From Azotobacter salinestris (GTDB lineage Bacteria > Pseudomonadota > Gammaproteobacteria > Pseudomonadales > Pseudomonadaceae), in assembly GCF_009363155.1 (NCBI RefSeq), contig NZ_CP045303.1, positions 248,001 through 312,000 on the forward strand: 64,000 nt of DNA. The letters run 5' to 3'. Of this stretch, positions 1-64,000 are shown piece after piece. The notes under the pieces were generated by a model. It was not told the DNA's origin, did not search any database, and saw only the letters and a program-made list of their open reading frames with translations. Position 1 is the first letter of the stretch; each line of letters begins with the position of its first letter. The translations under genes and the position numbers were made by a program.

Positions 1-1
1 G

Positions 2-292
2 ATCGATGCGTTCTGGCTGCAGGGCATGATGGCCGGGCACAAGAATGCCTATGACTGCATCAAGGCCTTCTCGGAAACCGACTTCACCGAAGACCTGAAG
101 AAGATCGATATCCCGACCCTGATCCTGCATGGCGACGATGACCAGATCGTGCCGGTGGATGCGGCCGCCCGGGCCGCAGCGAAGCTGGTCAGTCATGCCA
201 GACTGGTGATCTACCCGGGTGCGCCGCACGGCATCACCGATACGCACAAGAAAAAGCTCAACGCCGACATGCTGGCGTTCCTGCAGGGTTGA
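2..292 (+). CDS. alpha/beta hydrolase, C-terminal part (cut by window edge)
   Basis: The reading frame is open from the window edge to the TGA at 290-292, so only the last 96 residues or so are present. The motif [12 protein letters not shown] carries the acid residue of the alpha/beta-hydrolase triad, and APHGITDTH carries the catalytic histidine. Spacing and wording match the non-heme chloroperoxidase/arylesterase branch, where the enzyme acts in the cytoplasm on esters or peracids. The nucleophile serine lies outside the window. It is followed after 63 bp by two isochorismatase-fold hydrolases in the same direction, so the three may be co-transcribed. The substrate cannot be read from the sequence. 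Confidence 0.85.
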
Positions 293-355
293 ATATCTGC
301 CCTCCATTCGTGCCGATAGCCTTGTCCATCGGCCCCTCAGCAGCAGGAGAAGATC

Positions 356-943
356 ATGAGTAGCATGAACGCCAGCAGGAAGGCACTGATCGTCGTCGAC
401 ATCCAGAACGACTATTTTCCCGGCGGCAGATGGACGCTCAGCCATGTCGAGAAGGCCGCCGGTAAAGCGGCCCTGATGATCGACGCCTTCCGTGAAAGTG
501 GGGACCTGGTGGTGCACATACGCCACGAATTCCCCAGCGACGATGCGCCGTTCTTCCGGCCCGGGTCCGAAGGTGCGCAGATCCATCGTGGTGTGCTCAA
601 CCGCCCGGGCGAGCACGTGGTGCTGAAGCACCACATCAACTCCTTTCGCGGGACCGACCTCAAGGCAGTGCTCGACCGCCATGGCATCGATGAAGTGGTG
701 GTGGTCGGCAACATGAGCCATATGTGCGTGGACGGCATCACCCGGGCGGCAGTCGACTTCGGCTACCGGACCACGGTGCTGCATGACGCCTGCGCCACGC
801 TCGACCTGGAGTTCAATGGCGTGAAAGTCCCGGCGGCCCAGGTGCATGCCGCCTTCATGGCCGCGCTCGCCTTCGGCTACGCCTCGGTCGTGTCCACCGC
901 CGACTATCTGAAGACATGTGGGTCATCGCATCCGGCGACCTGA
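356..943 (+). CDS. isochorismatase-family cysteine hydrolase
   Basis: A 195-residue protein of normal length for the isochorismatase-like fold. The triad is visible: D15 in LIVVDIQNDYF, K91 in VVLKHHINSF, and the nucleophile C124 in GNMSHMCVDG. Family members hydrolyse amides (nicotinamide, N-carbamoyl compounds) or isochorismate in the cytosol; which one applies here is not evident. The start at 356 is preceded by an AGGAG-like site (agcaggagaag). A second, more divergent member follows at 1023 in the same direction, suggesting a small catabolic operon together with the upstream hydrolase. Confidence 0.88.
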   Translation: MSSMNASRKALIVVDIQNDYFPGGRWTLSHVEKAAGKAALMIDAFRESGDLVVHIRHEFPSDDAPFFRPGSEGAQIHRGVLNRPGEHVVLKHHINSFRGTDLKAVLDRHGIDEVVVVGNMSHMCVDGITRAAVDFGYRTTVLHDACATLDLEFNGVKVPAAQVHAAFMAALAFGYASVVSTADYLKTCGSSHPAT

Positions 944-1022
944 CCCCAACGGCCATAGGGAGCGCCAAGGACGACCCCTGGGGGGACTGGTGCCCCCCTA
1001 CCCTGACTTGCAGGAGCACAGA

Positions 1023-1643
1023 ATGAACGCAAGCATCTACTCCAGAGACGATACGGGCCTGCTGCTCGTCGACCCCTACAACGACTTTCTCAGTGATGGC
1101 GGGAAGCTGTACAGCTTGGCCAAGCCAGTCGCCGATGCCGTGGATACTCTGGCCAACCTGTGCGCGGTGGTCGGCGCCATGCGCCGGGCCGGCATCCGGA
1201 TTTTCTATGTGCCGCACCACCGGGCCCGGCCCAACGACTTGCAGAGCTGGAAGCATCCGAGCCCCTACCAGCTGAATGCGAGTCATGCACAGGTGTTCGC
1301 TGTCGACAGCTGGGGTGGAGAGTGGCATCCGGACTTTCAGCCCCAACCGGGCGATATCGTGGTCCATGAGCACTGGGGCGGAAGCGGCTTCGCCAATACC
1401 GACCTCGATTTCCAGCTAAAGCAGCATGGCATCGAGAAGGTTGTGGTGGTTGGGATGCTGGCCAACACCTGTATCGAGTCCACCGGCAAGTTCGCGGCGG
1501 AGCTGGGCTATCACGTGACCTTGGTTCGCGACGCCACGGCGGCATTCAGCGCCGAAGCCATGCACGCCGCCCATGAGATCAACGGACCGACCTACGCTCA
1601 CGCGATTGTCAGCACTTCCGAGCTTCTTGCCGCATTGCACTAG
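1023..1643 (+). CDS. isochorismatase-family cysteine hydrolase, second copy
   Basis: A 206-residue protein. The frame is open further upstream to 918, but I chose the ATG at 1023 because it has the ribosome site AGGAG just before it and because the first residues then match the family (TGLLLVDPYNDFL, D17). The nucleophile C150 is in GMLANTCIEST. The usual catalytic-lysine stretch reads VVHEHWGGSGF, with no lysine, as in a recognisable subgroup of this family, so its chemistry may differ from that of the neighbour at 356. It lies in tandem with that gene but the two are clearly divergent, so this is not a recent duplication. Function beyond hydrolase is unknown. Confidence 0.85.
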   Translation: MNASIYSRDDTGLLLVDPYNDFLSDGGKLYSLAKPVADAVDTLANLCAVVGAMRRAGIRIFYVPHHRARPNDLQSWKHPSPYQLNASHAQVFAVDSWGGEWHPDFQPQPGDIVVHEHWGGSGFANTDLDFQLKQHGIEKVVVVGMLANTCIESTGKFAAELGYHVTLVRDATAAFSAEAMHAAHEINGPTYAHAIVSTSELLAALH

Positions 1644-1728
1644 GATTCAGCGCCCCGGTTTTAAAAATTATGATCGCAATATAAATGCAGGCGCGCCCCG
1701 GTGTGCCGACAATCAGGGAGAGAGTTGC

Positions 1729-2784
1729 ATGCGTTACATGACCTTCGGCCGGAACACCGGCCTGCGCGTTTCCGAGCTGGCGCTGGGCACCGGCAACTTC
1801 GGCACGGGCTGGGGCTACGGCACCGAGCGCGACGAGGCGCGGCGGGTGTTCGACGGCTACGTGAAGGCCGGCGGCAACTTCATCGACACCGCCGACATCT
1901 ACCAGTTCGGCCAGGCGGAGACGCTGCTCGGCGAGTTCATCGCCGGCGACCGCGAGCGCTTCGTCGTCGCCAGCAAGTACGGCCTGGGCGCCTCGCCCGA
2001 CGCCGGGGTCTCGCGCACCGGCAACGGCCGCAAGAACATGGTGCGCTCGCTGGAGGACAGCCTGAAGCGGCTCGGCACCGACTACCTCGACCTCTACTGG
2101 GCGCACACCGCCGACGGCGTGACGCCGCTCGAGGAAATCCTCCGCGCCTTCGACGATCTGCTGCGCGCCGGCAAGATCCTCCACGCCGGCCTGTCCAACT
2201 TTCCCGCCTGGCGCATCGCCCGCGCGGACCTGTTGGCCGAGCTGCGCGGCTGGGCGCCGCTGGCCGGCATCCAGTTCGAGTACAGCCTGGCCGAGCGCAC
2301 GGCCGAACGCGAACTGCTGCCGATGGCCGAGGCGCTGGGCCTGGGCGCGGCGCTCTGGTCGCCGCTCGGCGGCGGGCTGCTGACCGGCAAGTACCGCGCG
2401 GGCACGACGGAAGGCCGCCTGAGCGGCCTCGGCACCCTGGTGCGTACCGAGAGCTCGCCGCACGAGACGGCGATCCTCGATGCCCTGCAGGCGGTGGCCA
2501 CGGAACTGGAAGCCTCGCCGACCCAGGTGGCCATCGCCTGGCTGCGCGAGCGGGCGGCCCGCTCGAGCACCAGCCTGATTCCCATCCTCGGGCCGCGCAC
2601 CCGCGAGCAGCTCGACGCGACCCTCGGCGCGCTGCAGCTCGCCCCGAGCGCGGAACAGCTCGCCCGCCTGGAGGCTGCCAGCGCCGTCGCGCCAGGAACG
2701 CCCCACGAGCAGATCGCCGGGCAGCTCCCGGCCGTCCTGGGCGGCCACCCGGACTTCCGGATGTCGACCATTCCCGTCGCCTGA
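1729..2784 (+). CDS. aldo/keto reductase
   Basis: A 351-residue NADPH-dependent aldo/keto reductase of the TIM-barrel AKR superfamily. The catalytic tetrad is seen as D and Y in NFIDTADIYQFGQAE, K in VVASKYGLG and H in LYWAHTADG. The end of the barrel has the nucleotide-binding wording SLIPILGPRTREQL. The frame is open to 1573, but the ATG at 1729 follows AGGGAGAGAG and starts the conserved MRYMTFGRNTGLRVSEL. It is followed after 57 bp by an Old Yellow Enzyme, so the pair probably reduces carbonyl and activated C=C bonds of the same or related electrophiles. Substrate unknown. Confidence 0.9.
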   Translation: MRYMTFGRNTGLRVSELALGTGNFGTGWGYGTERDEARRVFDGYVKAGGNFIDTADIYQFGQAETLLGEFIAGDRERFVVASKYGLGASPDAGVSRTGNGRKNMVRSLEDSLKRLGTDYLDLYWAHTADGVTPLEEILRAFDDLLRAGKILHAGLSNFPAWRIARADLLAELRGWAPLAGIQFEYSLAERTAERELLPMAEALGLGAALWSPLGGGLLTGKYRAGTTEGRLSGLGTLVRTESSPHETAILDALQAVATELEASPTQVAIAWLRERAARSSTSLIPILGPRTREQLDATLGALQLAPSAEQLARLEAASAVAPGTPHEQIAGQLPAVLGGHPDFRMSTIPVA

Positions 2785-2841
2785 GCAACCTGCGCCTCCA
2801 TCACTTATCGAAACATCCGTCGACCTCGACAAGGAGCAAGC

Positions 2842-3942
2842 ATGGCCATCGACAAGCTGCTGTCCCCCCTCCGCCTCGGCACGCTGACCCTGCGCAACCG
2901 CGTCGTCATGGCGCCGCTGACGCGCTCCCGGGCTGCCCAGCCGGGCGACGTGCCGACCGCCCTCAACGCCGAGTACTACGCGCAGCGCGCCGGCGCCGGG
3001 CTGATCGTCACCGAGGCGGCGCAGATCTCCTGCCAGGGCCAGGGCTATGCACTGACCCCGGGCATCTACTCGGGCGCGCAGATCGACGGCTGGCGCCGGG
3101 TGACCGACGCGGTGCACCGCCAGGGCGGGCACATCGCGCTGCAGCTCTGGCACGTGGGGCGCATCTCCCACGCCTCGTTGCAGCCCGGCGGCGGTCAGCC
3201 GGTAGCGCCCTCGGCGATCCGCGCCAACATGCAGACCTTCATCATCCAGGCCGACGGCACGCCCGCCCATCCGCCATGCGACGAGCCGCGCGCCCTGCGC
3301 GGCGAGGAACTCCCCGGCATCGTCGCCGACTACGCCCAGGGCGCCCGCAACGCCATCGCCGCCGGCTTCGACCTGGTGGAGATCCACGCCGCCAACGGCT
3401 ACCTGCTGCACCAATTTTTAGCCACTGCCACCAACCGGCGCGACGACGCCTATGGCGGCTCCCGCGAGAGTCGCGCGCGCCTGGTGCTGGAGGTCGTCGA
3501 TGCGGTGGTCGCCGCGGTGGGCGCCGAACGGGTCGGCATCCGACTGTCGCCCTGGATGCCCTACAACGACATCGAGGACGCCGAAGCCGGACCGATGGCG
3601 CTGTATCTGGCCGAGCAGTTGGGCCGGCGCGGCCTCGCCTACCTGCACCTGCACGAGGCCGAATGGATGGGCGTGCCGGGCTACCCCGAGGGCTTTCGCG
3701 AAGCCGTCCGCGCCCGCTTCCCTGGCGCCATCGTGGTCTGCGGCGGCTACACTGCGGCCCGTGCGGAAGCCCTACTGCAAACTGGACTGGCTGACGCAGT
3801 GGCCTTCGGCAGGCCCTATATCGCCAACCCCGACTTGGTGCAGCGCTTCGCCCAGGGTGCGCCCCTTGCCGAGGCGGATCAGGCGACCTTCTACGGCGGT
3901 GGCACCGAAGGCTATACCGATTATCCGGCTTGGGCTGGTTGA
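2842..3942 (+). CDS. NADH:flavin oxidoreductase, Old Yellow Enzyme family
   Basis: A 366-residue FMN-dependent ene-reductase of typical length. Characteristic stretches are LRNRVVMAPLTRSRA near the N-terminus, the substrate-binding region EIHAANGYLLHQFL, and GRPYIANPDLVQRF near the C-terminus. Relatives such as NemA and xenobiotic reductases reduce maleimides, nitrate esters or quinone-like electrophiles with NAD(P)H in the cytosol. A good ribosome site (AAGGAG) precedes the ATG. It shares orientation with the aldo/keto reductase upstream. A truncated paralogue points back at it from 4125-4373. Confidence 0.92.
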   Translation: MAIDKLLSPLRLGTLTLRNRVVMAPLTRSRAAQPGDVPTALNAEYYAQRAGAGLIVTEAAQISCQGQGYALTPGIYSGAQIDGWRRVTDAVHRQGGHIALQLWHVGRISHASLQPGGGQPVAPSAIRANMQTFIIQADGTPAHPPCDEPRALRGEELPGIVADYAQGARNAIAAGFDLVEIHAANGYLLHQFLATATNRRDDAYGGSRESRARLVLEVVDAVVAAVGAERVGIRLSPWMPYNDIEDAEAGPMALYLAEQLGRRGLAYLHLHEAEWMGVPGYPEGFREAVRARFPGAIVVCGGYTAARAEALLQTGLADAVAFGRPYIANPDLVQRFAQGAPLAEADQATFYGGGTEGYTDYPAWAG

Positions 3943-4120
3943 ACTCGGTTACCTGTGAATGCTCCCCTCATCATGCTGCGCATTGATGTGACCGGCATTC
4001 CCGGTTTGCCAAGGGAGCTTCTGTCCTCCGGCAACTGCCCATCCTTACGGCGGGTCAGCTTGAGTTTCCAGGCCCAATAGGGGACCGCGATGTTGTAGCT
4101 GGCGTTGAGGTCACAGTTGT
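3943..4120 (-). pseudogene. IS200/IS605-family tnpB C-terminal remnant
   Basis: On the minus strand the frame reads CDLNASYNIAVPYWAWKLKL and then the tail typical of proteobacterial IS1341-type transposases (KPGMPVTSMRSM). Only about the last 60 residues remain; the RuvC core and zinc-finger cysteines are missing. It runs in frame with the Old Yellow Enzyme fragment upstream, making a chimeric open frame of 174 codons that is not a real protein. It lies directly at the 3-prime end of the intact Old Yellow Enzyme gene. Confidence 0.7.
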
Positions 4121-4124
4121 ACCG

Positions 4125-4373
4125 CTTACCCCTGCCAGCCGGCGACCTGCGCCGGGGTATAGAGGCCGGGGATGAACACAAAGCCCTCCGCCTGCGGGAG
4201 ATCGGCGTGCCCGCGGTGACAATGAGCCCGGCACTGGCGCGCTGGCTGTGGTAGAGGACATTCAGTGCATTCGGAATGCCGTCCGGATTGCGCACACGGG
4301 TCATCGGCGCCATCACGATGCGATTACGCAGGCGCAAGGGGCCGAGGTCGTAGGGCTCGAACAAGATGCTCAT
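4125..4373 (-). pseudogene. Old Yellow Enzyme N-terminal fragment, frameshifted
   Basis: The minus strand from the ATG at 4373 reads MSILFEPYDLGPLRLRNRIV and continues to GLIVTAGTPIS. A frameshift near 4195 then moves the continuation (PQAEGFVFIPGLYTPAQVAG) to another frame, and the gene stops at the tnpB relic. Only about 80 of about 360 residues survive. It belongs to a different branch from the intact enzyme at 2842-3942, so it is a second, lost ene-reductase and not a duplicate end. Confidence 0.75.
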
Positions 4374-4402
4374 GGGATGCACAGGTTCCTGTTCAATAGC
4401 CG

Positions 4403-5617
4403 TCAGGGGGTCTTCGCCGGATGGCCGCTCAACGACAGGCGCCACAACTCGTAACGCTCCTCGCCGCGCTTGACCGATCCTGCGAAGTGCTGGCTCAGGC
4501 TGCTGGAGGTGAAGACCAGGTCGCCATCGGGCAGAAACGCGGGCGTATCCGGCCAGTGCACGCCCTCGTCTGAGGCGATCAGCGACATCGTCTTGGTGCG
4601 CGGTTCGTACTTGACGATGCCGTTGCGGGTGACGTCGGTGATGTAGAGCCCGCCCTGGGCGTCGGTGACGATGCCGTCAGTATTGCCGCCCACGGCACCG
4701 AGATCCTGCACGGCTTCGGCGATCTGCGCGTCGCTGGCATCGGCCTTGCGCAGGATCGCGGTCGGCAACGAATGGGCGCGCGTTCCGGTCGTCACTGTCC
4801 AGTACAGGGTGCTGCCGTCCGGCGACAGGCCGATGCCGTTGATGCCGATCAGCAGAGGTTTGCCCGGCCACACCTCGGCGCCGTGGGAAACGACTTTCAC
4901 GCCGGGTTCGACCTGCAGGCTCGGATGCCGATCCAGCACGCGCCGGGTCTTGCCCGAAGCGAAATCCGCCACGATCAGGCCCACCCGGTTGTTCGGGGCG
5001 CTGCGCGAACCGCTGTCGGAGATGTAGGCCACGCAGCGGCGCTCATCGACGACGATGTCGTTGAGGAAGCTGCCCTTGCGGTCGGCCACGCCGTCCAGCG
5101 CGATGCGCTTGACCGTGCGTCCGGACTTCAGGTCCAACACCAGCACCTTCTGCGAACCGGCCGGCGCCTCGGCTTCGCCGGCGACGACGCCCATGTCCAG
5201 CGCCCACAGCCAGCCGTTCCTGCGGTCCACGTGGAAGCCGAGCACGTTGCGCAGGCTCTGCTCCGGCGCGGCCGTCACGGCGTTGCCCTGCGTGGACGGG
5301 AACGCGGTCAGTCGCGCCGGGCCGGTCTTGGCGCTGGTGTCGAGGATGCTCAGCGTCGCCGGCGCACCAGCGGAGACCAGGCGCGGCGTGCTCACGTAGG
5401 CCGTGCCCTGGGCGTCGAAGTGCAGGCCGGCGATCGGCGCGTTCACCGATGCGGCGAACGGCGCCGGGTCCGCGCCGTTGTTCGGTGTATCCCAGCTCAC
5501 GCCGGCATAGCTGCGCCAGCGTTGCAGCGGCAGGGTGTCCGCGGCGCTTGCGCTGTTCGACAGGGTGACGAGGGTCGCCAGCGCGAGGGCGGCGAATCGA
5601 TGGCTGCGATTGAACAT
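4403..5617 (-). CDS. secreted major royal jelly / SMP-30-like beta-propeller protein
   Basis: A 404-residue protein with a clear signal peptide (hydrophobic FAALALATLVTLSNSASAA), so it is exported. The mature part has the repeated blade wording of the MRJP/yellow and SMP-30 propellers: GFHVDRRNGWLWALDMG, LNDIVVDERRCVAYISDS, GGLYITDVTRNGIVKYEP. Bacterial members are usually annotated as MRJP-family or L-dopachrome-tautomerase-like, with no agreed reaction. It is the last gene of a minus-strand set with a quinol monooxygenase-like protein, an SDR and a DJ-1 protein, all divergent from a LysR regulator. A role in handling oxidised aromatic or quinone compounds is my inference from these neighbours. 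Confidence 0.85.
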   Translation of the reverse strand: MFNRSHRFAALALATLVTLSNSASAADTLPLQRWRSYAGVSWDTPNNGADPAPFAASVNAPIAGLHFDAQGTAYVSTPRLVSAGAPATLSILDTSAKTGPARLTAFPSTQGNAVTAAPEQSLRNVLGFHVDRRNGWLWALDMGVVAGEAEAPAGSQKVLVLDLKSGRTVKRIALDGVADRKGSFLNDIVVDERRCVAYISDSGSRSAPNNRVGLIVADFASGKTRRVLDRHPSLQVEPGVKVVSHGAEVWPGKPLLIGINGIGLSPDGSTLYWTVTTGTRAHSLPTAILRKADASDAQIAEAVQDLGAVGGNTDGIVTDAQGGLYITDVTRNGIVKYEPRTKTMSLIASDEGVHWPDTPAFLPDGDLVFTSSSLSQHFAGSVKRGEERYELWRLSLSGHPAKTP

Positions 5618-5653
5618 GATGGTGTCCGATGTGATGGATGAAGGGGCGCGCGC

Positions 5654-5947
5654 TCAGGCCACCTGGTGCAGGTGCAGCAGTTTGAAGGTGCCGATCAAAT
5701 GCCCCGCGTTGGCGCGGAAGGCGTCCATGTGCGGGCTTTGCATGTGGCGCTCCCAGGAGACGCGGTCGCGCCAGCGTTCGAAGAACACGACCTTGCCCGG
5801 CTCGCTGATCGATTCATGCAGTTCGTAGCTGAGGCAGCCGGGCTGTACGCGGGCGATGGCGACCAGTTCCGCCTGGGCCTTGACTAGGGCGGTTTCGTGG
5901 CCGGGCTTGGCCTGCACGAGCGCAACGACGACGAGAGGCGACGACAT
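5654..5947 (-). CDS. putative quinol monooxygenase (antibiotic biosynthesis monooxygenase fold)
   Basis: A 97-residue ferredoxin-like ABM-domain protein. VVVALVQAKPGHETALVKAQ and SYELHESISEPGKVVFFERW are the usual family landmarks (as in YgiN/HmoA). Members oxidise quinols or act as small cofactor-free monooxygenases in the cytosol. The frame is open to 6007 but the ATG at 5947 gives the normal length and begins MSSPLVVVALVQA. It sits 36 bp upstream of the beta-propeller gene and 13 bp downstream of the SDR gene, consistent with one transcript. Confidence 0.85.
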   Translation of the reverse strand: MSSPLVVVALVQAKPGHETALVKAQAELVAIARVQPGCLSYELHESISEPGKVVFFERWRDRVSWERHMQSPHMDAFRANAGHLIGTFKLLHLHQVA

Positions 5948-5960
5948 GGCGTTCTCCGGA

Positions 5961-6755
5961 TCAGAGGATGGAGCGGAAGGTGCCGCCTTCGACGCGCACC
6001 GCCGCACCGTTGGAGGCGGCGCCGAGCGGGCTGGCCAGCAGCGCGACCATCGCCGCGATCTCGTCGGCCTCGATCATCCGGGCGATCAGCGAACTGGGGC
6101 GGTAGGTCTGGAAGAAGTGCGACTCGATTTCCGCATCGCTCATGCCCGGGCGCGGCGCCGTCTGGCGCAGGTACTCGACGATGCCCTCGGAGCGGGTGGC
6201 GGCCGGCAGCACGCTGTTGACGGTGACGCCGCTGCCCTTGGTCAGCTCGGCCATGCCGCGCGAGACGGCCAGCTGCGCCGACTTGCTGACGCCGTAATGC
6301 ACCATGTCCGGCGGCGTGAACGCGCCGACTTCGCTGGAGACGAAGATCACCCGGCCCCAGTTCTTCTCCAGCATGCGCGGGAAGTAGTGGCGCGACAGGC
6401 GCACGCCCGACATCACGTTGACGTCGAGCATGCGCAGCCAGTCTTCGTCGCTGATTTCGACGAAGGGCTTGGCCTCGTAATAGCCGAGGTTGTTGATGAG
6501 GATGTCGGTGTCCGGCTGCGCTGCGATCAGTTGGGCCGCGCCCTGGGCGTTGCTCTGGTCGGACACGATAGCGGTGATGCGGCTGCCGGGGGCGGCCGCG
6601 GCGATTTCCGCCACGGCGGCATCCAGCTTGTCGCGGCTGCGTCCGGTAATGGTGACTGCTGCGCCTTCGCTGGCCAGAGTGCGGGCAATGGCCAGGCCGA
6701 TGCCGGCGGTGGCGCCGGTGACGATGGCGGTTTTGCCGTTCAGTTGCAGGTCCAT
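5961..6755 (-). CDS. SDR-family oxidoreductase
   Basis: A 264-residue classical short-chain dehydrogenase. The Rossmann glycine motif is TGATAGIG, and NNLGYY is the NNAG-like element. The catalytic residues are S in VSSEVGAF and Y/K in HYGVSKSAQ. It therefore oxidises an alcohol or reduces a ketone with NAD(P)(H) in the cytosol. It is the second gene of the minus-strand set that starts at 7556. The specific substrate is not evident. Confidence 0.9.
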   Translation of the reverse strand: MDLQLNGKTAIVTGATAGIGLAIARTLASEGAAVTITGRSRDKLDAAVAEIAAAAPGSRITAIVSDQSNAQGAAQLIAAQPDTDILINNLGYYEAKPFVEISDEDWLRMLDVNVMSGVRLSRHYFPRMLEKNWGRVIFVSSEVGAFTPPDMVHYGVSKSAQLAVSRGMAELTKGSGVTVNSVLPAATRSEGIVEYLRQTAPRPGMSDAEIESHFFQTYRPSSLIARMIEADEIAAMVALLASPLGAASNGAAVRVEGGTFRSIL

Positions 6756-6842
6756 GGGATTTCCTCGGGATGTGTTTGCCCAAGCGCCCGCGGTGCGGGC
6801 GCTGTCGTGGCGTTGCTTCAGGTCAGGGGCTTTGGTGCCGGA

Positions 6843-7556
6843 TCAGGCCTGCGCCGGCTGGCCGAGCAGCAGGTCGCGGATCGCCGCGCCGACGCCGGAG
6901 GCCGATTGCGGGTTCTGGCCGGTGACCAGGCGGCCATCGACGACGACTTTGGCCGTCCAGTCCGCGGCCGGGTGGTGCTGCGCGCCGCGCTGGGTCAGGG
7001 TGCTGGTGAGCAGGAAGGGTACGACCTGGTCGAGCTTGACCGCGCGTTCCTCATCGTCTGTGAAGGCACTGAGGTTCTTGCCGGCCACCAGGTAGGCGCC
7101 GTTGCTCAGGGTGACGTTGACCAAGGCCGCGGGGCCGTGGCACACCGCCCCGACCACGCCGCCGGCTTCGTAGATCTCACGGGTCACCCGCGCTACGTCG
7201 GGGCTGTCGGGGAAGTCCCACATCGCACCGTGGCCGCCGGCGAAGAAGATGGCCGAGTACTTCGACGGATTGACCTCGCCCAAGCGCTGGGTGTGGCGGA
7301 TGGCGTCGCGGAAGGCGCTGTCGCTCCAGTAGCGTGCGTTGATTGTGTCGTCCAGGTTCAGGCCGTCGACCGGCGGTTCGCCGCCCTGGATCGAGGCGAA
7401 CTCGACCGGGATGCCGGCGGCTTGCAGTACAGCCAGGGGGTGGGTGACTTCCCCGAGATAATAGCCGGTCGGCTGACCGGTGCTGCCCTTGGTGCCGTGG
7501 CTTGTCAACACGAACAGCACGGGCTTCGCGGGGTGATGAGTGGAGGTCTGGCTCAT
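6843..7556 (-). CDS. DJ-1/PfpI-family class I glutamine-amidotransferase-like protein
   Basis: A 237-residue protein of the Hsp31-like branch. The nucleophile-elbow cysteine is in GGVVGAVCHGPAAL, with the acidic and histidine partners in the surrounding fold (IFFAGGHGAMWDFP). Such proteins act as glyoxalase III, deglycase-like enzymes or chaperones under carbonyl stress; choosing among them is not possible here. It is the first gene of the minus-strand operon and is transcribed away from the LysR gene across a 98-bp gap. Confidence 0.88.
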   Translation of the reverse strand: MSQTSTHHPAKPVLFVLTSHGTKGSTGQPTGYYLGEVTHPLAVLQAAGIPVEFASIQGGEPPVDGLNLDDTINARYWSDSAFRDAIRHTQRLGEVNPSKYSAIFFAGGHGAMWDFPDSPDVARVTREIYEAGGVVGAVCHGPAALVNVTLSNGAYLVAGKNLSAFTDDEERAVKLDQVVPFLLTSTLTQRGAQHHPAADWTAKVVVDGRLVTGQNPQSASGVGAAIRDLLLGQPAQA

Positions 7557-7654
7557 GGCAGTAACCCTGTGGAGAGGAGTGTGGCTACTTTATTCGGCAC
7601 TTTTCAGGCGATAAACTGCCAGAGCAGAAAAATTTCTGTTCTTTTGAGGACAAG
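7557..7654. promoter_or_regulatory. divergent promoter region between the DJ-1 gene and the LysR gene
   Basis: This 98-bp gap separates two divergent starts, the usual place for LysR-type autoregulation and control of the opposite operon. It is AT-richer than its surroundings. I cannot name a specific T-N11-A operator with confidence. Confidence 0.5.
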
Positions 7655-8590
7655 ATGGGCCGGAAATTCGATTACCTGGGGGACGTGGAAGCCTTCATTG
7701 CCGTGGTCGAACACGGCTCTTTCACCGCCGGCGCCGTGGCGCTCTCGACCACGCCCTCTGTATTGAGCCGGGCCATCACGCGCCTGGAAACGCGCCTGGG
7801 GCGGCAATTGCTGCAACGGACCACGCGCCGCCTTGGCCTGACCGAGGCCGGGCGGCTGTACCTGGAACAGGCGCGTTCGGCCTTCACCCTGCTCGACGAT
7901 GCCGAGCGCGAGGTGCAGGGCCAGGAGGGCGAGCTGGCCGGACGCGTGCGGTTGAGCGTGCCGACCACCTACGGGCACTACCGTCTGCCGCCGTTGCTGG
8001 CGCGCTTCGCCCGGCAATACCCGCGCGTCCAAGTGGAGCTGAACATCACCAACCGCAATGTTGACCTGGTTGCGGAAGGCTTCGATCTCGCCATCCGCCT
8101 CGGTCATCTGCCCGACAGCGGTCTGGTGGCGCGCAAGTTGGAGGATGCGGCACTGCTCCTGATCGCATCGCCCGAATACGTCCGGCGAGCCGGCACGCCG
8201 CAGACGCTGGAGGAATTGCGGCAGCACGTGTGCCTGCCATTCGTGATGCCGCGGACCGGCCGCCTCGCCCCCTGGGTATTCCGCGATGGCGAGCGGGACA
8301 TCGACTGGCTGCCCAGTTCGTCCATCGAGATTTCGGACGATGTGCTGGGCGTGGTTTCGCTGGCCGAACAGAGCCTCGGCATTTGCCAGAGCTACGACTT
8401 CATCGTCCGCGAGCGGATGGAGCGCGGTCGCCTGGTGGAACTGCTGCCGCAGCTACGCGGACGTACGCGCCCCTTCTCCGTGGTGTATGCGCCACATCGT
8501 CGCCAATCCGCTGCGACTCGGGCCTTGATCGACCTGCTGACGACGAATGCGATTTCGGATGAGGATAGTGCTGGAAGCATGTTTTCATAG
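7655..8590 (+). CDS. LysR-family transcriptional regulator
   Basis: A 311-residue regulator. The N-terminal winged helix-turn-helix reads FIAVVEHGSFTAGAVALSTT followed by PSVLSRAITRLETRLG, then the substrate-binding domain begins near residue 90 (GRVRLSVPTTYGHY). Length and wording fit the CrgA/AaeR-like subgroup. It is divergent from the DJ-1/SDR/monooxygenase/propeller operon and probably controls it in response to an aromatic or electrophilic ligand; that is inference from position. Downstream lies insertion-sequence debris. Confidence 0.92.
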   Translation: MGRKFDYLGDVEAFIAVVEHGSFTAGAVALSTTPSVLSRAITRLETRLGRQLLQRTTRRLGLTEAGRLYLEQARSAFTLLDDAEREVQGQEGELAGRVRLSVPTTYGHYRLPPLLARFARQYPRVQVELNITNRNVDLVAEGFDLAIRLGHLPDSGLVARKLEDAALLLIASPEYVRRAGTPQTLEELRQHVCLPFVMPRTGRLAPWVFRDGERDIDWLPSSSIEISDDVLGVVSLAEQSLGICQSYDFIVRERMERGRLVELLPQLRGRTRPFSVVYAPHRRQSAATRALIDLLTTNAISDEDSAGSMFS

Positions 8591-8625
8591 GTAGCCCCTG
8601 CGGGAAGACTCGCTATGAGTCCATT

Positions 8626-8763
8626 TCACGCCTTGGCGAACAGGTAGGCGTTGTGCGGCTTCGCCGCACCAAAGACGGCCACCACCCTGGCCAGCGCCGT
8701 TTCCGTACCGGCCCGCATGTCCAGCGGTTCGCTGGCGAGCCAGATGGCATCAACACGGGTCAT
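8626..8763 (-). pseudogene. tnpB: IS66-family tnpB (Orf2) N-terminal remnant
   Basis: The minus strand reads MTRVDAIWLASEPLDMRAGT, the conserved start of the IS66 Orf2 protein, and stops after 45 codons, whereas the family length is about 115. Its start overlaps the stop of tnpA by ATGA, as in intact IS66 elements. The third gene (tnpC transposase) is absent, so the element is dead. Confidence 0.75.
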
Positions 8764-9083
8764 TGCACTATCTCGCGCACGAACCGGGCATACCCCTCTG
8801 CATCGCCCGCAGGCCAGGGAACGGTCAAGGTTGTGCGCCGATGGGGGATATCGATGCGAATGTCCGCGCGGGAGGCATATCCGGCCCGCACAGGCGCATC
8901 CAGTGCAAGCGGGATGAACGCCGGCAGGGTCTCAACCTGGCTGCGTGCCGTGCGTATCCATTGATGGACAACAGTGGTGTTGATGCCGTGGCTCAATGCC
9001 TCGCTGGCGACGGAGGCGCCGGGCTGGCCACACTCCTGCACGACTTGAGCCTTGAAGGCCGTGGAATAGGAACGACGCTGCAT
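8760..9083 (-). CDS. tnpA: IS66-family accessory protein TnpA
   Basis: A 107-residue protein starting MQRRSYSTAFKAQVVQECGQ, an HTH_Tnp_1/IS66 OrfA-type DNA-binding domain, with the family tail WPAGDAEGYARFVREIV. The frame is open to 9251 but the ATG at 9083 is the conserved IS66 start, so I use it. It is followed by a truncated tnpB. TnpA alone does not transpose; it would normally bind the element ends. Confidence 0.8.
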   Translation of the reverse strand: MQRRSYSTAFKAQVVQECGQPGASVASEALSHGINTTVVHQWIRTARSQVETLPAFIPLALDAPVRAGYASRADIRIDIPHRRTTLTVPWPAGDAEGYARFVREIVQ

Positions 9084-9101
9084 GATTTCCCCGCTTGAAA
9101 A

Positions 9102-9128
9102 GGTGTCCACGATGAATAGGTGGACACC
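9102..9128. repeat. stem-loop upstream of IS66 tnpA
   Basis: GGTGTCCAC and GTGGACACC form a perfect 9-bp inverted repeat around a 9-base loop, 18 bp upstream of the tnpA start. An almost identical copy precedes the second tnpA fragment at 10728-10754, so it belongs to the element. Confidence 0.7.
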
Positions 9129-9175
9129 CTCTCTTAGCTTGGCGGGTTCAAGCCAGACGACTTGGCCAGACGTGT

Positions 9176-9189
9176 ATGGACTCCTCCTC
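9176..9189. repeat. IS110 subterminal inverted repeat, left
   Basis: ATGGACTCCTCCTC, exactly the reverse complement of 10568-10581 on the other side of the transposase gene. Confidence 0.8.
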
Positions 9190-9462
9190 GTTTGCAAGCA
9201 CGATGTTCGATGGTGGCGCAGGTACGACTGCCTACGTGTATCCGGTCTCAATGAGGATGCCGTTTCAGATAGGCATCGGACTCTGATGGGCTATTCGCGC
9301 GTCGGTTCCCATTCGCTTACACGAGCTCTTATGCTCCACGTCCGGCAAGGGGTGTCCCGACGTCGGTTCGACCTGTTCGCCATCTCACAGCATGCCCTGC
9401 AATCGTGGTGGTGACCTCCTTGCTCTCGGGGGCTCTCTCGGCGGCACGATACCGATCTTCGC
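9190..9462 (-). ncRNA. candidate bridge RNA region of the IS110/IS1111 element
   Basis: About 270 bp lie between the transposase stop and the left subterminal repeat, with no convincing coding frame. In IS1111-type elements the guide (bridge or seek) RNA is encoded downstream of the transposase, so this is the expected place. I have not folded it or identified the target-binding loops, so this is a positional inference only. Confidence 0.35.
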
Positions 9463-10494
9463 TTACCCGGCCGCCAAGATAGGATCGTAGGTCGTCTCGT
9501 GTCGCGTTACCGCCCAGGCCACCCGTGCTGTCTTGTTCGCCAGGGCGACAATGGCGACATTGATGTGCTTGCGTGCCGCCAGGGCGTTCAGCCACTGGCT
9601 GAGCGCATCGTTTTTGGCGGCTGCATGGCGTAGTACCGCCCGGGCGCCGTGGACCAACAGCTTACGTACATAGCTGTCGCCGCGTTTGCTGATGCCCAGC
9701 AGTCGGTCTCGCCCTCCAGTGCTGTGCTGCCTTGGCGTCAGCCCCAGGGATGCCGCGAAATCACGCCCTCGGCGGAAGGCCCGGCCATCGCCCAGTGCGC
9801 CGGACAGGGCACTGGCGGTGAGCGGCCCGATGCCCCGCAAGGCCAGCAGCCGCTGGGCCACCGGATCGTCCTTGACGCTCCTGGCAATACGCTCGTCGAG
9901 GATGGCGATGCGGTCCTCCAGGTAGCGGAGATCCTCGGCCAGCCCAGCGAGTAGCGCACGGAAAGCCTCGGACAAGCCGTTTTCGGCATCCTCCAGCCAG
10001 CGTGGCAAAGCACATCGCAGCCGCTGGACGCCGGTTGGGGCGACGAGGCCGTACTCGCCGACCAGGCCACGGATCTGGTTGGCCTTCGCGGTACGCTGCC
10101 CAACCAGTTCCTCGCGGATACGATGCGCGGCCTGGATATCCTGCTGGGTGGCGGTCTTGACCGCCACGAAGCGCATGCTGGGGCGGCTCATCGCTTCGCA
10201 GATCGCCTCGGCATCGACTCGATCGTTCTTGTTGCTCTTCACGTAGGGCTTCACGAAATGAGCGGCAACGAGCCTGACGCGATAGCCACGCTGCTGGAGT
10301 TCCCGGGCCCAGTGATGCGAGGACGCACAGGCTTCCATGCCGATTTCAGCCTCGGTGGGGACCCGCTTCGATAGGGCTTCCAGCCACGTCTCGCGGGAGT
10401 ATTTACCCTGCCAATGGACCTGGTCATGGCGGTCCACGCCATGCACATGGAACACTGACTTGGCGATATCGACACCGACCCGGGTAATGTTCAT
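9463..10494 (-). CDS. IS110-family transposase
   Basis: A 343-residue DEDD recombinase. The first catalytic aspartate is in TRVGVDIAKSVFHVHG; the other acidic residues follow in MEACASSHHWARELQ and NDRVDAEAICEAM. The C-terminal domain carries LRGIGPLTASALSGALGDG and the serine-containing tail of the transposase_20 domain. The frame runs into the IS66 fragment upstream, but the start at 10494 (MNITRVGVDIAKS) is the family start. It appears intact and could be active. Confidence 0.9.
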   Translation of the reverse strand: MNITRVGVDIAKSVFHVHGVDRHDQVHWQGKYSRETWLEALSKRVPTEAEIGMEACASSHHWARELQQRGYRVRLVAAHFVKPYVKSNKNDRVDAEAICEAMSRPSMRFVAVKTATQQDIQAAHRIREELVGQRTAKANQIRGLVGEYGLVAPTGVQRLRCALPRWLEDAENGLSEAFRALLAGLAEDLRYLEDRIAILDERIARSVKDDPVAQRLLALRGIGPLTASALSGALGDGRAFRRGRDFAASLGLTPRQHSTGGRDRLLGISKRGDSYVRKLLVHGARAVLRHAAAKNDALSQWLNALAARKHINVAIVALANKTARVAWAVTRHETTYDPILAAG

Positions 10495-10567
10495 TGGGCT
10501 TCTCCTCAACCTGAAGATGGCTGGCGACTCACACCTGCCATCTTGGCGCATCGGCGCCGAGTGGGAT

Positions 10568-10581
10568 GAGGAGGAGTCCAT
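10568..10581. repeat. IS110 subterminal inverted repeat, right
   Basis: GAGGAGGAGTCCAT, the reverse complement of the repeat at 9176-9189. Confidence 0.8.
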
Positions 10582-10593
10582 CCCATTGGTTAC

Positions 10594-10701
10594 GGTATTG
10601 ATGCCGTGGCTCAGGGCCACGCTGGCAACCGAGTTGCCGGGCAGGCTGCACTCCTGCACGACCTGCGCCTTGAAGGCCTTGGAATAAGAGCGTCGCTGCA
10701 T
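10594..10701 (-). pseudogene. tnpA: IS66 tnpA 5-prime fragment interrupted by IS110
   Basis: The minus strand from 10701 reads MQRRSYSKAFKAQVVQECSL and stays similar to the copy at 9083 through SHGINT, about 36 codons. It then breaks at the IS110 end. The rest of this gene is not found on the other side of IS110, so a deletion or recombination between the two IS66 copies followed. Confidence 0.75.
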
Positions 10702-10727
10702 GATTCCCCGCTTGAAAGCCTTGAAAT

Positions 10728-10754
10728 GGTGTCCACGATAAATAGGTGGACACC
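10728..10754. repeat. stem-loop upstream of second IS66 tnpA fragment
   Basis: The same 9-bp arms GGTGTCCAC / GTGGACACC as at 9102-9128, with a loop differing by one base. Confidence 0.65.
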
Positions 10755-10784
10755 ATCTCTTAGCCCCGCGGAGTCACGCCAGAT

Positions 10785-11033
10785 GGGATGCTCGGACGGT
10801 TACGCCCGGTCTCCTGCGGCGCAGCGTCTTGCCAGTCGCCCTCGGTCCCCCCATGCCACCACGGCTCCACCGCCTCGATCCGGGCCGGCTCGCCCAGCTG
10901 TGGCATCACCAGCCCCTCCGAGGCGTGCGCCAGCAGCACATCCGCTGGCTGGGACCATGAGTGCATCGCCAGGTTGAAGGTGCCCCAGTGCACCGGCAGG
11001 AAACGCCCGCTGCCCAGTTGCTCCCAGGCCTTC
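10785..11033 (-). pseudogene. MBL-fold hydrolase 3-prime fragment (copy A)
   Basis: The minus strand encodes QLGSGRFLPVHWGTFNLAMH and continues to EGDWQDAAPQETG, matching the last 90 residues or so of the intact MBL-fold gene at 25341-26432. The HxHxDH metal site is absent. A third piece of the same region lies at 21289-21550. All three point the same way. Confidence 0.75.
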
Positions 11034-11046
11034 AGCCCGGGCGGCG

Positions 11047-11430
11047 CTGCTGGGGTTTGCCGTGGCGGTGCTGGCCTACAACCTCCTGGCGGTGCTCAAG
11101 CGCAGCGTGGAACAGGCGCATCGCGAACAGCTTCCCGAGGGCTGGGAGGCCTCCCCCTACCACCTGGCGGTCCAGGTCAGAAGCCGTTACGAGGGGATGC
11201 TCATCGTGCTGCCGGTGGAGCACTGGCCCGCCTGGGCCGACGATTCGGCCAACACACTGGCACAGCGCCTGTTGGAATTGGCACGACATATCAAGCCTAG
11301 CCAGGTGGCCACCAACAAGCGCGGCCCCAAGGTGGATAAGCCCAAGGCTTGGGTCGATGCCGCGACGGCTTGCGCCCATGTCTCCACCGACCGCCTCAAT
11401 CAAAGCCTCGAAAAGCAAAAGACCTTGAAA
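11047..11430 (+). pseudogene. IS4-family transposase C-terminal remnant
   Basis: The frame reads ALLGFAVAVLAYNLLAVLKR and continues to SQVATNKRGPKVDKPKAW, the C-terminal end of an IS4-type DDE transposase. The DDE core is missing. The frame runs on without a stop into hicA, giving an artificial 222-codon fusion; hicA has its own promoter and ribosome site. Confidence 0.7.
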
Positions 11431-11501
11431 GGGGTGCCATTTAAGCCCCGCACGGTGGTTGGCTGTGCTTTGGTGTGTATGGTGTGTGCTCGTTGTGCGC
11501 A

Positions 11502-11520
11502 GGTGTGTATAATGCACACC
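11502..11520 (+). promoter_or_regulatory. hicAB promoter with overlapping palindromic operator
   Basis: TATAAT at 11508-11513 is a perfect -10 box. It lies inside the inverted repeat GGTGTG (11502-11507) / CACACC (11515-11520). HicB has a ribbon-helix-helix domain and typically binds such palindromes, so this is probably its autoregulatory site. Further GGTGTGT copies lie just upstream (near 11472 and 11481). Confidence 0.65.
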
Positions 11521-11541
11521 ATGCAGCGCGAGGAGGCGATG

Positions 11542-11730
11542 ATGCGAAGTCGGGAAGTGATCGAGCTGCTGGAGGCGGATGGTTGGTACGAAGTGGCGGT
11601 GAAAGGTAGTCACCACCAGTTCAAGCATCCGACCAAGCCGGGGAGGGTGACGGTTCCGCACCCGCACCCGAAATCGGATCTGCCGAAAGGCACCTGGCAG
11701 AGCATCCTGAAACAAGCCGGCCTCAAGTGA
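11542..11730 (+). CDS. hicA: HicA-type mRNA interferase toxin
   Basis: A 62-residue double-stranded-RNA-binding-fold toxin of standard HicA length. The catalytic histidine is in VAVKGSHHQFKHPTKP, and HPKSDLPKGTWQSILKQAG is the usual C-terminal part. It cleaves mRNA when not bound by HicB. I chose ATG 11542 because AGGAGG ends five bases before it; the in-frame ATG at 11539 is too close. hicB follows after 31 bp. No lesion is visible, so this module may be functional. Confidence 0.9.
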   Translation: MRSREVIELLEADGWYEVAVKGSHHQFKHPTKPGRVTVPHPHPKSDLPKGTWQSILKQAGLK

Positions 11731-11761
11731 GGCCGATTACACCACCCAAGAGGGGGCGCAC

Positions 11762-12166
11762 ATGAAATATCCCGTCGTCATCCACAAAGAGCAGAGCAGC
11801 GACTACGGCGTGACCGTACCGGACGTGCCAGGCTGCTTCTCGGCCGGCGAGACGATGACCGAAGCGCTGGAGAATGTCCGTGAGGCGCTGGAGTTGCATT
11901 TCGAGGGGCTGCTGGCCGATGGCGAGCCGCTGCCGCAGCCGCAGGAGATCGATGTGCACGCGGCGAACCCGGACTATGCCGGCGGCGTGTGGGCGCTGGT
12001 CGACTTCGATGTGATGCCCTATCTGGGGAAGGCAGTGCGCTTCAACGCCACGCTGCCGGAGCACCTGCTGGCGCGGATCGATGCCTACGTGAAGGCCCAT
12101 CCGGAGCAGAAGAGCCGTTCTGGATTTCTGGCTGAGGCGGCGCTGCGGGTGTTGCAGCACGCTTGA
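11762..12166 (+). CDS. hicB: HicB antitoxin
   Basis: A 134-residue antitoxin. The N-terminal partial RNase-H-like HicB fold reads DYGVTVPDVPGCFSAGETMT and EALENVREALELHFEG. The C-terminus is a ribbon-helix-helix DNA-binding domain (AVRFNATLPEHLLARIDAYV). It neutralises HicA and probably represses at the palindrome at 11502-11520. A good ribosome site (AGAGGG) precedes it. Confidence 0.92.
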   Translation: MKYPVVIHKEQSSDYGVTVPDVPGCFSAGETMTEALENVREALELHFEGLLADGEPLPQPQEIDVHAANPDYAGGVWALVDFDVMPYLGKAVRFNATLPEHLLARIDAYVKAHPEQKSRSGFLAEAALRVLQHA

Positions 12167-12285
12167 AGGGAAAGCTCGCCAGCGAGGGAGTGAGGGTGAA
12201 CCAGACTGCACTTTGAGCGCATCGCCATTCCATAGTGCCGAGCGCCTGCTACCTTCGAGAAAACGAGACGCCAAGGAGGGCGCCG

Positions 12286-12556
12286 ATGGTTATGGAGATC
12301 GTTGCTGTGGTCGTGGTGCTGGCATGCTGTCTTGTGGTGTTTCTGCTGCGGCCGGGGGGATGATTCGAGGCGGCAGGATCTTGAGGCCAGCCTGGATGCC
12401 GTCGACGACAATGGCCTGTTTTCTGGCTGGGACGAGCTATCGCCATCTGAGCGCACGAGACGCCTGAGCATGTATCAGCGGAGGGTGCTGGTGCGGCACG
12501 CCGAGCAGGAAAGAGAGTGGCTACGGGCCGGGTTGAGGGATATTGCGAAGGGATAG
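12286..12556 (+). pseudogene. small single-pass membrane protein with frameshift in a G6 run
   Basis: AAGGAGG precedes the ATG at 12286. The frame MVMEIVAVVVVLACCLVVFL is a strong N-terminal membrane helix and stops at 12363 after 25 codons. Removing one G from the six-G run at 12354-12359 joins it to the downstream frame DDSRRQDLEASLDAVDDNGL, which ends LRDIAKG at 12556, giving about 89 residues: a membrane anchor plus a charged cytoplasmic domain. The event may be a sequencing error, a real mutation or slippage-based phase variation. I do not recognise the family. Confidence 0.55.
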
Positions 12557-12650
12557 CGGGACGCAGGTTGGCTTTGCCGGGCCCGGGCTGCACAGTTCCG
12601 CATGTTTTCCTGACTTCTCGTGGCGCTATTTGCGAAGCATCACAAGGTTA

Positions 12651-13748
12651 TTAATCAGGCCCTTAAATTCACGCTATGACATAGCGTGCTGCAGGATGCC
12701 GGAAATAGGCCATGACCTTGTCGGGCAAGGTGCCGAGTGTGCTCATGAAAGCCATCGCCTTGTCCAGCAGGCGCCTTGTCATGGCTGACCGGGCCACTGC
12801 GCAGCGCCGTCTTGAAATCCCGGTTCAGGTACTCGTCGGGATTGGACTCGGGCGCATAGGGCGGTAGGAACACCAGTTCGATTTTGTCCTGCTTGTCACT
12901 GAGCCACTCGCTGACCACCTTGGCATGGTGGACGCGCAGGTTATCGACCACCAGGAAGATCTTCTGCGCTGCCCCCTCCACAAGGCGGCCCAGGAAGTCA
13001 ATGAAGCGCAGCGCGTTGATGCTGCCTTCGACGATTTGGAAGGCCACCTCACCACGGGGCGAAATCGCGGAGATCATCGACAGCTTGTGCCAACGAGTGG
13101 GCGTCGCCAGCACCGGCGTCTGGCCCCTGGGGGCGTAGCCGCGTATCCAGTTCGCATCCTCCTTGACCGCGGTTTCGTCCCCCCAGTGAATCACCGCCCC
13201 TTCGGCGTCGGGGCGCGCCTTGACCTGGGGGTAGGTCTGCTCCAGCCAGCGCTCGATGTCCTCCGGCCGCTGCTCCTGCGCCCGCTTCACGGGACGCTGA
13301 GGCGTGAACCCCCAGCGCTTGAGGTATTTGCCGATCAACCGGTCCTGCAGCTCGATCCCGAGGCGTTCCCTGGCCAGCGCCTTGATGGCCGGGCGCGTCC
13401 ACAGGGCAAACGGCAATTGCAGCTGCTGTGGGGTTTGCTCGACGATTTGCTCGCGCAGCCACTGCTCGTCGGCCGGCGTCAGCTTGCGGCAGGCGCCCAC
13501 CGGGCGCCCCCGACGCTTTTCCTCCAGGGCTTGCGCGCCCTCGCGTTTGGCACGGGTCAGCCAAGTCTTGATGGTGGTCGGATGCACACCGGTGACCGAG
13601 GCCAGTTCCTCGACTTTCATGCCGGACTGCTGGCGCAGGCGAATCACGATCTGGCGAAGCAGCTTGCGACCGTCTGCGGTCAGTTTGCGGGCGTCGATCT
13701 TTTCCATGCCTGAAGTCTAACTAGACGTCTATTTAAGGGCCACCTTAA
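12651..13748 (-). mobile_element. IS630-family element
   Basis: The ends are inverted repeats: TTAATCAGGCCCTTAAAT on the left and the reverse complement of TTAAGGTGGCCCTTAAAT on the right, about 20 of 26 bases matching over the extended repeat. TA lies immediately outside both ends (12649-12650 and 13749-13750), the target duplication expected of IS630. Length is about 1.1 kb with one transposase gene. Confidence 0.85.
12655..13707 (-). CDS. IS630-family transposase, frameshifted near its 3-prime end
   Basis: 350 residues as read. An N-terminal helix-turn-helix (VEELASVTGVHPTTIKTWL) is followed by the DDE_3 core: D in IHWGDETAVKEDANW, D in IFLVVDNLRVHHAK and E in PPYAPESNPDEYLNRD. After RSGPVSHDK the frame is wrong: one extra C near 12770 separates it from the expected tail LLDKAMAFMSTLGTLPDKV and YFRHPAARYVIA, which would stop at 12669. 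The core is intact, so activity may be reduced and not lost. Confidence 0.85.
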   Translation of the reverse strand: MEKIDARKLTADGRKLLRQIVIRLRQQSGMKVEELASVTGVHPTTIKTWLTRAKREGAQALEEKRRGRPVGACRKLTPADEQWLREQIVEQTPQQLQLPFALWTRPAIKALARERLGIELQDRLIGKYLKRWGFTPQRPVKRAQEQRPEDIERWLEQTYPQVKARPDAEGAVIHWGDETAVKEDANWIRGYAPRGQTPVLATPTRWHKLSMISAISPRGEVAFQIVEGSINALRFIDFLGRLVEGAAQKIFLVVDNLRVHHAKVVSEWLSDKQDKIELVFLPPYAPESNPDEYLNRDFKTALRSGPVSHDKAPAGQGDGFHEHTRHLARQGHGLFPASCSTLCHSVNLRA

Positions 13749-13901
13749 TAAGAAGATGCCGGCTGATCGCGCAGAACGCGCCGGTGCCGAAGCTCGGCTA
13801 AGACCTCGAACGCGGTTCGACTCCGCTTCTCATTAAACGCAGGCAAGCAGAAACTATGGCTCCATTGGTTTGTTTTTCGGACATTGGAGTCTATGTTTTT
13901 T

Positions 13902-13915
13902 TGAAACCGTTTTCA
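13902..13915. promoter_or_regulatory. LacI-family-like operator upstream of the cupin gene
   Basis: TGAAACCGTTTTCA is a near-palindrome of the TGAAACCGGTTTCA type bound by many LacI/GntR-sugar regulators. It lies 19 bp upstream of the cupin start. A related site occurs at 20356-20369. The regulator is not identified. Confidence 0.4.
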
Positions 13916-13933
13916 TCAAAAGCAGGCAATCCC

Positions 13934-14542
13934 ATGGCCTTCCTATCCCGTCGACATTTCAATCGAATGCTTTCCGGTCTTGGCCTGATGATTCCCGGCC
14001 AAGCGCTGTTCGCGGCCGCCACCAGCCCCGCAGGCGGCACGCCCCCCGAGACCTTGCTGCTATCGCGCAATGACTGGATCCCCAACAACGATCGTCTGCC
14101 AGTGCTGGTGTACCGTGGCGTATTCGCCGCGAACAGTAGCGATCTGGCGGCGGACTTCGAAGCGCTATTCGAGCGGACAGGCTGGCCGCCGCGCTGGCGC
14201 GCTGGCCTCTACGCCTATCACCATTACCATTCGACCGCCCATGAGGTACTGGGCATCGCCAGTGGCTCGGCGCAGCTGATGCTCGGCGGTCCTGAAGGCC
14301 GTACTGTGCAGGTCAGTGCCGGGGATGTCGTGCTCTTGCCTGCCGGCACCGGGCACTGCGAGCTCGCCTCGACCGACGATTTCCTGGTCGTCGGTGGCTA
14401 CCCGCCGGATCAGCGGGTGGACAACTGCCGCAAGGCGCCTTCGCCGGCGGTCCTGCAACAAATCCGCCAGCTGCCATTTCCGGACAGCGATCCGGTCGTC
14501 GGCAGAAACGGTCCGCTGACACACCTCTGGCAGCAGGCTTGA
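13934..14542 (+). CDS. Tat-exported cupin-domain protein
   Basis: A 202-residue protein beginning [20 protein letters not shown], with a twin-arginine motif (SRRHFNR) and hydrophobic stretch that predict Tat export. The cupin barrel shows the first motif [20 protein letters not shown] and the second [12 protein letters not shown]. The frame opens at 13856 but the ATG at 13934 places the twin arginine at residues 6-7. The close YjlB-like family has no firmly known reaction. The convergent neighbour is the OprD porin. Expression may respond to the operator-like site just upstream. Confidence 0.85.
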
Positions 14543-14631
14543 GGCGATACAACACAGGTGCTTGGCAGTCGCCACTCTTCCGGTGACGGGTACTTGCCCG
14601 AGCCTGCAGGCAGAGCTCTTGTTTCGCGATC

Positions 14632-15906
14632 TCAGAACAGCGAGAGCGGATAGCTGACGATCAGTCGGTTATCGTCGAACTTGTTGTTGGCGCCCCAGTC
14701 GCGGCGCACCGTCGAGTTCCGCCAGCGCAGGCTCAGGGCCTTCAGCGGGCCGCTCTGCACCACATAGCTCAGCTGGGTTTCGCGGTTCCACTCCTCGCCG
14801 TCGTCGATGTTGCCGATGTGCACGTTGGTGCCCTTGAGGTAGCGGGTCATCAGGCTCAGCCCGGGAATGCCCAGGGCGGCGAAGTCGTAGTCGTAGCGCA
14901 GCTGCCAGGAGCGTTCGCGGGCGTTGTCGAAGCTGCCGTTGTAGGTGTCGTTGGCGGCGCTGCCGCCGCTGGTGCCGTTGACCCGCAGCCACTTGTCGTC
15001 GCCGGTGACCCGCTGCAGGCCGAGGTAGAAGACGTGTGCGCCGGTCTTCAGCGAGAACAGCCCGGAGAGCATCTTGTTGTCCAGCTCGCCGGCCTGGGCG
15101 CTGCCGTCTTCCTCGCCGTCGAAGTAGCCGAGGTTGGCGCCGAGGCTCCAGTCCTTGCCGAGCGGCTGGGTGTGGGTGAGCTGGAAGTAGCGCTGCTTGT
15201 AGATGTCCTCCAGCTGGCCGAACCAGGCGCCGACCAGCGTGCGGTTGTCGTTGAAGGCGTATTCGGCGCCGGCGAAGCTGAAGCGGTCGGAGGTGACCGT
15301 GGAATTGCCGACCCAGCTCAGGTCATTGAGGCTGCTGTCGTCGCGCGGGCTGTTGCCGCGAAAGCGCCCGCCGTAGACCGTCAGGTTCTTGATCTCCTTC
15401 GAGGTGAGCATGCCGCCCTGGAAGGTCTGCGGCAGCGAGCGGCCGTCGTCGGAACGCAGGATCGGCAGCGCCGGCGACCACTCGCCGGCCTTCACCTCGG
15501 TCTTCGAGAAGCGCAGCTTGCCGGCCACCGCCAGGCGGCCGAACTGGTCGGCCGGCGTGCCGTCCTTGCCGACGGGGAGCAACTGGGTGCCGCCGGTGCC
15601 CTTGCCGCCGTCGAGCTTGACCGACCAGAGGCCGAGCACGTCGAGGCCGAAGCCGACGGGGCCTTCGGTGTAGCCGGACTGCAGGTCGAGGATGAAGCTC
15701 TGGGTCCATTCCTCGGCCTTGCTGCGGGTGGCGCCGTCGTCGACGAAGTTGCGGTGGATGTAGAAGTTGCGCAGGGTCAGGGTGCCCTGGCCATCTTCCA
15801 GGAAGTCGGCCTGGACGGGCTCGCCGGGAAGCAAGCCCGCGATAACCAAGGGCAGTGCGGAAGCGAGGAGGCCGGAGCGCGAGGAGTCATTCCTGTTCTT
15901 CAGCAT
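14632..15906 (-). CDS. OprD-family outer-membrane porin
   Basis: A 424-residue porin with signal peptide (LLASALPLVIAGLLPGEPVQA) and the Pseudomonas OprD wording: GTLTLRNFYIHRNFVDDGAT, YGGRFRGNSPRDDSSLNDL, RYDYDFAALGIPGLSLMTRY, ending in phenylalanine (YPLSLF) for outer-membrane insertion. These 18-strand porins import amino acids, sugars or organic acids. Its neighbours are a periplasmic sugar/alcohol dehydrogenase complex and a cupin, so it may admit the dehydrogenase substrate; that is inference. Confidence 0.92.
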   Translation of the reverse strand: MLKNRNDSSRSGLLASALPLVIAGLLPGEPVQADFLEDGQGTLTLRNFYIHRNFVDDGATRSKAEEWTQSFILDLQSGYTEGPVGFGLDVLGLWSVKLDGGKGTGGTQLLPVGKDGTPADQFGRLAVAGKLRFSKTEVKAGEWSPALPILRSDDGRSLPQTFQGGMLTSKEIKNLTVYGGRFRGNSPRDDSSLNDLSWVGNSTVTSDRFSFAGAEYAFNDNRTLVGAWFGQLEDIYKQRYFQLTHTQPLGKDWSLGANLGYFDGEEDGSAQAGELDNKMLSGLFSLKTGAHVFYLGLQRVTGDDKWLRVNGTSGGSAANDTYNGSFDNARERSWQLRYDYDFAALGIPGLSLMTRYLKGTNVHIGNIDDGEEWNRETQLSYVVQSGPLKALSLRWRNSTVRRDWGANNKFDDNRLIVSYPLSLF

Positions 15907-16070
15907 TATCGTGATGTTCCAGTGCGGGTTCGATGACGAAAAAAAGCTCGAGCGATCCCCTCCGCGGTGGCGGATATGTCGTGCGGCAGGGAAAGGCCCG
16001 ACAGTTGCTGCCGGAGCCGTGGTCGAGCGCGAAGCGCTCCGGGCGCCCGGCCGGACGCCCGGAAGCCGCC
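15907..16070. other. short non-coding gap between porin and cytochrome gene
   Basis: About 160 bp with no supported gene. It should hold the porin promoter and the end of the dehydrogenase operon. Confidence 0.5.
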
Positions 16071-17417
16071 TCAGTGCTGCGGCGCTAGCGCCGTATGGGG
16101 ATCGGGGATCTGCCCCAAGGCCGGCACGTCGAGCTCCTCGCGCAGATACCTGACCTGCTCGGCGCTCACCGGCGGCGCCTGGTTACCCCAACTGGTGCGG
16201 ATGAAGTTCACTACGTCGGCGACCTGCTGGTCGTTGAGCCGCCAGCTGAACGGCGGCATGGTGAAGGTCGAGGGCGCTTGATGGGTGGCCGGCAGGGTGT
16301 CGCCCTTGAGCACGATGTGGATCAGCGAGGTGGCGTCGTCGCCGTTGACCACCGGGTTGCCGGCCAGCGCCGGGAACACCCGGACGTAGCCCTGGCCGTC
16401 GGTGCGGTGGCAGGCTGCGCAGTTGTCGACGTAGAGCGCCGCGCCGGTCTTGCTGTCGTCGCCGTGATACAGCGCCTTGCTCACCTTGTCGTCGTAGGCG
16501 TACGCCGGTTCGCCGGGATTGCTCGCCGGCAGCGACTTCAGGTAGCGGGCGATGGCGGTGAGGTCCGCATCGGTCATGTATTGCATGCTGTGCACCACCA
16601 CTTCGGACATGCCACCGAACACCGCCGTGCGGTTGGTGCGCCCGGTGCGCAGGAACTGCACCAGCTCGGCCTCGCTCCAGCTGCCGATGCCGGTCCGATG
16701 GTCGCCGCGCAGACTCTTGGCGATCCAGCCCTCCAAGGGCGCGCTGCCGGCCAGGAAGTCCGGGCCGTCGCTGGCGCTCAGGGCCTTCTCCTGCATACCG
16801 ATGCCGCGCGGAGTGTGGCAGGCGCCGCAGTGGCCGAGCCCGTCGACCAGGTAGGCGCCACGCTCCAGCAGCGGGTCCTGGCCCTTGGCAGGCGCCGCGC
16901 CTTGGCCCCCGGCCGGCACGAAGTCCTTCACCGCGGGCGCGAAGGCCCAACGCCAGAAGGTCAGCGGCAGGCGCATCGACAGCGGCCATGGGATAGCGCT
17001 GTCTTTGTTGGCCTGCCGAACCGGTGCGACGCCCTGCATGAAGTAGGCGTAGAGCGCGCGCATGTCCGGCTCGGTGACCCGCGCGTAGGACGGATAGGGC
17101 ATGGCCGGATAGAGGGTATAGCCCTGCTTGGCGATGCCGTGGCGTACCGCCAGGTCGAAGTCCTCGAAGCTGTAGGCGCCGATGCCGCTCTCCCAGTCCG
17201 GAGTGATGTTGGTGGAATACAGAATGCCGATCGGCGTCTCCATCGGCAGGCCGCCGGCGAACGGCTGGCCGCCCTTGGCGGTGTGGCAGGCCACGCAGTC
17301 GCCGGCGCGGGCCAGGTACTCGCCTTTCTTCAGCAGTTCCGGGTCGGCCGTCTCGGCGGCCGCGGCACCGAGCGCGAACAGGGCCGACAGGCCGAACAGG
17401 TATGGGGTCAGTTTCAT
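16071..17417 (-). CDS. triheme cytochrome c subunit of a membrane-bound dehydrogenase
   Basis: A 448-residue exported cytochrome with three CXXCH heme sites (CVACH, CGACH, CAACH). Length and spacing are those of gluconate/alcohol dehydrogenase subunit II. It passes electrons from the flavoprotein to ubiquinone at the periplasmic face of the inner membrane. I chose ATG 17417 over the GTG at 17432 because GAGGAGC precedes it at good distance and the signal peptide MKLTPYLFGLSALFALGAAA then starts correctly. It comes directly after the GMC gene in the same operon. Confidence 0.92.
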   Translation of the reverse strand: MKLTPYLFGLSALFALGAAAAETADPELLKKGEYLARAGDCVACHTAKGGQPFAGGLPMETPIGILYSTNITPDWESGIGAYSFEDFDLAVRHGIAKQGYTLYPAMPYPSYARVTEPDMRALYAYFMQGVAPVRQANKDSAIPWPLSMRLPLTFWRWAFAPAVKDFVPAGGQGAAPAKGQDPLLERGAYLVDGLGHCGACHTPRGIGMQEKALSASDGPDFLAGSAPLEGWIAKSLRGDHRTGIGSWSEAELVQFLRTGRTNRTAVFGGMSEVVVHSMQYMTDADLTAIARYLKSLPASNPGEPAYAYDDKVSKALYHGDDSKTGAALYVDNCAACHRTDGQGYVRVFPALAGNPVVNGDDATSLIHIVLKGDTLPATHQAPSTFTMPPFSWRLNDQQVADVVNFIRTSWGNQAPPVSAEQVRYLREELDVPALGQIPDPHTALAPQH

Positions 17418-17428
17418 CGTCGCGCTCC

Positions 17429-19204
17429 TCACGCCTGGACCAGCGGGCCGGGGTTCTTCAGGTACTGCTCGCGGATCGCCTTGGCCGACCAGTAGGCCAG
17501 CGCCGCCACTAGGCCGGTGGGGTTGTAGCCGGTGCCCTGGGGGAACGCCGAGGCGCCGATGACGAAGACGTTGTGCACGTCCCAGCTCTGCAGATAGCGG
17601 TTGACGGCGCTGGTCTTCGGGTCGCTGCCCATGATCGCGCCGCCGAGCAGGTGGGTGGTCTGGTAGACGCGGGTGTTGAAGTGGTCGCCGAAGTTCTTGA
17701 CGTGGACGGCGATGGCCTTGGGATTCATCGCCTCGGCAATCTTGCGCATCTGCTCGGTGACGTAGCGCGTCATCTTGTACTCGTTTTCCTTCCAGTCGAA
17801 GGTCATGCGCAGCAGCGGCTGGCCGTAGGCGTCCTTGTAGGTGGGGTCGAGGTCCAGGTAGTTGTCGCGGTAGCTCATGTTGCTACCGTGGGCGTCCATC
17901 GACAGGGTGTGGGTATAGGCGTCCTTCGCCGCCTGCTTCCAGCCGCTGCCCCAGCTCGGCGCGCCGGGCGGCAGGCTCAGGCCGCGGATCGGCTTGCTGC
18001 CGGCCTGGTTGACCCAGAACGGCGAACCACCGACGAAGCCTAGCGGGCCGTGGTCGAAGTTGTCGGCGTTGAAGTCGTCCACCGCCACGCCGCCGCCACC
18101 GGTGCCGATGAAGGGGTTGGTATGCACATCGCGGTCGAAGAAGGCCTTGATGGTGGCCATGTTCTGGTAGGCGAAGTTCTTGCCCACCACGCCTTCGCCG
18201 GTGCGCGGGTCGTACGGCTTACCGATCCCGGATAGCAGCATCAGGTGCACGTTGTGGAACTGGAAGGCGCTGACGATCACCAGATCGGCCGGCTGGACGA
18301 TCTCGCGGCCCTGGGCGTCGACGTAGGTGACGCCGGTGGCGCGCTTGCCGTCGCTGTCCAGGTTGACCCGAAGCACGTTGCTGTTGACGCGCAGCTCGAA
18401 CAGTTCGCTCTGCTTCAGCGCCGGCAGGATGTTCAGGTTCGGGGAGGCCTTGGAATACATATAGCAGGCATAGCCGCTGCAGAAGCCGCAGAAGTTGCAC
18501 GGGCCCATCTGCACGCCGTAGGGGTTGGTCCAGGGACCCGAGGCGTTGGCCGCGGGCATGGCGTAGGGGCGCATGCCGACTTCCTCGGCCGCCTTGCGGA
18601 ACAGCTGGGCGGAGTAGACGTCCTTCAGCGCGGGCAGCGGGAAGTGGTCGGAGCGGTCCGGGGCGAAGGGATTGCCATCGCCGACCACCTGGCCCTTGAC
18701 CTTGTAGGCGGTGCCGGAAGTGCCGAAGACCTTCTCGGCGAAGTCGAAGTGCGGCTCCAGTTCCTCATAGCTGACGCCGTAGTCCTGGATGGTCATGCCT
18801 TCGGGGATGAAGCCCTTGCCGTAGCGCTCCTCGTAGTGACTGCGCAGGCGCAGCTCCTCCGGCATGATGCGAAAGTGCACGCCGGACCAGTGCAGGCCGG
18901 CGCCGCCGACGCCGTTGCCGGGCAGGAAGGCGGAGAGCTGGCGATAGGGCAGCGCGGTGTCGTTGACTCCGTGGCGGATGCTCACGGTGCTCTTCGACAG
19001 GTCCTGGAACAGCTTGCCGCGGCTGTTGTAGGTCAGCTCGTCGAGGGTGTTGGGGTAGGCGCCATCGGGATAGGTGTCCTGGTGCGGGCCGCGCTCCAGG
19101 GCGACCACCTGCAGGCCCGCCTCGGTCAGCTCCTTGGCGAGGATCGAGCCGGCCCAGCCGAAGCCGACCACCACGGCGTTCACGGGTTTGAGTGTCGTCG
19201 CCAT
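17429..19204 (-). CDS. GMC-family FAD-dependent dehydrogenase, large subunit
   Basis: A 591-residue flavoprotein. The FAD-binding dinucleotide motif is VVVGFGWAGSILAKELTEAG near residue 10. The GMC C-terminal domain has the active-site region THLLGGAIMGSDP and the closing AFPQGTGYNPTGLVAALAYW. It matches the large subunit of gluconate 2-dehydrogenase-type complexes, which oxidise sugar acids or polyols in the periplasm. The open frame extends to 19510, but the ATG at 19204 is the family start, two bases after the small-subunit stop. No signal peptide of its own; it is probably co-exported with the Tat-targeted small subunit. Confidence 0.92.
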   Translation of the reverse strand: MATTLKPVNAVVVGFGWAGSILAKELTEAGLQVVALERGPHQDTYPDGAYPNTLDELTYNSRGKLFQDLSKSTVSIRHGVNDTALPYRQLSAFLPGNGVGGAGLHWSGVHFRIMPEELRLRSHYEERYGKGFIPEGMTIQDYGVSYEELEPHFDFAEKVFGTSGTAYKVKGQVVGDGNPFAPDRSDHFPLPALKDVYSAQLFRKAAEEVGMRPYAMPAANASGPWTNPYGVQMGPCNFCGFCSGYACYMYSKASPNLNILPALKQSELFELRVNSNVLRVNLDSDGKRATGVTYVDAQGREIVQPADLVIVSAFQFHNVHLMLLSGIGKPYDPRTGEGVVGKNFAYQNMATIKAFFDRDVHTNPFIGTGGGGVAVDDFNADNFDHGPLGFVGGSPFWVNQAGSKPIRGLSLPPGAPSWGSGWKQAAKDAYTHTLSMDAHGSNMSYRDNYLDLDPTYKDAYGQPLLRMTFDWKENEYKMTRYVTEQMRKIAEAMNPKAIAVHVKNFGDHFNTRVYQTTHLLGGAIMGSDPKTSAVNRYLQSWDVHNVFVIGASAFPQGTGYNPTGLVAALAYWSAKAIREQYLKNPGPLVQA

Positions 19205-19206
19205 GT

Positions 19207-19917
19207 TCAGCCCCTCTCTCCGGAAATCGAAACCGGCGGGAAGGGATACTTCTCGCCACGGTCCACCCAGTCCATGAAGTCGGCGCGGGCGCCGGGGAAG
19301 CCCACCAGCTTCCAGCCGACCAGGCCGCGGTTGCCGCCGTGGATCGGGTCGGCGAAGAAGCCCTCGCGGGTGTTCTGCCAGAGCTGGCTGAACAGCAGGG
19401 TGGACGGCAGATCCTGCAGGTCGAGGTGACCGCCTTCCAGCTGGCGCAGCAGATCGTCCTGGCCGGCCGGCTCCAGCTCGGCGAAGACCTTGCCGTGCTG
19501 GCTCTGGCACCAGCGATCCAGCGCGGCGATGCCGATGCGGTAGATGTCACGCGGCACCAGCTTCAACTGGTGGCCGAACTCCGGCGCGGCGTCAGCGGAG
19601 AAGGGCGCCTGCATGTACCAGAGGTTGCCGTGGCCGTAGGCGGTTTCCAGCTGGCGGTCGATGAACTCCGGCACGCCGGCCTCGACTGCGCCGGGGCCGT
19701 TGGCATCGCTGGGAATCAAGCGGGCCACTGCGGCGTTGACGAAGGCCCACTCGGCGGCGGTGAAGAAGCGCGGCCGGTAAGGGTTCTGCAGGGTGGGGGC
19801 GGCCTGGCTGGCGGCCGTCGTCGCTACGCCATAGCCGGCCACGGTGATCGCCGGAATCACGGCCAGGGTTTTACGCAGGAAGTCGCGTCGGCCATTGAAG
19901 GCCTTGTCGTCGGGCAT
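19207..19917 (-). CDS. gluconate 2-dehydrogenase subunit 3-like protein (Tat-exported)
   Basis: 236 residues. The twin-arginine signal GRRDFLRKT is followed by a hydrophobic run, and the mature part carries the subunit-3 wording FFTAAEWAFVNAAVARLIPS and TREGFFADPIHGGN. It serves as the small subunit that escorts the GMC flavoprotein through the Tat pathway. The open frame extends to 20220 but the ATG at 19917 places the twin arginine at residues 9-10. First gene of the three-gene dehydrogenase operon. The substrate (gluconate, 2-ketogluconate, sorbitol or another) cannot be told from sequence. Confidence 0.9.
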   Translation of the reverse strand: MPDDKAFNGRRDFLRKTLAVIPAITVAGYGVATTAASQAAPTLQNPYRPRFFTAAEWAFVNAAVARLIPSDANGPGAVEAGVPEFIDRQLETAYGHGNLWYMQAPFSADAAPEFGHQLKLVPRDIYRIGIAALDRWCQSQHGKVFAELEPAGQDDLLRQLEGGHLDLQDLPSTLLFSQLWQNTREGFFADPIHGGNRGLVGWKLVGFPGARADFMDWVDRGEKYPFPPVSISGERG

Positions 19918-20583
19918 GGGACACCTCATTGCTCGCGGTAAATCCCAGTCGCGGTCTGGACTGGTCAAGTTGAACGAACTCGTTGCGCATCCCTGCATGA
20001 CGAAAGGTTTCAGCCAGGAAACGGCGCGGCGCGGCCCGCTGACCGCGTGCGCACTGTTTCCGATAGAGATCCTTGGAGCTCCGCCGCGCGACGCTCGTTC
20101 TGGAAGGAACGGATTGGCCCGGAGGCCCCGTCGGCTAGCTCGCCCACGGCACGCCGCAGCGCTACTGCGCGGTTCTCGCCGCGAGCGTGCCGATAGCCGG
20201 GGCGAAAACGGATTTTCCAAGTGGGCCGTACAGCATCCGCAGCGGGCCGTGGCGGATGCCGCGTCGCCAAAAGCGCTCTAGCCGCAGACGAACAGGCGAT
20301 GATCGTGCATGGATCTGAGCCTCTTCTTTCTGGCAGCGGAGGCTTCGTCCAGGATTGAAACCGATTTCATTGAACAATAAATCGATTTACCAAGCAACAA
20401 ATTTGCCAAGATCGGCATGCCGCGCATAAATCGGCGGACGTGTCGCCCTACACAGCTAAGACAGCGCTGTCTTTAAAAAATGCTCGGAATACAGCCTTCG
20501 GGTAGTGATCGTCTGCAAAGCTGCCGTGTGGCCTGCCCGTCCCCTTATGCTGATGAGAACGAAGAGAAGGGAGGTGATCGCCG
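19918..20583. other. non-coding region upstream of the dehydrogenase operon
   Basis: About 660 bp without a supported gene. It contains the LacI-type near-palindrome TGAAACCGATTTCA at 20356-20369 in an AT-rich patch (about 20330-20420) and should hold the operon promoter. Open frames across it are shadows of GC-rich sequence. Confidence 0.5.
20356..20369. promoter_or_regulatory. LacI-family-like operator upstream of the dehydrogenase operon
   Basis: TGAAACCGATTTCA has perfect 5-bp arms (TGAAA/TTTCA). It resembles the site at 13902-13915 upstream of the cupin gene, suggesting common control of both units. It lies about 440 bp from the first start, so it may be a distal or unrelated site. Confidence 0.35.
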
Positions 20584-21281
20584 ATGCGCGCCATGCTGCT
20601 CGAAGCGCTCGGTCAACCTCTGATACTGCGTGAGCTGCCCGATCCGCAGCTGGGGCCGGGCGAGCTGCGCGTGCGGGCGCCGCCTGCGGGGTGTGCCGTA
20701 CCGACTTGCACGTGGTCGACGGCGAACTGCCGGCGGTGCGTGTCATCCCCGGCCACGAGATCGTCGGCCGGGTGGACGCCGTTGGGCCGAGCGTCGAGGG
20801 TTTCGCGCTCGGCCAGCGGGTCGGCATCCCCTGGCTGGGGCACACCTGCGGCCAGTGCTGGTACTGCCGGCACGACGCGGAAAACCTCTGCGACGCGCCG
20901 CAGTTCACCGGTTACACTCGTCCCGGCGGCTACGCCGAACGGGGGGGTGGCCAACGCCCGCTTCGCCTTCGGCCTGGACGAGGACGGCGACGACGTGGCC
21001 CTGGCGCCGCTGCTCTGCGCTGGACTGATCGGCCGGCGCTCGCTGGTCAAGGCCGGCCCGGTCCGGCGCCTGGGCCTCTACGGCTTCGGCGCCGCGGCGC
21101 ACATCGTCATGCAGGTGGCGCGCTGGCAGGGCCGCGCGGCGTACGCTTTCAGCCGGCCGGGCAGGACTTCGCCCGCTCGCTCGGCACGCTCTGGGCCGTC
21201 GGCTCGGACCAGCTGCCGCCCGAGCCGCTGGATGCGTCGATCCTCTACGCGCCGGCCGGCGAGCTGGTGCCGGCGGAGCCT
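20584..21281 (+). pseudogene. zinc-dependent alcohol dehydrogenase, multiply frameshifted and truncated
   Basis: Three frames must be joined: MRAMLLEALGQPLILRELPD, then CRTDLHVVDGELPAVRVIPG with the structural-zinc cysteines in GHTCGQCWYCRHDAENLC, then ARFAFGLDEDGDDVALAPLL through the Rossmann region GLYGFGAAAHIVMQVARWQG. The remaining part ends abruptly at the MBL fragment at 21289. Frameshifts lie near 20680, 20940 and 21170. An AGGGAGGTGAT ribosome site still precedes the ATG. This was a zinc-type alcohol dehydrogenase and is no longer functional. Confidence 0.8.
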
Positions 21282-21288
21282 AGCTGTT

Positions 21289-21550
21289 TGGTCCCGGAAA
21301 GCACCAGAAGCCCGGCATCCTGCTTCGTAGCGTCCTGCCAGTCGCCCCGATCACCCCACGTCACCACGGCTCTACTACCTCGACCCGGGACGGCTCGACA
21401 GGTTCGCCCAGCTGCCGCATCGCCAGCCCCTCCGAGGCTTGCGCCAGCACCACATCTGCCGGCTGGGACCAGAGGGCATCGCCAGGTTGAAGGTGCCCCA
21501 GTGCACCGGAAGGAAACGCCCACTGCCCAGCTGCACCCAGGCTCTTGGCT
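21289..21550 (-). pseudogene. MBL-fold hydrolase 3-prime fragment (copy B)
   Basis: The minus strand encodes VQLGSGRFLPVHWGTFNLAM and, after frame changes, the rest of the C-terminal region seen in the intact gene at 25341-26432. Only about 260 bp remain. It abuts the broken alcohol dehydrogenase on one side and the higBA promoter region on the other. Confidence 0.7.
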
Positions 21551-21653
21551 TGAGTGCCAGCAATCAGCGCCGGTTGCACCTTATCAGTCGGGAGCCTCCC
21601 TATCCCTGGCAGGGGAAGAGCTGGCTTGAGCCGCTGCCGCCGCCCGCGCCGAT

Positions 21654-21694
21654 TATAATGACGCATTGCGTCATATGACGTATCGCGTTATATT
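21654..21694 (+). promoter_or_regulatory. higBA promoter with overlapping palindromic operators
   Basis: A -35 box TTGCGT (21666-21671) and -10 box TATATT (21689-21694) are 17 bp apart; a TATAAT also occurs at 21654-21659. Two palindromes overlap: TGACGC-ATT-GCGTCA (21659-21673) and the perfect CGTCATATGACG (21669-21680). HigA-type antitoxins bind such sites, so this is probably the autoregulatory operator. Confidence 0.65.
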
Positions 21695-21721
21695 CTACTC
21701 AAACTTGAGCAAGCCTGCGTG

Positions 21722-22002
21722 ATGATCAAAAGCTACAAGGACAAGCAGACGGAAGTGATAGCGAATGGGCTGGCGGCCCGGAAGCTGCCGCAAGACATGC
21801 AGAGGGCTGCTCTACGCAAGCTTCGCCAGCTCGGTGCCGCCAAGGTTCTGATGACCTGCGGATACCGCCAGGAAATCGGCTGGAAGCGTTGCACGAGGAT
21901 CGTGAGGGGCAGCACAGCATTCGCATCAACGATCAATGGCGGATCTGCTTCCGCTGGGTCGATGGTAATGCACACGACGTTGAAATAGTGGATTACCACT
22001 AA
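21722..22002 (+). pseudogene. higB: HigB/RelE-superfamily toxin, frameshifted
   Basis: The start reads [20 protein letters not shown]. After LGAAKVL near 21849 one base is missing: the original frame continues wrongly and stops at 21988, while the next frame gives the expected continuation ([20 protein letters not shown], then [20 protein letters not shown]) to a TAA at 22000-22002. The catalytic part is therefore not made in frame. higA follows after 12 bp and is intact. Confidence 0.8.
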
Positions 22003-22014
22003 GTGAGGTGGAGC

Positions 22015-22335
22015 ATGAGGGTCCGTGAAGATTTGATGGCCGAGGCAACCGGCGAACTGTTGCCGAACATTCATCCGGGCGAGATCCTGATGGAGGATTT
22101 CATCGAGCCGCTGGGGCTGACCAAGAACGCGGTGGCGACAGCCATCGGGGTTCCGGCCAATCGTATTGGCGAGATTGTGCGTGGTTCCCGCTCAATCACG
22201 GCAGACACCGATCTGCGCCTATCACGCTTCTTCGGTACTAGTGAAGGCTACTGGCTGGCTTTGCAGAATGCCTACGATCTGGAGGAGGCCCGTCGGGCAG
22301 TAGACTACGACGGAATCCCCAGGCATGCCGCCTGA
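22015..22335 (+). CDS. higA: HigA-family antitoxin
   Basis: A 106-residue XRE-type protein: NIHPGEILMEDFIEPLGLTK followed by the helix-turn-helix NAVATAIGVPANRIGEIVRG, then the family tail FFGTSEGYWLALQNAYDLEE. It would bind the operator at 21654-21694 and neutralise HigB. The frame opens 12 bp earlier (22003), but ATG 22015 has GAGGTGGAG before it. The partner toxin is frameshifted, so this antitoxin is currently an orphan. Confidence 0.9.
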   Translation: MRVREDLMAEATGELLPNIHPGEILMEDFIEPLGLTKNAVATAIGVPANRIGEIVRGSRSITADTDLRLSRFFGTSEGYWLALQNAYDLEEARRAVDYDGIPRHAA

Positions 22336-22400
22336 AAACTGGCAACGGAGTGACAGGAACGCCATCCGCTTCTGCTTCTAACGGACAGCGCCCTACACTT

Positions 22401-25097
22401 TCAGCTGACCTGCTCGATCTGCGTGGTGCCGATGATTTGGAGCTGGCCGGTCGAGTTGCCCACCGGGGTAAAGAGGAAAGCATCGGTGGAGAGCTGATCG
22501 ACGTAATCGCCCTGCAGGGCAATCTCGAAGCGCTGTCCTTCGGCATTCGCCTCGAAGCTCTTGAGGTAGGTGAGGGTGCCGGCGCTGTTCACCTGCACCG
22601 CCAAGGTGCCGCCGTGGCCGTCGCCCAGGCTGGCGAAACCGAGCGCCGAGAGATCGATGCGGTCCTCGCCGGCGTCGAAGTCGAGGATCCGGTCGCTGAA
22701 GCCTTCGCTATCGGTGCGGTAGCTGTCCTCGAGACTCGAAAAGCGGAACAGGTCGGCGCTGCTGCCGCCGGCCAGGGTGTCGCGCCCGAGGCCGCCGTTG
22801 AGAATGTCGGCGCCGGCGCCGCCATGCAGATAGTCGTCGCCAGCCCCGCCGGCGAGGCTTTCCGCCGCCGGATGGCCGATCAGGCTGTCACCGGCCTCGG
22901 TGCCCTCGATGGCCACAGGTGCGAAGAGCACATTGTCGCTGTCGAGCCGGTTGACGAGGTTGCCGTCCAGGACGATCTCGAAGCGCCGTCCTTCGGCATC
23001 TACTTCAAAGCTTTTCAGATAGGTCCGCGTGCCGGCGTCGTTCACCTGCACGGCCAAGGTGCCATCGTGGCCATCGCCAAAGCCGGTGAAGCCCAGCGCC
23101 GAGAGGTCGATGCGGTCCTGGCCGGGATCGAAGTCGAGGATCCGGTCGCTGAAACCCTCGCTGTCGGTGCGGTAGCTGTCGTTGCGGGCCGAGAAGCGGA
23201 ACACGTCGGCGCCCGTACCTCCGCTCAAGGTGTCGCGCCCGGCGCCGCCGTCGAGCAGGTCGTCGCCGCCAGCGCCATGCAGGCGGTCGTCGCCGTCCTT
23301 GCCGGCGAGGATCTCCGCCACCGGGCTGCCCTGCAGGTTGTCGCTGTCTTCGGTGCCCTCAAGAGCGACAGGCTCGAAGATCAGATTGCCGCTGTCGAGC
23401 AGGCCGGCGAAGTTGCCCTGCAGGGCGATCTCGAAACGCCGCCCCTCGGCATCCGCTTCGAAGCTCTTGAGATAGATAAGAGTGCCGGCACTGTTCTCCT
23501 GCACGGCCAGGGTGCCGTCGTGGCCGTCGCCCAGCCCGGTGAAGCCCAGCGCCGAAAGATCGATCCGATCCTGGCTGGGATCGAAGTCGATGATCCGGTC
23601 GCTGAGGTTTTCACTGTCGGTGCGGTAGCTGTCGTCGCGGGCCGAGACGCGGAACAGGTCGGCGCCCGTGCCGCCGTTCAGGCTGTCGCGCCCGGCGCCG
23701 CCATCGAGGACGTCGTTGCCGCTCTTGCCAAGGAGCCGCTCGTAGGCGTCGCTGCCGATCAGTACGTCGTTGTTGTCGTGGTTGCCCTCGAGCGTTAAGA
23801 GCAAATCCTCGGGCAGTGCCCCAAAAGTCTTATCGAGGGTGCCGTCGGCGTTCAGCCGGATCACGCTGAAATCGTACCTGCTCGAGTCGTAACCATTGCC
23901 GCTGGGGTTATAGCTATATCCCGACACCAGGATCTTGCCGTCGGACTGCACGGTCAGGCTGTGCCCTTCATCGTTGCCCCACGCGATATCGAAGATGGCC
24001 TTGCCGTCGCCGCTGAAGCCGGTGTCGAGCGAGCCGTCGACGTTCAGCCGGATCACGCTGAAGTCATAAGTAGCGTTGTCGGGGTTATAGCTCTGTCCAG
24101 CCAGCAGGATCTTGCCGTCCGGTTGCAGGGCCAGGCTATTGATTTGGGCGTAGCCTTTCCCGAGAGCGAAGCTGGCTTTGCCGTCGCTACCGAAGCTGGC
24201 ATCGAGACTGCCGTCGGCATTCAGTCGAGCCACGCTGAATTCAGTGTCATAGCCAGGGTTATAGCTCCGTCCGGCCACCAGGATCTTGCCGTCGGGCTGC
24301 ACGAGCAGGCTATTGCCCAGATCGTCGTTCCCATTGATATCGGCGGTGGCCTCGCCATCACTACCAAAGCTGGTATCGAGCGTGCCGTCGGCGTTCAGCT
24401 GGATTACGCTGAAGTCGAAATAGGTGCTGTTCTCGGAATAGTCATAGCTGGATCCCGCCATCAGGATCTTGCCGTCGGGCAGTACGGTCACGCTATGGCC
24501 TTGGTCGTCGCTATATCCGAGCTCGAAGATGGCCTTGCCATCGCTGCCGAAGCTGGTGTCGAGGGTGCCGTCGGCGTTCAGCCGGATTACGCCGAAGTTG
24601 TCATCGCTGCCGTTATCGCTCCGTCCAGTCACCAGGATCTTGCCGTCGGGCTGCATGGCCATGCTATAGACGTAATCGCCCCTCCCGAGATCGAAGGTGG
24701 CCTTGCCGTCGCTGCCGAAGCTGGTATCGAGACTGCCGTCGGTATTCAGCCGGATCACGCTGAAGTCGCCATTACTGCTGCCGCTCAGCAGGATCTTGCC
24801 GTCGGGCAGCACGGTCAGGCTACGGCCTTGGTTGCTTCCTCCGATATCGACGATGGCCTTGCCGTCGCTATCGAGGCTGGTATCGAGAGTGCCGTCAGCA
24901 TTCAGCCGGACCACGCTGAAGTCATCATTACTGCTGACGGGGTTATAGCTCTGTCCGGCCAGCAGGATCTTGCCGTCCGGTTGCAGGGCCAAGTCATAGT
25001 TGAGATCGCTATGCCCTGCTATGTCTATCAGCATCTTGCCTGTGGCTGTGCGGGAAGTAGGGCTTGGCGCGTCATTGCTCGGTGTCGGGGTTTCCAT
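22401..25097 (-). CDS. delta-60-repeat protein with three AlgE-like calcium-binding R-modules
   Basis: 898 residues. Residues about 20-425 hold seven delta-60 repeats, each with wording like LQPDGKILLAG and LNADGTLDTSFGSDGKA, which form a beta-propeller-like fold. Residues about 430-890 hold three modules, each with nonapeptide RTX calcium sites (GGAGRDSLNGGTGADLFR) followed by DSYRTDSE, SDRIxDFDPxQDRIDLSALGF and TYLKSFEADAEGRRFEIAL. That order matches the R-modules of Azotobacter AlgE mannuronan C5-epimerases, but no epimerase A-module is present. No N-terminal signal peptide; the C-terminal RTX part predicts type I secretion. Likely an extracellular or surface (alginate-coat) protein; the role is inferred. 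Confidence 0.88.
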   Translation of the reverse strand: METPTPSNDAPSPTSRTATGKMLIDIAGHSDLNYDLALQPDGKILLAGQSYNPVSSNDDFSVVRLNADGTLDTSLDSDGKAIVDIGGSNQGRSLTVLPDGKILLSGSSNGDFSVIRLNTDGSLDTSFGSDGKATFDLGRGDYVYSMAMQPDGKILVTGRSDNGSDDNFGVIRLNADGTLDTSFGSDGKAIFELGYSDDQGHSVTVLPDGKILMAGSSYDYSENSTYFDFSVIQLNADGTLDTSFGSDGEATADINGNDDLGNSLLVQPDGKILVAGRSYNPGYDTEFSVARLNADGSLDASFGSDGKASFALGKGYAQINSLALQPDGKILLAGQSYNPDNATYDFSVIRLNVDGSLDTGFSGDGKAIFDIAWGNDEGHSLTVQSDGKILVSGYSYNPSGNGYDSSRYDFSVIRLNADGTLDKTFGALPEDLLLTLEGNHDNNDVLIGSDAYERLLGKSGNDVLDGGAGRDSLNGGTGADLFRVSARDDSYRTDSENLSDRIIDFDPSQDRIDLSALGFTGLGDGHDGTLAVQENSAGTLIYLKSFEADAEGRRFEIALQGNFAGLLDSGNLIFEPVALEGTEDSDNLQGSPVAEILAGKDGDDRLHGAGGDDLLDGGAGRDTLSGGTGADVFRFSARNDSYRTDSEGFSDRILDFDPGQDRIDLSALGFTGFGDGHDGTLAVQVNDAGTRTYLKSFEVDAEGRRFEIVLDGNLVNRLDSDNVLFAPVAIEGTEAGDSLIGHPAAESLAGGAGDDYLHGGAGADILNGGLGRDTLAGGSSADLFRFSSLEDSYRTDSEGFSDRILDFDAGEDRIDLSALGFASLGDGHGGTLAVQVNSAGTLTYLKSFEANAEGQRFEIALQGDYVDQLSTDAFLFTPVGNSTGQLQIIGTTQIEQVS

Positions 25098-25239
25098 TCA
25101 ACAATCCTTTTGGGTTTTGGGGTGTTTTAACGAGCGTTTTAGAGGCGATCCGCTTCCACTTTGTTGCAGACAGAGGGAGAAGAACAAAGCTTTAAATGGC
25201 AAGAGGTGAGAGTTCTTGTGAGCCGAATGCTTTTTGTGG

Positions 25240-25341
25240 TGCTCTACAGGCTGTGTATGTAAGACCTTCGGTATTGTTCAAACGGCCTTTGTTGTTCATG
25301 GCAAAAGCCCGATTCGACACTGGGCTTGCGCCAGCAGAACC
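25240..25341 (-). pseudogene. end of an IS5-type element (transposase N-terminus and terminal repeat)
   Basis: The segment 25297-25341 matches the right end of the IS5-family element at 45848-46664: the same CATGGCAAAAGCCC start region and the terminal AGCAGAACC, again followed by TA. The minus strand from 25299 reads MNNKGRLNNTEG, like the transposase start MTDRSRLSDTDW, then degenerates. The rest of the element is gone. Confidence 0.6.
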
Positions 25342-26432
25342 TATTCCTTCACGGGAAGCACCAGAAGCTCGGCGTCCTGCTCCGTAGCGTCCCGCCAGTC
25401 GCCTCCGGCTACCCCTCGCCACCAGGGATCTACCGCCTCGATCCGGGCCGGCTCGACCGGCTCGCCCAGGCGAGGCATGACCAGCCCCTCCGAGGCTTGC
25501 GCCAGCAGCACATCCGCTGGCTGGGCCCAGGGGTGCATCGCCAGGTTGAAGGTGCCCCAATGCACCGGCAGGAGACGCCCGCTGCCCAGTTGTGCCCAGG
25601 CCTGCAGGGCATTGTCCGGCCCCAGGTGAATATTCCCCCAGGCCGGATGGCAGGCGCCGACCTCGAGCATCACCAGGTCGAACGGCCCGAGCCGCCGGCC
25701 GATGTCGGCGAAGGCCGGCGACAGCCCGGTGTCGCCGCTGAAGAACACCGCATGCCGCTCGCCGCGCAGGGCAAACGACGACCACAGCGTCACGTTGCGA
25801 TCGCGCAGCCCGCGTCCGGAGTAGTGATGTGCTGGCGCGGCGGTGATCGCCAGACCTCCCGGCAGCACGGTGCGTTCCCACCAGTCGAGCTCGACGATAC
25901 GCTCGGCCGGCATGCCCCAGGCCTCTAGATGCAGGCCGACGCCGAGCGAGGTGACGAAGGGCACCCGCTGCTTGGCCAGCGCTTGGATGCTCGGGTAGTC
26001 AAGATGGTCATAGTGATCGTGGGAGATCAGCACCGCATCGAGCGGCGGCAGGGTCGCGATATCGACCGGCACCGGATGGAAGCGCTTGGGGCCGAGGAAG
26101 GGCAGCGGCGAGACGCGCGCGCCCCACACCGGATCGGTCAGCACCCGGTGGCCGTCGATTTCCAGCAGCACGGTCGAATGACCAAGCCAGGTGGCCCGCA
26201 GCCCGGTTTCGACGGGCCGGGCCCAGCTGGCGCATGGGTCGATGATGGGGAGGGGATTCGCCGGCGTGCGGCCCTCACCACGGAACAGGAAGTCGGCCAG
26301 CGTCGGCCGGCCCTCGGGTACGCGCTGCACGCTGGAGGGGTAGGTGTTCGCGAAGCCGCCGCCGGCATACTGCCGGGAGGCCTGTATGCGTTCGAGCCTC
26401 AGCCCATCGGCACGTCGAGCAGAAAACGCCAT
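25341..26432 (-). CDS. MBL-fold metal-dependent hydrolase (NAPE-PLD/RomA-like)
   Basis: A 363-residue beta-lactamase-fold hydrolase. The metal motif HxHxDH appears as LISHDHYDHLDYPS, with further ligands in APAHHYSGRG and FFSGDTGLSPAF. WLGHSTVLLEIDGHRVLTDP marks the NAPE-hydrolysing phospholipase D/UlaG-like branch. The TAG stop (25341-25343) lies exactly at the border with an IS5 end, so the natural C-terminus (now LLVLPVKE) may have been shortened slightly. Two extra fragments of its 3-prime end lie at 10785-11033 and 21289-21550. Substrate unknown. Confidence 0.9.
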   Translation of the reverse strand: MAFSARRADGLRLERIQASRQYAGGGFANTYPSSVQRVPEGRPTLADFLFRGEGRTPANPLPIIDPCASWARPVETGLRATWLGHSTVLLEIDGHRVLTDPVWGARVSPLPFLGPKRFHPVPVDIATLPPLDAVLISHDHYDHLDYPSIQALAKQRVPFVTSLGVGLHLEAWGMPAERIVELDWWERTVLPGGLAITAAPAHHYSGRGLRDRNVTLWSSFALRGERHAVFFSGDTGLSPAFADIGRRLGPFDLVMLEVGACHPAWGNIHLGPDNALQAWAQLGSGRLLPVHWGTFNLAMHPWAQPADVLLAQASEGLVMPRLGEPVEPARIEAVDPWWRGVAGGDWRDATEQDAELLVLPVKE

Positions 26433-26451
26433 CTCGGATTCTCCTGTTTTT

Positions 26452-26625
26452 CTAAAAGAGGCTCATTTGGCCTTGAGCTTTGCCGCGTAGCCGCTCTACC
26501 AGGGCATGCGGATCATGGAGGATCGGCTGCAGCTGAAGCCGATAAATCTGGTTCGACACCCTTAACATGCGATCCCAGTCACCCCAAGTGTCCTTAAGCT
26601 GCTGGACGGTGCTGAAGTGCAAGGT
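26452..26625 (-). pseudogene. unrecognised C-terminal gene fragment
   Basis: The minus-strand frame ends with DTWGDWDRMLRVSNQIYRLQ and then LVERLRGKAQGQMSLF, which looks like a natural protein end. Upstream it runs into the vapBC promoter region, where the translation is meaningless, so only about the last 55 residues are present. I do not recognise the family. Confidence 0.35.
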
Positions 26626-26643
26626 TGCGCTGTAGAAGCATGT

Positions 26644-26700
26644 ATATGCCATTGACATATCCAAGGCAGAACCTACCATGGGATATATGTTTGCCATATC
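26644..26700 (+). promoter_or_regulatory. vapBC promoter and paired operators
   Basis: A perfect -35 box TTGACA (26652-26657) lies 16 bp before TACCAT (26674-26679). Two inverted repeats overlap the region: ATATG (26644-26648)/CATAT (26656-26660) and ATATG (26685-26689)/CATAT (26695-26699). The VapB AbrB-like domain typically binds paired half-sites of this kind, so autoregulation is likely. Confidence 0.6.
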
Positions 26701-26714
26701 CCACGAGGTGTACC

Positions 26715-26945
26715 ATGGAACAAGGCTCCGTGTTCCTGAGCAATCGTAGTCAGGCGGTGCGCTTGCCAAAGGCTGCTGCACTACCTGACGGCGTGAAGCG
26801 CGTCGATGTTGTCGCGGTCGGAAGGGCCAGGATCATCACCCCGGCGGGCGAGTGCTGGGACAGCTGGTTCGATGGTGAGGGCGTCACTGCTGACTTCATG
26901 GCTGAGCGGGAACAGCCCGCCAACCAGGAGCGAGAGGCGTTCTGA
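26715..26945 (+). CDS. vapB: VapB-type antitoxin (SpoVT/AbrB fold)
   Basis: A 76-residue protein, MEQGSVFLSNRSQAVRLPKA, with the swapped-hairpin AbrB-type DNA-binding fold of the VagC/VapB group, followed by a toxin-binding tail (DSWFDGEG, AEREQPANQEREAF). The frame opens at 26625 but ATG 26715 with GAGGTG before it is the family start. Its stop overlaps the vapC start by one base, so the pair is translationally coupled. Confidence 0.9.
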   Translation: MEQGSVFLSNRSQAVRLPKAAALPDGVKRVDVVAVGRARIITPAGECWDSWFDGEGVTADFMAEREQPANQEREAF

Positions 26946-27379
26946 TGCTGAAGTTCATGCTCGACACCAACATCTGCATTTTCACCATCAAGAACCGGCC
27001 CCAGCTGGTTCGAGAGGCGTTCAACCGACACCATGGGCAGATGTGCATCAGTACGGTAACCATGATGGAACTGATCTACGGTGCGGAGAAGTCCTCAAAT
27101 CCTGAGCGCAACTTGGCCGATGTTGAAGGCTTTGCGGCACGCCTGGAGGTGCTGAAGTATGACCAGGATGCAGCCGCACACACCGGTCAGCTTCGCGCGG
27201 AGTTGGCCAAGGCTGGGAAGCAGATTGGCCCCTACGATCAGATGATCGCAGGGCATGCCCGCTCACAGGGCCTGATTCTGGTCACAAATAACTTACGCGA
27301 GTTTGACCGAGTGCCGGGCCTCCGTGTTGAGGACTGGGTAGCCCCAGTGCTTGACCGTATGGACTCACCGCTTTGCTAG
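26945..27379 (+). CDS. vapC: VapC-type PIN-domain ribonuclease toxin
   Basis: A 144-residue PIN-domain RNase of the plasmid VapC type. The acidic site residues are D7 in KFMLDTNICIF, E in TVTMMELIYGAE, D in IGPYDQMIAGHA and D in TNNLREFDRV. VapC toxins of this branch cleave initiator tRNA. The module looks intact. Its stop codon lies at 27377-27379, exactly at the TA target of the adjoining IS630 element, so the last residues may come from the insertion site. Confidence 0.92.
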   Translation: MLKFMLDTNICIFTIKNRPQLVREAFNRHHGQMCISTVTMMELIYGAEKSSNPERNLADVEGFAARLEVLKYDQDAAAHTGQLRAELAKAGKQIGPYDQMIAGHARSQGLILVTNNLREFDRVPGLRVEDWVAPVLDRMDSPLC

Positions 27380-28429
27380 AGCATTTTTACCTTATTCCAA
27401 TTCATATCCGGCTGCCTCGAAGTAGTGCCTGCAGTCCTGTGCAGAGAACTGCGCAATCGCCTCGCCAATGCTCTGCCACAGCTGCGGCACGGTCCGCGCC
27501 GCCGCCTTTCTCAGCAGTGCCTTGAGCTTGGAGAAGGCCATCTCGATTGGGTTCAGGTCGGGGCTATAGGGTGGCAAGTAGCGCAGTGTGGCTCCTGCGC
27601 CTTCGATGGCCTGGCGTACCCCCGCTACCTTGTGGGCCGGTAGGTTGTCCATCACCACGATATCGCCGGGCGTCAGCTCGGGTACCAGAACCTGCCCGAC
27701 ATAGGCCAGGAAGGCCGGGCCGTTCATGGCGCCATCGAGCACCCGCGGTGCGCTCAGGCCATCCAGCCGCAGGCCGGCGGTAAAGGTCGTGGTTTTCCAG
27801 TGGCCGTGGGCTATCGCGGCCCGGCAGCGCTCGCCGCGAGGGGCCCAGCCCCGCAGGCGGGCCAGGTTCGTCGAAGCGGCGGTTTCGTCGATGAAGATCA
27901 GCTTGTGCCAATCGAAACCGGACTGCTCCTCGATCCATCCCTGTCGGGCTGCCTGGACGTCCGGCCGTTGCTGCTCGGCTGCATGCGCCGTCTTTTTTTG
28001 AACGTCATGGCGTGCCGGTCGAGAAACGTCCACATCGTCGCCAGGCTGACACGGACGCCACGCTCCCGTTCGAGGGGCGCGGCGAGTTCGGCCAGCGTCA
28101 GGTCGGGGGTCTGCTCGAGCAGGCCGAGCAGGTAGTCCGCATGGGGATCGAGCCGCAAGCCCCGGGGCTTACCCTGTCGGCGGGCGACGAGCTCCCCGCC
28201 TTCCCGGAAGCGCCGTACCCAGACGATCGCTGTTGCCGTCCCGACGTCGAATCGCTCGGCGGCCTGCCGAGCCGACAGCCCACCCATGGCCGCGTCGACG
28301 ACGCGCTGGCGAAGATCCGCACTGTATGCCCGAGCCATTCCGGTCCCCTTGTCCGAGGGGGAAAGGAGAACCGGAATGACCAGGAAGAGCAACCCCTGTA
28401 TGTCGAATTCGTATTTTCTAAAAATGCTC
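27379..28429 (-). mobile_element. IS630-family element with two-frame transposase
   Basis: The terminal repeats GAGCATTTTTA (left) and TAAAAATGCTC (right) are perfect inverses and are flanked by TA on both sides (27377-27378 and 28430-28431). Length is 1051 bp. The insertion lies between vapC and a degraded R-module gene. Confidence 0.85.
27392..28338 (-). CDS. IS630-family transposase made by -1 frameshifting at A7
   Basis: Two overlapping frames. The first, from ATG 28338 ([20 protein letters not shown]), is the DNA-binding half with helix-turn-helix [20 protein letters not shown]. The second gives the DDE_3 half: D in [17 protein letters not shown] in [14 protein letters not shown] and E in [18 protein letters not shown]. 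They meet at the run of seven A residues on the minus strand (27993-27999), where a -1 slip joins MTFKK to [12 protein letters not shown]. Such slippery runs are normal in this IS630 group, so I treat the gene as functional. Confidence 0.85.
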
Positions 28430-28539
28430 TAGTCCTCAGCGTGAGCCGGTGCCTTCGTACAAAACATTTCCACATCCATTGGTGGAGAGGCGCCCAGTGT
28501 CTGGCGGGCACCCCTTCAAGGTTGGATGGAAATCCCCCT
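28430..28539. other. short non-coding stretch
   Basis: About 110 bp between the IS630 end and the stop codon of the R-module relic. I see nothing recognisable. Confidence 0.4.
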
Positions 28540-29301
28540 TCAGCTAGCCTGTTCAGGCTGCGCGATACCGGCCAACTCGATGGTCGCCGCCGGTGCGGCG
28601 AAGAGGAAATCCTCAGTAGAAAGATCGCCATGGCCGCCATCCAGGACGACCTCGAAACGCCGTCCCCCGCGTCCGCCTCGAAGCTCTTGAGGTAGGTGCG
28701 CTCGCCGCTCACCTGCACGGCCAGGATGCCGTCGCGGCCGTTGCCCAAGCCGGTGAAGCCGAGCGCCGAAAGGTCGATGCGATCCTCGACGGGGGCGAAG
28801 TCGTGGACCCGGTCGGCGAAACTTTCGCTGGCGGTACGGTAGCTGTCCGCACGATCCGAGAAACGGAACAGATCGGCGCCGTCGCCGCCGGTCAGGCTGT
28901 CGTGCCCGGCGCCACCGTCGAGGATGTCGTCGCCGCCGAGGAGCAGTTCGTCGATGTCGGCGTGACGGCGGCCGATCAGCTCGTCGTTGCCGTCGCCACC
29001 TTCGACGAGAACGATGCCATCGTCCAGATCGCCGAAATTCGTGTCACGACTACCATCGGCGTTTATGCGGATCACGCCGAAATCCCACTCCTCCGAGAGC
29101 TCATCATCTTCCAGGGTGCTTGATTCGGGGGAAGTGCCCTTCCGCCAGCAGGATCTTGCCGTCGGGCTGCACGAGCATGGCGTCGATGTTCCGGTCGTTG
29201 TCGTTGGGGCTGTAGGCACTCTTGTTATCCACGAGCACCTTGCCGGTGGCCGCGCAGGGCATGGAGGGTGGTACGTTACTGCTCGGTGTCGATGTAGTCA
29301 T
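28540..29301 (-). pseudogene. degraded paralogue of the delta-60/R-module protein
   Basis: From ATG 29301 the frame reads MTTSTPSSNVPPSMPCAATG and LVQPDGKILLAEGHF, parallel to the N-terminus of the 22401-25097 protein. A frameshift near 29125 moves to DFGVIRINADGSRDTNFGDL and then to one R-module (GGAGHDSLTGGDGADLFRFS, DRIDLSALGFTGLGNG, TYLKSFEAD). A second frameshift near 28667 leads to a tail ending ELAGIAQPEQAS and TGA at 28540-28542. About 250 codons: a shortened, two-times-frameshifted relative. Confidence 0.8.
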
Positions 29302-29445
29302 TCAACGGTCCTTGTGTCGTTTCTTGTTGACTTGGTGCTCTGCAGGCGCCTCGAGGCGGGATACCTTGGCGGTGGCCGACTGCGGGCCTGCAGCAGCCCT
29401 CCAAGACAGCCGCTCCGATCGTCGAGTTCCTACCCGAAAAATTTC

Positions 29446-29479
29446 TTACCAGAAAGCGCAAAAAGCCCCATATTTTTAG
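29446..29479 (+). repeat. left-end scar of an IS200/IS605-type (tnpB) element
   Basis: TTAC followed by CAGAAAGCGC, AAAAGCCC and TTTTTAG repeats the left end found before the tnpB relic at 38555-38600 and, reversed, at 55570-55611. TTAC is the insertion tetranucleotide of this family. Only about 34 bp remain and they overlap the last bases of exbD. Confidence 0.5.
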
Positions 29480-29877
29480 CGCGCCGTAATGACGGCGAGC
29501 TTGGTGATCCCCGCCCGCTCGATGGAGGCCATGGCCCTGGCCACCACGCCGTAGTCCACCTGATCGTCCGCCTGCAACTGCACGCGCAGCCCGGCGTCCG
29601 CCGCCTTGGCGGCCTGCAGGCTGCTTTCCAGCAGGTCGGCCTGGATCTCGTCCTTGTCGATGAACACCCTGCCCGTGCCGTCGATGCTCACCACCAGCGG
29701 GTCCTTGGTGTCCGGCGGGGCGACCGCCTCGGTCTTGGGCAGGTTGATGGGGATGCTGTTGGTCAGCATCGGCGCAGTGACGATGAACACCACCAGCAGC
29801 ACCAGCATCACGTCCACCAGCGGCGTGACGTTCATCTCGCTGAGGACTTCGTCGCTTTCCTGGGTGGAGAAGGCCAT
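29476..29877 (-). CDS. exbD: ExbD-type energy-transduction protein
   Basis: A 133-residue ExbD/TolR protein: a short cytoplasmic start, then one membrane helix with the essential aspartate (NVTPLVDVMLVLLVVFIVTA), then a periplasmic domain (INLPKTEAVAPPDTKDPLVV). With ExbB it forms the proton channel that drives TonB. It follows exbB with one base between. Its 3-prime end coincides with a scar of a tnpB element, so the last few residues (AVITAR) may not be original. Confidence 0.92.
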   Translation of the reverse strand: MAFSTQESDEVLSEMNVTPLVDVMLVLLVVFIVTAPMLTNSIPINLPKTEAVAPPDTKDPLVVSIDGTGRVFIDKDEIQADLLESSLQAAKAADAGLRVQLQADDQVDYGVVARAMASIERAGITKLAVITAR

Positions 29878-29878
29878 C

Positions 29879-30589
29879 TCAGATCGCCTCCTTCACGTGT
29901 TGGACACCCTGGCTCCGGCCGGCGCGCGGATGCGGGATCACCTTGAAGGCGCTTTTCTGCGCCAGGCTGTAGAAGTCGTGGGCGAAGTCGTCGAGGTCCG
30001 CGGCGGCCAGCTTCAGGCGGCGCAGGAAGTAGTTGTAGACCAGCACCGCGGGCACCGCGACGGCGATGCCCACGCCGGTGGCGACCAGGGCGGCGCCGAT
30101 CGGGCCGGCCACGGTTTCCAGGCTGGCCGAGCCGGCCGCGCTGATGCCCTTGAGCGCCTCCATGATGCCCCATACGGTGCCGAACAGACCGATGAAGGGA
30201 GAGGTGGAGCCGATCGAGGCGAGTACCGCGAGGCCGGACTCCAGCGAACGGCGTTCGCGCTGGATCTGCTGGCGCAGAGCCCGCTCGAGGCGGTCCTGGT
30301 GGTTGATCGCGTGGGCCAGGTCGTGCTGGCCGGGCTCCTCCTGGATGGCGGCGAAGCCGGCCTGGGCGAGATGGGCCACGGCGCCGGCATGCTGCTGCAC
30401 CAGGTCGGCGGCGCTGTCCAAGCTGGGTGCCTGCCAGAAGAGTTTCTGCAGCCGGCGGTCCTGGTACTTGAGACGGGCGAACTGGATGGCCTTGATCAGG
30501 GCCAGTCCCCAGGTGACGACGGAAAAGCCGATCAGCACCCAGATGACGATGTGTTCCACCGAGGCGAAGGGATTGCTAAGCAAGTCCAT
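29879..30589 (-). CDS. exbB: ExbB-type proton channel protein
   Basis: 236 residues of the MotA/TolQ/ExbB family with three membrane helices: near residues 10-30 (HIVIWVLIGFSVVTWGLALI), about 130-150 (FIGLFGTVWGIMEALKGI) and about 170-195 (GIAVAVPAVLVYNYFLRRL). It forms the pentameric channel around ExbD in the inner membrane and energises TonB with the proton motive force. It lies between tonB and exbD in one minus-strand operon. Confidence 0.92.
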   Translation of the reverse strand: MDLLSNPFASVEHIVIWVLIGFSVVTWGLALIKAIQFARLKYQDRRLQKLFWQAPSLDSAADLVQQHAGAVAHLAQAGFAAIQEEPGQHDLAHAINHQDRLERALRQQIQRERRSLESGLAVLASIGSTSPFIGLFGTVWGIMEALKGISAAGSASLETVAGPIGAALVATGVGIAVAVPAVLVYNYFLRRLKLAAADLDDFAHDFYSLAQKSAFKVIPHPRAGRSQGVQHVKEAI

Positions 30590-30639
30590 GGTGAAGCGTC
30601 CTTGTGGTAAGCGTGATGAAGGAGCGGGGTGGCCGCCGG

Positions 30640-31506
30640 TTAGTTCAGCTTGAAGTCGATCGGTACGCTGACCCAGCCGTCCTGGGCCACGTCGCCGCGT
30701 TTGGCGGGCACGAAGCTCCAGCGCCTGACCGCGGCGACCGCGGCCTCGTCGAGCTGCTCGCGCCCGCTGGACTTCTGGACCCGGATCTCGCTCGGCCTGC
30801 CGCTGGCCAGCACGTGCACGCGCAGCAGCACGGTGCCCTGCCAGTTGCGGCGCAGGGCCAGGGCCGGGTATTCGGGCGCCGGGTTCTTCAGGTAGCCGGC
30901 GCTGGCCGAGGGCGGGGTGAGCGGAGCCTGAGCGGGCGAGGGCGCTGGCGCCGGAGCCGCCGGGGCGGCCTGTGCCGGCGCGGCGGGAGGTGCCGTTGGC
31001 GACGGTGGCGCCTCGGCCTTCGCCGGGGGCGTCGTGGCCGGCTTGGGTTCGGCCTTCTGTTTGGGCGGCTGGGGCTTGGGTTTGGGAGCCGGCTTGGACG
31101 GCGCCTTTTTAGGCGCCAGCTCCTCGACCACCGGAACCGGGGGAGGCGGCGGTTCGGCGGCGACCGGCGGCGAGGCGGCGGGCTCGGCCGGCGGTGCCGG
31201 GCTGCTGAACTCGATGGTCATGGGCGGGACCTGCACGGGGACTTCCGGCACGGGCGGCGTGGTTTGCTGGCCGAGCCAGTGCAGCGCTCCGGCGTGCAGC
31301 AGGACCACCAGCATGCCCAGAACCAGAACTTCGCTCCGACTCCACAAAGATCGATTGGCGACTCTAAAACGTGATGCTTTCAGTACCTGCGGTGGCGCTG
31401 CATTGAATGCTGGCGCCTTTTCCGAATGGCGTTCTTCATGCCTTGGCATGTAAGGCGCGCTGCCGGCGCTAAGGGCGTTTCCCATCGTCGAGTTCCATGA
31501 ATTCAA
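30640..31506 (-). CDS. tonB: TonB energy-transducing protein
   Basis: 288 residues as read from 31506; the exact start is uncertain because several methionines precede the membrane helix. The anchor is SEVLVLGMLVVLLHAGALHW, followed by a long proline/alanine/lysine spacer (PKPQPPKQKAEPKP) across the periplasm and the C-terminal TonB domain GYLKNPAPEYPALALRRNWQ to SFVPAKRG. It transmits energy from ExbBD to outer-membrane receptors. The receptor at 34978-37242 in the same block is its likely partner. Confidence 0.92.
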   Translation of the reverse strand: MNSWNSTMGNALSAGSAPYMPRHEERHSEKAPAFNAAPPQVLKASRFRVANRSLWSRSEVLVLGMLVVLLHAGALHWLGQQTTPPVPEVPVQVPPMTIEFSSPAPPAEPAASPPVAAEPPPPPVPVVEELAPKKAPSKPAPKPKPQPPKQKAEPKPATTPPAKAEAPPSPTAPPAAPAQAAPAAPAPAPSPAQAPLTPPSASAGYLKNPAPEYPALALRRNWQGTVLLRVHVLASGRPSEIRVQKSSGREQLDEAAVAAVRRWSFVPAKRGDVAQDGWVSVPIDFKLN

Positions 31507-31573
31507 ATGACACGCGCACGAGTCGGGAGGTTTCCGGCCGTCCGGTCGATTGGCCGCCGTCGTACATTGCCGG

Positions 31574-32509
31574 TCATGGCCGCCAGACAGCCGCGGCGAT
31601 ATCTATCCGTTTCGGCAACAAGCGACTTTCCAGGAAGAGGTCGGCAGTACGCTGTTGGGCGGCGACGATTTCCGTACTCATGGGCAGGACGGACGATGCC
31701 GGGCGATGGCTGAACGTCCGCTCGATCACCGCTTCCGGCAAGCCGGTGAACGTGGCGAGCAGCCGGATGCTGCCGGCCCTGTCGCTCTGGAGCCGGCTTT
31801 CCGCCTGCCCCAGCTCATCCAGTACGGCTTTCACGAAGTCCGGGTCGGACTCGGCATAGGGGCGCGCCGCCAGATAGAACGGGCCGAGCAGCCCCAAGCC
31901 TTCGCCATTGGCCAGCAGGCGTGCGCGCCCCTCCAGCTCGACGGCCGAATAGAAGGGGTCCCAGATTGCCCAGGCATCCACGCGGCCGCTTTCGAAGGCA
32001 GCGCGGGCATCGGCCGGTGGCAGGTAGACCGGCTGGATATCCCCGAAGGACAGGCCGGCCGCCGCCAGCGCGCGCAGCAGCAGATTGTGCGCGCTGGAGC
32101 CCTTCTGCAAGGCCACCTTGCGCCCCTTGAGTTCGGCGACGCTACGAATCGGGCTGTCCGGCGCCACCAGAATCACCTCGGCCTGTGGCTTGGGCGGTTC
32201 GGCGCCGATATACAGCAGGTCGGCACCGGCCGCCTGGGCGAACAGCGGTGGAGTGTCGCCTGTAGAGCCAATATCCAGGCTGCCGATATTCAGTGCCTCG
32301 AGCATCTGCGGACCGGCAGGGAATTCGATCCAGTCGATGCGAGTTCGAGGAAAGCGTTTCTCCAGCAGGCCGTGCTGCTTGGCCAGGACCAGACTGCTCG
32401 ACGCTTTCTGGTAGCCAATGCGCAAGACCGTCGGATCTGCAAGCGACACTTGGGCGAAAGCCAACAATCCAAACAGAAGCATGCTGAATCGGAAAGTCTT
32501 CATCTTCAT
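31574..32509 (-). CDS. aliphatic-sulfonate-type ABC substrate-binding protein
   Basis: 311 residues. The signal peptide FRFSMLLFGLLAFAQVSLA is followed by the SsuA/TauA-type NMT1 fold: LRIGYQKASSSLVLAKQHG, NIGSLDIGSTGDTPPLFAQA and VDAWAIWDPFYSAVE. It binds sulfonates or related organosulfur compounds in the periplasm. No ABC permease or ATPase gene accompanies it here. Its start overlaps the stop of the aldo/keto reductase (ATGA), so the two are coupled. Confidence 0.9.
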   Translation of the reverse strand: MKMKTFRFSMLLFGLLAFAQVSLADPTVLRIGYQKASSSLVLAKQHGLLEKRFPRTRIDWIEFPAGPQMLEALNIGSLDIGSTGDTPPLFAQAAGADLLYIGAEPPKPQAEVILVAPDSPIRSVAELKGRKVALQKGSSAHNLLLRALAAAGLSFGDIQPVYLPPADARAAFESGRVDAWAIWDPFYSAVELEGRARLLANGEGLGLLGPFYLAARPYAESDPDFVKAVLDELGQAESRLQSDRAGSIRLLATFTGLPEAVIERTFSHRPASSVLPMSTEIVAAQQRTADLFLESRLLPKRIDIAAAVWRP

Positions 32510-33549
32510 GCCTGCCAGTCGCTCGAGGGCTTTTCCCAGAGATTGATACCGCCTTCGACGGCATGGCGGTCGATTTCGGTCAGCTCCTCGGTGCTAAACG
32601 CCAGGTTATCCAGAGCGGCGACGTTCTCGACGAGCTGCTCCGGGCGGCTGGCACCGATCAATGCCGACGTCACCCGGGGATCGCGTAGGGTCCAGGCCAG
32701 GGCCAACTGGGCCAGGCTCTGCCCGCGCCGCTTGGCAATGCCGGCGAGTGCCCGGGCGCGCTCGATATTTGCCTCGGACAGGTGCTCGGGGCGCAGCGAG
32801 GCGCCGCCGGGGCGGTTGACCCGCGCATCGGCGGGGATGCCGTTCAAGTACTTGTCGGTAAGCAGGCCCTGGGCCAGGGGGGTGAAGGCGATCACCCCGG
32901 CGCCGAGCTCTTCGGTGCTGGCCAGCAGGTCTTTTTCCACCCAGCGATTGAACAGGTTGTAGGCCGGCTGGTGGATCAGGAGCGGTACCTTGTGCTCGCG
33001 AAGCAAGGCGGCGATCTCGTGGGTTTTACCCGCGGAGTAGGAGGAGATGCCTACATACAGTGCCTTGCCTTGACGAACCGCGTCGGCCAGCGCGCCGGCG
33101 GTTTCCTCCAGCGGCGTATCGGCATCGAAGCGGTGCGAATAGAAGATGTCCACGTAGTCGATGCCCAGGCGCCTGAGGCTCTGGTCGAGGCTGGCGAGCA
33201 CGTACTTGCGCGAGCCGCCACCCTGTCCATAGGGGCCGGGCCACATGTCCCAGCCGGCCTTGGTGGAAAGGATCAGCTCGTCGCGATAGGCGCGGAAATC
33301 CTCGCGCAGCAGGCGGCCGAAGTTGATCTCGGCACTGCCGTAGGGCGGCCCGTAATTGTTCGCCAGGTCGAAGTGGTTGATACCGAGATCGAAGGCGGTG
33401 CGCAGCAGGGCGCGCTGGGTGTCGAGCGGAGTGCTGTCGCCGAAGTTGTGCCACAGTCCCAGGGACAGGGCCGGCAGCACCAGGCCGCTGCGGCCGACGC
33501 GGCGGTAGGGAATGCGCTCGTAGCGGTTCGGCGCGGCAAGATAGGTCAT
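32506..33549 (-). CDS. aldo/keto reductase, L-glyceraldehyde 3-phosphate reductase-like (YghZ group)
   Basis: A 347-residue AKR14/YghZ-like protein: GINHFDLANNYGPPYGSAEI carries the catalytic D and Y, LSTKAGWDMWPGPYG the K, and YVDIFYSHRFD the H. Relatives reduce methylglyoxal or glyceraldehyde 3-phosphate; the C-terminal INLWEKPSSDW is typical. The frame extends to 33732 but ATG 33549 gives the family start MTYLAAPNRYERIPYRRVGR. It lies between the binding protein and the flavin monooxygenase, an unusual partner for sulfonate uptake. Confidence 0.9.
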   Translation of the reverse strand: MTYLAAPNRYERIPYRRVGRSGLVLPALSLGLWHNFGDSTPLDTQRALLRTAFDLGINHFDLANNYGPPYGSAEINFGRLLREDFRAYRDELILSTKAGWDMWPGPYGQGGGSRKYVLASLDQSLRRLGIDYVDIFYSHRFDADTPLEETAGALADAVRQGKALYVGISSYSAGKTHEIAALLREHKVPLLIHQPAYNLFNRWVEKDLLASTEELGAGVIAFTPLAQGLLTDKYLNGIPADARVNRPGGASLRPEHLSEANIERARALAGIAKRRGQSLAQLALAWTLRDPRVTSALIGASRPEQLVENVAALDNLAFSTEELTEIDRHAVEGGINLWEKPSSDWQA

Positions 33550-33574
33550 GGGGAAACCTCCGGACGGTGGGCGA

Positions 33575-34903
33575 TCAGGCGAAGAAGGGGTTTTTCGGGC
33601 GTGCCAGGCCGAGGTGTTCGCGCAGAGTGCGGCCCCGGTATTCGCGCCGGAACAGGCCGCGCCGCTGCAGCTCCGGTACCACCAGTGCGGCAAAGTCCTC
33701 CAGGCCGCCCGGCAGGTGTGGCACCAGCACATTGAACCCGTCGGCGGCGCGCTCCTCGAACCAGGCCTGTAGCGCGTCGGCGATCTGCCGGGGCGTGCCG
33801 ATCAGGCTGTAGTGGCCGCGCCCGCCGGCGATGCGCCGGCCCAGTTGGCCCAGGGTCAGGTTTTCCGTGCCCGCCAGCTCGGTCAAAAGCTGCTGGCGGC
33901 TGCGCTGGCCGCTGTCGGTGAGCGGCAGCTCCGGCAGCGGGCCGTCCAGCGGGTATTCGGACAGGTCGAAGTTACCCAGCATGCGCCCGAGCAGCGCGAC
34001 GCCCACCTGCGGCTCGACCAGCTCCTGGAAGGCCTCGAACTTCTCTTTGGCCTCGCTCTCGCTCTGTCCGGCCACCACGAAGACGCCAGGCATGATCCGC
34101 AGCGCATTCTCGTCGCGGCCGTACTTGCCAAGCCGTCCCTTGAGGTCGGCGTAAAAGGTTTTCGCCGATTCCAGCGAAGCCTGTGCGGTGAACACCACCT
34201 CGGCGGTCTCGGCGGCCAGCTCGCGACCGGCTTCGGAGGAGCCGGCCTGCACGACCACCGGGCGTCCCTGCGGCGAGCGGGCCACATTGAGCGGACCGCG
34301 CACCTTGAAATGCTCGCCGCGGTGGTCAAGCACATGCAGCTTGTCCGGGTCGTAGAAGCACCCGCTGGCCTTGTCGCGCAGGAAGGCGTCATCCGCCCAG
34401 CTGTCCCACAGGCCGGTGACCACGCGGTGGAACTCGCGTGCCCGGACATAGCGTTCGGCATGCCCGAGGTGCTCGTCGCGGCCGAAGTTCTGTGCTTCAG
34501 CGGCGGCATCGGAGGTCACCAGGTTCCAGCCGCAGCGCCCGGCCGACAGGTGATCCAGCGAGGCGAATTTGCGCGCCACGTGGTAGGGCTCGTTATAGGT
34601 GGTGGTCGCGGTGCCGACCAGGCCGATCCGCTCGGTGATCGCACTGAGCGCCGAGAGCAGGGTGAGGGGCTCGAAATAGGTCGAGCGTGCGGTATGGCTG
34701 GCAACCTTGTCGTGGAAGACGGCAACGCTGTCGGCGACGAACAGCGCATCGAAGCAGGCCGCTTCGGCGATCTGCGCGGCGCGCCGGTAGATGGAGAAGT
34801 CCAGCGTATCGGCTGGCACATCTGGATGTCGCCAGGCGGCTATATGATGTCCGGTGGCCATGAGGAAGGCGCCGAGATTGAGTTGGCGGGTGGATTGGCT
34901 CAT
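33575..34903 (-). CDS. LLM-class flavin-dependent monooxygenase (NtaA/SnaA/DszA group)
   Basis: 442 residues of the bacterial-luciferase-like fold. RQLNLGAFLMATGHHIAAWR at the start, ERIGLVGTATTTYNEPYHVA, AGRCGWNLVTSDAAAEAQNF and RPVVVQAGSSEAGRELAA are classic for the NtaA/DszA/SnaA subgroup, which uses FMNH2 and O2 to oxidise sulfur- or nitrogen-containing compounds. The frame runs to 35365, but ATG 34903 is the family start. With the sulfonate-type binding protein next door it probably oxidises an imported organosulfur compound; no flavin reductase gene is seen nearby. Confidence 0.92.
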   Translation of the reverse strand: MSQSTRQLNLGAFLMATGHHIAAWRHPDVPADTLDFSIYRRAAQIAEAACFDALFVADSVAVFHDKVASHTARSTYFEPLTLLSALSAITERIGLVGTATTTYNEPYHVARKFASLDHLSAGRCGWNLVTSDAAAEAQNFGRDEHLGHAERYVRAREFHRVVTGLWDSWADDAFLRDKASGCFYDPDKLHVLDHRGEHFKVRGPLNVARSPQGRPVVVQAGSSEAGRELAAETAEVVFTAQASLESAKTFYADLKGRLGKYGRDENALRIMPGVFVVAGQSESEAKEKFEAFQELVEPQVGVALLGRMLGNFDLSEYPLDGPLPELPLTDSGQRSRQQLLTELAGTENLTLGQLGRRIAGGRGHYSLIGTPRQIADALQAWFEERAADGFNVLVPHLPGGLEDFAALVVPELQRRGLFRREYRGRTLREHLGLARPKNPFFA

Positions 34904-34977
34904 GAAATTTCCTTGCCGTAGATTTGAACGAAATGGTAGGGCGCCCAGTGGCGTGGGCGGAAACACTTGAAGAAAGC

Positions 34978-37242
34978 TCAAAGCTCTTTGCGCAACTGCA
35001 CGCCGAAGTAGCGCTCGTCGTCGCGTGGCACGAAGCGGTAGATGTAGTTGCCGCCGGAGGCCATCGACTGGGCGTAGGACTTGTCGTTCAGGTTCTTGCC
35101 TAGAAAGGCCACGCGCCAGCCGTCGTTGTAATCGGCCAGGGCAACGCTGGCGTTCCAGATGCCATAGGCGCCCTGCTTGGTGTCCGGGTTCTGGTCGAGG
35201 GTGAACTGCACCTCGTCCTGCCAGCTGAAGTCGCTGCTCAGCTCGATGTCCAGCCCGTTGCTCAGCGGGATCGTGTAGTCGGCGCGCACATAGCTCTTCC
35301 AGTCCGGCGTGAAGGGCAGCGGCTTGCCGTCCACGTCGCAATTGGCGGCTGCGCCCGGCGGGCACTGGAAGCTGTCGATGCGTGCTTCCGTATAGGCCAG
35401 GGCGCCGGACAGCCGGAACTGGTGGGTGGCCTGGAAGCTGTAGTCCAACTCGACACCGCGGGTATAGACGCTGCCGGCATTGACCAGACGAGTCACCACC
35501 TGGCCAGCTACGGTGTCATAGAAGTTCGCCTGGTAGTTATCGTAATCGGTATGGAAGACCGCCAGGTTGGCGGTCAGGCGGTTATTCAGTGCCGTGGCCT
35601 TCAGGCCGATTTCGTAGGCATCGGAGGTTTCCGGCTTGAGGGATTCGGTGTCGCGCGGCTGCATGTTGAAGAACACGTTGTAGGCCGGCCCCTTGTAGCC
35701 TCGCGAGTAGGTTGCGTAGCCCATCAGGTGGTCGGTGAAGTCGTACTGCACGCCGATGCGCCCGCTCCACTCGTCTTCGTCCACCGAGCCAGAGCTGGCG
35801 GTCGAGGGCTGGATGCCGGTGACCGCGACAGGCGAGGTGGAGACTCGGCGGTGGGTGTACTCCAAGTCGTCCTGGGTCCAGCGCAGGCCGAAGATGCCCC
35901 GGAAATTCTCGGTGAAATTGAAGGTGTTCTCGCCGAACAGGGCGAAGCTGTCGCTGGTCACGTCGTAGTCGGCACGGCCCTGATTGGCCACTCCGTCGTT
36001 CACCGACAGACGCTGGTAGGTCTCTTCGGTGCGGCCATGCATGTAGTAGACGCCCAGCACGTATTCGAGAAATCCGCCCTTCGGTGAGGTCAGGCGAAAC
36101 TCCTGGGAGTATTGGTCGTAGTCCACTTCGCCCTTGTCGTGGGAGGCGGTCAGCGGCAGGGCCGCGAGGCGGTCTCCGTCCTGGAGCTGGGTATTGTCCC
36201 AGCGGCGCCAGGCCGTGATGGAGGTCAGGGTGAACTCGCCTAGCTGCCATTCGGCCTGTCCGGAGATGCCGGCGTTGGTGTCCTCGACGCGGCTTTTGTA
36301 GTCGCTGGCGATGTCTTGGTTGTGTCGGCTCGGCGATACCGGCTTGAGCGAGTTGGCGAAGGCGGCGTTGCTGGTCGAGACGACCACCCCATTGGGGATG
36401 TCGTCGTCGCTGCGCGAGTAGTCGCCGATCAGGATGAACTTGAAGTTTTCGCTTGGCTCGAATTCCAGTTTGCCGCGCAGGCCCGTGCGGTCGTAGCCAT
36501 TGACGTCATCGTTATTGGCAGCGTTCTCCACGTTGCCGTCGTATTTGCCGAGCAAGCCGCTCAGCGAGCCCTTGAGGCTGTCGGTCAAACGGCCGCCGAC
36601 GCCGAAGCGCACGCGGTTCTCGTTGCCGTTGCCGAAGTGCGAGTAGTCGACGTAGCCCTGGAGGTGTTCCGGTGCTGCCCGGGAGACGATATTGAGCACG
36701 CCGGCCGAGGCGTTCTTGCCGAACAAGGTACCCTGCGGTCCGCGCAGCACCTCGATGCGTTCCAGGTCGACCAAATCCAGGGTCGACTGGCCGGGCCGGC
36801 CGAACACCACGCCGTCGATCACGGTGGCCACAGTCGGCTCGATGCCCGGCGAAGTAGAGATAGTGCCCACACCGCGGATGAACAGCGAAGTGTCCTTGTT
36901 CGAGGCGCCAGTGCGGAAATTCAGTGTCGGCACCTGTTGGACGATACTGGCGACACTGTTGCGGTTGTCGCGCTCCAACTGCTCCCCGTCGATCACCGAA
37001 ACAGCTACGGGAATCTCCTGTAGGGAGGCCTCGCGGCGGGTGGCCGTAACGGTGATGGCCTGGAGAGTCTGCTCGCTGTCGGCGCTCGATGCTGTGGTTT
37101 CGGTTGCCGCTGCGTCCGGCTCCGCCCAAGCGGGGCCTCCCAGGCAGGACAGCAGGACTGCCAATACCAGAGGGTCGCGATAATTTGCAAAGTGCTGTCT
37201 GCCGCTGGGTGCGGCGCCGATGTGATGAGTAATTTCTTTCAT
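34978..37242 (-). CDS. TonB-dependent outer-membrane receptor
   Basis: 754 residues. After a signal peptide (LVLAVLLSCLGGPAWA) comes a TonB-box-like stretch (QTLQAITVTATRREA), then the plug (DGVVFGRPGQSTLDLVDLER, VLRGPQGTLFGKNASAGVLN) and a long beta-barrel, ending FGVQLRKEL. The frame extends to 37371 but ATG 37242 places the signal peptide normally. It imports a large or scarce ligand with TonB energy. It is encoded beside TonB/ExbBD, a sulfonate-type binding protein and a monooxygenase and opposite a LacI regulator, so the ligand is probably organic and not an iron chelate; that is inference. Confidence 0.92.
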   Translation of the reverse strand: MKEITHHIGAAPSGRQHFANYRDPLVLAVLLSCLGGPAWAEPDAAATETTASSADSEQTLQAITVTATRREASLQEIPVAVSVIDGEQLERDNRNSVASIVQQVPTLNFRTGASNKDTSLFIRGVGTISTSPGIEPTVATVIDGVVFGRPGQSTLDLVDLERIEVLRGPQGTLFGKNASAGVLNIVSRAAPEHLQGYVDYSHFGNGNENRVRFGVGGRLTDSLKGSLSGLLGKYDGNVENAANNDDVNGYDRTGLRGKLEFEPSENFKFILIGDYSRSDDDIPNGVVVSTSNAAFANSLKPVSPSRHNQDIASDYKSRVEDTNAGISGQAEWQLGEFTLTSITAWRRWDNTQLQDGDRLAALPLTASHDKGEVDYDQYSQEFRLTSPKGGFLEYVLGVYYMHGRTEETYQRLSVNDGVANQGRADYDVTSDSFALFGENTFNFTENFRGIFGLRWTQDDLEYTHRRVSTSPVAVTGIQPSTASSGSVDEDEWSGRIGVQYDFTDHLMGYATYSRGYKGPAYNVFFNMQPRDTESLKPETSDAYEIGLKATALNNRLTANLAVFHTDYDNYQANFYDTVAGQVVTRLVNAGSVYTRGVELDYSFQATHQFRLSGALAYTEARIDSFQCPPGAAANCDVDGKPLPFTPDWKSYVRADYTIPLSNGLDIELSSDFSWQDEVQFTLDQNPDTKQGAYGIWNASVALADYNDGWRVAFLGKNLNDKSYAQSMASGGNYIYRFVPRDDERYFGVQLRKEL

Positions 37243-37355
37243 GCTCTTGCTCTGCCCCGCTGGACCAGATGCGGTCTGCTCGGCTACTGGGTCTGAACGA
37301 AGCGCCTGTTCTGGTCCCGTGTGTGCGAGTGGCAGATGACGAGAGACATCTCGTA

Positions 37356-37369
37356 ATGTCAGCGCTAAC
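37356..37369. promoter_or_regulatory. LacI-type operator between receptor and regulator genes
   Basis: TGTCAGCGCTAACA is a 14-bp near-palindrome centred on AGCGCT, a typical LacI-family operator. It lies 114 bp upstream of the receptor start and 84 bp upstream of the LacI gene, so it may control both. Confidence 0.6.
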
Positions 37370-37452
37370 ATCTGCAGTATTGAGAGATTCCATATAGATC
37401 GTCAAATAATTAAAAATTACTTTTATATTCAATTTTTGAGAGAAAAGAGCCT

Positions 37453-38496
37453 GTGAGCGACTCATCGCCTCCCCGCAAACGGCGTACGGCCGGGCGCACC
37501 ACGCTTAACGACGTCGCCCGTGAGGTAGGGGTTTCGGCGCTGACTGTTTCGCGCTTTTTCAATCACCCCGAGTTGGTGTCGGAGGAGCTGCGCCAACGTA
37601 TCGGTGAGGCTGTCTCGGCGCTCGGCTATGTACCCAATCTGGTCGCCGGCAGCCTTGCTTCCGCGCGCAGCCGTATCGTCGGCATGGTCATCCCGAATAT
37701 CTCGGGGCCCATCTTCGCCAATACCATCCAAGGCTTCAGCGACACCCTGAGCCGGCACGGCTATCAGTTGCTATTGGCTTCCAGCTATTTTTCGCCGGAA
37801 CAGGAGGAAAATGCCGTGCGGGCTTTTCTCGGTTGGTCGCCGGCAGCGTTGGTGGTCACCAGTCATTTCCACAGCGAGGGCACGGAAAGACTGCTTGCCG
37901 GAACGGACATCCCCGTAGTCGAGATCTGGGATTATCAACCCGAGCGTGCGCCCATTCAGGTTGGTTTCCAGCACTACGATGTAGGGGAAATGGCGGCACG
38001 CCATCTGCTCGGCAAGGGTTACCGGCGCATCGCCTTCGTGCTGAACAGCGCCGCCGGAGACTTCAGCGCCTTGGATCGGCGCGATGGCTATGCGGCCATC
38101 CTGGAGGCCGCCGGACTCCAGCCTTGGAATTTCGTCCCCAGCATCGGCAACGCACCTTTCGAGGCAGGCAAGGAGGCCATGGAAACGCTGATGCAGGGCA
38201 CGCCGAAGCCCGATGCGATCATTTTCGCCAACGACAACCTGGCGGCTGGCGGCCTGCTCGCCGCGCAACGCATGGATCTGAATATCCCTGGCGATTGTGC
38301 TGTCATGGGATTTGGCGACTACGCCTTCGCCCACATGCTGTTACCGAGCCTAAGCACCATTCGGCCTCCGTCGCTGGAGATTGGTGAAATGGCTGCGTTG
38401 CGGGTATTGGAAAGTCTCGGTGCGATAGCAGTGACACTGCCGGTGCAGCGCTTGAACCGGCTCGAATGCCAACTGGTCGAGCGGGAAAGCACATAA
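37453..38496 (+). CDS. LacI-family transcriptional regulator
   Basis: 347 residues. The helix-turn-helix is TTLNDVAREVGVSALTVSRF with the minor-groove hinge GYVPNLVAGSLASARS, followed by a periplasmic-binding-protein-like ligand domain (VGMVIPNISGPIFANTIQGF, DAIIFANDNLAAGGLLAAQR). The start is GTG at 37453. It resembles GntR-type gluconate regulators in overall wording. It is divergent from the TonB-dependent receptor and most likely represses it through the palindrome at 37356-37369. The effector is unknown. Confidence 0.92.
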   Translation: MSDSSPPRKRRTAGRTTLNDVAREVGVSALTVSRFFNHPELVSEELRQRIGEAVSALGYVPNLVAGSLASARSRIVGMVIPNISGPIFANTIQGFSDTLSRHGYQLLLASSYFSPEQEENAVRAFLGWSPAALVVTSHFHSEGTERLLAGTDIPVVEIWDYQPERAPIQVGFQHYDVGEMAARHLLGKGYRRIAFVLNSAAGDFSALDRRDGYAAILEAAGLQPWNFVPSIGNAPFEAGKEAMETLMQGTPKPDAIIFANDNLAAGGLLAAQRMDLNIPGDCAVMGFGDYAFAHMLLPSLSTIRPPSLEIGEMAALRVLESLGAIAVTLPVQRLNRLECQLVEREST

Positions 38497-38558
38497 AGGG
38501 CGATCCGAGTCCAAAACGAAAGCTGCTCCCATGCACGTGGGGAAACGGCCGAAATTAC

Positions 38559-38755
38559 CAGAAAGCGCGGAAAGCCCCGTACTTTTAGTGCGGGGATGTA
38601 GAGCACGGGCGCGAAGCGGCCCTTGGGTTTCCCCAACTACATGGCAACCTGGCCGCATGAAGCACACCAAGACCCTCAAGGTTCGCGTTCGAGACAAGCA
38701 TGCGCCGCTGCTCCGGCAGATGGCCCGCAGCGTGAATCTCGTCTGGAACTACCTG
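38559..38755 (+). pseudogene. tnpB: tnpB element left end and first 33 codons
   Basis: TTAC (38555-38558) is followed by the same left-end sequence as the complete tnpB element at 54430-55607, then ATG 38657 reads MKHTKTLKVRVRDKHAPLLR and continues to NLVWNYL, matching the start of the complete TnpB. It ends exactly where the group II intron begins. The right half of the element is absent. Confidence 0.85.
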
Positions 38756-39632
38756 GTGCGACGTGAAGTCGCCTCTTCGATTGTGGCTGCGATTGCCACC
38801 GACTTTCCCATGAGTCGTACCCTAGGTGGGCATGCGGAGCTGGTAACGGCTCGGTGTGAAGCCCCGCTGACAACGTATCCGTGCGCCTCACGGCGTCGGC
38901 ACGGGCCCGTGAGGGCAAGTGCCGTACTGGCAGCATCAATCCGGTAGCGGGCAAGGGTCTCCGACATGGTCAACGTAAGTGAACACCTGATAAAGACCGT
39001 AATCCAGAACAAGCCAAAGATGCTGACAGGCTTGAACCAAAAGGTAAGCGGACAGGCGCAGGAGCTCAAGGTATCTCCTGCCATGGGCGTTGCTCCGCCG
39101 GTCGATAGGGTGGACCTAAATCGGATTAAGTCGAAGCTGCGAAACACGGTAAGCCCAACGCTCTCCCTATGGGTAGCACGGCCGCAAGGCAATGCGATGG
39201 AGCAGTGGGTAAGGGAAGGTGGAAAAAGCGAACGCCGCTCTGTAATGGGGTGGATAGGGGTTGAGCCGGGAGGCGACATCACCCTGCGCGACAAGCGAGC
39301 AGACTTCCACCAGGTCTCGTATTGCGAGAGAGTCTGTAGAACTGCCCGAGGAGGGAATGGCGAATGACGGCGCGTGTTTGTTGTGCTGGCGCACCCTCCG
39401 ACCGCTCAGTGGACTGGCACAGCATTGATTGGGCCGCATGCCATCGTGAGGTGAAGCGGCTGCAGATGCGTATCGCAAAGGCGACCAGGGAACGCAACTG
39501 GCGCAAGGTCAAGGCCTTGCAATGGCTGCTGACCCATTCGTTCTCCGCCAAAGCTGTGGCGGTGAAGCGAGTTACAGAGAACCAAGGCAAGAGCACCCCC
39601 GGCATCGACAAGGAAGTATGGTCGACGCCTAG
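38756..39632 (+). mobile_element. group II intron, 5-prime part, inserted in tnpB
   Basis: The tnpB coding sequence breaks after ...AACTACCTG and continues with GTGCGACGTGAAGTCGCC, the conserved GUGYG start of bacterial group II introns. About 600 bp of structured non-coding sequence (domains I to III by position) precede the intron-encoded protein at 39364. The 3-prime part, including domain V and the second tnpB exon, is missing because an IS5 element cuts it at about 39633. It cannot splice as it stands. Confidence 0.8.
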
Positions 39633-39648
39633 GGATGGTCTGAAGTAG
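39364..39648 (+). pseudogene. group II intron reverse transcriptase/maturase, N-terminal fragment
   Basis: 94 residues are read: VDWHSIDWAACHREVKRLQM and KVKALQWLLTHSFSAKAVAV then VTENQGKSTPGIDKEVWSTP, the reliable N-terminal RT-0 region of LtrA-like maturases. The reverse-transcriptase palm, maturase and endonuclease parts are lost. The final residues RDGLK come from the IS5 end. Confidence 0.85.
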
Positions 39649-40826
39649 TCATGTATTTCTGGCTGACTTCAGCCCCCCGCCGACTTTGAAAGCGGAGAAT
39701 CGATCAAAAACGATCAGATCACCCGCTCGTTTCTGCGTTTTTTAGCTGCCGCGAGCACGTCGCAGCAACCGTTTCCCGCATTACAGGCGCACCTCTCCTG
39801 CATTCGCCAGTAAATATCGGCGCGCCATCCACAGATTCGACAAGGCGAACAGCGTCACCAACTGTGACGTGTTTTTGGCCAATCCCCGGAAGCGCACCTT
39901 GGTGTAGCCAAACTGGCGCTTGATCACGCGGAACGGATGTTCGACCTTGGCTCGTACCTGGGCCTTGGCCTTCTCGATCTTGCGGATCGCTTTGTATAAG
40001 GCGCTACGCTTGCCATGCTTCTTGTAGGTACTGCGCCGGGCCGCGACCTGCCAGATGACCTGCCGACCTTCATGCTCGGGGCGCTTCTCTACGCCGGTAT
40101 AGCCCGCATCGGCACTCACTACGTTTTCCTCGCCATGCAGCAGTTGGTCGACTTGGGTGACATCTGCCACGTTGGCTGCCGTGACCACCACGCTGTGCAC
40201 CAGACCCGACTCAGCGTCGGCACCAATGTGAGCTTTTGCGCCGAAGTAGTACTGGTTGCCCTTCTTCGTCGAGTGCATTTCCGGGTCGCGCTTGCCGTCC
40301 TTGTTCTTCGTCGAGCTCGGCGCATGGATCAGGGTGGCGTCGACAATGGTGCCCTGGCGCAGCGACAGTCCGCGCTCGCCCAGATAGCCGTTGATCACCT
40401 CCAGTATTCCCCCGGCCAGTTCGTGCTTCTCCAGCAGGCGACGGAAGTTGAGGAGGGTCGTTTCGTCCGGGATGCGCTCCAGGCTCAGGCCGGCGAACTG
40501 GCGCAGGAGAGTGGTTTCGTACAGCGCTTCCTCCATCGCCGGATCGCTGTAGCCGAACCAGTTCTGCATCAGGTGCACGCGCAGCATGGCTGCCAGCGGG
40601 TAGGCGGGCCGACCGCCTTCGCCCTTGGGATAGTAGGGCTCGATCAGGGCGATCAGCCCCTGCCACGGCACCACCTGGTCCATCTCGAGCAGGAAGCGCT
40701 CGCGGCGGGTCTGCTTGCGCTTGCCGGCATACTCGGCATCGGCGAAGGACAGTTGCTTCATCGGGAAACTCGGACAAGGGAGCGGGTGTATTTCACCAGA
40801 ATCGGGAAGTCTTTTTCAGGATTTCC
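39633..40826 (-). mobile_element. IS5-family element (IS5 subgroup)
   Basis: The ends are imperfect inverted repeats starting GGATGGTCTGAAGTAGTC on the left and GGAAATCCTGAAAAAGAC on the reverse of the right. The flanking tetranucleotides fit the YTAR target rule of this group, CTAG (39629-39632) and TTAG (40827-40830), but are not identical. This suggests that the two flanks come from different insertions or that a deletion or recombination occurred. Confidence 0.75.
39781..40761 (-). CDS. IS5-family transposase
   Basis: A 326-residue DDE transposase close to that of E. coli IS5: QLSFADAEYAGKRKQTRRER, AMEEALYETTLLRQFAGLSL, then D in GTIVDATLIHAPSSTKNKDG, D in VVSADAGYTGVEKRPEH and E in KVEHPFRVIKRQFGYTKVRF. 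Length and catalytic residues are complete, so it could be active. Confidence 0.93.
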   Translation of the reverse strand: MKQLSFADAEYAGKRKQTRRERFLLEMDQVVPWQGLIALIEPYYPKGEGGRPAYPLAAMLRVHLMQNWFGYSDPAMEEALYETTLLRQFAGLSLERIPDETTLLNFRRLLEKHELAGGILEVINGYLGERGLSLRQGTIVDATLIHAPSSTKNKDGKRDPEMHSTKKGNQYYFGAKAHIGADAESGLVHSVVVTAANVADVTQVDQLLHGEENVVSADAGYTGVEKRPEHEGRQVIWQVAARRSTYKKHGKRSALYKAIRKIEKAKAQVRAKVEHPFRVIKRQFGYTKVRFRGLAKNTSQLVTLFALSNLWMARRYLLANAGEVRL

Positions 40827-40891
40827 TTAGAGAGTGGGGGATAGATATCTAGGAGTAAACCTAACCAACTCACTCTTACTAATTTTATCGA
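40827..40891. other. short AT-rich spacer between IS5 and IS630
   Basis: About 65 bp of unrecognised sequence with stops in all plus frames. It should be the original left flank of the outer IS630 copy. Confidence 0.4.
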
Positions 40892-40917
40892 AAGTATTGT
40901 CATATTGAGGGATAATA

Positions 40918-42023
40918 TTAATCCAGCAATCCAATAGGGCATAATCGCCATTTTTCCCGATGACCAGTGACGCTAGAAGCCTCAGCCCCTTGGAACAGCG
41001 CGAAAAACGCGCCATTGCCCTTCGCATGCGCGAGCAGGGGTATACCTACAGAGCCATCGGCGAAGCCGTTGGCGTTCATCTGCGCACCGTGGCGCACTGG
41101 GTCGAGGTGGCGCAGCACCAAGGCAAGTCGGCCGCCATTGAGGGTGGCCAGCGTGGGTCACTGCCAGGAGAGCGCCGCAGCCTCAGCCCGGAGCAGGAGG
41201 CACTGATTCGCACGCTATTGCTCGACACCATGCCAGACCAGTTGAAGCTCGCTTTCGCGCTCTGGACTCGGGATGCGGTACAAGCCCTGATCGCCCTGCA
41301 CTGCGGTCTTCAGATGCCGATCCGGACAGTCGGTGAATACCTCAAGCGTTGGGGCTATACCCCACAACGGCCGCTGAAGCGCGCTTATCAGCAGCAGCCC
41401 GAGGCGATACAGCGCTGGTTGAAGAGCGAGTACCCGAAGATCGAGCGGCGCGCCAAGGCCGAGGGCGGCGAGATTCACTGGGGCGATGAAACCGGCTTGC
41501 GCAGCGATAGCCACGCGGGGCGCAGCTACGCCCCGGCAGGGCGAACGCCAGTCCGCGAGGTCAGTGGGAGCCGCTTTGCTTCGAACATGATTTCGACAGT
41601 GACCAACCGGGGCAAGCTGCGCTTCATGCTGTATCGGGAAACCATGACGGCGACCGTGCTGATCCGCTTCCTGGGGCGGCTGATCCGGGACACCCAGGGG
41701 CGCAAGGTCTTCCTGATTCTGGACAACCTGCGCGTGCATCACAGCAAGAAAGTGAAAGCCTGGCTGGATGAGCGTCGAGAGCGGATCGAAGTGTTCTTTC
41801 TGCCGGCCTACGCTCCGGAGCTTAATCCGGACGAGTACCTGAATGGCGACCTCAAGCAGCAAGTGCGCAGCGGGCCAAGCGTGAGAAGCCGGGAGGCTCT
41901 GGAAGGACGGGTTCGTTCGGTCATGCGCCGCCTGCAATCAAAGCCCGAGCGAATTCGCTCGTACTTCAGGCACCCCAAAATTGCCTATGCGGCATGATTT
42001 GAGGTATTGGATTGCCGGATTAA
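40918..42023 (+). mobile_element. inner IS630-family element
   Basis: The left end TTAATCCAGCAATCCAATA and the reverse of the right end TTAATCCGGCAATCCAATA differ at one base of 19. TA lies on both sides (40916-40917 and 42024-42025). Length 1106 bp. It is inserted inside the outer IS630. Confidence 0.88.
40960..41997 (+). CDS. IS630-family transposase (inner element)
   Basis: 345 residues. Helix-turn-helix region YTYRAIGEAVGVHLRTVAHW, then the DDE_3 core: D in IHWGDETGLRSDSHAGRSYA, D in KVFLILDNLRVHHSKK and E in PAYAPELNPDEYLNGDLKQQ. Complete with no visible lesion. Confidence 0.93.
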   Translation: MTSDARSLSPLEQREKRAIALRMREQGYTYRAIGEAVGVHLRTVAHWVEVAQHQGKSAAIEGGQRGSLPGERRSLSPEQEALIRTLLLDTMPDQLKLAFALWTRDAVQALIALHCGLQMPIRTVGEYLKRWGYTPQRPLKRAYQQQPEAIQRWLKSEYPKIERRAKAEGGEIHWGDETGLRSDSHAGRSYAPAGRTPVREVSGSRFASNMISTVTNRGKLRFMLYRETMTATVLIRFLGRLIRDTQGRKVFLILDNLRVHHSKKVKAWLDERRERIEVFFLPAYAPELNPDEYLNGDLKQQVRSGPSVRSREALEGRVRSVMRRLQSKPERIRSYFRHPKIAYAA

Positions 42024-42030
42024 TACTCCG

Positions 42031-43065
42031 ATGAAATGCAAACGAAACTCCGACGGTCGAGCAATCGACCACCATTCCCTTCAGGTCATGCGTCAGCAGG
42101 CGATCAAGGCCGTTCGCGAAGGGCAGACCGTCCAAAGCGTGGCGGCCGCCTTCGGCGTCAATATCCGCAGCGTCTTTCGCTGGCTGTCCGACTTCGCCAA
42201 TGGCGGACAGAACGCCCTGCTCGCCAAGCCGGTTCCCGGACGTCCCCCCAGGATCAGTGCCGAGGAAATGCGCTGGCTGGCACAGGCCGTTCGGGACCAC
42301 TCGCCGCTGCAATACCGTTTCGAGTTCGGCCTGTGGACCTTGTCGCTGATCGCCGAATTGATCCGCCGCCAGTTCGGCAAGACGCTGTCGCTGTCCGCCG
42401 TGAGCCGAGTCATGAAGCTGCTCGGCTTCACCGCGCAGAAACCCTTGCATCGCGCCTGGCAGCAGGATGCGGCGCTGGTGCGCCAGTGGGAAAACGAGAC
42501 CTACCCGGCGATTCGGGCCGAGGCCCGTGCAGCGGGGGCAAGGATCTACTTCGCGGACGAGTCGGGCCTGCGCTCCGACTACCATGCCGGCACGACCTGG
42601 GCACCGCAGGGGGAAACGCCGGTGGTCGAGGTGACCGGCCGACGCTTCTCGGTGAACATGCTGTCGGCGGTCGGGACGCGCGGCGAGTTCCGCTTCATGC
42701 TGCACGACGGGACGGTGACGGCCAGCGTGTTCCGCGAGTTTCTCAAGCGCCTGCTGATCGGTGCCGAGCAGCCGGTCTTCGTGATCATCGATGGCCATCC
42801 GGTGCACAAGGCCCGGCTGGTCAGGGCGTTCGTCGAAGAACAAGCGGGGCGCCTGAAACTCTTCTATCTGCCGCCGTACTCGCCACAGCTGAACCCGGAC
42901 GAGCAGGTCTGGGGGCACGTCAAGCGCAGTGTGTCCAGGCGTCTTGTGCAGAACCGGGAAGAGATGAAGAGGTTGGCACTGGGTGCGCTGCGCAGAATCC
43001 AGAAGTTACCGGAGTTGGTGAAGTCGTTTTTTCGCCACCCGGACTGCCGATATGCAGCAGTATGA
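42031..43065 (+). CDS. IS630-family transposase (outer element)
   Basis: 344 residues from ATG 42031 (MKCKRNSDGRAIDHHSLQVM). Helix-turn-helix QSVAAAFGVNIRSVFRWLSD; catalytic D in IYFADESGLRSDYHAGTTWA, D in PVFVIIDGHPVHKARL and E in PPYSPQLNPDEQVWGHVKRS. The frame opens at 42007 but those first codons belong to the inner element. The inner insertion separates the gene from its own left end and promoter, so mobility is probably lost although the protein reads through. Confidence 0.9.
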   Translation: MKCKRNSDGRAIDHHSLQVMRQQAIKAVREGQTVQSVAAAFGVNIRSVFRWLSDFANGGQNALLAKPVPGRPPRISAEEMRWLAQAVRDHSPLQYRFEFGLWTLSLIAELIRRQFGKTLSLSAVSRVMKLLGFTAQKPLHRAWQQDAALVRQWENETYPAIRAEARAAGARIYFADESGLRSDYHAGTTWAPQGETPVVEVTGRRFSVNMLSAVGTRGEFRFMLHDGTVTASVFREFLKRLLIGAEQPVFVIIDGHPVHKARLVRAFVEEQAGRLKLFYLPPYSPQLNPDEQVWGHVKRSVSRRLVQNREEMKRLALGALRRIQKLPELVKSFFRHPDCRYAAV

Positions 43066-43075
43066 CATTACTTTA

Positions 43076-43864
43076 AAAAAGGCTAGTAACACGGCCTTGC
43101 AGGGCCAAGACTGGCTGAGGATGCTCATTGCCCCTGGCGGCTCGCTTGGTGGTGCCAGACCCAAGGCAAGCGTCGCAGACGACAAGGGGCGCTTATACAT
43201 CGCTAAGTTTCCGAGCACCCGCGACGACTACGACGTGGGTGGCTGGGAGATGGTCGTGAATGCCCTGGCCGTCGGCTGCGGCCTGAACGTGGCTGTCGCT
43301 GAAGCCCGGAAATTCGCCAGCGACTATCACTGCTTCATGGTCCGTCGGTTTGATCGTACAGAGAACGGCCGGCGCCTTCACTTTGCCTCGGCGATGACAA
43401 TGACCGGACACGTTGACGGCGATGATGCCTCCACAGGTGCCAGTTACCTGGAACTGGCCGAGGTGCTCATAAAGTATGGCTCCCAGACCAACGCCGACCT
43501 GCGCGAACTATGGTCGAGGATTGTCTTCAACATTCTCGTCTCGAACACAGACGATCACTTGCGTAATCACGGATTCATCTTGATCCCAGGCGCCGGATGG
43601 CGGCTCTCCGAAGCCTACGATATGAACCCCGTCCCTATCGCCGACGGCCTAAAGCTCAACATCACTGAAGCGGATAACGCCCTGGATCTCGACTTGGCAC
43701 GCGAGGTTGCCGAGTATTTCCGACTGAGCCTGAAAGAGGCCGACGAGATCATTGAAGATTTCCAGGGCATCGTCAGCCAATGGAGAACAATTGCTAATGG
43801 TCTTAGGCTTCCTGCTCGAGAGCAGGATCGCATGGCAGAAGCTTTTCGCCTGGCGGAGGATTGA
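43076..43864 (+). pseudogene. hipA: HipA-family kinase toxin, N-terminally truncated
   Basis: The frame gives the kinase half of HipA: MLIAPGGSLGGARPKASVAD (nucleotide-binding loop), YHCFMVRRFDRTENGRRLHF, the catalytic region FNILVSNTDDHLRNHGFILI and the DMNP metal-binding stretch. About 260 of roughly 420 residues remain; the N-terminal subdomain and any hipB partner are missing because of the IS630 insertion. The apparent ATG at 43052 lies inside the IS. HipA phosphorylates glutamyl-tRNA synthetase; this copy is most likely inactive. Confidence 0.85.
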
Positions 43865-43904
43865 AGGGGCACGTCTCAGCCCATAAGGGTTTGGCTGGTT
43901 GTTA

Positions 43905-45002
43905 TTAACGCGGCAATCAAATTCACGATATAAAGAGGCATGAAAAAGATCGATGCCCGAAAGCTCTCTCGAGAAACTCAGGACCAGATGCGGCGCCTGG
44001 CCATGAATCTGCGTGAGCAGCGCGAACTGACTTGGCAAGAGGTTGCCGACGCATTGGGCGTACATCTGAGTACCGTACTAGCCTGGTCCAAACGCTACAG
44101 CGAGCAAGGCAGCGAAGGTCTGAAATCCAGGACACGAGGTCGGCGCCAGGCAAGCGGACGGACCTTGACGCTCGCACAGGAGTGGCAGTTGCGCTCGATT
44201 CTGGTGGGCCAGACCCCGAACCAGTTGCAACTCGACTTTGCCCTGTGGAACCGCCGGGCCGTCATGCAGTTGATCAAGCACTTGTATGGCGTCGAGATGC
44301 CGATCCGGACGGTGGGTCAGTACCTTCAGCGCTGGGGATATACCCCACAGCGGCCGACCCGGCAGGCGCTGGAACAGAACCCGGAGGCGATCGAGCACTG
44401 GCTCGAAGAGACCTATCCGGCCATCGTGGCACGCGCCAAGGCCGAAAACGCGACGATCTACTGGGGCGATGAAACGGCCGTAGCTGAAGATGGGCATTGG
44501 ATTCGAGGCTATGCGCCGGCAGGCGTCACGCCGGTGCTGGTGGCGCCGACTCGGCGTCATGGCCTGAGCATGGTCTCAGCGATCAGCAACCAGGGACTGG
44601 TACGGTTCGAGTTCCTGGAGGGGGCCATGAATACCGAGCGGATGATCGGTTTCATGTCGAGGCTGGTGGCGGACAGTGACAGGAAGATCTTTCTGATCCT
44701 GGACAACCTGCGTGTCCATCATGCGCGTCTGGTCAGGGAATGGCTCGAAGGGCACAAGGAAGAAATCGAAGCGTTCTACCTGCCACCCTATTCGCCTGAG
44801 TGTAATCCGGACGAGTATTTGAACCGCGACCTCAAGACACGCTTGCGCACCAGTGACCGGGCGCGAAACAAGTCGGAATTGCTGGAGAAGGCCGAGGCAT
44901 TCATGAGCTGGTTGGCCAAAACCCCGGAGCGGGTAGTTGCCTATTTCCAGCATGCGTCGGTGCGTTATGCCACTTATATTGGGTATTTGATTGCCGGGTT
45001 AA
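43905..45002 (+). mobile_element. third IS630-family element of the cluster
   Basis: The ends are TTAACGCGGCAATCAAAT and the reverse of the right end TTAACCCGGCAATCAAAT, one mismatch in 18, with the similarity extending to ATATAA. TA flanks both sides (43903-43904 and 45003-45004). Its ends resemble those of the element at 40918-42023, so the two are related subfamilies. Confidence 0.88.
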
Positions 45003-45019
45003 TAATGAGCGAGTTGTAA
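43940..45019 (+). CDS. IS630-family transposase
   Basis: 359 residues as read. It begins MKKIDARKLSRETQDQMRRL, close to the copy at 12655-13707. Helix-turn-helix TWQEVADALGVHLSTVLAWS; catalytic D in IYWGDETAVAEDGHWIRGYA, D in KIFLILDNLRVHHARL and E in PPYSPECNPDEYLNRDLKTR. The natural tail YFQHASVRYAT runs on through the terminal repeat and 17 bp outside the element to a stop at 45019. Confidence 0.92.
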   Translation: MKKIDARKLSRETQDQMRRLAMNLREQRELTWQEVADALGVHLSTVLAWSKRYSEQGSEGLKSRTRGRRQASGRTLTLAQEWQLRSILVGQTPNQLQLDFALWNRRAVMQLIKHLYGVEMPIRTVGQYLQRWGYTPQRPTRQALEQNPEAIEHWLEETYPAIVARAKAENATIYWGDETAVAEDGHWIRGYAPAGVTPVLVAPTRRHGLSMVSAISNQGLVRFEFLEGAMNTERMIGFMSRLVADSDRKIFLILDNLRVHHARLVREWLEGHKEEIEAFYLPPYSPECNPDEYLNRDLKTRLRTSDRARNKSELLEKAEAFMSWLAKTPERVVAYFQHASVRYATYIGYLIAGLIMSEL

Positions 45020-45022
45020 TTT

Positions 45023-45284
45023 GGGGTTTGGGAAGCAACGGAACAGAAAGTGCACTTAAGCCCGGTGCCGGCCCGCAAACCCTTGTGGCGTCTGGTGAGT
45101 TCGGAAAAACCACCGTTTTGCCGAACCAGGCCAGGGGCGTCGTCTTTGCCAGAGAAAGGCGGCGGTAGTCGTGCAGAAAACCCGTTCGTCAAATCAAAGT
45201 CCTGAGAACTGCCCGTGTTCACGGCGGCGCCGAACTCTAATCCCGCCTTACGTTGGTTTTTGGTTCCGTTGTTCCCCAAACCCC
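45023..45284. mobile_element. miniature Tn3-type element (TIME-like) with 38-bp inverted repeats
   Basis: Left 45023-45060 begins GGGGTTTGGGAAGCAACGGA and ends CACTTAAG. The reverse complement of right 45247-45284 begins GGGGTTTGGGGAACAACGGA and ends AACGTAAG. Both are exactly 38 bp, start GGGG and end near (T/G)TAAG, the Tn3-family pattern. The 262-bp element encodes no protein. The 5-bp flanks (aattt and atcct) are not a duplication, so one side has recombined. It cuts off the N-terminus of the tyrosine recombinase gene on its right. Confidence 0.7.
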
Positions 45285-45776
45285 ATCCTCGCCGTGCTGC
45301 TCTATCACGGCCTGCGCCGCGAGGAAGCCGCCCGCCTGGCCGTCCACGATCTCCAGGACCGCCGCGGCCTCAAGCATCTGCGCGTCCACGGCAAGGGCGG
45401 CAAGCTGCGCTACCTGCCGCTGCACCCGGTCGCCGCCGAGCGCATCCATCTCTACCTGGAGGCCTCGGGTCATCACCAGCAATGGGACAAGGCGCCGCTG
45501 TTTCTGCCGCTGCGCGGCAAGCGGACCGGCGCCGGGATCTCTGCCGAGGGCATCTATGCCCTGGTCGGGGCCTACGCCAAGGCGGCCGGCATTATGATCG
45601 AGGGCCTCGGCGTCCACGGCCTGCGCGCCACCGCCGCCATCAACGCCCTGGAACACGAGGCCGACATCGCCAAGGTCCAGCAGTGGCTGGGCCACGCCAA
45701 CATCAGTACCACCCGGCTCTACGACCGGAGACACCTGCGGGCGGAGGATTCGCCCACCTTCAAGGTCCGCTACTAA
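45285..45776 (+). pseudogene. tyrosine recombinase (phage-type integrase), C-terminal catalytic part
   Basis: 163 codons remain from [20 protein letters not shown] to FKVRY. All the late catalytic residues are present: R in GLRREE, H and R in [12 protein letters not shown] in [16 protein letters not shown] and the tyrosine in the same stretch. The N-terminal core-binding domain is missing; the miniature Tn3-type element sits at the junction. Two further pieces of the same gene lie at 48144-48317 and 53918-54068. Confidence 0.85.
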
Positions 45777-45847
45777 GCCTATCGACCGATCGGCAAGCTT
45801 GCTCCCAGCATCGTTGCCCCGCTCGAAATAATCGATGTAGGGGACTA

Positions 45848-46664
45848 GGTTCTGTTGACGTATCAGCGCAGCCATAGCAAAACAGCCGCAAAAGCCAGCA
45901 TTCCCTTGAAATGGCTGGCCCTCTTCTCATAGCGAGTGGTGATCCGCCGGTAGTGCTTCAGCTTGCCGAACAGGCACTCGATCACGTGCCGCTCCTTGTA
46001 GAGATGCCAGTCGCAGGAGCGTTGCTCGATGCGGTTCCGTCTGGCGGGAATGACGGCCTGGATCTGGCGCTCCTTCAGCCAGGCCAGAAGCTGGTTGGCG
46101 TCATAGCCCTTGTCGGCCAGCAGTGCCGACGTGGCGATCCCCGCCATGAGTGGGATCGCCTGGCTGATATCGGCCGCTTGGCCTTCCGTCAGGATGAAGC
46201 GAATCGGTAACCCCAGCGCATCGGTCAACACATGGATCTTGCTGCTGAAGCCTCCTCGCGAATGCCCCAGTGCCTCCTGGGCCGCAGTACTGCTGGCCGC
46301 CCCGGCTGCACAGGCATGGGCACGCACGACGGAGCTGTCGATGCAGACGTGCTGAAGGTCAGCGTCCCGAGCCAGTACCGAGTGAAGCCGGTCCCAGACG
46401 CCGAGCCGGCACCAGCGGGTGAAGCGTTTGAAAACGCTGTTCCATGAGCCGAGGCAACGAGGCAGCATCCGCCATTGAGCGCCGCTGCGTAGTATCCAGA
46501 GCACCGCCTCGACAAAGCGGCGACAGCCGAGAGTACGGGTCAGCCGGATCCCCTTCGTGGCGCTCAGCAGACTTTGGATACGGGACCAGTCGGTATCGCT
46601 CAGACGGCTTCTGTCAGTCATGGCAAAAGCCCAGTTTTAGCACTGGGCTTGCGTCAACAGAACC
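45848..46664 (-). mobile_element. IS5-family element (IS427-like)
   Basis: The terminal inverted repeat GGTTCTGTTGACG (45848-45860) is perfectly matched by CGTCAACAGAACC (46652-46664). TA flanks both sides (45846-45847 and 46665-46666). Length 817 bp. It lies between the truncated recombinase and the HTH/PIN module. A single right end of a relative lies at 25297-25341. Confidence 0.88.
45863..46621 (-). CDS. IS5-family (IS427-like) transposase
   Basis: 252 residues in a single frame, MTDRSRLSDTDWSRIQSLLS. D in VCIDSSVVRAHACAAGAAS, D in TSALLADKGYDANQLLAWLK and E in YKERHVIECLFGKLKHYRRI form the DDE triad. Many relatives need a frameshift between two frames; here the reading is continuous. 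Probably active. Confidence 0.92.
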   Translation of the reverse strand: MTDRSRLSDTDWSRIQSLLSATKGIRLTRTLGCRRFVEAVLWILRSGAQWRMLPRCLGSWNSVFKRFTRWCRLGVWDRLHSVLARDADLQHVCIDSSVVRAHACAAGAASSTAAQEALGHSRGGFSSKIHVLTDALGLPIRFILTEGQAADISQAIPLMAGIATSALLADKGYDANQLLAWLKERQIQAVIPARRNRIEQRSCDWHLYKERHVIECLFGKLKHYRRITTRYEKRASHFKGMLAFAAVLLWLR

Positions 46665-46741
46665 TAGGAGATGGGCCTGATCGAGCGCGAGCCACATGTG
46701 CCCTGGAGCAGGGAAACCAGTCATCGGATGCCTCTGCAAGC

Positions 46742-46782
46742 TTTCGAATAATTCGAAAAATAACAAAATTGCGAAAATTTCG
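46742..46782. promoter_or_regulatory. operator pair upstream of the HTH/PIN module
   Basis: TTTCGAATAATTCGAAA (46742-46758) is a perfect 17-bp palindrome, and CGAAAATTTCG (46772-46782) has matching CGAAA/TTTCG arms 13 bp further on. Both are in an AT-rich promoter area ending 34 bp before the antitoxin start. They are the likely binding sites of the antitoxin. Confidence 0.6.
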
Positions 46783-46816
46783 AATATCCTGAATGCGCAA
46801 GGAGAGAGGAGCCGCC

Positions 46817-47272
46817 ATGAACCGCCTGCAAGAGACACTGCCCAGCGCAGCAGAGGCTGCCCTGGCCAAATTGTGCAGTCAGGAGCTTTCCGCCATTATC
46901 GAAACCCGCGCGGAGACGCAGACCCTGTCCATCAGCGATCCCAAGGGGGGGCGCTCCGTCAACATCCCGGTCAGCGCCCTGCGTCTGCTGGTCGATGTGT
47001 TGACCGAACTGGGTGAAGGCAACAGTGTCCGCCTGGTTCCCGTCCATGCGGAGTTGACCACCCAGGAAGCGGCCGACCTGCTGAATATGTCTCGCCCCAC
47101 CTTGATCAAGCTGCTCGACGAGGAAGCCATCCCCTACCATCGCGCCGGCAATCGCCGGAAGGTGAAATTTGCCGATCTCCGCATCTACCAGGAGAAGCTT
47201 GAACAGGAGCGACTGGCGGCGCTAGCCGAGCTCTCTGCCTTGGACCGGGCACTGGGGCTGGGCTACGAGTGA
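46817..47272 (+). CDS. helix-turn-helix antitoxin of a PIN-domain toxin
   Basis: 151 residues. N-terminal part MNRLQETLPSAAEAALAKLC is followed by the excisionase-like DNA-binding domain LTTQEAADLLNMSRPTLIKL and YHRAGNRRKVKFADLRIYQE. Proteins of this kind pair with VapC-like PIN toxins. I chose ATG 46817 because GAGAGGAG precedes it; the frame opens 24 bp earlier. Its TGA overlaps the GTG start of the toxin (GTGA), so the pair is coupled. Confidence 0.85.
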   Translation: MNRLQETLPSAAEAALAKLCSQELSAIIETRAETQTLSISDPKGGRSVNIPVSALRLLVDVLTELGEGNSVRLVPVHAELTTQEAADLLNMSRPTLIKLLDEEAIPYHRAGNRRKVKFADLRIYQEKLEQERLAALAELSALDRALGLGYE

Positions 47273-47774
47273 GCTCGAACTACACGGTCATCTACGATGC
47301 CTGCATTGCATGATGTATCCGGCACCGCTGCGCAGCCTGCTGATGTACCTGGCGCTATCCGGTCAGTTCCGCGCCCGCTGGTCGGAAACCATCCATCAGG
47401 AATGGACGCGGAATCTGCTGGCCGATCGTCCCGACTTGTCGCCTGACACGGTCGGGCGTGTACGAGAGCTGATGGATCGTCATGTGCCGGGAGCCCTGGT
47501 GACGGGCTTCGAGAGCCTGATCCCCGGCATTACACTCCCTGATCCGGAGGATCGCCATGTGGTGGCGGCCGCGGTGCAGACGCGTGCCGAAGCGATCGTG
47601 ACCTTCAATCTCAAGGATTTTCCCGACCAGGATCTGTCTCCCTTCGGTGTGCGGGCCATCCATCCGGACGACTTCATCACGGACCTGATGGAGCTGCACA
47701 TCGGCGCCGTGCTCGAGGCCGTCCGCCGTCACCGGGCATCGCTGAAGAACCCTCCCTTTTCCTCTCGCGAGTAG
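47269..47774 (+). pseudogene. PIN-domain toxin, frameshifted after residue 12
   Basis: GTG 47269 begins MSSNYTVIYDAC, carrying the first catalytic aspartate, then reads a stop at 47311. The rest (YPAPLRSLLMYLALSGQFRA, HQEWTRNLLADRP, DPEDRHVVAAAVQTRAEAIV, TFNLKDFP) continues in another frame to 47774. The junction ATTGCATGATG looks like five extra bases relative to the expected reading. A start at 47310 would lack the catalytic aspartate, so the toxin is probably dead. Confidence 0.75.
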
Positions 47775-47892
47775 CTGGACTGCCTGTTGAAGCAACGCCT
47801 TCCGGAAACCGTTTCCCGGCTTCGCGCGTTCGAGCTGCTCATCTGAATGCCTGGTAACGGCGCTCGAAGGCGGTTCACTCCATGCTCAGCCG
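47775..47892. other. short non-coding gap
   Basis: About 120 bp with nothing recognisable between the PIN relic and the coiled-coil relic. Confidence 0.4.
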
Positions 47893-48128
47893 GTGTCTTG
47901 TACGCCGGCAGTCGTTCCGAGCCTATTGGAGGCAGCTTTACAGAGGAACGCGGCCCAAACCCAACGGCCAGCTGCTGGCAGCCATGCAACAGCACAAGGA
48001 GGCCGAGGACAGTCGCGTCTACCTGCAGGCTGCCCAGGCCCGCGCCCACGAGATCGAGAAAACCCGCCGGCAGGCCCTCAAGGCGTGCAAAGAAGCAAAG
48101 CACGCCGCTGCCGAGCTGGATTGCAATC
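47893..48128 (+). pseudogene. coiled-coil protein relic, related to 59521-59863
   Basis: The segment starts with TACGCCGGCAGTCGTTCCGA and CCTATTGG, which recur at 59468-59500 before the related gene. One frame then reads [20 protein letters not shown] and [20 protein letters not shown], matching the helical protein at 59521. The frames do not connect and the gene ends at the recombinase fragment. Function unknown. Confidence 0.6.
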
Positions 48129-48143
48129 ATTGCTTGTCAACAA

Positions 48144-48317
48144 GAGGGCCTCGGCCACGGCCTGCGCGCCACCGCCGCCACCAACGCCCTCGAGCACGAG
48201 GCAGACATCGCCAAGGTCCAGCAGTGGCTGGGCCACGCCAACATCAGCACCACCCGGCTCTACGACCGCCGGCACATGCGGGCGGAGGATTCGCCCACGT
48301 TCAAGGTCCGCTACTGA
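48144..48317 (+). pseudogene. tyrosine recombinase C-terminal fragment (second copy)
   Basis: 57 codons, [20 protein letters not shown] to [20 protein letters not shown] and FKVRY, over 90 percent identical to the end of the fragment at 45285-45776. It carries the HxxR, GH and tyrosine residues only. It directly follows the coiled-coil relic and precedes the 113-bp direct repeat. Confidence 0.85.
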
Positions 48318-48335
48318 GCCACCCGGCAACGGAAA

Positions 48336-48448
48336 GGCTCGCGCCCGACGCCGGAGCGCAGCATGCACGTGGCCTTGCCTTGCGACAGATCGGGGACTGG
48401 AAATACTGCCCCCAGGCACACGGACAGTTCAGTGCCGTATCTCGGCGC
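48336..48448. repeat. 113-bp direct repeat, left copy
   Basis: GGCTCGCG to CTCGGCGC recurs at 52293-52405 in the same orientation with about seven mismatches. The two copies bracket the primase-helicase cassette, 3.8 kb apart. No coding function is apparent. Confidence 0.8.
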
Positions 48449-48607
48449 GCATGCGTCCGTAGATTGACTGAGCGATGCGAGCGACTTGTTCTGGCGTAGG
48501 GGCTTGCACATGCAGCACGGTCAGGCGCAAGGATCGGCCCGGGCGTCTGTTCCAGACTGTTGGCAAGTGTGTCAACAGCATGCCGACCAATGTGGTGAAA
48601 GCACTCG

Positions 48608-50977
48608 TCAACTGTCCAACTGGTCGGTTCCCATCCCCATGCGGTACCCCATCGCCCGGTACCCGCTCTGACGTTTCTCCCACATCCGCAGCAGTGCCGG
48701 ATGCCCAGTATCGACGAAATCGATGATGCGCACATCGGTCTTGCAGGCGTGCTCTCGATGCAGACGACCGGCGTATTGCTGCAGCGTGCCTTTCCAGGAG
48801 ACGGGCATCGCCAGCACCAGTGTGTCGAGGGGCGGATGGTCAAAGCCTTCGCCGACCAGTTTGCCTGTGGCCAGCAGTACGCGCGGCGCGTCGGGCGCTA
48901 AGGCGTCCAGTGCCGTGATCAGCGCTGCACGCTGTTTCTTGGACATCCGGCCGTGCAGCATAAACAGCTCCGGTATTTGTTCTTCCAGTGCAATCCGAAT
49001 AGCGTCGAGGTGTTCGGTACGCTCGGTCAGCACCAGCACTTTGCGACCCTGCTGAAACGCGTCACGGACTTCGGCGGCAATAGCTTCGGTCCTGGCCTGG
49101 TCATCGGCCAGATGCCGGAACACATCCTGGATGCCCGCCTCGTGCGGCAAGTCGATCCGTGAGAAACGTGTTCGCGGCAGCACCTCCAAGTCATGGGGTG
49201 CACCTGCCGGCTTAGCCGCTGTGTACCGGATCGGCCCGCACTGCATGAAGATGATCGGTTGTTGACCATCGCGGCGAATCGGGGTTGCCGTAAGGCCGAG
49301 CACGAACCTCGCCTTGGTTCGCTTCAGGATGGCATCGAATGACACGGCGCCAACGTGATGGCACTCGTCCACGATCACCTGCCCGTAGTGCTCAACCAGC
49401 GGATTGACCTCGCCCTGCCGGGATACCGACTGCATCACAGCGATATCGATCTTCCCGGTGGGTTTGGCCTTGCCACCACCAATGGTGCCGACTACGCCCT
49501 TGCCTACGCCGAGAAAGACTTGCAGGCGCTCTTGCCATTGTTTCAACAACTCGGTGCGGTGCACCAGCACCAGGGTGTTCACGCCCCGGCGAGCGATCAG
49601 CGCGGCGGCGGTAACGGTCTTGCCGAATGCTGTTGGCGCGCACAGGACCCCGGTGTCGTGATGCAGCATGGCCGAAACGGCAGTTTCCTGGTCAAGGCGC
49701 AAGGTGCCAGCGAAGGCCACATCGATGATCTCGCCGCCAAATCGCTCGTCATGCAGATCGCAGGCGATGCTGTTGTCGCGCAGCAAGTCCATTGCCGCAT
49801 CAAGACAGCCGCGAGGCAGAGCGATGTGTTGGGGGAAGTTTTCAGCATTGCCAATGACACGCGGCTTGTCCCACACCGACATGCGCATGGCCTGGGCCTT
49901 GTAGAACTCGGGGTTTTGGAAGGCGGCCAGCCGGATCAGGCGATTGGCCAGCGCTTGGGGGAGTTGCGCCTTCTCGAAATAGATCAGGTTCGCCAACGTC
50001 ACGGTGAGCGATGGCGGCATCGCACCGGATAGTTTCTTGGGCGATGCGCTCTCGCGCTTCCACGGCGTAGCCAGGTCCTCATCGTCGATGAAGGTGACAT
50101 CCAAGGGATGGACGCCACCGGTGGCACGCAGGATGGTCGGCTCGATGTCGTGAGCAGGCATCGGCCGGATCGCCGCCAGGAAAGCCCACTGGTCAGGATG
50201 CGGGCGCAGATCGGCATCAACGAACACACTGAAGCCGCTCTCCCTGGGCCACTTTTGCAGCGGCAGTGCGATCAGGTTGCCGAAGCCGCCTTTGGGCATC
50301 GTGTCCTGGTTGGGGAACAGTCGGTCGTAGGACTCCAGCTTCAGTTGCCGGGTGCGCGTGCAGGTGTGACTGATAATGGCCGTACCCAGTCGCCGGGAAT
50401 CGCGGGCAGAAACGCGGCTGGCGAAGAATACCCATGCGTGCGCGCCTTGCCCGGAGCGGGAAATTTCCAGCGCAGCCGGCACGCCCAGCTCCTCGCAGGA
50501 CTGCATGAAAGCACGCGCGTCATCTCTCCAGTCGGCCTCATCGAAATCGACCGCCAGAAAGTAGCAGGTGTCGTCCTCCAGCAGCGGATAGACGCCGACC
50601 GTGTGCGCACCGGCCAGATGGTCATAGATCACCGCGTCGGACAGCGGGATCAGCAGTCGCTTGTCGCAGTCACCACACTTGATACGGGGCTTCTCGCACA
50701 CACCGGCACGCCACTCGTTGGCGCAGGCTGGCGCATAGCCTGACTTGCCCGAGGTTTTGCCTTCCCAGCGAACCGGATACACATCCGTGCGCCCGCGAAA
50801 CAGCCGCCGGAACAGGGTCACCTTTTCAGTAGTGGACAGCCTGGACGGCTCCGGCGCTGCTACCCCTGGAGCCGGCTGGGACGGCGAAAGGCGCCACTCG
50901 ATGCCGTGTGATTCAAGCAGCGCGATCAGGCGAGCGTTCTCGGCCTGCACCGCTGCGAGCGTCTCCTGTTCAGCCAT
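48608..50977 (-). CDS. TOTE-type primase-polymerase fused to SF2 helicase
   Basis: 789 residues. A short coiled-coil start (residues about 5-25), a zinc-ribbon-like cluster (C85, C94, C101, C104), then an archaeo-eukaryotic primase domain with the metal-binding pair in FLAVDFDEADW (D144, D146) and the GxH motif SGQGAHAWVFF (H180). From about 425 it is a superfamily 2 helicase: Walker A PTAFGKT (K453), DECH (537-540), LGLTATPIRRDG, and the C-terminal LATGKLVGEGFDHP and QYAGRLHR. This architecture matches TOTE conflict-system proteins thought to act in defence or repair. It overlaps the partner gene upstream by 8 bases. Confidence 0.88.
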   Translation of the reverse strand: MAEQETLAAVQAENARLIALLESHGIEWRLSPSQPAPGVAAPEPSRLSTTEKVTLFRRLFRGRTDVYPVRWEGKTSGKSGYAPACANEWRAGVCEKPRIKCGDCDKRLLIPLSDAVIYDHLAGAHTVGVYPLLEDDTCYFLAVDFDEADWRDDARAFMQSCEELGVPAALEISRSGQGAHAWVFFASRVSARDSRRLGTAIISHTCTRTRQLKLESYDRLFPNQDTMPKGGFGNLIALPLQKWPRESGFSVFVDADLRPHPDQWAFLAAIRPMPAHDIEPTILRATGGVHPLDVTFIDDEDLATPWKRESASPKKLSGAMPPSLTVTLANLIYFEKAQLPQALANRLIRLAAFQNPEFYKAQAMRMSVWDKPRVIGNAENFPQHIALPRGCLDAAMDLLRDNSIACDLHDERFGGEIIDVAFAGTLRLDQETAVSAMLHHDTGVLCAPTAFGKTVTAAALIARRGVNTLVLVHRTELLKQWQERLQVFLGVGKGVVGTIGGGKAKPTGKIDIAVMQSVSRQGEVNPLVEHYGQVIVDECHHVGAVSFDAILKRTKARFVLGLTATPIRRDGQQPIIFMQCGPIRYTAAKPAGAPHDLEVLPRTRFSRIDLPHEAGIQDVFRHLADDQARTEAIAAEVRDAFQQGRKVLVLTERTEHLDAIRIALEEQIPELFMLHGRMSKKQRAALITALDALAPDAPRVLLATGKLVGEGFDHPPLDTLVLAMPVSWKGTLQQYAGRLHREHACKTDVRIIDFVDTGHPALLRMWEKRQSGYRAMGYRMGMGTDQLDS

Positions 50978-51515
50978 CGACTCCGTGCTCGGTCAGCAAT
51001 TCGTCCATGTCATCGCCGACGCCATAACCAAAATCGTGACTGGTGTGCCTCACCTCATCCAGCCGCCCCCAAAGGGCTGGTCGCTGCCCATCGGGCAAAG
51101 TCGCGATGGTCGTCAGCGCTTGCTCAAACATCAGCACCAGCGCATTGAAATAGCCCTCGTCCTGCAGGCCCACGTCGCTACTGAAACCGACCGCTTGCTC
51201 GCAATAGAACACCATCAGCTCCGCCAAGCCCTCTGATGGGCCGATGGCCTTCTTGTAGTCCGAAATGGCTTTCTTGGCCTTGGCCACCGAGGTGTCCTGG
51301 TTCTTGAATACATCAGGCCACAGCCAGCGGGCTATAGTCGTTTTGTAGGGCTTGAGCACATCGCCGCCGAGTGCGAAGCGCGCGTGCAAGAACGCCTGGT
51401 TGTCCTTGTTGGCGGCGTACAGGTCTTGTATAAGCCCGATCAGTCCGGCGCGGTCGAAGTCGGCCAGCTTGGCTTTAACGTCGCTCCAACTCGGGGCGGT
51501 TTTCTTGGTGGCCAT
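50970..51515 (-). CDS. small all-helical partner protein of the primase-helicase
   Basis: 181 residues beginning MATKKTAPSWSDVKAKLADF, rich in predicted helices (GLIGLIQDLYAANKDNQAFL, LAELMVFYCEQAVGFSSDVG). Recognisable as a conserved hypothetical family often found beside defence genes; no catalytic motif is visible. Its end overlaps the start of the primase-helicase gene by 8 bases, a strong sign that the two work together. I cannot assign a function. Confidence 0.8.
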   Translation of the reverse strand: MATKKTAPSWSDVKAKLADFDRAGLIGLIQDLYAANKDNQAFLHARFALGGDVLKPYKTTIARWLWPDVFKNQDTSVAKAKKAISDYKKAIGPSEGLAELMVFYCEQAVGFSSDVGLQDEGYFNALVLMFEQALTTIATLPDGQRPALWGRLDEVRHTSHDFGYGVGDDMDELLTEHGVDG

Positions 51516-51520
51516 GGATG

Positions 51521-51964
51521 TTATTCCCCCTCGTCGCGGGCTGGGCTCCCACCCTCAATCTGTTTGATCGCCCGGTCGAAGTCGCTCTCAAACAAGCGGT
51601 CCTGCACGATGCGGTACTTTTCGAACTCGCTCTCGGCATGAGCCTTGGTCATCTCGGCGGACACCTTGCCCGCACCCTTCAGGATGTCGCGCTCGGTGAG
51701 CTCCAGAAACGCATCTGGTAGGGCGAGTCATAAATTCGCATGCTGTTTTCGGTATGTAAGTCTTTGTTTCTTCCTGGAAAAATCGCGGCAAATTTGCGAC
51801 TCACACCACTAGCCGCTTGGCCCAGTCTTCCATCGTCATCGGTATCGTGCGACGGACGCGGTCCTCGGCCAGGTCAAGATAGGCGTTGACGATGCGGCCC
51901 AGCGATTCCAACTCGCCCGGGCCAAAGTAATTCTTGGCCACCACCACATCGGTTTTCACGATCT
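51521..51964 (-). pseudogene. RhuM-family protein relic, interrupted twice
   Basis: The minus strand encodes VAKNYFGPGELESLGRIVNA and YLDLAEDRVRRTIPMTMEDW to AKRL, then after a 94-bp insertion DAFLELTERDILKGAGKVSA to SPARDEGE and TAA at 51521-51523. This is the C-terminal third of a RhuM (virulence/defence-associated) protein. Removing 51716-51809 rejoins AKRL-DAFLEL perfectly. The 5-prime part is lost to an IS3-type end at 51965. It lies six bases upstream of the small partner gene, so it was once part of the same operon. Confidence 0.75.
51716..51809. mobile_element. 94-bp miniature insertion with inverted-repeat ends
   Basis: The insert in the RhuM relic has ends TGGTAGGGCGAGTCATAAAT and the reverse complement of the other end GTGGTGTGAGTCGCAAATTT, sharing TGGT, GAGTC and AAATT. 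It brings a stop codon and a frameshift. It is AT-rich (TTTTCGG, TCTTTGTTTC) unlike its host. It may be a MITE or an internally deleted IS; I do not recognise the family. Confidence 0.55.
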
Positions 51965-52075
51965 TGAACCACCCCGCGTTTCCGGAGGCTCAAACTCTTG
52001 AGAGGATGGGGCTATGAAGACATAGACCAAGTATTTCCCGGAAATCCGAGAGCGTGCTGTGCGCATGTTTTGCGC
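51965..52075 (+). pseudogene. IS3-family left end and orfA start
   Basis: TGAACCACCCCGCGTTTCCG is the typical start of IS407-like IS3 elements, followed at 52014 by ATG and a degraded orfA (stop at codon 4, then TKYFPEIRERAVRMF). Only about 110 bp remain. It cuts off the 5-prime part of the RhuM gene. Confidence 0.6.
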
Positions 52076-52292
52076 TTCAGATTTGATCATGCGTTACCGT
52101 CCTTCTCGTGCGTTGCATGCTCTATTGCCCTTGATCTTTTGCCTGTGGTCGATAGAAGGCCTTGATTCATTTGGCCTGCACAGGCGTATTGACCAGCTTC
52201 TATCGTCCGGCTCACTGATAAGGCGTAAGTTGTCCGATAGCCTGCTCATGACACCGCCCAGTACCGCCGCCAGCGGTTATCGCCTTTGGGGT
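52076..52292. other. unassigned region
   Basis: About 215 bp with a 144-codon plus-strand open frame that shows no family features. I see no supported gene. Confidence 0.4.
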
Positions 52293-52405
52293 GGCTCGCG
52301 TCCGACGCCGGAGCGCGACGTGCACGTGGCCTTGCCTTGCGCCAGATCGGGAACTGGAAACACTGCCCCCAGGCACACGGACAGTTCAGTGCCGTATCTC
52401 GGCGC
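52293..52405. repeat. 113-bp direct repeat, right copy
   Basis: Second copy of the repeat at 48336-48448, same orientation, about 94 percent identical. It lies about 110 bp upstream of the ATPase gene. Confidence 0.8.
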
Positions 52406-52512
52406 CTGCCCTCCACCCGGCAAGAGGGCTGCGGCTCAAGCGGCCTTATTAGTCATCTGGACGCGCATGAACTACAAAAATAGACGACAGTAAACCATTA
52501 ATTTGGACGGAG

Positions 52513-53868
52513 ATGAATCATGCAATTGGACGGATAGCTAAGCCCCTCATTACACTTCGGCCTGTTGATCGATCGCCTCCGACTGGTAGCCCCGTGACGA
52601 CCGTACACCACCCGCGTTATCTGCAGCAGCAGGTGCTGGATGCCTTGGCCGATACCCCCGTAGTGTGCATCCTCGGGCCGCGCCAAGTCGGCAAGACCAC
52701 GCTCGCACGTCGGCTGCAGCCGGATCGAACCTACATCTCCTTTGATGATGCCACACTGCTCGCTGCCGCCCGCGACGATCCGATGGGTTTTGTGGCCGGT
52801 CTGCCGGCCGCCATGATTCTTGATGAAGTGCAGCGCGTTCCCGAGCTGCTGCCAGCGATCAAACTGTCCGTAGACCGTGATCGCCGCCCAGGTCGCTTCA
52901 TTCTGACCGGCTCGGCCAACCTGCTGCTGCTACCGGGCGTACAGGAGTCGCTGGCCGGCCGGATGGAGGTGATCTACCTCAATCCCCTTTCCGAACAGGA
53001 AAAACACCACAGCACCTATTCGCTGCTGGAAGCCATGATTGCCGGACCGCTCAAGCCGGCGATCACCGGCATTCAGCCACCGGTCGCCGGGGTCGCCGAA
53101 GCCGTGGTACGCGGCGGTTATCCCGAGCCCAACACCCGCACCGAGCAGCGTGCCCAGCAGTGGTATCGCCAGTACCTGAACGCCATCATTCAGCGTGATG
53201 TCCGGGATATCGCCAACATCCGCGACTCCGATGAGTTGCTACGCCTGCTCAAGCTGATCGCTCTGCGCACCGGTAACCTGGTCAACATCAGTAGCCTGAT
53301 GCAGGACGTCGGCCTGCAGCGCGACACCATAGGCCGTTACCTGTCGGTACTGGAGCGCCTTTTCCTGATCCGAACGCTGCCCGCCTGGCACCGCAACGCC
53401 GCCAAACGCCTGATCAAGGCGCCCAAGATCCATATCGTCGACTCGGGACTGGGATGCGCCCTCACGGGGCTCAAAACAGCAGACTGGCATCAACCGACCA
53501 AGCCTTTTGGCGGCATGCTGGAAAGCTTCGTCGTACAACAGCTGATCTGCCAGTCGGGCTGGGTCGACAACGAACTCAGCTTTTCCCATTACCGGGATAA
53601 AGACCAGGTCGAAGTGGATCTGGTCATAGAGCAGGACGACCGCCTCTGGGGCGTGGAGGTCAAGAAGGCCGCCTCCATCCAGGCCCGGGACGGCCGGGGA
53701 CTGGCGCGACTTGCCGAGCAGGCCGGCGGCAGCTGGCAGGGCGGAATTCTGCTCTACACCGGAACCAACACGCTGCCGCTGGCCGAAATACCCAATGCCT
53801 TTGCCGTTCCCATGGATCGGCTGTGGCAGAGAGATTCCCTTGCGTCAGACCTGCAAGGTTCCCCATAG
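52513..53868 (+). CDS. AAA-type ATPase of the AAA_14/DUF4143 family
   Basis: 451 residues as read from ATG 52513; the GTG at 52594 (TTVHHPRYLQQQVLDALADT) gives the more usual start, so the first 27 residues are doubtful. Walker A is LGPRQVGKTTLARRL, Walker B MILDEVQRVPELL, and the sensor region is FILTGSANLLLLPGVQESLA. The C-terminal DUF4143 part has the nuclease-like SFSHYRDKDQVEVDLVIEQD and WGVEVKKAASI, the D/ExK pattern. These proteins are common orphan ATPases near mobile elements; function is unknown but defence or TA-like roles are proposed. Confidence 0.9.
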   Translation: MNHAIGRIAKPLITLRPVDRSPPTGSPVTTVHHPRYLQQQVLDALADTPVVCILGPRQVGKTTLARRLQPDRTYISFDDATLLAAARDDPMGFVAGLPAAMILDEVQRVPELLPAIKLSVDRDRRPGRFILTGSANLLLLPGVQESLAGRMEVIYLNPLSEQEKHHSTYSLLEAMIAGPLKPAITGIQPPVAGVAEAVVRGGYPEPNTRTEQRAQQWYRQYLNAIIQRDVRDIANIRDSDELLRLLKLIALRTGNLVNISSLMQDVGLQRDTIGRYLSVLERLFLIRTLPAWHRNAAKRLIKAPKIHIVDSGLGCALTGLKTADWHQPTKPFGGMLESFVVQQLICQSGWVDNELSFSHYRDKDQVEVDLVIEQDDRLWGVEVKKAASIQARDGRGLARLAEQAGGSWQGGILLYTGTNTLPLAEIPNAFAVPMDRLWQRDSLASDLQGSP

Positions 53869-53917
53869 ACAGTTCGCGCGGGTCGGCCACTACGGCCGGC
53901 AGGCCGGAGGCCTCAGG

Positions 53918-54068
53918 GCACCCTCTCGACGAGCGCAAAGCGCCACTGTTCCTGCCGCTGCACGGCAAGCTGACTGGCGCCGGGATCTCCACCGAGGGCA
54001 TCTATGCCCTGGTCGGGGCCTACGCCAAGGCCGCCACCAACCGCCCTGGAACACGAGCCAGCCTGTAG
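53918..54068 (+). pseudogene. tyrosine recombinase internal fragment (third copy)
   Basis: [20 protein letters not shown] and [16 protein letters not shown] match the middle of the recombinase at 45285-45776. An internal deletion between two GCCGCC tracts then joins it to a frameshifted piece of the [12 protein letters not shown] region, and it stops at 54068. No catalytic residue remains. Confidence 0.75.
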
Positions 54069-54094
54069 GTCGGGGTAGCGCAGCGTAACCCGAC

Positions 54095-54215
54095 AATGCC
54101 CCTCCACCACCTGCCAATGCCCACCCTTGTTCGGGCCAATACGGCTCAGGCGGCCGCCAGCCTTGAATGCGGCCAGCTGCTCCACCGCCCGCTGCGACAG
54201 GCCCAGCCTATCTTG
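54095..54215 (-). pseudogene. winged-helix C-terminal remnant of a RecG-like/AlbA_2 ATPase
   Basis: The minus strand reads LSQRAVEQLAAFKAGGRLSR and IGPNKGGHWQVVE, which resembles the C-terminal winged helix of ATP-dependent helicase-like (AAA_4) proteins. Only about 40 codons survive, ending in a GC-rich dispersed sequence. Confidence 0.4.
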
Positions 54216-54429
54216 CCGTCAGGGCGGGATTGGATCTGAGCAGTGCCAACAGCGGTGTTTCTTCCGAACTTTCTTCCGCACTTTGTACCGAACCATCCGC
54301 CTTTGATCCCACCCGTTCTGGACAGGATCAGAACTATTTCAGACGCTCAGCTGCTTTGCGATACGCCTGTTCGCGCTCGCGCTTATCGACCGCCACCACA
54401 AACACTACCACCTCCTGGTCGATCACTTG

Positions 54430-55607
54430 TTGACATCCTCCCCGCCCTAAAGGACGGGGATTCCCACTGCTGGACGGCCATGCCCGGCCGCGAGAATGTT
54501 CCTGGCCGCGTTCACATCGCGGTCGTGCGTGACACCACACACACTGCAGGTCCACTCCCTCATTCCAAGTCCTGCGATACCTTTCGGCCGCGAATCGGGC
54601 AATGCGCCGCAATTCGAACAGGCTTGGGTGGTGTAGCGCTCGTCGACCACCTTGAAGACGATGCCTGCGTGACCGCACTTGTATTCCAGCATCGTCTTCA
54701 GTTGGCCCCAGCCGGCATCGAGCACCGACTTGGCCATCCGGGTCTTCACGAGTTTCGTGGACGACACGTCGCCCACCAGGATTTCGCCGTACCGGCTCAC
54801 CAACTGCCGGCTGAATTTATGCAGGGCATCCCGGCGCCGGTTGGCAATCCTGGCGTGGATCGCCCGGACGCGGGCCTTGTTGCCGGCCCGCTGGGCAGCG
54901 GCCAGGGCCGGCTCCAGGTCGCGGTAGAAGCGGCCGTTCTCCAGCCGGGTGCCATCGCTGCAGGTGGCCACGTCCTTCAGGCCCAGGTCGATGCCCAGGG
55001 CACCCTGGCCGAGCGACGGCCGTGCATCGACCTCGACGACGACATTGAAGTACCAGCGGCCCCGCGCATCCTCGCTGAAGCTGCCCGAGCGGAACCGGTA
55101 CCGGCCCAAGCCGTGGCTGTCCCAGACCTTGAAGCAATGGCCGTTGTGACAGATCTGCCCGCTTTTCCATTGAGCGGCACCCGACTTGAAGGGAATCCAG
55201 CCCAGCGAGCGCCGGGTGCCGCCCGACCTGCGCCAGTTGAGCCTGGCTTTCCCGAACTGCTTGCGCCGGGTGACATATTCCCGCGACACCTCTTGCAGCG
55301 TCTGGGAATGGAGCCCCTGCTCTTTGCTGGAGCCCTTGGTGTAGCGGTCCATATCGTAGGCGGACAGAAACAGACCGCGCTCTCGAATGGCTCGGGAGCT
55401 AAGTTCGTTCAGGTAGTTCCAGACGAGATTGACGCTGCGGGCCATCTGCCGGAGCAGCGGCGCATGCTTGTCTCGAACGCGAACCTTGAGGGTCTTGGTG
55501 TGCTTCATGCGGCCAGGTTGCCATGTAGTTGGGGAAACCCAAGGGTCGCTTCGCGACCCGCGCTCTACATCCCCGCACTAAAAGTACGGGCTTTCCGCTC
55601 ATTCCCG
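54430..55607 (-). mobile_element. tnpB-only IS200/IS605-family (IS1341-type) element
   Basis: On the minus strand the left end follows TTAC (55611-55608) and the right end finishes with TCAA (54433-54430), the cleavage tetranucleotides known for this superfamily. A right-end hairpin CCCCGCCCT / AGGACGGGG lies at about 54440-54460. No target duplication, as expected. There is no tnpA, so movement would need TnpA in trans. Confidence 0.8.
54447..55508 (-). CDS. tnpB: TnpB RNA-guided nuclease-type protein
   Basis: 353 residues, a normal length. N-terminal MKHTKTLKVRVRDKHAPLLR, then RuvC-I LGIDLGLKDVATCSDG (D174), RuvC-II region ILVGDVSSTKLVKTRMAKSV, a zinc finger CSNCG (C297, C300) with CSVC (C321, C324), and RuvC-III THDRDVNAARNIL (D331). 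Position II has GDV where a glutamate is usual; a glutamate in VVDERYTTQACSNC (E290) may take its place, as described for TnpBs with a rearranged site. The guide RNA should come from the right end and would read into relE. Confidence 0.9.
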   Translation of the reverse strand: MKHTKTLKVRVRDKHAPLLRQMARSVNLVWNYLNELSSRAIRERGLFLSAYDMDRYTKGSSKEQGLHSQTLQEVSREYVTRRKQFGKARLNWRRSGGTRRSLGWIPFKSGAAQWKSGQICHNGHCFKVWDSHGLGRYRFRSGSFSEDARGRWYFNVVVEVDARPSLGQGALGIDLGLKDVATCSDGTRLENGRFYRDLEPALAAAQRAGNKARVRAIHARIANRRRDALHKFSRQLVSRYGEILVGDVSSTKLVKTRMAKSVLDAGWGQLKTMLEYKCGHAGIVFKVVDERYTTQACSNCGALPDSRPKGIAGLGMREWTCSVCGVTHDRDVNAARNILAAGHGRPAVGIPVL

Positions 55608-55788
55608 GTAAACCAGCCGGTAGCCGTTGCCGCGCAGCTTGATCTTGTAGCAGTCGGGCAATGAATGCAGGCGGTTGGCCTCGATGCGGGGATGCTCCAG
55701 GACCTCGATCAGTTTCTTCTTGAACTGCTGCCGGACCGTATCGCCCAACTTGTGCCACTCCTTCAACGCGCGTGCATCGAATTCCAGG

Positions 55789-56028
55789 CTATAGGTCATC
55801 CAGCGAAACCTTCACACGCTGGGGAGCGGCCAGCCGTTCGCGGACAGTGGCGATCAGAGCCTCCTCCTCCTCGGTCATCAGTACCGGGCGGAAGGGCAGC
55901 TGGCCGCGCTCGGCCACATATTGCAAGGTCTGGCGCATCAGCTCGGAAGGCGTCACGCCTAGGCGCTCCAACTCGCGATAGGCGCGGTCTTTGAGGTCGT
56001 CATCGATACGGATATTGATCGAGGCCAT
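55789..56028 (-). CDS. relB: RelB/DinJ-family antitoxin
   Basis: A 79-residue ribbon-helix-helix protein: SINIRIDDDLKDRAYRELER, LGVTPSELMRQTLQYVAERG, ending QRVKVSLDDL. The frame opens at 56058 but ATG 56028 is the family start. Its stop overlaps the relE start by 11 bases. It should repress its own promoter at 56042-56061. Since relE is interrupted, the antitoxin is now without an active partner. Confidence 0.88.
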   Translation of the reverse strand: MASINIRIDDDLKDRAYRELERLGVTPSELMRQTLQYVAERGQLPFRPVLMTEEEEALIATVRERLAAPQRVKVSLDDL

Positions 56029-56041
56029 AGCCTTGGCTCCT

Positions 56042-56061
56042 GTAAATACATTTGTCATTAC
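56042..56061. promoter_or_regulatory. relBE operator palindrome
   Basis: GTAAATACATTTGTCATTAC has inverted GTAA/TTAC and ACA/TGT arms and lies 13 bp upstream of the relB start, the expected place for RelB autorepression. Confidence 0.55.
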
Positions 56062-56109
56062 GGTGACGACCTGTCAGCGGTTTTGCAAGGTGTTTTAGGG
56101 CTCCGCGAT

Positions 56110-56510
56110 GAAAGGGTTTGGTCAGGAGATGTTCGACGCCCTGTCGCGGCAGAGCGCATCGAATGGATGCGACCGGTAAGCCTCTGTTCCAGGCTTCTTG
56201 GTGAACTGGATGCCGTTGCCAGTCAGGAGCGTGTGGAGGCGATTTGGTGGTGCAGTCGATCGCGCGAAGAGATAGGCCTTGCCCTCAGCGGTACGGGTCT
56301 CGGTGATATCAATATGCAGATAGCCCAGCGGATAGTGCTTAAAGGGGTTTTTCTCACGACCTGGCTCCGTGCGAGGCAACTGGCTGACGCCGTGGCGCCG
56401 GAAGAGGCGGTGAAACTCCTGCCGTCCAACCCGGCGACAAACCGGCGCAGGTCATCGAGGGGGCTTATTGTCTCTTCTGAGTGGACGATATTGCGCTTTT
56501 CGGCCTCTTA
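56110..56510 (-). pseudogene. IS481-family transposase remnant
   Basis: The minus strand reads, across frames, FHRLFRRHGVSQLPRTEPGR and KNPFKHYPLGYLHIDITETR then TAEGKAYLFARS and TLLTGNGIQFTKK, which is the IS481 core (HIDI is the first catalytic aspartate region, GNGIQFT the second with D changed to G). Several frameshifts and an internal deletion make it non-functional. Confidence 0.65.
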
Positions 56511-56585
56511 ATCGAATCGCGAGGAGACACTAGTCTGTGCTCATGGTGCTGAACAAGGCACCCCTACCTACCAGGAGACACGGAC

Positions 56586-57008
56586 ATGACCCTTTCGACC
56601 TCGACCGCCACCCACACCGCCAGCGCTTTCGCCGGCCGCGCCCTGCTGGGCTCGCTGTTCATCGTCAGCGGCCTGGGCAAGGCCGCCGCCCCGGCCGCCA
56701 CCCTCGGCTACATCGGCAGCACCGGCCTGCCCTTCCCCACACTGGCCCTGGCGGTCGCGCTGCTGATCGAGCTGGGCTTCGCCGCGGCGCTGCTGGTCGG
56801 CTACCGCACCCGCCTGGTCGCCACCGTGATGGCCGGCTTCACCCTGGCGACGGCCCTGGCGTTCCACAACCAGCTGGGCGACCAGAACCAGCTCATCCAC
56901 TTCCTGAAGAACCTGGCGATCGCCGGGGGCCTGCTGCAGGTGGCCGCCTTCGGCGCCGGCGCCCTGAGCCTGGATGCCTACCGCAGCCGCCGCAGCGCCC
57001 ACGCCTGA
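56586..57008 (+). CDS. DoxX-family membrane protein
   Basis: A 140-residue inner-membrane protein with four helices: FAGRALLGSLFIVSGLGKAA, LPFPTLALAVALLIELGFAA, TVMAGFTLATALAFHNQL and LAIAGGLLQVAAFGAGAL. DoxX/YphA-like proteins are linked to redox or thiol stress, but the reaction is unsettled. ATG 56586 follows CAGGAGACACGGAC. It is followed after 48 bp by a pirin, a common pairing in proteobacteria. Confidence 0.9.
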   Translation: MTLSTSTATHTASAFAGRALLGSLFIVSGLGKAAAPAATLGYIGSTGLPFPTLALAVALLIELGFAAALLVGYRTRLVATVMAGFTLATALAFHNQLGDQNQLIHFLKNLAIAGGLLQVAAFGAGALSLDAYRSRRSAHA

Positions 57009-57056
57009 GACTTCCCGCCCGGCTTCGGCCGGGCCGTCCCGATCGAGGAATCCGAG

Positions 57057-57785
57057 ATGAACACCCACGAACTGCGCCGCTCCAGCGAGCGCGGCCAGGC
57101 CGATCACGGCTGGCTGCAATCCCGCCACAGCTTTTCCTTCGCCGCCTACCACGACCCCGAGCAGGTCGGTTTCTCCGACCTCCTGGTGATCAACGACGAC
57201 CGCGTCGCCGCCGGCCAGGGCTTCGGCCGTCACCCGCACCGGGACATGGAGATCCTCTCCTACGTGCTCGACGGCGCCCTCGAGCACCAGGACAGCCTGG
57301 GCAACGGTTCGCTGATCCGCCCGGGCGACATCCAGCTGATGAGCGCCGGCACCGGCATCGCCCACAGCGAGTACAACGCCTCGCCCCGCGAGCCGGTGCA
57401 CTTCCTGCAGATCTGGATCGTCCCGGCTGTCAGGGGCGTGACGCCGGGCTATCAACAGCAGCGCTTCGCCGCCGAGGACAAGCGCGGCCGGCTGCAGCTG
57501 ATCCTCTCGCCGGACGGCGAGCGGGGTTCGCTGCGCCTCCACCAGGACGCCCGGGTCTACGCCGGACTGTTCGACGGCGCGGAACAGGCCAGCCTGGAAC
57601 TCGGCGGGCAGCGCCACGCCTACGTGCACCTGGCGCGCGGCGCGCTGAGCGTCAACGGCCAGCGCCTGGAGACCGGCGACGGCCTGCGCATTCGCCACGC
57701 CGAGCGCCTGGAATTCGCCGACGGCGAACGGGCCGAGGTGCTGGTCTTCGATCTGCGCCCCAACGAACGTCCGCGCATGCCCTGA
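57057..57785 (+). CDS. pirin-family protein (YhaK-like bicupin)
   Basis: 242 residues. The N-terminal cupin has the metal-binding wording GFGRHPHRDMEILSYVLDGA and later GTGIAHSEYNASPREPVHFL. YhaK-type pirins have quercetinase-like activity or act as redox sensors in the cytosol. The ATG at 57057 follows a GAGGAATCCGAG ribosome site. It is in tandem with DoxX and a quinone-oxidoreductase-like enzyme, suggesting a shared role with quinones or flavonoid-like compounds. Confidence 0.92.
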   Translation: MNTHELRRSSERGQADHGWLQSRHSFSFAAYHDPEQVGFSDLLVINDDRVAAGQGFGRHPHRDMEILSYVLDGALEHQDSLGNGSLIRPGDIQLMSAGTGIAHSEYNASPREPVHFLQIWIVPAVRGVTPGYQQQRFAAEDKRGRLQLILSPDGERGSLRLHQDARVYAGLFDGAEQASLELGGQRHAYVHLARGALSVNGQRLETGDGLRIRHAERLEFADGERAEVLVFDLRPNERPRMP

Positions 57786-57891
57786 ACAGTACCCACGGTG
57801 GTCCCTGCGGGCAGCGCCGGGTATGCCGCCCGGCGAAAACCGGAACGGCCACCCATCGCTCACTGCCCCCTTGAAGCGTGAAGGAGTCCTC

Positions 57892-58848
57892 ATGAAAGCA
57901 CTGCAATTTTCCCAAACCGGCGATCTGTCTGCGCTGCGTTACCTCGATCTGCCGACGCCGCTCCCTGCCGCCGGCGAGGTACTGGTGGAGGTCAGAGCCA
58001 GCGGACTGAATCCGAGCGACGTGAAGAACGTGCTCGGACGTTTCCCCTACACCACCCTGCCCCGTATTCCCGGCCGGGACTTTGCCGGCGTCGTGGTGCA
58101 AGGTCCGCAGAATCTGCTGGGCAAAGCTGTATGGGGGACGGGCAAGGAGCTGGGCTTCTATAACGACGGCGCCCACGCCGCCTACGTGAAGCTGCCCGCC
58201 GACGGCGTGGCGCTCAAACCTGCGTCCCTGAGTTTCAGCCAGGCCGCCAGCCTCGGCGTGCCCTATACCACCGCCTGGGATGCCCTGGAGCGTAGCGGCG
58301 TGGGCCGTGGCACGCGGCTGCTGGTGATCGGCGCCGGCGCGGTGGGCCGTGCGGCCCTGGCACTGGCCAGGGTGCGTGGCGCGCACGTGCTGGGCGCGGC
58401 GCGCCGTGAGGAACAGCGGCGGGCTCTGCAGGCCCAGGGTTTTGAAGCGCTGCCGCTGACCACTCCGGAAGCCCTGCCCAGCCAGGTCGAACAGGTGTTC
58501 GAGGGCGGCGCGCAGGTGATCTTCGATACCACCGGCTTTTGGCTCGCCGCCGCGGTCCCGGCCCTGGCGACCTTTGGCCGTATCGCGATTATCGCGGCGC
58601 CGGTCGACGGCCAGGTGCAGTTGCCCGCGCTGGACCTGTATCGCCGTGGCGGCTCGGTGGTGGGCATCAACTCGCTGCTCTACGGCTGCGCCGAATGCGC
58701 ACGGATGCTGGAGCGCTTTGGCCGGCATTTCGACGACGGCACCCTGCCCGCTCCGGATGGATTGGTCGAGTCTCCCCTCGCCGAGGGCTCGGCGCGTTAT
58801 GCCGACGTCCACGAAGGGCACAGCGAGAAGGTGATCCTGATTCCCTGA
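57892..58848 (+). CDS. quinone oxidoreductase-like zinc-free MDR-family enzyme
   Basis: 318 residues of the medium-chain dehydrogenase/reductase superfamily. GroES-like N-terminus (AGEVLVEVRASGLNPSDVKN, IPGRDFAGVVV), then the Rossmann part LLVIGAGAVGRAALALARVR. The zinc ligands of alcohol dehydrogenases are absent. It probably reduces quinones or enones with NADPH. The frame opens at 57823, but ATG 57892 has AAGGAG before it. A stem-loop follows the gene at 58851-58881. It forms the end of the DoxX-pirin set. Confidence 0.9.
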   Translation: MKALQFSQTGDLSALRYLDLPTPLPAAGEVLVEVRASGLNPSDVKNVLGRFPYTTLPRIPGRDFAGVVVQGPQNLLGKAVWGTGKELGFYNDGAHAAYVKLPADGVALKPASLSFSQAASLGVPYTTAWDALERSGVGRGTRLLVIGAGAVGRAALALARVRGAHVLGAARREEQRRALQAQGFEALPLTTPEALPSQVEQVFEGGAQVIFDTTGFWLAAAVPALATFGRIAIIAAPVDGQVQLPALDLYRRGGSVVGINSLLYGCAECARMLERFGRHFDDGTLPAPDGLVESPLAEGSARYADVHEGHSEKVILIP

Positions 58849-58850
58849 GC

Positions 58851-58881
58851 CAGGACCGGTTGGCGTTCGTCGCCGGTCCTG
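58851..58881 (+). terminator. stem-loop after the quinone oxidoreductase gene
   Basis: CAGGACCGG (58851-58859) pairs perfectly with CCGGTCCTG (58873-58881). No run of T follows, so it may be a transcript-stabilising hairpin or a weak terminator. Confidence 0.5.
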
Positions 58882-59311
58882 CGAGGCGCTTCGCGGGCCC
58901 GGCGCAGGCGCTTGCCGACCGGAGCGTAAAGGCCTTGGTCGATGCTGAACGCTGATCGGTTGAATGCCCAGCGCCCGTGCATGCAGGAAGGCGGGGCCGA
59001 TCCCATCGATGTCCTCACCGCTCACACCAGCCACCTTGAACTGTGTCCCTTCCGGCTGACATGCGCTTCACATCAGCAACGCTCGGGAGGCGGCCTGAAC
59101 GATAAAAAGCCCCCGGCCGACAGGCAGCGGCAGCGGGGGCACACAACGGCAGCAGCAACTGGCGTCCTGCCAGTTACAGCGGCGGGGACCCTAACACCCT
59201 TTCGCCGCTTCGTTTATCGCACACCGACCGAGCGGTCGCGCCAGGGGGATGGGCGGTTCGAATGACGAACCTGGATAGAGGGGACGAGCCACTTTCTTCG
59301 GCGCCAAACAA
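58882..59311. other. unassigned region
   Basis: About 430 bp with GC-rich open frames on both strands but no recognisable product. It includes GC-rich inverted stretches (for example gcggcaggggg near 59130) and no clear tRNA. Confidence 0.4.
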
Positions 59312-59340
59312 AAACGGCGAGGGGGTTAGCCTCGCCGTTT
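59312..59340. terminator. rho-independent terminator-like hairpin
   Basis: AAACGGCGAGG (59312-59322) and CCTCGCCGTTT (59330-59340) form a perfect 11-bp stem with a 7-base loop and A/T ends on both sides, so it could terminate transcription from either direction. Confidence 0.7.
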
Positions 59341-59520
59341 CATGTCGTTCAACCGCATCCCTGGGTTCATCATCCTGATGAAGTCGCCGCATCCTGCGGC
59401 GGTCCCCTTGGCCGCCCTCCTTGGTCAGCCTGCGCCGTTCCTTCGGCGTCTTGGTGGGATTCAATCTACGCCGGCAGCCGTTCCGCGCCTATTGGGCGAA
59501 CGCCCGATCTGCTGTAGGCC
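59341..59520. other. leader region with sequence repeated at 47893
   Basis: Contains TACGCCGGCAGCCGTTCCGC and GCCTATTGGG (about 59468-59500), shared with the relic at 47893-47930. No supported gene. Confidence 0.45.
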
Positions 59521-59863
59521 ATGGCTTACAGCACGGGAGCCGGGGCCAACGCCAACGGTCAGCTGCTCGCCGCGATGCAGCAGCACGAGGAAGATACCAA
59601 GCTCAGCGCCGAACTGCGCCGCGACCTGGAAAAGGCGCGCAAGGAAGCCGAGGACGGCCGCGTCCACCTGCAGGCCGCCCGGGCCCGCCTCGACGGCGCC
59701 GCCTGCGAGATCGAGGAGACGCGCAAGCAGGCCCGCGACGAAGTGAAACAGGCCGCCGCCAGCGCCGCCGAGCTTGCGTGGTGAGCTGAAAGCCCTGCAG
59801 CAGGAGATCGCCCGTATCAAGGACGGCAAGACGTCATCCCAGCCACACAAAGGTCGCCACTGA
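59521..59863 (+). pseudogene. small coiled-coil protein, frameshifted near its end
   Basis: The frame [20 protein letters not shown] to EETRKQARDEVKQAAASAAE is a long charged helix, and it stops at 59784. Shifting one base near 59775 gives GELKALQQEIARIKDGKTSS and HKGRH, ending TGA at 59861-59863, which overlaps the ATG of the exonuclease. That overlap strongly suggests the shifted tail is the true C-terminus (about 114 residues in all). Related debris lies at 47893-48128. It resembles plasmid or phage coiled-coil proteins generally; family not recognised. Confidence 0.6.
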
Positions 59864-60468
59864 TGAGCCTCGATCGCCAGGAAGCCTCCGCGGTCGTGTG
59901 CCGCTGGCTCGCCGAGGACGCCCTGTTCCTCGACACCGAAACCACCGGCCTGCACGCCAGCGCGGAGATCGTCGAACTCTCCCTGATCGACAGCCGCGGC
60001 CAGCCGCTGCTCGACACCCTGATCCGCCCCGAGCGACCGATCCCGCCGGCGTTGACCCGCATCCACGGCATCGATAACGCCCTGGTCGCCGACGCTCCGC
60101 GCTGGCCGGAAATTCACGAGCCCCTGCTCGAGTTGCTCAAGGGCCGCCAGGTGGTGATCTACAACGCCGAGTTTGACCTGCGCATGCTCGCCCAGGCTGC
60201 CAGCCAGCACCGGCTGCCCTGGCCTGAGGTGGTCCGCCGCGCCGGCGCCCTGAGCCGCCTGGAGAACGACACCATCGCCCACTGCGCGATGCTCGAGTAC
60301 GCCCGCTTCCACGGTGAGTGGGATCCCCGCCGCCGCCAGTGGAAATGGCAGGGCCTGAGCAAGGCCTGCCAGCAGCAGGGCATCGCGGTCGTCGGCGCGC
60401 ACCGAGCCCTGGCTGACTGCCGGATGACCCTCGGCGTAGTGCGCGTCATGGCAGAATCCGTCGAGTGA
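59863..60468 (+). CDS. DEDDh-type 3-prime to 5-prime exonuclease
   Basis: 201 residues of the DnaQ-like fold. Exo I FLDTETTGL carries D and E, Exo II is YNAEFDLRMLAQ and Exo III HRALADCRMTLGV with the histidine and aspartate; LTRIHGIDNALV is also typical of the polymerase III epsilon group. It degrades single-stranded DNA or RNA ends with two metal ions. It lacks the epsilon C-terminal clamp region, so it is a stand-alone nuclease. Its ATG overlaps the restored stop of the coiled-coil gene. Confidence 0.9.
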   Translation: MSLDRQEASAVVCRWLAEDALFLDTETTGLHASAEIVELSLIDSRGQPLLDTLIRPERPIPPALTRIHGIDNALVADAPRWPEIHEPLLELLKGRQVVIYNAEFDLRMLAQAASQHRLPWPEVVRRAGALSRLENDTIAHCAMLEYARFHGEWDPRRRQWKWQGLSKACQQQGIAVVGAHRALADCRMTLGVVRVMAESVE

Positions 60469-60499
60469 TTTTCCACGCCAGTGACCGGCCATGAGCCTT

Positions 60500-60680
60500 C
60501 GATGAATAGTGAAGGGATTGGCCTGCGCAGCCGCCGGGGCGTAAACGTGAGTATGCAGCCTCCCGGCCAGGATCCTGGATCAGCGTGCTCTTGCCGGTCT
60601 GGCGGGCGCCATTGACCCGCACGACGGGAGGCGCTCCTCGAGCGCCTCAAGGAGAACTGGGCGGATGCTTCGCGGGTATG
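60500..60680 (-). pseudogene. AAA_14/DUF4143 ATPase N-terminal remnant
   Basis: The minus strand reads RVNGARQTGKSTLIQD, the Walker A of the same ATPase family as 52513-53868. Frameshifts surround it and the rest of the gene is gone. The perfect palindrome at 60683-60719 lies just upstream. Confidence 0.55.
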
Positions 60681-60682
60681 GT

Positions 60683-60719
60683 GGTGTAATTTCATCCACT
60701 TGTTGGTTGAAATTACACC
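60683..60719. promoter_or_regulatory. perfect 12-bp inverted repeat (operator-like)
   Basis: GGTGTAATTTCA (60683-60694) and TGAAATTACACC (60708-60719) are exact inverses separated by 13 bases. It is placed like a promoter operator for the ATPase relic on the minus strand; it could also fold as a hairpin. Confidence 0.6.
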
Positions 60720-61016
60720 CTGTAGTGGCTGCTATCGCCAGTCAAGCTTGGCTCTAGGCAGCGAGATCCACGCCATTGTGGACCCGCCCGTGGCGGAGCA
60801 GGCGATCTCAAAACGCTCCGCGGTTAGCGCTCAAGCGAGTACCGGTGTTTTCCTGGCGGCCACTTCCGACACTCAACGTGGTGCGCTGACGATCCTCTCC
60901 TCGAGCCGCTGCTCGCCGGGCAATATGCCTTCCTGCAACGGGATCGGGGTCTGCCTACCGTCCAGATCTCGGTTTTCCTGCACCACACCTTATTCCGGCA
61001 TCGTGCCGCAGATCTC
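60720..61016. other. unassigned region
   Basis: About 300 bp without a supported gene. The plus-strand frame covering it has no recognisable composition or motif. Confidence 0.45.
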
Positions 61017-61313
61017 TCAGACTGCCGTCTCGGATACGTCCTGATTCACGGCATCTTTCAGCCCCTTGCCCGGCTTGAAGCCAGGCAGCTTGGCGGCCGC
61101 AATCTGGAGCGCGGTCCCGGTCTGCGGGTTACGGCCTTCGCGGGCGGCACGCGCCTTCACGGTGAAGGTGCCGAAGCCCACCAGGGATACCTCGTTCCCC
61201 TGTTGCAGGGCCGTGGTAATGCTGGCGGTGAAAGCGTCCAGCGCGCGGGCGGCAGTGGCTTTGGGCAGGTCGGTGGCGGTCGAGATGGCGTCGATGAGCT
61301 CGGCTTTGTTCAT
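61017..61313 (-). CDS. HU-family nucleoid protein
   Basis: A 98-residue HU/IHF-fold protein: [20 protein letters not shown], then [20 protein letters not shown] with the DNA-contacting arm [20 protein letters not shown]. It binds and bends DNA. The frame opens at 61325, but ATG 61313 is the universal HU start. The C-terminal extension [13 protein letters not shown] is a few residues longer than a chromosomal HupB, so it may be an accessory copy carried on an island. Confidence 0.92.
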
Positions 61314-61364
61314 GGCATGTTCCATAGCGGGGGGATGTGAAGGCCTGAAGAGTAGGCCGTGGGG

Positions 61365-61673
61365 TTATTCGGAGACGTGCCGTACGTCCAGCACGGCCCA
61401 GACTTCCCAGCCCTTCTGGCGCACGAGCTTTTCGGCCTCGAGCTGGGCTTCCAGCGTGCTGAGCGAACGGGACCGGTGCTCGAAGCGAAAGGCGGGTCCG
61501 CCACTGCCCTTGCGAACACTCAGTTCCACCTGGATGTAGGACGGACGCTGTCCGGACCGTTTGGGCGCGGGTTTGGCGGGCGCCAGTCCCAAGGCTTCGC
61601 GCATCTCGGCTTCGAGCAGCTGTTTTGTATCCAAGCGGGCGTATCCGTTACGGCATTCCTTGAAGCCACGCAT
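61365..61673 (-). CDS. hypothetical protein
   Basis: 102 residues, MRGFKECRNGYARLDTKQLL. The middle is basic and flexible (KPAPKRSGQRPS), the end looks folded (FRFEHRSRSLSTLEAQLEAE, KGWEVWAVLDVRHVSE). No family recognised. It lies upstream of the HU gene in the same direction with a 51-bp gap, so the two may share a transcript. Confidence 0.55.
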   Translation of the reverse strand: MRGFKECRNGYARLDTKQLLEAEMREALGLAPAKPAPKRSGQRPSYIQVELSVRKGSGGPAFRFEHRSRSLSTLEAQLEAEKLVRQKGWEVWAVLDVRHVSE

Positions 61674-61709
61674 TATCCCGGAGGTCGCTTCCGGGTGCCA
61701 AGGTGCAGT

Positions 61710-61895
61710 CTAGACAGCCTGAGTCGATTCGCTTTCGCCAAGCCGTTTCTCCTCCAGAGCCGCCAGCGTGGGATCGGACGGCCCGGTCTCCCCCGCGGTA
61801 ACCCTTGACGACCGCAAGCTCCCGCGGCGAAACAGTCGCCCGGGAGAAAGCCGCCGGTGGCCAGCCTGGGGCGAGGGGCTGGCGAAGGGAGCCAC
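61710..61895 (-). CDS. possible small hypothetical protein
   Basis: 61 codons, MAPFASPSPQAGHRRLSPGR to PSDPTLAALEEKRLGESEST. Only the last 25 residues have protein-like composition and there is no clear ribosome site, so this is weak. Included because otherwise 61674-61920 is empty. Confidence 0.25.
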   Translation of the reverse strand: MAPFASPSPQAGHRRLSPGRLFRRGSLRSSRVTAGETGPSDPTLAALEEKRLGESESTQAV

Positions 61896-61920
61896 CTTAT
61901 CGGGGCGGCCCCCTTTGTCC

Positions 61921-62256
61921 TCACAGAGCCAGCGTCTGGCGGGTCACCCACAGAATACCGAGCAGCAGGGCGCACGAAGTGCCAAACGGCCAGCGGTACC
62001 GGGCAATGACCCGCAAGGCCAGGGTCCAGCCGACGGACGCCAGGAGCCCTCCCATCCACAGGGAAAACACCACGACGGCCAGCACACCGGGCGTCAGGCG
62101 TTCGGCCGTGCCATAGGCGGCGGCCTCTCCAGCCGGCAAGCGGTCGAGGTACCACCACTCCCAGACGGCGAATCCGCCCACCAGCAGTAGGGCCACGGGC
62201 AGGAACGAGAACAGGATCAGGCCGATCGCCTCGGCGCGCAGGGGTACTGGGTTCAT
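61921..62256 (-). CDS. small inner-membrane protein
   Basis: 111 residues with three predicted helices: AIGLILFSFLPVALLLVGGF, LTPGVLAVVVFSLWMGGLLA and WPFGTSCALLLGILWVTRQT. AGGAGG lies six bases before ATG 62256, which decides the start (the frame opens at 62379). Family and function unknown. Confidence 0.7.
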   Translation of the reverse strand: MNPVPLRAEAIGLILFSFLPVALLLVGGFAVWEWWYLDRLPAGEAAAYGTAERLTPGVLAVVVFSLWMGGLLASVGWTLALRVIARYRWPFGTSCALLLGILWVTRQTLAL

Positions 62257-62366
62257 GAACAGCCTCCTTGGGTTGAGATGCACCTCCTGGGTAACACCGC
62301 TGCCCGGAAACCCAAGCTCGCCGGCATAGGTTTCTGCGCCAGGTCCTCCCGAGGACGCTGCAAGGG

Positions 62367-62840
62367 TTGCCGCAAGCATCGGTAGGCGGACTACGCCCCC
62401 TGCTTGGGTTTTGCCCCAGGGATGAGAGCCTCAATGAGGAGTGGGGCGTCCACTCCCCAGAAAGACCCGTCAGGAGAAAAGATACGGCAGGCAGTCATGT
62501 ATTGTGCAGACGTTGTAATCGCTGGATGGTGCCACGCGTTATTTACAGCCGTGGTCTCCCAGGCGTTAATGGAGGGAGAATCGGCGGCGGAAAACCCATC
62601 TCCAATTGCTGCCCGTTCTGCCTGTCCGAATACTGGGACGAGCTGGAAGAGCCCAGTCCGCTGCGCGGCAGTCTCTTCATGAAACTGCTGAGCATTCCGC
62701 TGACACTGATCCTGTTCGCGTTGCTGTTCGGCAGCGTGCTCAAACTTTCCATCTGGCTGGACAGTTCGGAAGTTCTGCTCGCAGGAAATATTCTATCAAT
62801 TTATAGCGTGTATCGCTTCGGGCGCTGGTTTGTGAACTGA
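62367..62840 (+). CDS. zinc-ribbon-like protein with C-terminal membrane helix
   Basis: The last 110 residues or so look real: CRRCNRWMVPRVIYSRGLPG and CCPFCLSEYWDELEEP supply two cysteine pairs for one zinc, then LLSIPLTLILFALLFGSVLK and a second hydrophobic stretch. The start is unclear. An ATG at 62496 is in another frame and would read MYC just before the first cysteines, as if two bases were extra near 62505, so a frameshift is possible. Function unknown. Confidence 0.5.
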   Translation: MPQASVGGLRPLLGFCPRDESLNEEWGVHSPERPVRRKDTAGSHVLCRRCNRWMVPRVIYSRGLPGVNGGRIGGGKPISNCCPFCLSEYWDELEEPSPLRGSLFMKLLSIPLTLILFALLFGSVLKLSIWLDSSEVLLAGNILSIYSVYRFGRWFVN

Positions 62841-62910
62841 GCGGGCCTCGGCTAGCCAGCAGCTCGCGCTCTGCTTCGAACGAACACCGGCCGGGAACTA
62901 GTGTGGTGAA

Positions 62911-63640
62911 TCACAAGTTCGCTTCATTATTTATTTGCAAGGCTCGAGCAGCCCTGCCGACAGAGGCCAGGATTTCACCTGCTTCCTTACGCCAGCGGAA
63001 GGGCCTTGGATTCTGGTTGTAGGTCGCCAGGTAATACTCGATGGACTGCTCGAGATCCTTCACGCTGGTATGGGCCTGGCGCTTTATCCACTTCTGGGTG
63101 AGCATCGAGAAAAAGCGCTCCACCAGATTCAGCCATGACGCAGACGTCGGGGTGAAATGCACATGATGACGCGGGTGTGCGACAAGCCAGGCACGCACCT
63201 TGTCGGTCTTGTGCACGGCATAGTTATCCATGATCAGGTGTATGGCCTTGTCGCTCTCGACCGTTTCCTCGATGGCCCTGAGAAACTCCAGGAATTCTGC
63301 GCTGCGGTGACGGCGCTTGAGACGTCCGATCACCTCGCCGGTGGCCACATCCAGGGCGGCAAACAAGGACGTCGTGCCATGGCGCTGATAATCATGGGTA
63401 CGGGTCGCCGGATACCCAGGCTCCAGCGGCAGCCCCGGCTGTGTTCGATTGAGCGCCTGGATCTGGCTTTTCTCATCGACGCACAGTACCAGCGCCTTAT
63501 CCGGCGGATTCAGGTAGAGCCCTACGATATCCTGCACCTTGTCGACAAAGGCGGGATCGGTGGACAGCTTGAAGGTGTGCTCCAGGTGAGGCTTGAGCCC
63601 GAAGGCTCGCCAGATACGCTGTACGCTCGCCGGTGAAATA
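62911..63640 (-). pseudogene. IS630-family transposase, N-terminally truncated
   Basis: The frame runs from [20 protein letters not shown] through D in [21 protein letters not shown] in [20 protein letters not shown] and E in [20 protein letters not shown] to [10 protein letters not shown]. The DDE core is complete but the N-terminal DNA-binding region is missing at 63640, where an SDR fragment begins. The left end is near 62898 (TAGTGTGGTGAATCACAAG). It belongs to a different IS630 group from the other copies in the window. Confidence 0.8.
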
Positions 63641-63827
63641 TGGGTGGGCCGCGGCGCAGAGCCCCGAGGCCATCGGCGAGCAGCGCCGCCGGGGAATTCC
63701 GGCAGGCCGCTTCGGGTCCGCCGACGAGTTAGGCGCCTTCTGCGCCTTTCTCTGCAGCGTCCATGCTGGCTACATGACCGGCCAGAACCTGTTGCTCGAC
63801 GGCGGCCATTATCCCGGCACTTTCTGA
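63641..63827 (+). pseudogene. SDR-family oxidoreductase C-terminal fragment
   Basis: [20 protein letters not shown] and [20 protein letters not shown] then [18 protein letters not shown] form the C-terminal end of a 3-oxoacyl-ACP-reductase-like SDR. The Rossmann and catalytic parts are missing, cut by the IS630 relic. It points toward the SRPBCC gene and may once have been co-transcribed with it. Confidence 0.8.
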
Positions 63828-63903
63828 GCCGAGCCGATATTTGCGGCTGGAGTCCTGTGATCCTCGTCCAAAATCTCGTCCCAAAAGGAACCGAAAATTG
63901 AAA

Positions 63904-64000
63904 ATGATCGAAGTCAGCGTTTCCACGAGCATTGCCTGCCCGGTCGAGCGGGTCTGGTCGCTCCTCGGCGGGTTCGACCTTCTGCCCCGCTGGATCGACT
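63904..64000 (+). CDS. SRPBCC-family protein, N-terminal part (cut by window edge)
   Basis: From ATG 63904 the frame reads [20 protein letters not shown] and [12 protein letters not shown] before the window ends, the usual start of a START/Bet v1-like lipid- or ligand-binding domain. A TTG six bases earlier is an alternative start. It follows the SDR fragment by 76 bp. Function unknown. Confidence 0.7.

Follow-up and report, generated by a model that had tools for sequence, protein, structure and literature searches.

A primase-helicase gene and its overlapping partner on an Azotobacter replicon: a candidate accessory module of restriction-modification and defence islands

Among described proteins, the comparison begins with the non-CRISPR helicase type of CAPP_A; the helicase form is given in a passage of PMC8211822 as the most prevalent among the non-CRISPR CAPP homologues. 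TOTE conflict systems are made up of TPR, OB, TBP and Effector components, as summarized in part of PMC12458937. RhuM in restriction-modification (R-M) loci has been proposed, in a passage of PMC3710099, as the toxin of a multilevel defence, and Hachiman, as outlined in PMC12278908, joins a HamA effector to a HamB helicase. Searches of the open-access literature for AEP-TOTE, TOTE conflict systems or PF22548, for an archaeo-eukaryotic primase (AEP) together with RhuM, and for DUF6155 found no paper, nor one that settles the role of such common bacterial primase-helicases.

Here, the window refers to the whole stretch of 64,000 nucleotides that was analysed. Its host is an Azotobacter-like soil bacterium with a 321.6-kb replicon (a large plasmid, megaplasmid-sized) and the gene pair in two copies. 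All of the parts listed by an earlier sequence-only reading are present, namely the 113-bp direct repeat (94% identical), the AEP/SF2 primase-helicase, the overlapping 181-aa partner, the RhuM relic and the recombinase pieces (Table 1). Its single minus-strand unit also stands: a primase-helicase that has AEP motifs lies together with its small uncharacterised partner and the RhuM relic, and this gene order recurs elsewhere as an operon.

Table 1. Features of the locus, in window coordinates
Feature	Position	Strand	Basis or remark
AEP primase / SF2 (XPB/RadD-like) helicase fusion, 789 aa	48608..50977	-	Pfam, PADLOC PrimPol
Small partner, 181 aa, divergent DUF6155 relative	50970..51515	-	Frame overlaps helicase start by 8 nt
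RhuM relic, C-terminal piece (residues 295-349 of intact RhuM)	51545..51709	-	tblastn with intact RhuM of environmental Comamonadaceae locus L098, 76%
RhuM relic, second piece (residues 241-292)	51810..51965	-	tblastn with intact RhuM, 58%
Stretch of ~92 bp within RhuM relic	51717..51808	.	Absent from A. beijerinckii
Left 113-bp repeat, read as probable tyrosine recombinase 3' flank	48336..48448	.	Alignment, copies compared
Right repeat (113 bp, to 52405) and 31-bp tail	52293..52436	.	Tail common to A. beijerinckii and A. chroococcum
3' fragment, plasmid XerC-like tyrosine recombinase	48144..48317	+	Pfam Phage_integrase; nt 1024-1200 of intact copy
Mid-gene fragment, same recombinase family, beyond DUF4143 gene	53906..54057	+	Comparison with intact recombinase
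AAA_14/DUF4143 gene, whole	52513-53868		Between right repeat and right recombinase piece
Inverted duplicated segment	48144..51674	.	Second copy C3:15437-18960

The primase-helicase combines AEP-TOTE (PF22548, 2.7e-99) with ResIII (2e-23) and Helicase_C (8e-8), the helicase domain being C-terminal to the AEP, and it matches PADLOC PrimPol at 5.4e-116. Across 27 aligned sequences, all at least 77% identical, the invariant residues include Cys 85/94/101/104, D144/D146, H180, D254, the Walker A segment (447-454) and DECHH (537-541). D144, D146 and H180 lie where the sequence-only reading had placed them (27/27 sequences), and these primase-like motifs pass, at the sequence level, a comparison with solved AEPs, of which 7nqf/7nqd is the nearest (E 2e-9). 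The AF2 model of the helicase is poor (pLDDT 55.9). Within the class, 35 of 369 genomes carry the AEP-TOTE domain, and the wider primase-helicase family also sits behind other toxin-type genes, such as AbiEii, HipA and ParE. None of the 1109 matching phage records covers 80% of the helicase, and a phage origin is unsupported in the collections scanned (phage records and viral contigs), though related Prim-Pols in phages are reported in part of PMC8211822.

The window protein is built like the CAPP_A helicase type: its AEP is a relative of Marinitoga CAPP (7nqf/7nqd), a helicase domain comes after it, and there is no CRISPR operon. PMC10345425 gives the name CAPP to 7p9j, which is another entry for the 7nqf sequence. 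The DxD and GxH motifs are both present, and the aligned DxD is presumably the pair mutated in the work described in PMC8211822, residue numbering aside. In its sequence, the window helicase resembles the non-CRISPR CAPP-helicase proteins, but the passage of PMC8211822 on these mentions neither a DUF6155-like partner nor an RhuM/R-M context, both of which are features of the window operon. No Cas1 or Cas2 was seen among the 10 window proteins scanned, nor were regularly spaced short repeats seen in window positions 40000-64000. One of the 10 proteins, a TnpB, gives the sole Cas-named match, through its TNB domain.

The description "TOTE-type" holds for the domain name, AEP-TOTE, but not for the system, since no TBP was found in the genome and no TPR or OB/cold-shock component among the 10 window proteins scanned; the window operon is instead made up of RhuM, partner and helicase. 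The TBP search (PF00352) gave 0 matches in the whole genome, and the control scored in 4 of 14 genomes, whose names are all archaeal, so that a divergent bacterial TBP could be missed. Hachiman, in the account of PMC12278908, shares the two-gene logic of an effector and a helicase that senses the state of DNA; however, the window helicase matches the HamB HMM only weakly (0.011), and HamA is a nuclease, whereas the window partner shows no nuclease match. The genes upstream in native operons match the PADLOC models for RhuM and YhcG defence candidates (PDC-S05 and PDC-S02), yet the literature passages on these candidates name neither this primase-helicase nor its partner.

The partner family is related to DUF6155 (PF19652), with 43 of 47 members matching at E<=1 (best 5.9e-6), although the window protein itself, at 15.1 bits, falls below the Pfam cut-off of 27 bits. 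Its AF2 model (pLDDT 90.8) is all-alpha with nine helices, for which Foldseek gave no solved relative at E<=0.001. TPR matches in the family are weak (TPR_7 in 3/47, TPR_19 in 1/47, best 0.01), and no relatives occur in the viral contigs scanned. A HEPN RNase was considered and rejected, as judged by eye, because conservation does not extend to both the candidate R and the candidate H.

The RhuM relic is genuine. Its two pieces lie ~100 bp apart on the minus strand, and the part of RhuM before residue 241 has no match within 51400-52300. The ~92-bp stretch between them has imperfect inverted ends (by eye) and one match in the genome. RhuM is broken in all three Azotobacter copies.

Is this gene order a local accident? 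We surveyed the best 80 of 228 partner loci, 75 of which have room to show a following helicase. The helicase comes directly after the partner in 44 of these 75 loci (truncated helicases counted), and the two frames overlap by 8-17 nt in 43/43 measured pairs (8 nt in 34; one further pair was unmeasured). RhuM is directly upstream of the partner in 19 of the best 80 loci, ending 0-8 nt short of the first partner residue in the alignment, and in 14 of these the helicase follows. The partner lacks an adjacent helicase in 31/75 loci, although in at least L092, L136, L152 and L166 one, or a remnant of one, lies further downstream. Most of the helicases examined are without the partner, which adjoins the helicase at 4 of 32 loci, this genome supplying one of the four; neither gene, therefore, strictly requires the other. 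On the helicase tree, partner presence is clustered: it takes 8 changes, compared with a mean of 17.4 when the labels are shuffled (0/500 as low).

The neighbours were tallied by the top 25 Pfam families. Upstream (122 proteins, 44 loci), these include RhuM (15), YhcG (5), Methylase_S (4), Fic (4), N6_Mtase (3), GmrSD_C (2), ResIII (2) and McrBC (1), together with housekeeping families such as GMP synthase, IMPDH and IPPT. Downstream (96 proteins), no family occurs more than twice, and there are a single BrxA, a single BrxC and two AAA_21. With housekeeping families upstream and some defence families downstream, the defence context should be regarded as a tendency. The order at one locus is HsdM, YhcG, HsdS, a PtuA-like protein, a PtuB/PDC-M01B-like protein, RhuM, partner and helicase. 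A location in defence islands would fit passenger genes too.

The sequence-only reading saw an integrated cassette with attachment-like repeats. On this view, the neighbouring tyrosine recombinase would have mobilised the cassette, using the 113-bp repeats as attachment sites. Direct repeats do bracket the unit in the window. The right repeat and its tail align to A. beijerinckii across 144 bp (92%), and a second unit is still represented in this species, on the RhuM side, by its final 12 bp and its tail (L038 1601-1777, matching window 52394-52571), so the bracketing may be ancestral. The segment is also 99.7% identical in its second copy (across 48144-51641), between inverted blocks that are 88-94% alike in the rest of their collinear parts, and was therefore copied or converted recently; its ends (48144 and 51641-51674), however, are off the repeats. 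The second copy and A. beijerinckii each have one full unit, 18 nt 3' of a plasmid XerC-like recombinase frame, leaving a complete repeat pair in one of three Azotobacter copies. Plasmid NZ_CP066312 of A. chroococcum HR1 carries recombinase debris and the 113-bp unit (81%) with no cassette alongside, the sort of outcome named beforehand as refuting, although the flanks of this unit fail to match both window flanks. A plasmid search with the repeat matched a single record, from Azotobacter, and the 160 bp between the left repeat and the helicase had no plasmid match. Recombinase pieces do lie outside the repeats; the left one ends 18 nt from the left repeat, but the right one is ~1.5 kb past the right repeat, beyond the AAA_14/DUF4143 gene. 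The left piece is the 3' end of the gene and the right piece comes from its middle (nt 882-1011 and about 1050-1083, the latter worked out by arithmetic from an alignment), which is the wrong order for an interrupted gene, and since the pieces overlap they are not the complementary parts of a single gene. The recombinase matches 8 places in the genome, all on this replicon; the intact gene and one repeat-only match are counted among them. A structured single-strand site was rejected, as the 144-bp unit shows no excess folding (z -0.86; 43/200 shuffles as good), and an RNA family search gave one chance-level match elsewhere in the stretch and none on the repeat. Given the copy comparison, fragment order, cassette-free unit and folding result, we have mostly rejected the attachment sites and consider the mobile cassette very improbable; the 113-bp unit is probably best read as the downstream flank of the recombinase gene, outside the mechanism. 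We recommend caution in such cases: where a direct repeat lies next to recombinase debris, it is not necessarily an attachment site.

The primase-helicase might instead serve the replication or maintenance of a carrier mobile element, or general repair. Bacterial AEPs of other families occur almost exclusively on mobile elements, often fused to helicases (part of PMC5862659), such elements are also the typical location of the non-CRISPR CAPP relatives (PMC8211822, section 6), and the window operon itself sits on a megaplasmid-sized replicon. This role appears unlikely, however, given that no replication gene other than the helicase was found among the 10 window proteins scanned, that the upstream genes across 44 loci are often of restriction or defence type, that some loci (L090 and L104, by eye) lie between apparent housekeeping genes, and that the partner is missing from the viral contigs scanned. 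The many recombinase fragments and the broken RhuM could also suggest passenger debris, once functional and now drifting with recombinase and IS fragments. That is quite unlikely when the helicase and partner frames are full-length in three Azotobacter copies and both genes are identical in the two copies of this genome; compared with A. beijerinckii, dN/dS is about 0.11 for the helicase (dN 0.0034, dS 0.031) and about 0.20 for the partner (dN 0.012, dS 0.059).

The explanation that we prefer, with roughly even confidence, is that the operon would be a horizontally spread, translationally coupled accessory module of restriction-modification and defence islands, comprising a RhuM effector, an adaptor and a DNA-sensing primase-helicase, with RhuM lost here. 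It draws directly on the gene content, the overlap, the conserved order, the frequent defence context and the duplication; we infer co-transcription, complex formation, the adaptor and effector roles and an anti-phage outcome. In one recurrent native form, RhuM is followed by the DUF6155-like partner and the AEP/SF2 primase-helicase comes last. The helicase may engage invading or replicating DNA by translocation, perhaps also priming single-stranded regions or filling them in. The all-helical partner, co-made with it via the overlapping reading frames, would serve as its adaptor, and the exchangeable upstream gene (RhuM, the YhcG nuclease or Fic) would deliver the damaging activity. In the Azotobacter copies, with RhuM broken, the helicase and partner appear to be kept under purifying selection. 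More tentatively, and less likely than not, RhuM, the DUF6155-like protein and the AEP/SF2 helicase could form a three-gene antiviral system, undescribed by our searches of the open-access literature, in which the helicase senses or re-primes invading replication intermediates, the partner is the adaptor and RhuM, YhcG or Fic is a swappable effector.

With its conserved overlapping partner and its recurrent RhuM and restriction neighbourhood, an orphan enzyme becomes part of a testable operon, one that could explain the presence of a primase at the end of restriction loci.

Judged by sequence, helicase and partner make up a genuine operon that is conserved; the enzyme is of a known kind, the overlapping partner gene is new, and the surroundings are frequently those of defence loci. 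The sequence-only reading had placed the helicase, the partner and the RhuM relic correctly. The helicase has AEP-TOTE, ResIII and Helicase_C domains; for the AEP half, alignment to the solved structures 7nqf/7nqd (E 2e-9) places DFD over DID, GAH over GYH and FVDAD over FVDND. The primase motif residues D144/D146/H180 are present and, like D254, Cys 85/94/101/104, Walker A and the DECHH box, invariant in 27/27 aligned helicases, which are close relatives (77–99% identical). AEP-TOTE matches occur in 35/369 genomes of the class and partner matches in 10/274, the window's genome included in both.

To collect partner relatives, the partner alignment was used in a pattern-based scan over the genomes of GTDB species, and the best 80 of the 228 found were analysed. 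Five lie at contig edges; in 44 of the 75 loci with room, a helicase (truncated in some) follows immediately, and in at least four of the 31 others (L092, L136, L152 and L166) a helicase or a remnant of one lies farther downstream. Taking the nearest in-frame start codon, the two frames overlap by 8–17 nt in 43/43 measured pairs, out of 44, and by 8 nt in 34, of which at least 30 share ATGNNTGA with the window. The partner has no Pfam match above cut-off (DUF6155 at E 0.02, a family reached by 43/47 relatives at E≤1, best 5.9e-6) and no PADLOC or NCBIfam match at E≤1. Its structure model is confident (pLDDT 90.8) and all-helical, and matched no solved structure at E≤0.001. Residues invariant across 47 rows include W10, K14, K37, N39, S76, K81, C105, E106, D119 and R151, among which no enzyme signature was evident on inspection. 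On an Azonexus hydrophilus plasmid a partner relative stands without the helicase, and DUF3024 and a recombinase come after it.

Mapped onto a 57-helicase tree, the partner label requires 8 changes, compared with 17.4 on average after shuffling (0/500 shuffles as low), a figure to be read with caution as near-copies also cluster labels; partner and helicase have therefore moved as a pair, with losses or gains on several occasions. Seen from the helicase, the partner is next door in 4/32 loci examined, one being the window's genome. Upstream frames were listed for 23 loci lacking it; 14 were chosen by reading (not at random) and 10 scanned, giving AbiEii 4, HipA 1, ParE 1, AAA_14/DUF4143 1, HATPase_c_4 1, SNF2 1 and none 1. 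The four directly behind AbiEii are L058, L065, L070 and L071. A position behind toxin-type genes may be a general one for the primase-helicase.

In 19 loci RhuM stands directly upstream, with 0–8 nt between it and the first partner residue in the alignment; in 14 of them the helicase is adjacent to the partner. YhcG-type frames form a further cluster of seven, two from plasmid records (84 loci examined, 82 with an upstream frame), and Pfam confirmed this identity for one (L034). Up to three genes per side were scanned at the 44 loci with an adjacent helicase, with the top 25 families listed for each side. The 122 upstream proteins include RhuM 15, YhcG 5, Methylase_S 4, Fic 4, N6_Mtase 3, PhdYeFM antitoxin 3, GmrSD_C 2, ResIII 2 and McrBC 1, with housekeeping families such as GMP synthase 2 and IMPDH 1 also among the matches listed. 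Among those listed for the 96 downstream proteins no family exceeds two, the named ones being mostly metabolic or transport, with BrxA 1, BrxC 1 and AAA_21 2 also present; thus, the helicase usually ends the module. One Comamonadaceae locus reads, in order, HsdM, YhcG, HsdS, PtuA-like ATPase, PtuB/PDC-M01B-like, RhuM, partner, helicase.

Between the window and Azotobacter beijerinckii, the helicase differs at 18 synonymous and 6 non-synonymous codons (dN/dS ~0.11) and the partner at 7 and 5 (~0.20). The window's RhuM gene is broken, and the other two Azotobacter copies yielded C-terminal parts of it only, so the two-gene unit has been kept without RhuM. A stretch of ~92 bp inside the window's relic is missing in A. 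beijerinckii and has imperfect inverted ends (by eye) and one match in the genome.

Coordinates of the operon, the compared segments and nearby features
Feature	Record	Position	Remark
Helicase	window	48608-50977 (-)	789 aa
Partner	window	50970-51515 (-)	181 aa
RhuM relic	window	51545-51709; 51810-51965 (-)	two pieces
Stretch inside RhuM relic, absent from A. beijerinckii	window	51717-51808	~92 bp
Putative IS3-type transposase gene start (by eye)	window	51965-52080	~115 bp; four relatives on contig C2, 76-82%
HTH_17 + PIN_3 tandem, candidate toxin-antitoxin pair	window	46793-47774	just to the left of the recombinase fragment
TnpB/OrfB, IS605 type, Cas12f1-like TNB domain	window	54447-55508	open frame, 353 aa
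113-bp unit, left	window	48336-48448	
113-bp unit, right	window	52293-52405	tail to 52436
113-bp unit	C3	18655-18765	
Full-length recombinase frame	C3 (L012)	18784-19983	399 aa
Second cassette copy	C3	15437-18960	
Collinear block series	window; C3	45288-62899; 19272-3711	inverted; window vs C3:1-32000 only
88-94% identical blocks	window	45288-45779; 56407-58910; 58947-59531; 60531-60719; 60722-62899	inverted; window vs C3:1-32000 only
Boundaries of shared recombinase DNA	window	45776, 48317	
Boundaries of shared recombinase DNA	L012	14114, 18784	
Boundaries of shared recombinase DNA	L038 (A. beijerinckii)	283, 7912	
Boundary of shared recombinase DNA	L084	5177	
Boundary of shared recombinase DNA	L085	5177	
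Boundary of shared recombinase DNA	L033		
Partner relative without helicase	L037 (Azonexus hydrophilus plasmid)	7977-8582	

The cassette had been proposed to be integrated between attachment-like 113-bp repeats, with recombinase pieces outside each. The repeat pair is real and the pieces are there, the left being the 3' end and the right mainly the middle; this order is wrong for a gene split by insertion. The recombinase is a plasmid gene, matched in 157/72,556 plasmid records (125 of them Pseudomonas). The 113-bp unit occurs three times in the genome, and its third occurrence, on the window's own replicon C3, is found 18 nt past the 3' end of a full-length tyrosine recombinase frame and is followed by a second cassette copy. 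A. beijerinckii has one full unit, likewise 18 nt 3' of a recombinase frame and 2.9 kb from the helicase end, and in A. chroococcum HR1 the unit follows recombinase debris and precedes a CopG/RelE pair, with no cassette there. We therefore read the unit as the probable downstream flank of the recombinase gene, and integration between attachment-like repeats as mostly wrong. The HR1 unit is a cassette-free instance of the kind that the sequence-only reading had named as telling against itself. Against the flank reading, A. beijerinckii retains, on its RhuM side, the final 12 bp of a second unit together with that unit's tail, so the ancestor of that copy may also have been bracketed.

Copies of the recombinase on Azotobacter plasmids share DNA up to a point within about -2 to +12 nt of the stop codon; from there, according to downstream class, they continue into one of at least four different sequences: the 113-bp unit, DoxX/pirin/ADH, one common to pAcX50d and A. 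beijerinckii, and IS5. It is as if cargo had been joined at the 3' end of the recombinase gene. On two plasmids the genes downstream include toxin-antitoxin-type ones (HipA, AbiEii). C3 is a 321.6-kb replicon, of which the window covers positions 248001-312000, in a genome that also has 4.93-Mb and 40.9-kb contigs. Azotobacter plasmids are among the close relatives at the DNA level. Within the inverted blocks that the window shares with C3:1-32000, the cassette segment is 99.7% identical, compared with 88–94% for the five blocks outside it, which shows recent copying, conversion or transfer of the segment inside older duplicated plasmid blocks.

By definition, TOTE systems combine TPR, OB, TBP and effector parts (PMC12458937). 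The label TOTE-type holds only for the name of the AEP-TOTE domain; TBP was not found in the genome, nor TPR-OB among the scanned window proteins, and we therefore do not class the operon among the TOTE systems. The helicase resembles the helicase-type, non-CRISPR relatives of CAPP (PMC8211822), and CAPP proteins have primase, polymerase and strand-displacement activity (PMC10345425). RhuM has been proposed as a toxin of a multilevel defence centred on restriction-modification (PMC3710099). In the mechanism proposed here, the helicase-primase would work on invading or replicating DNA, the helical partner would be its adaptor, and the upstream gene would be an exchangeable effector.
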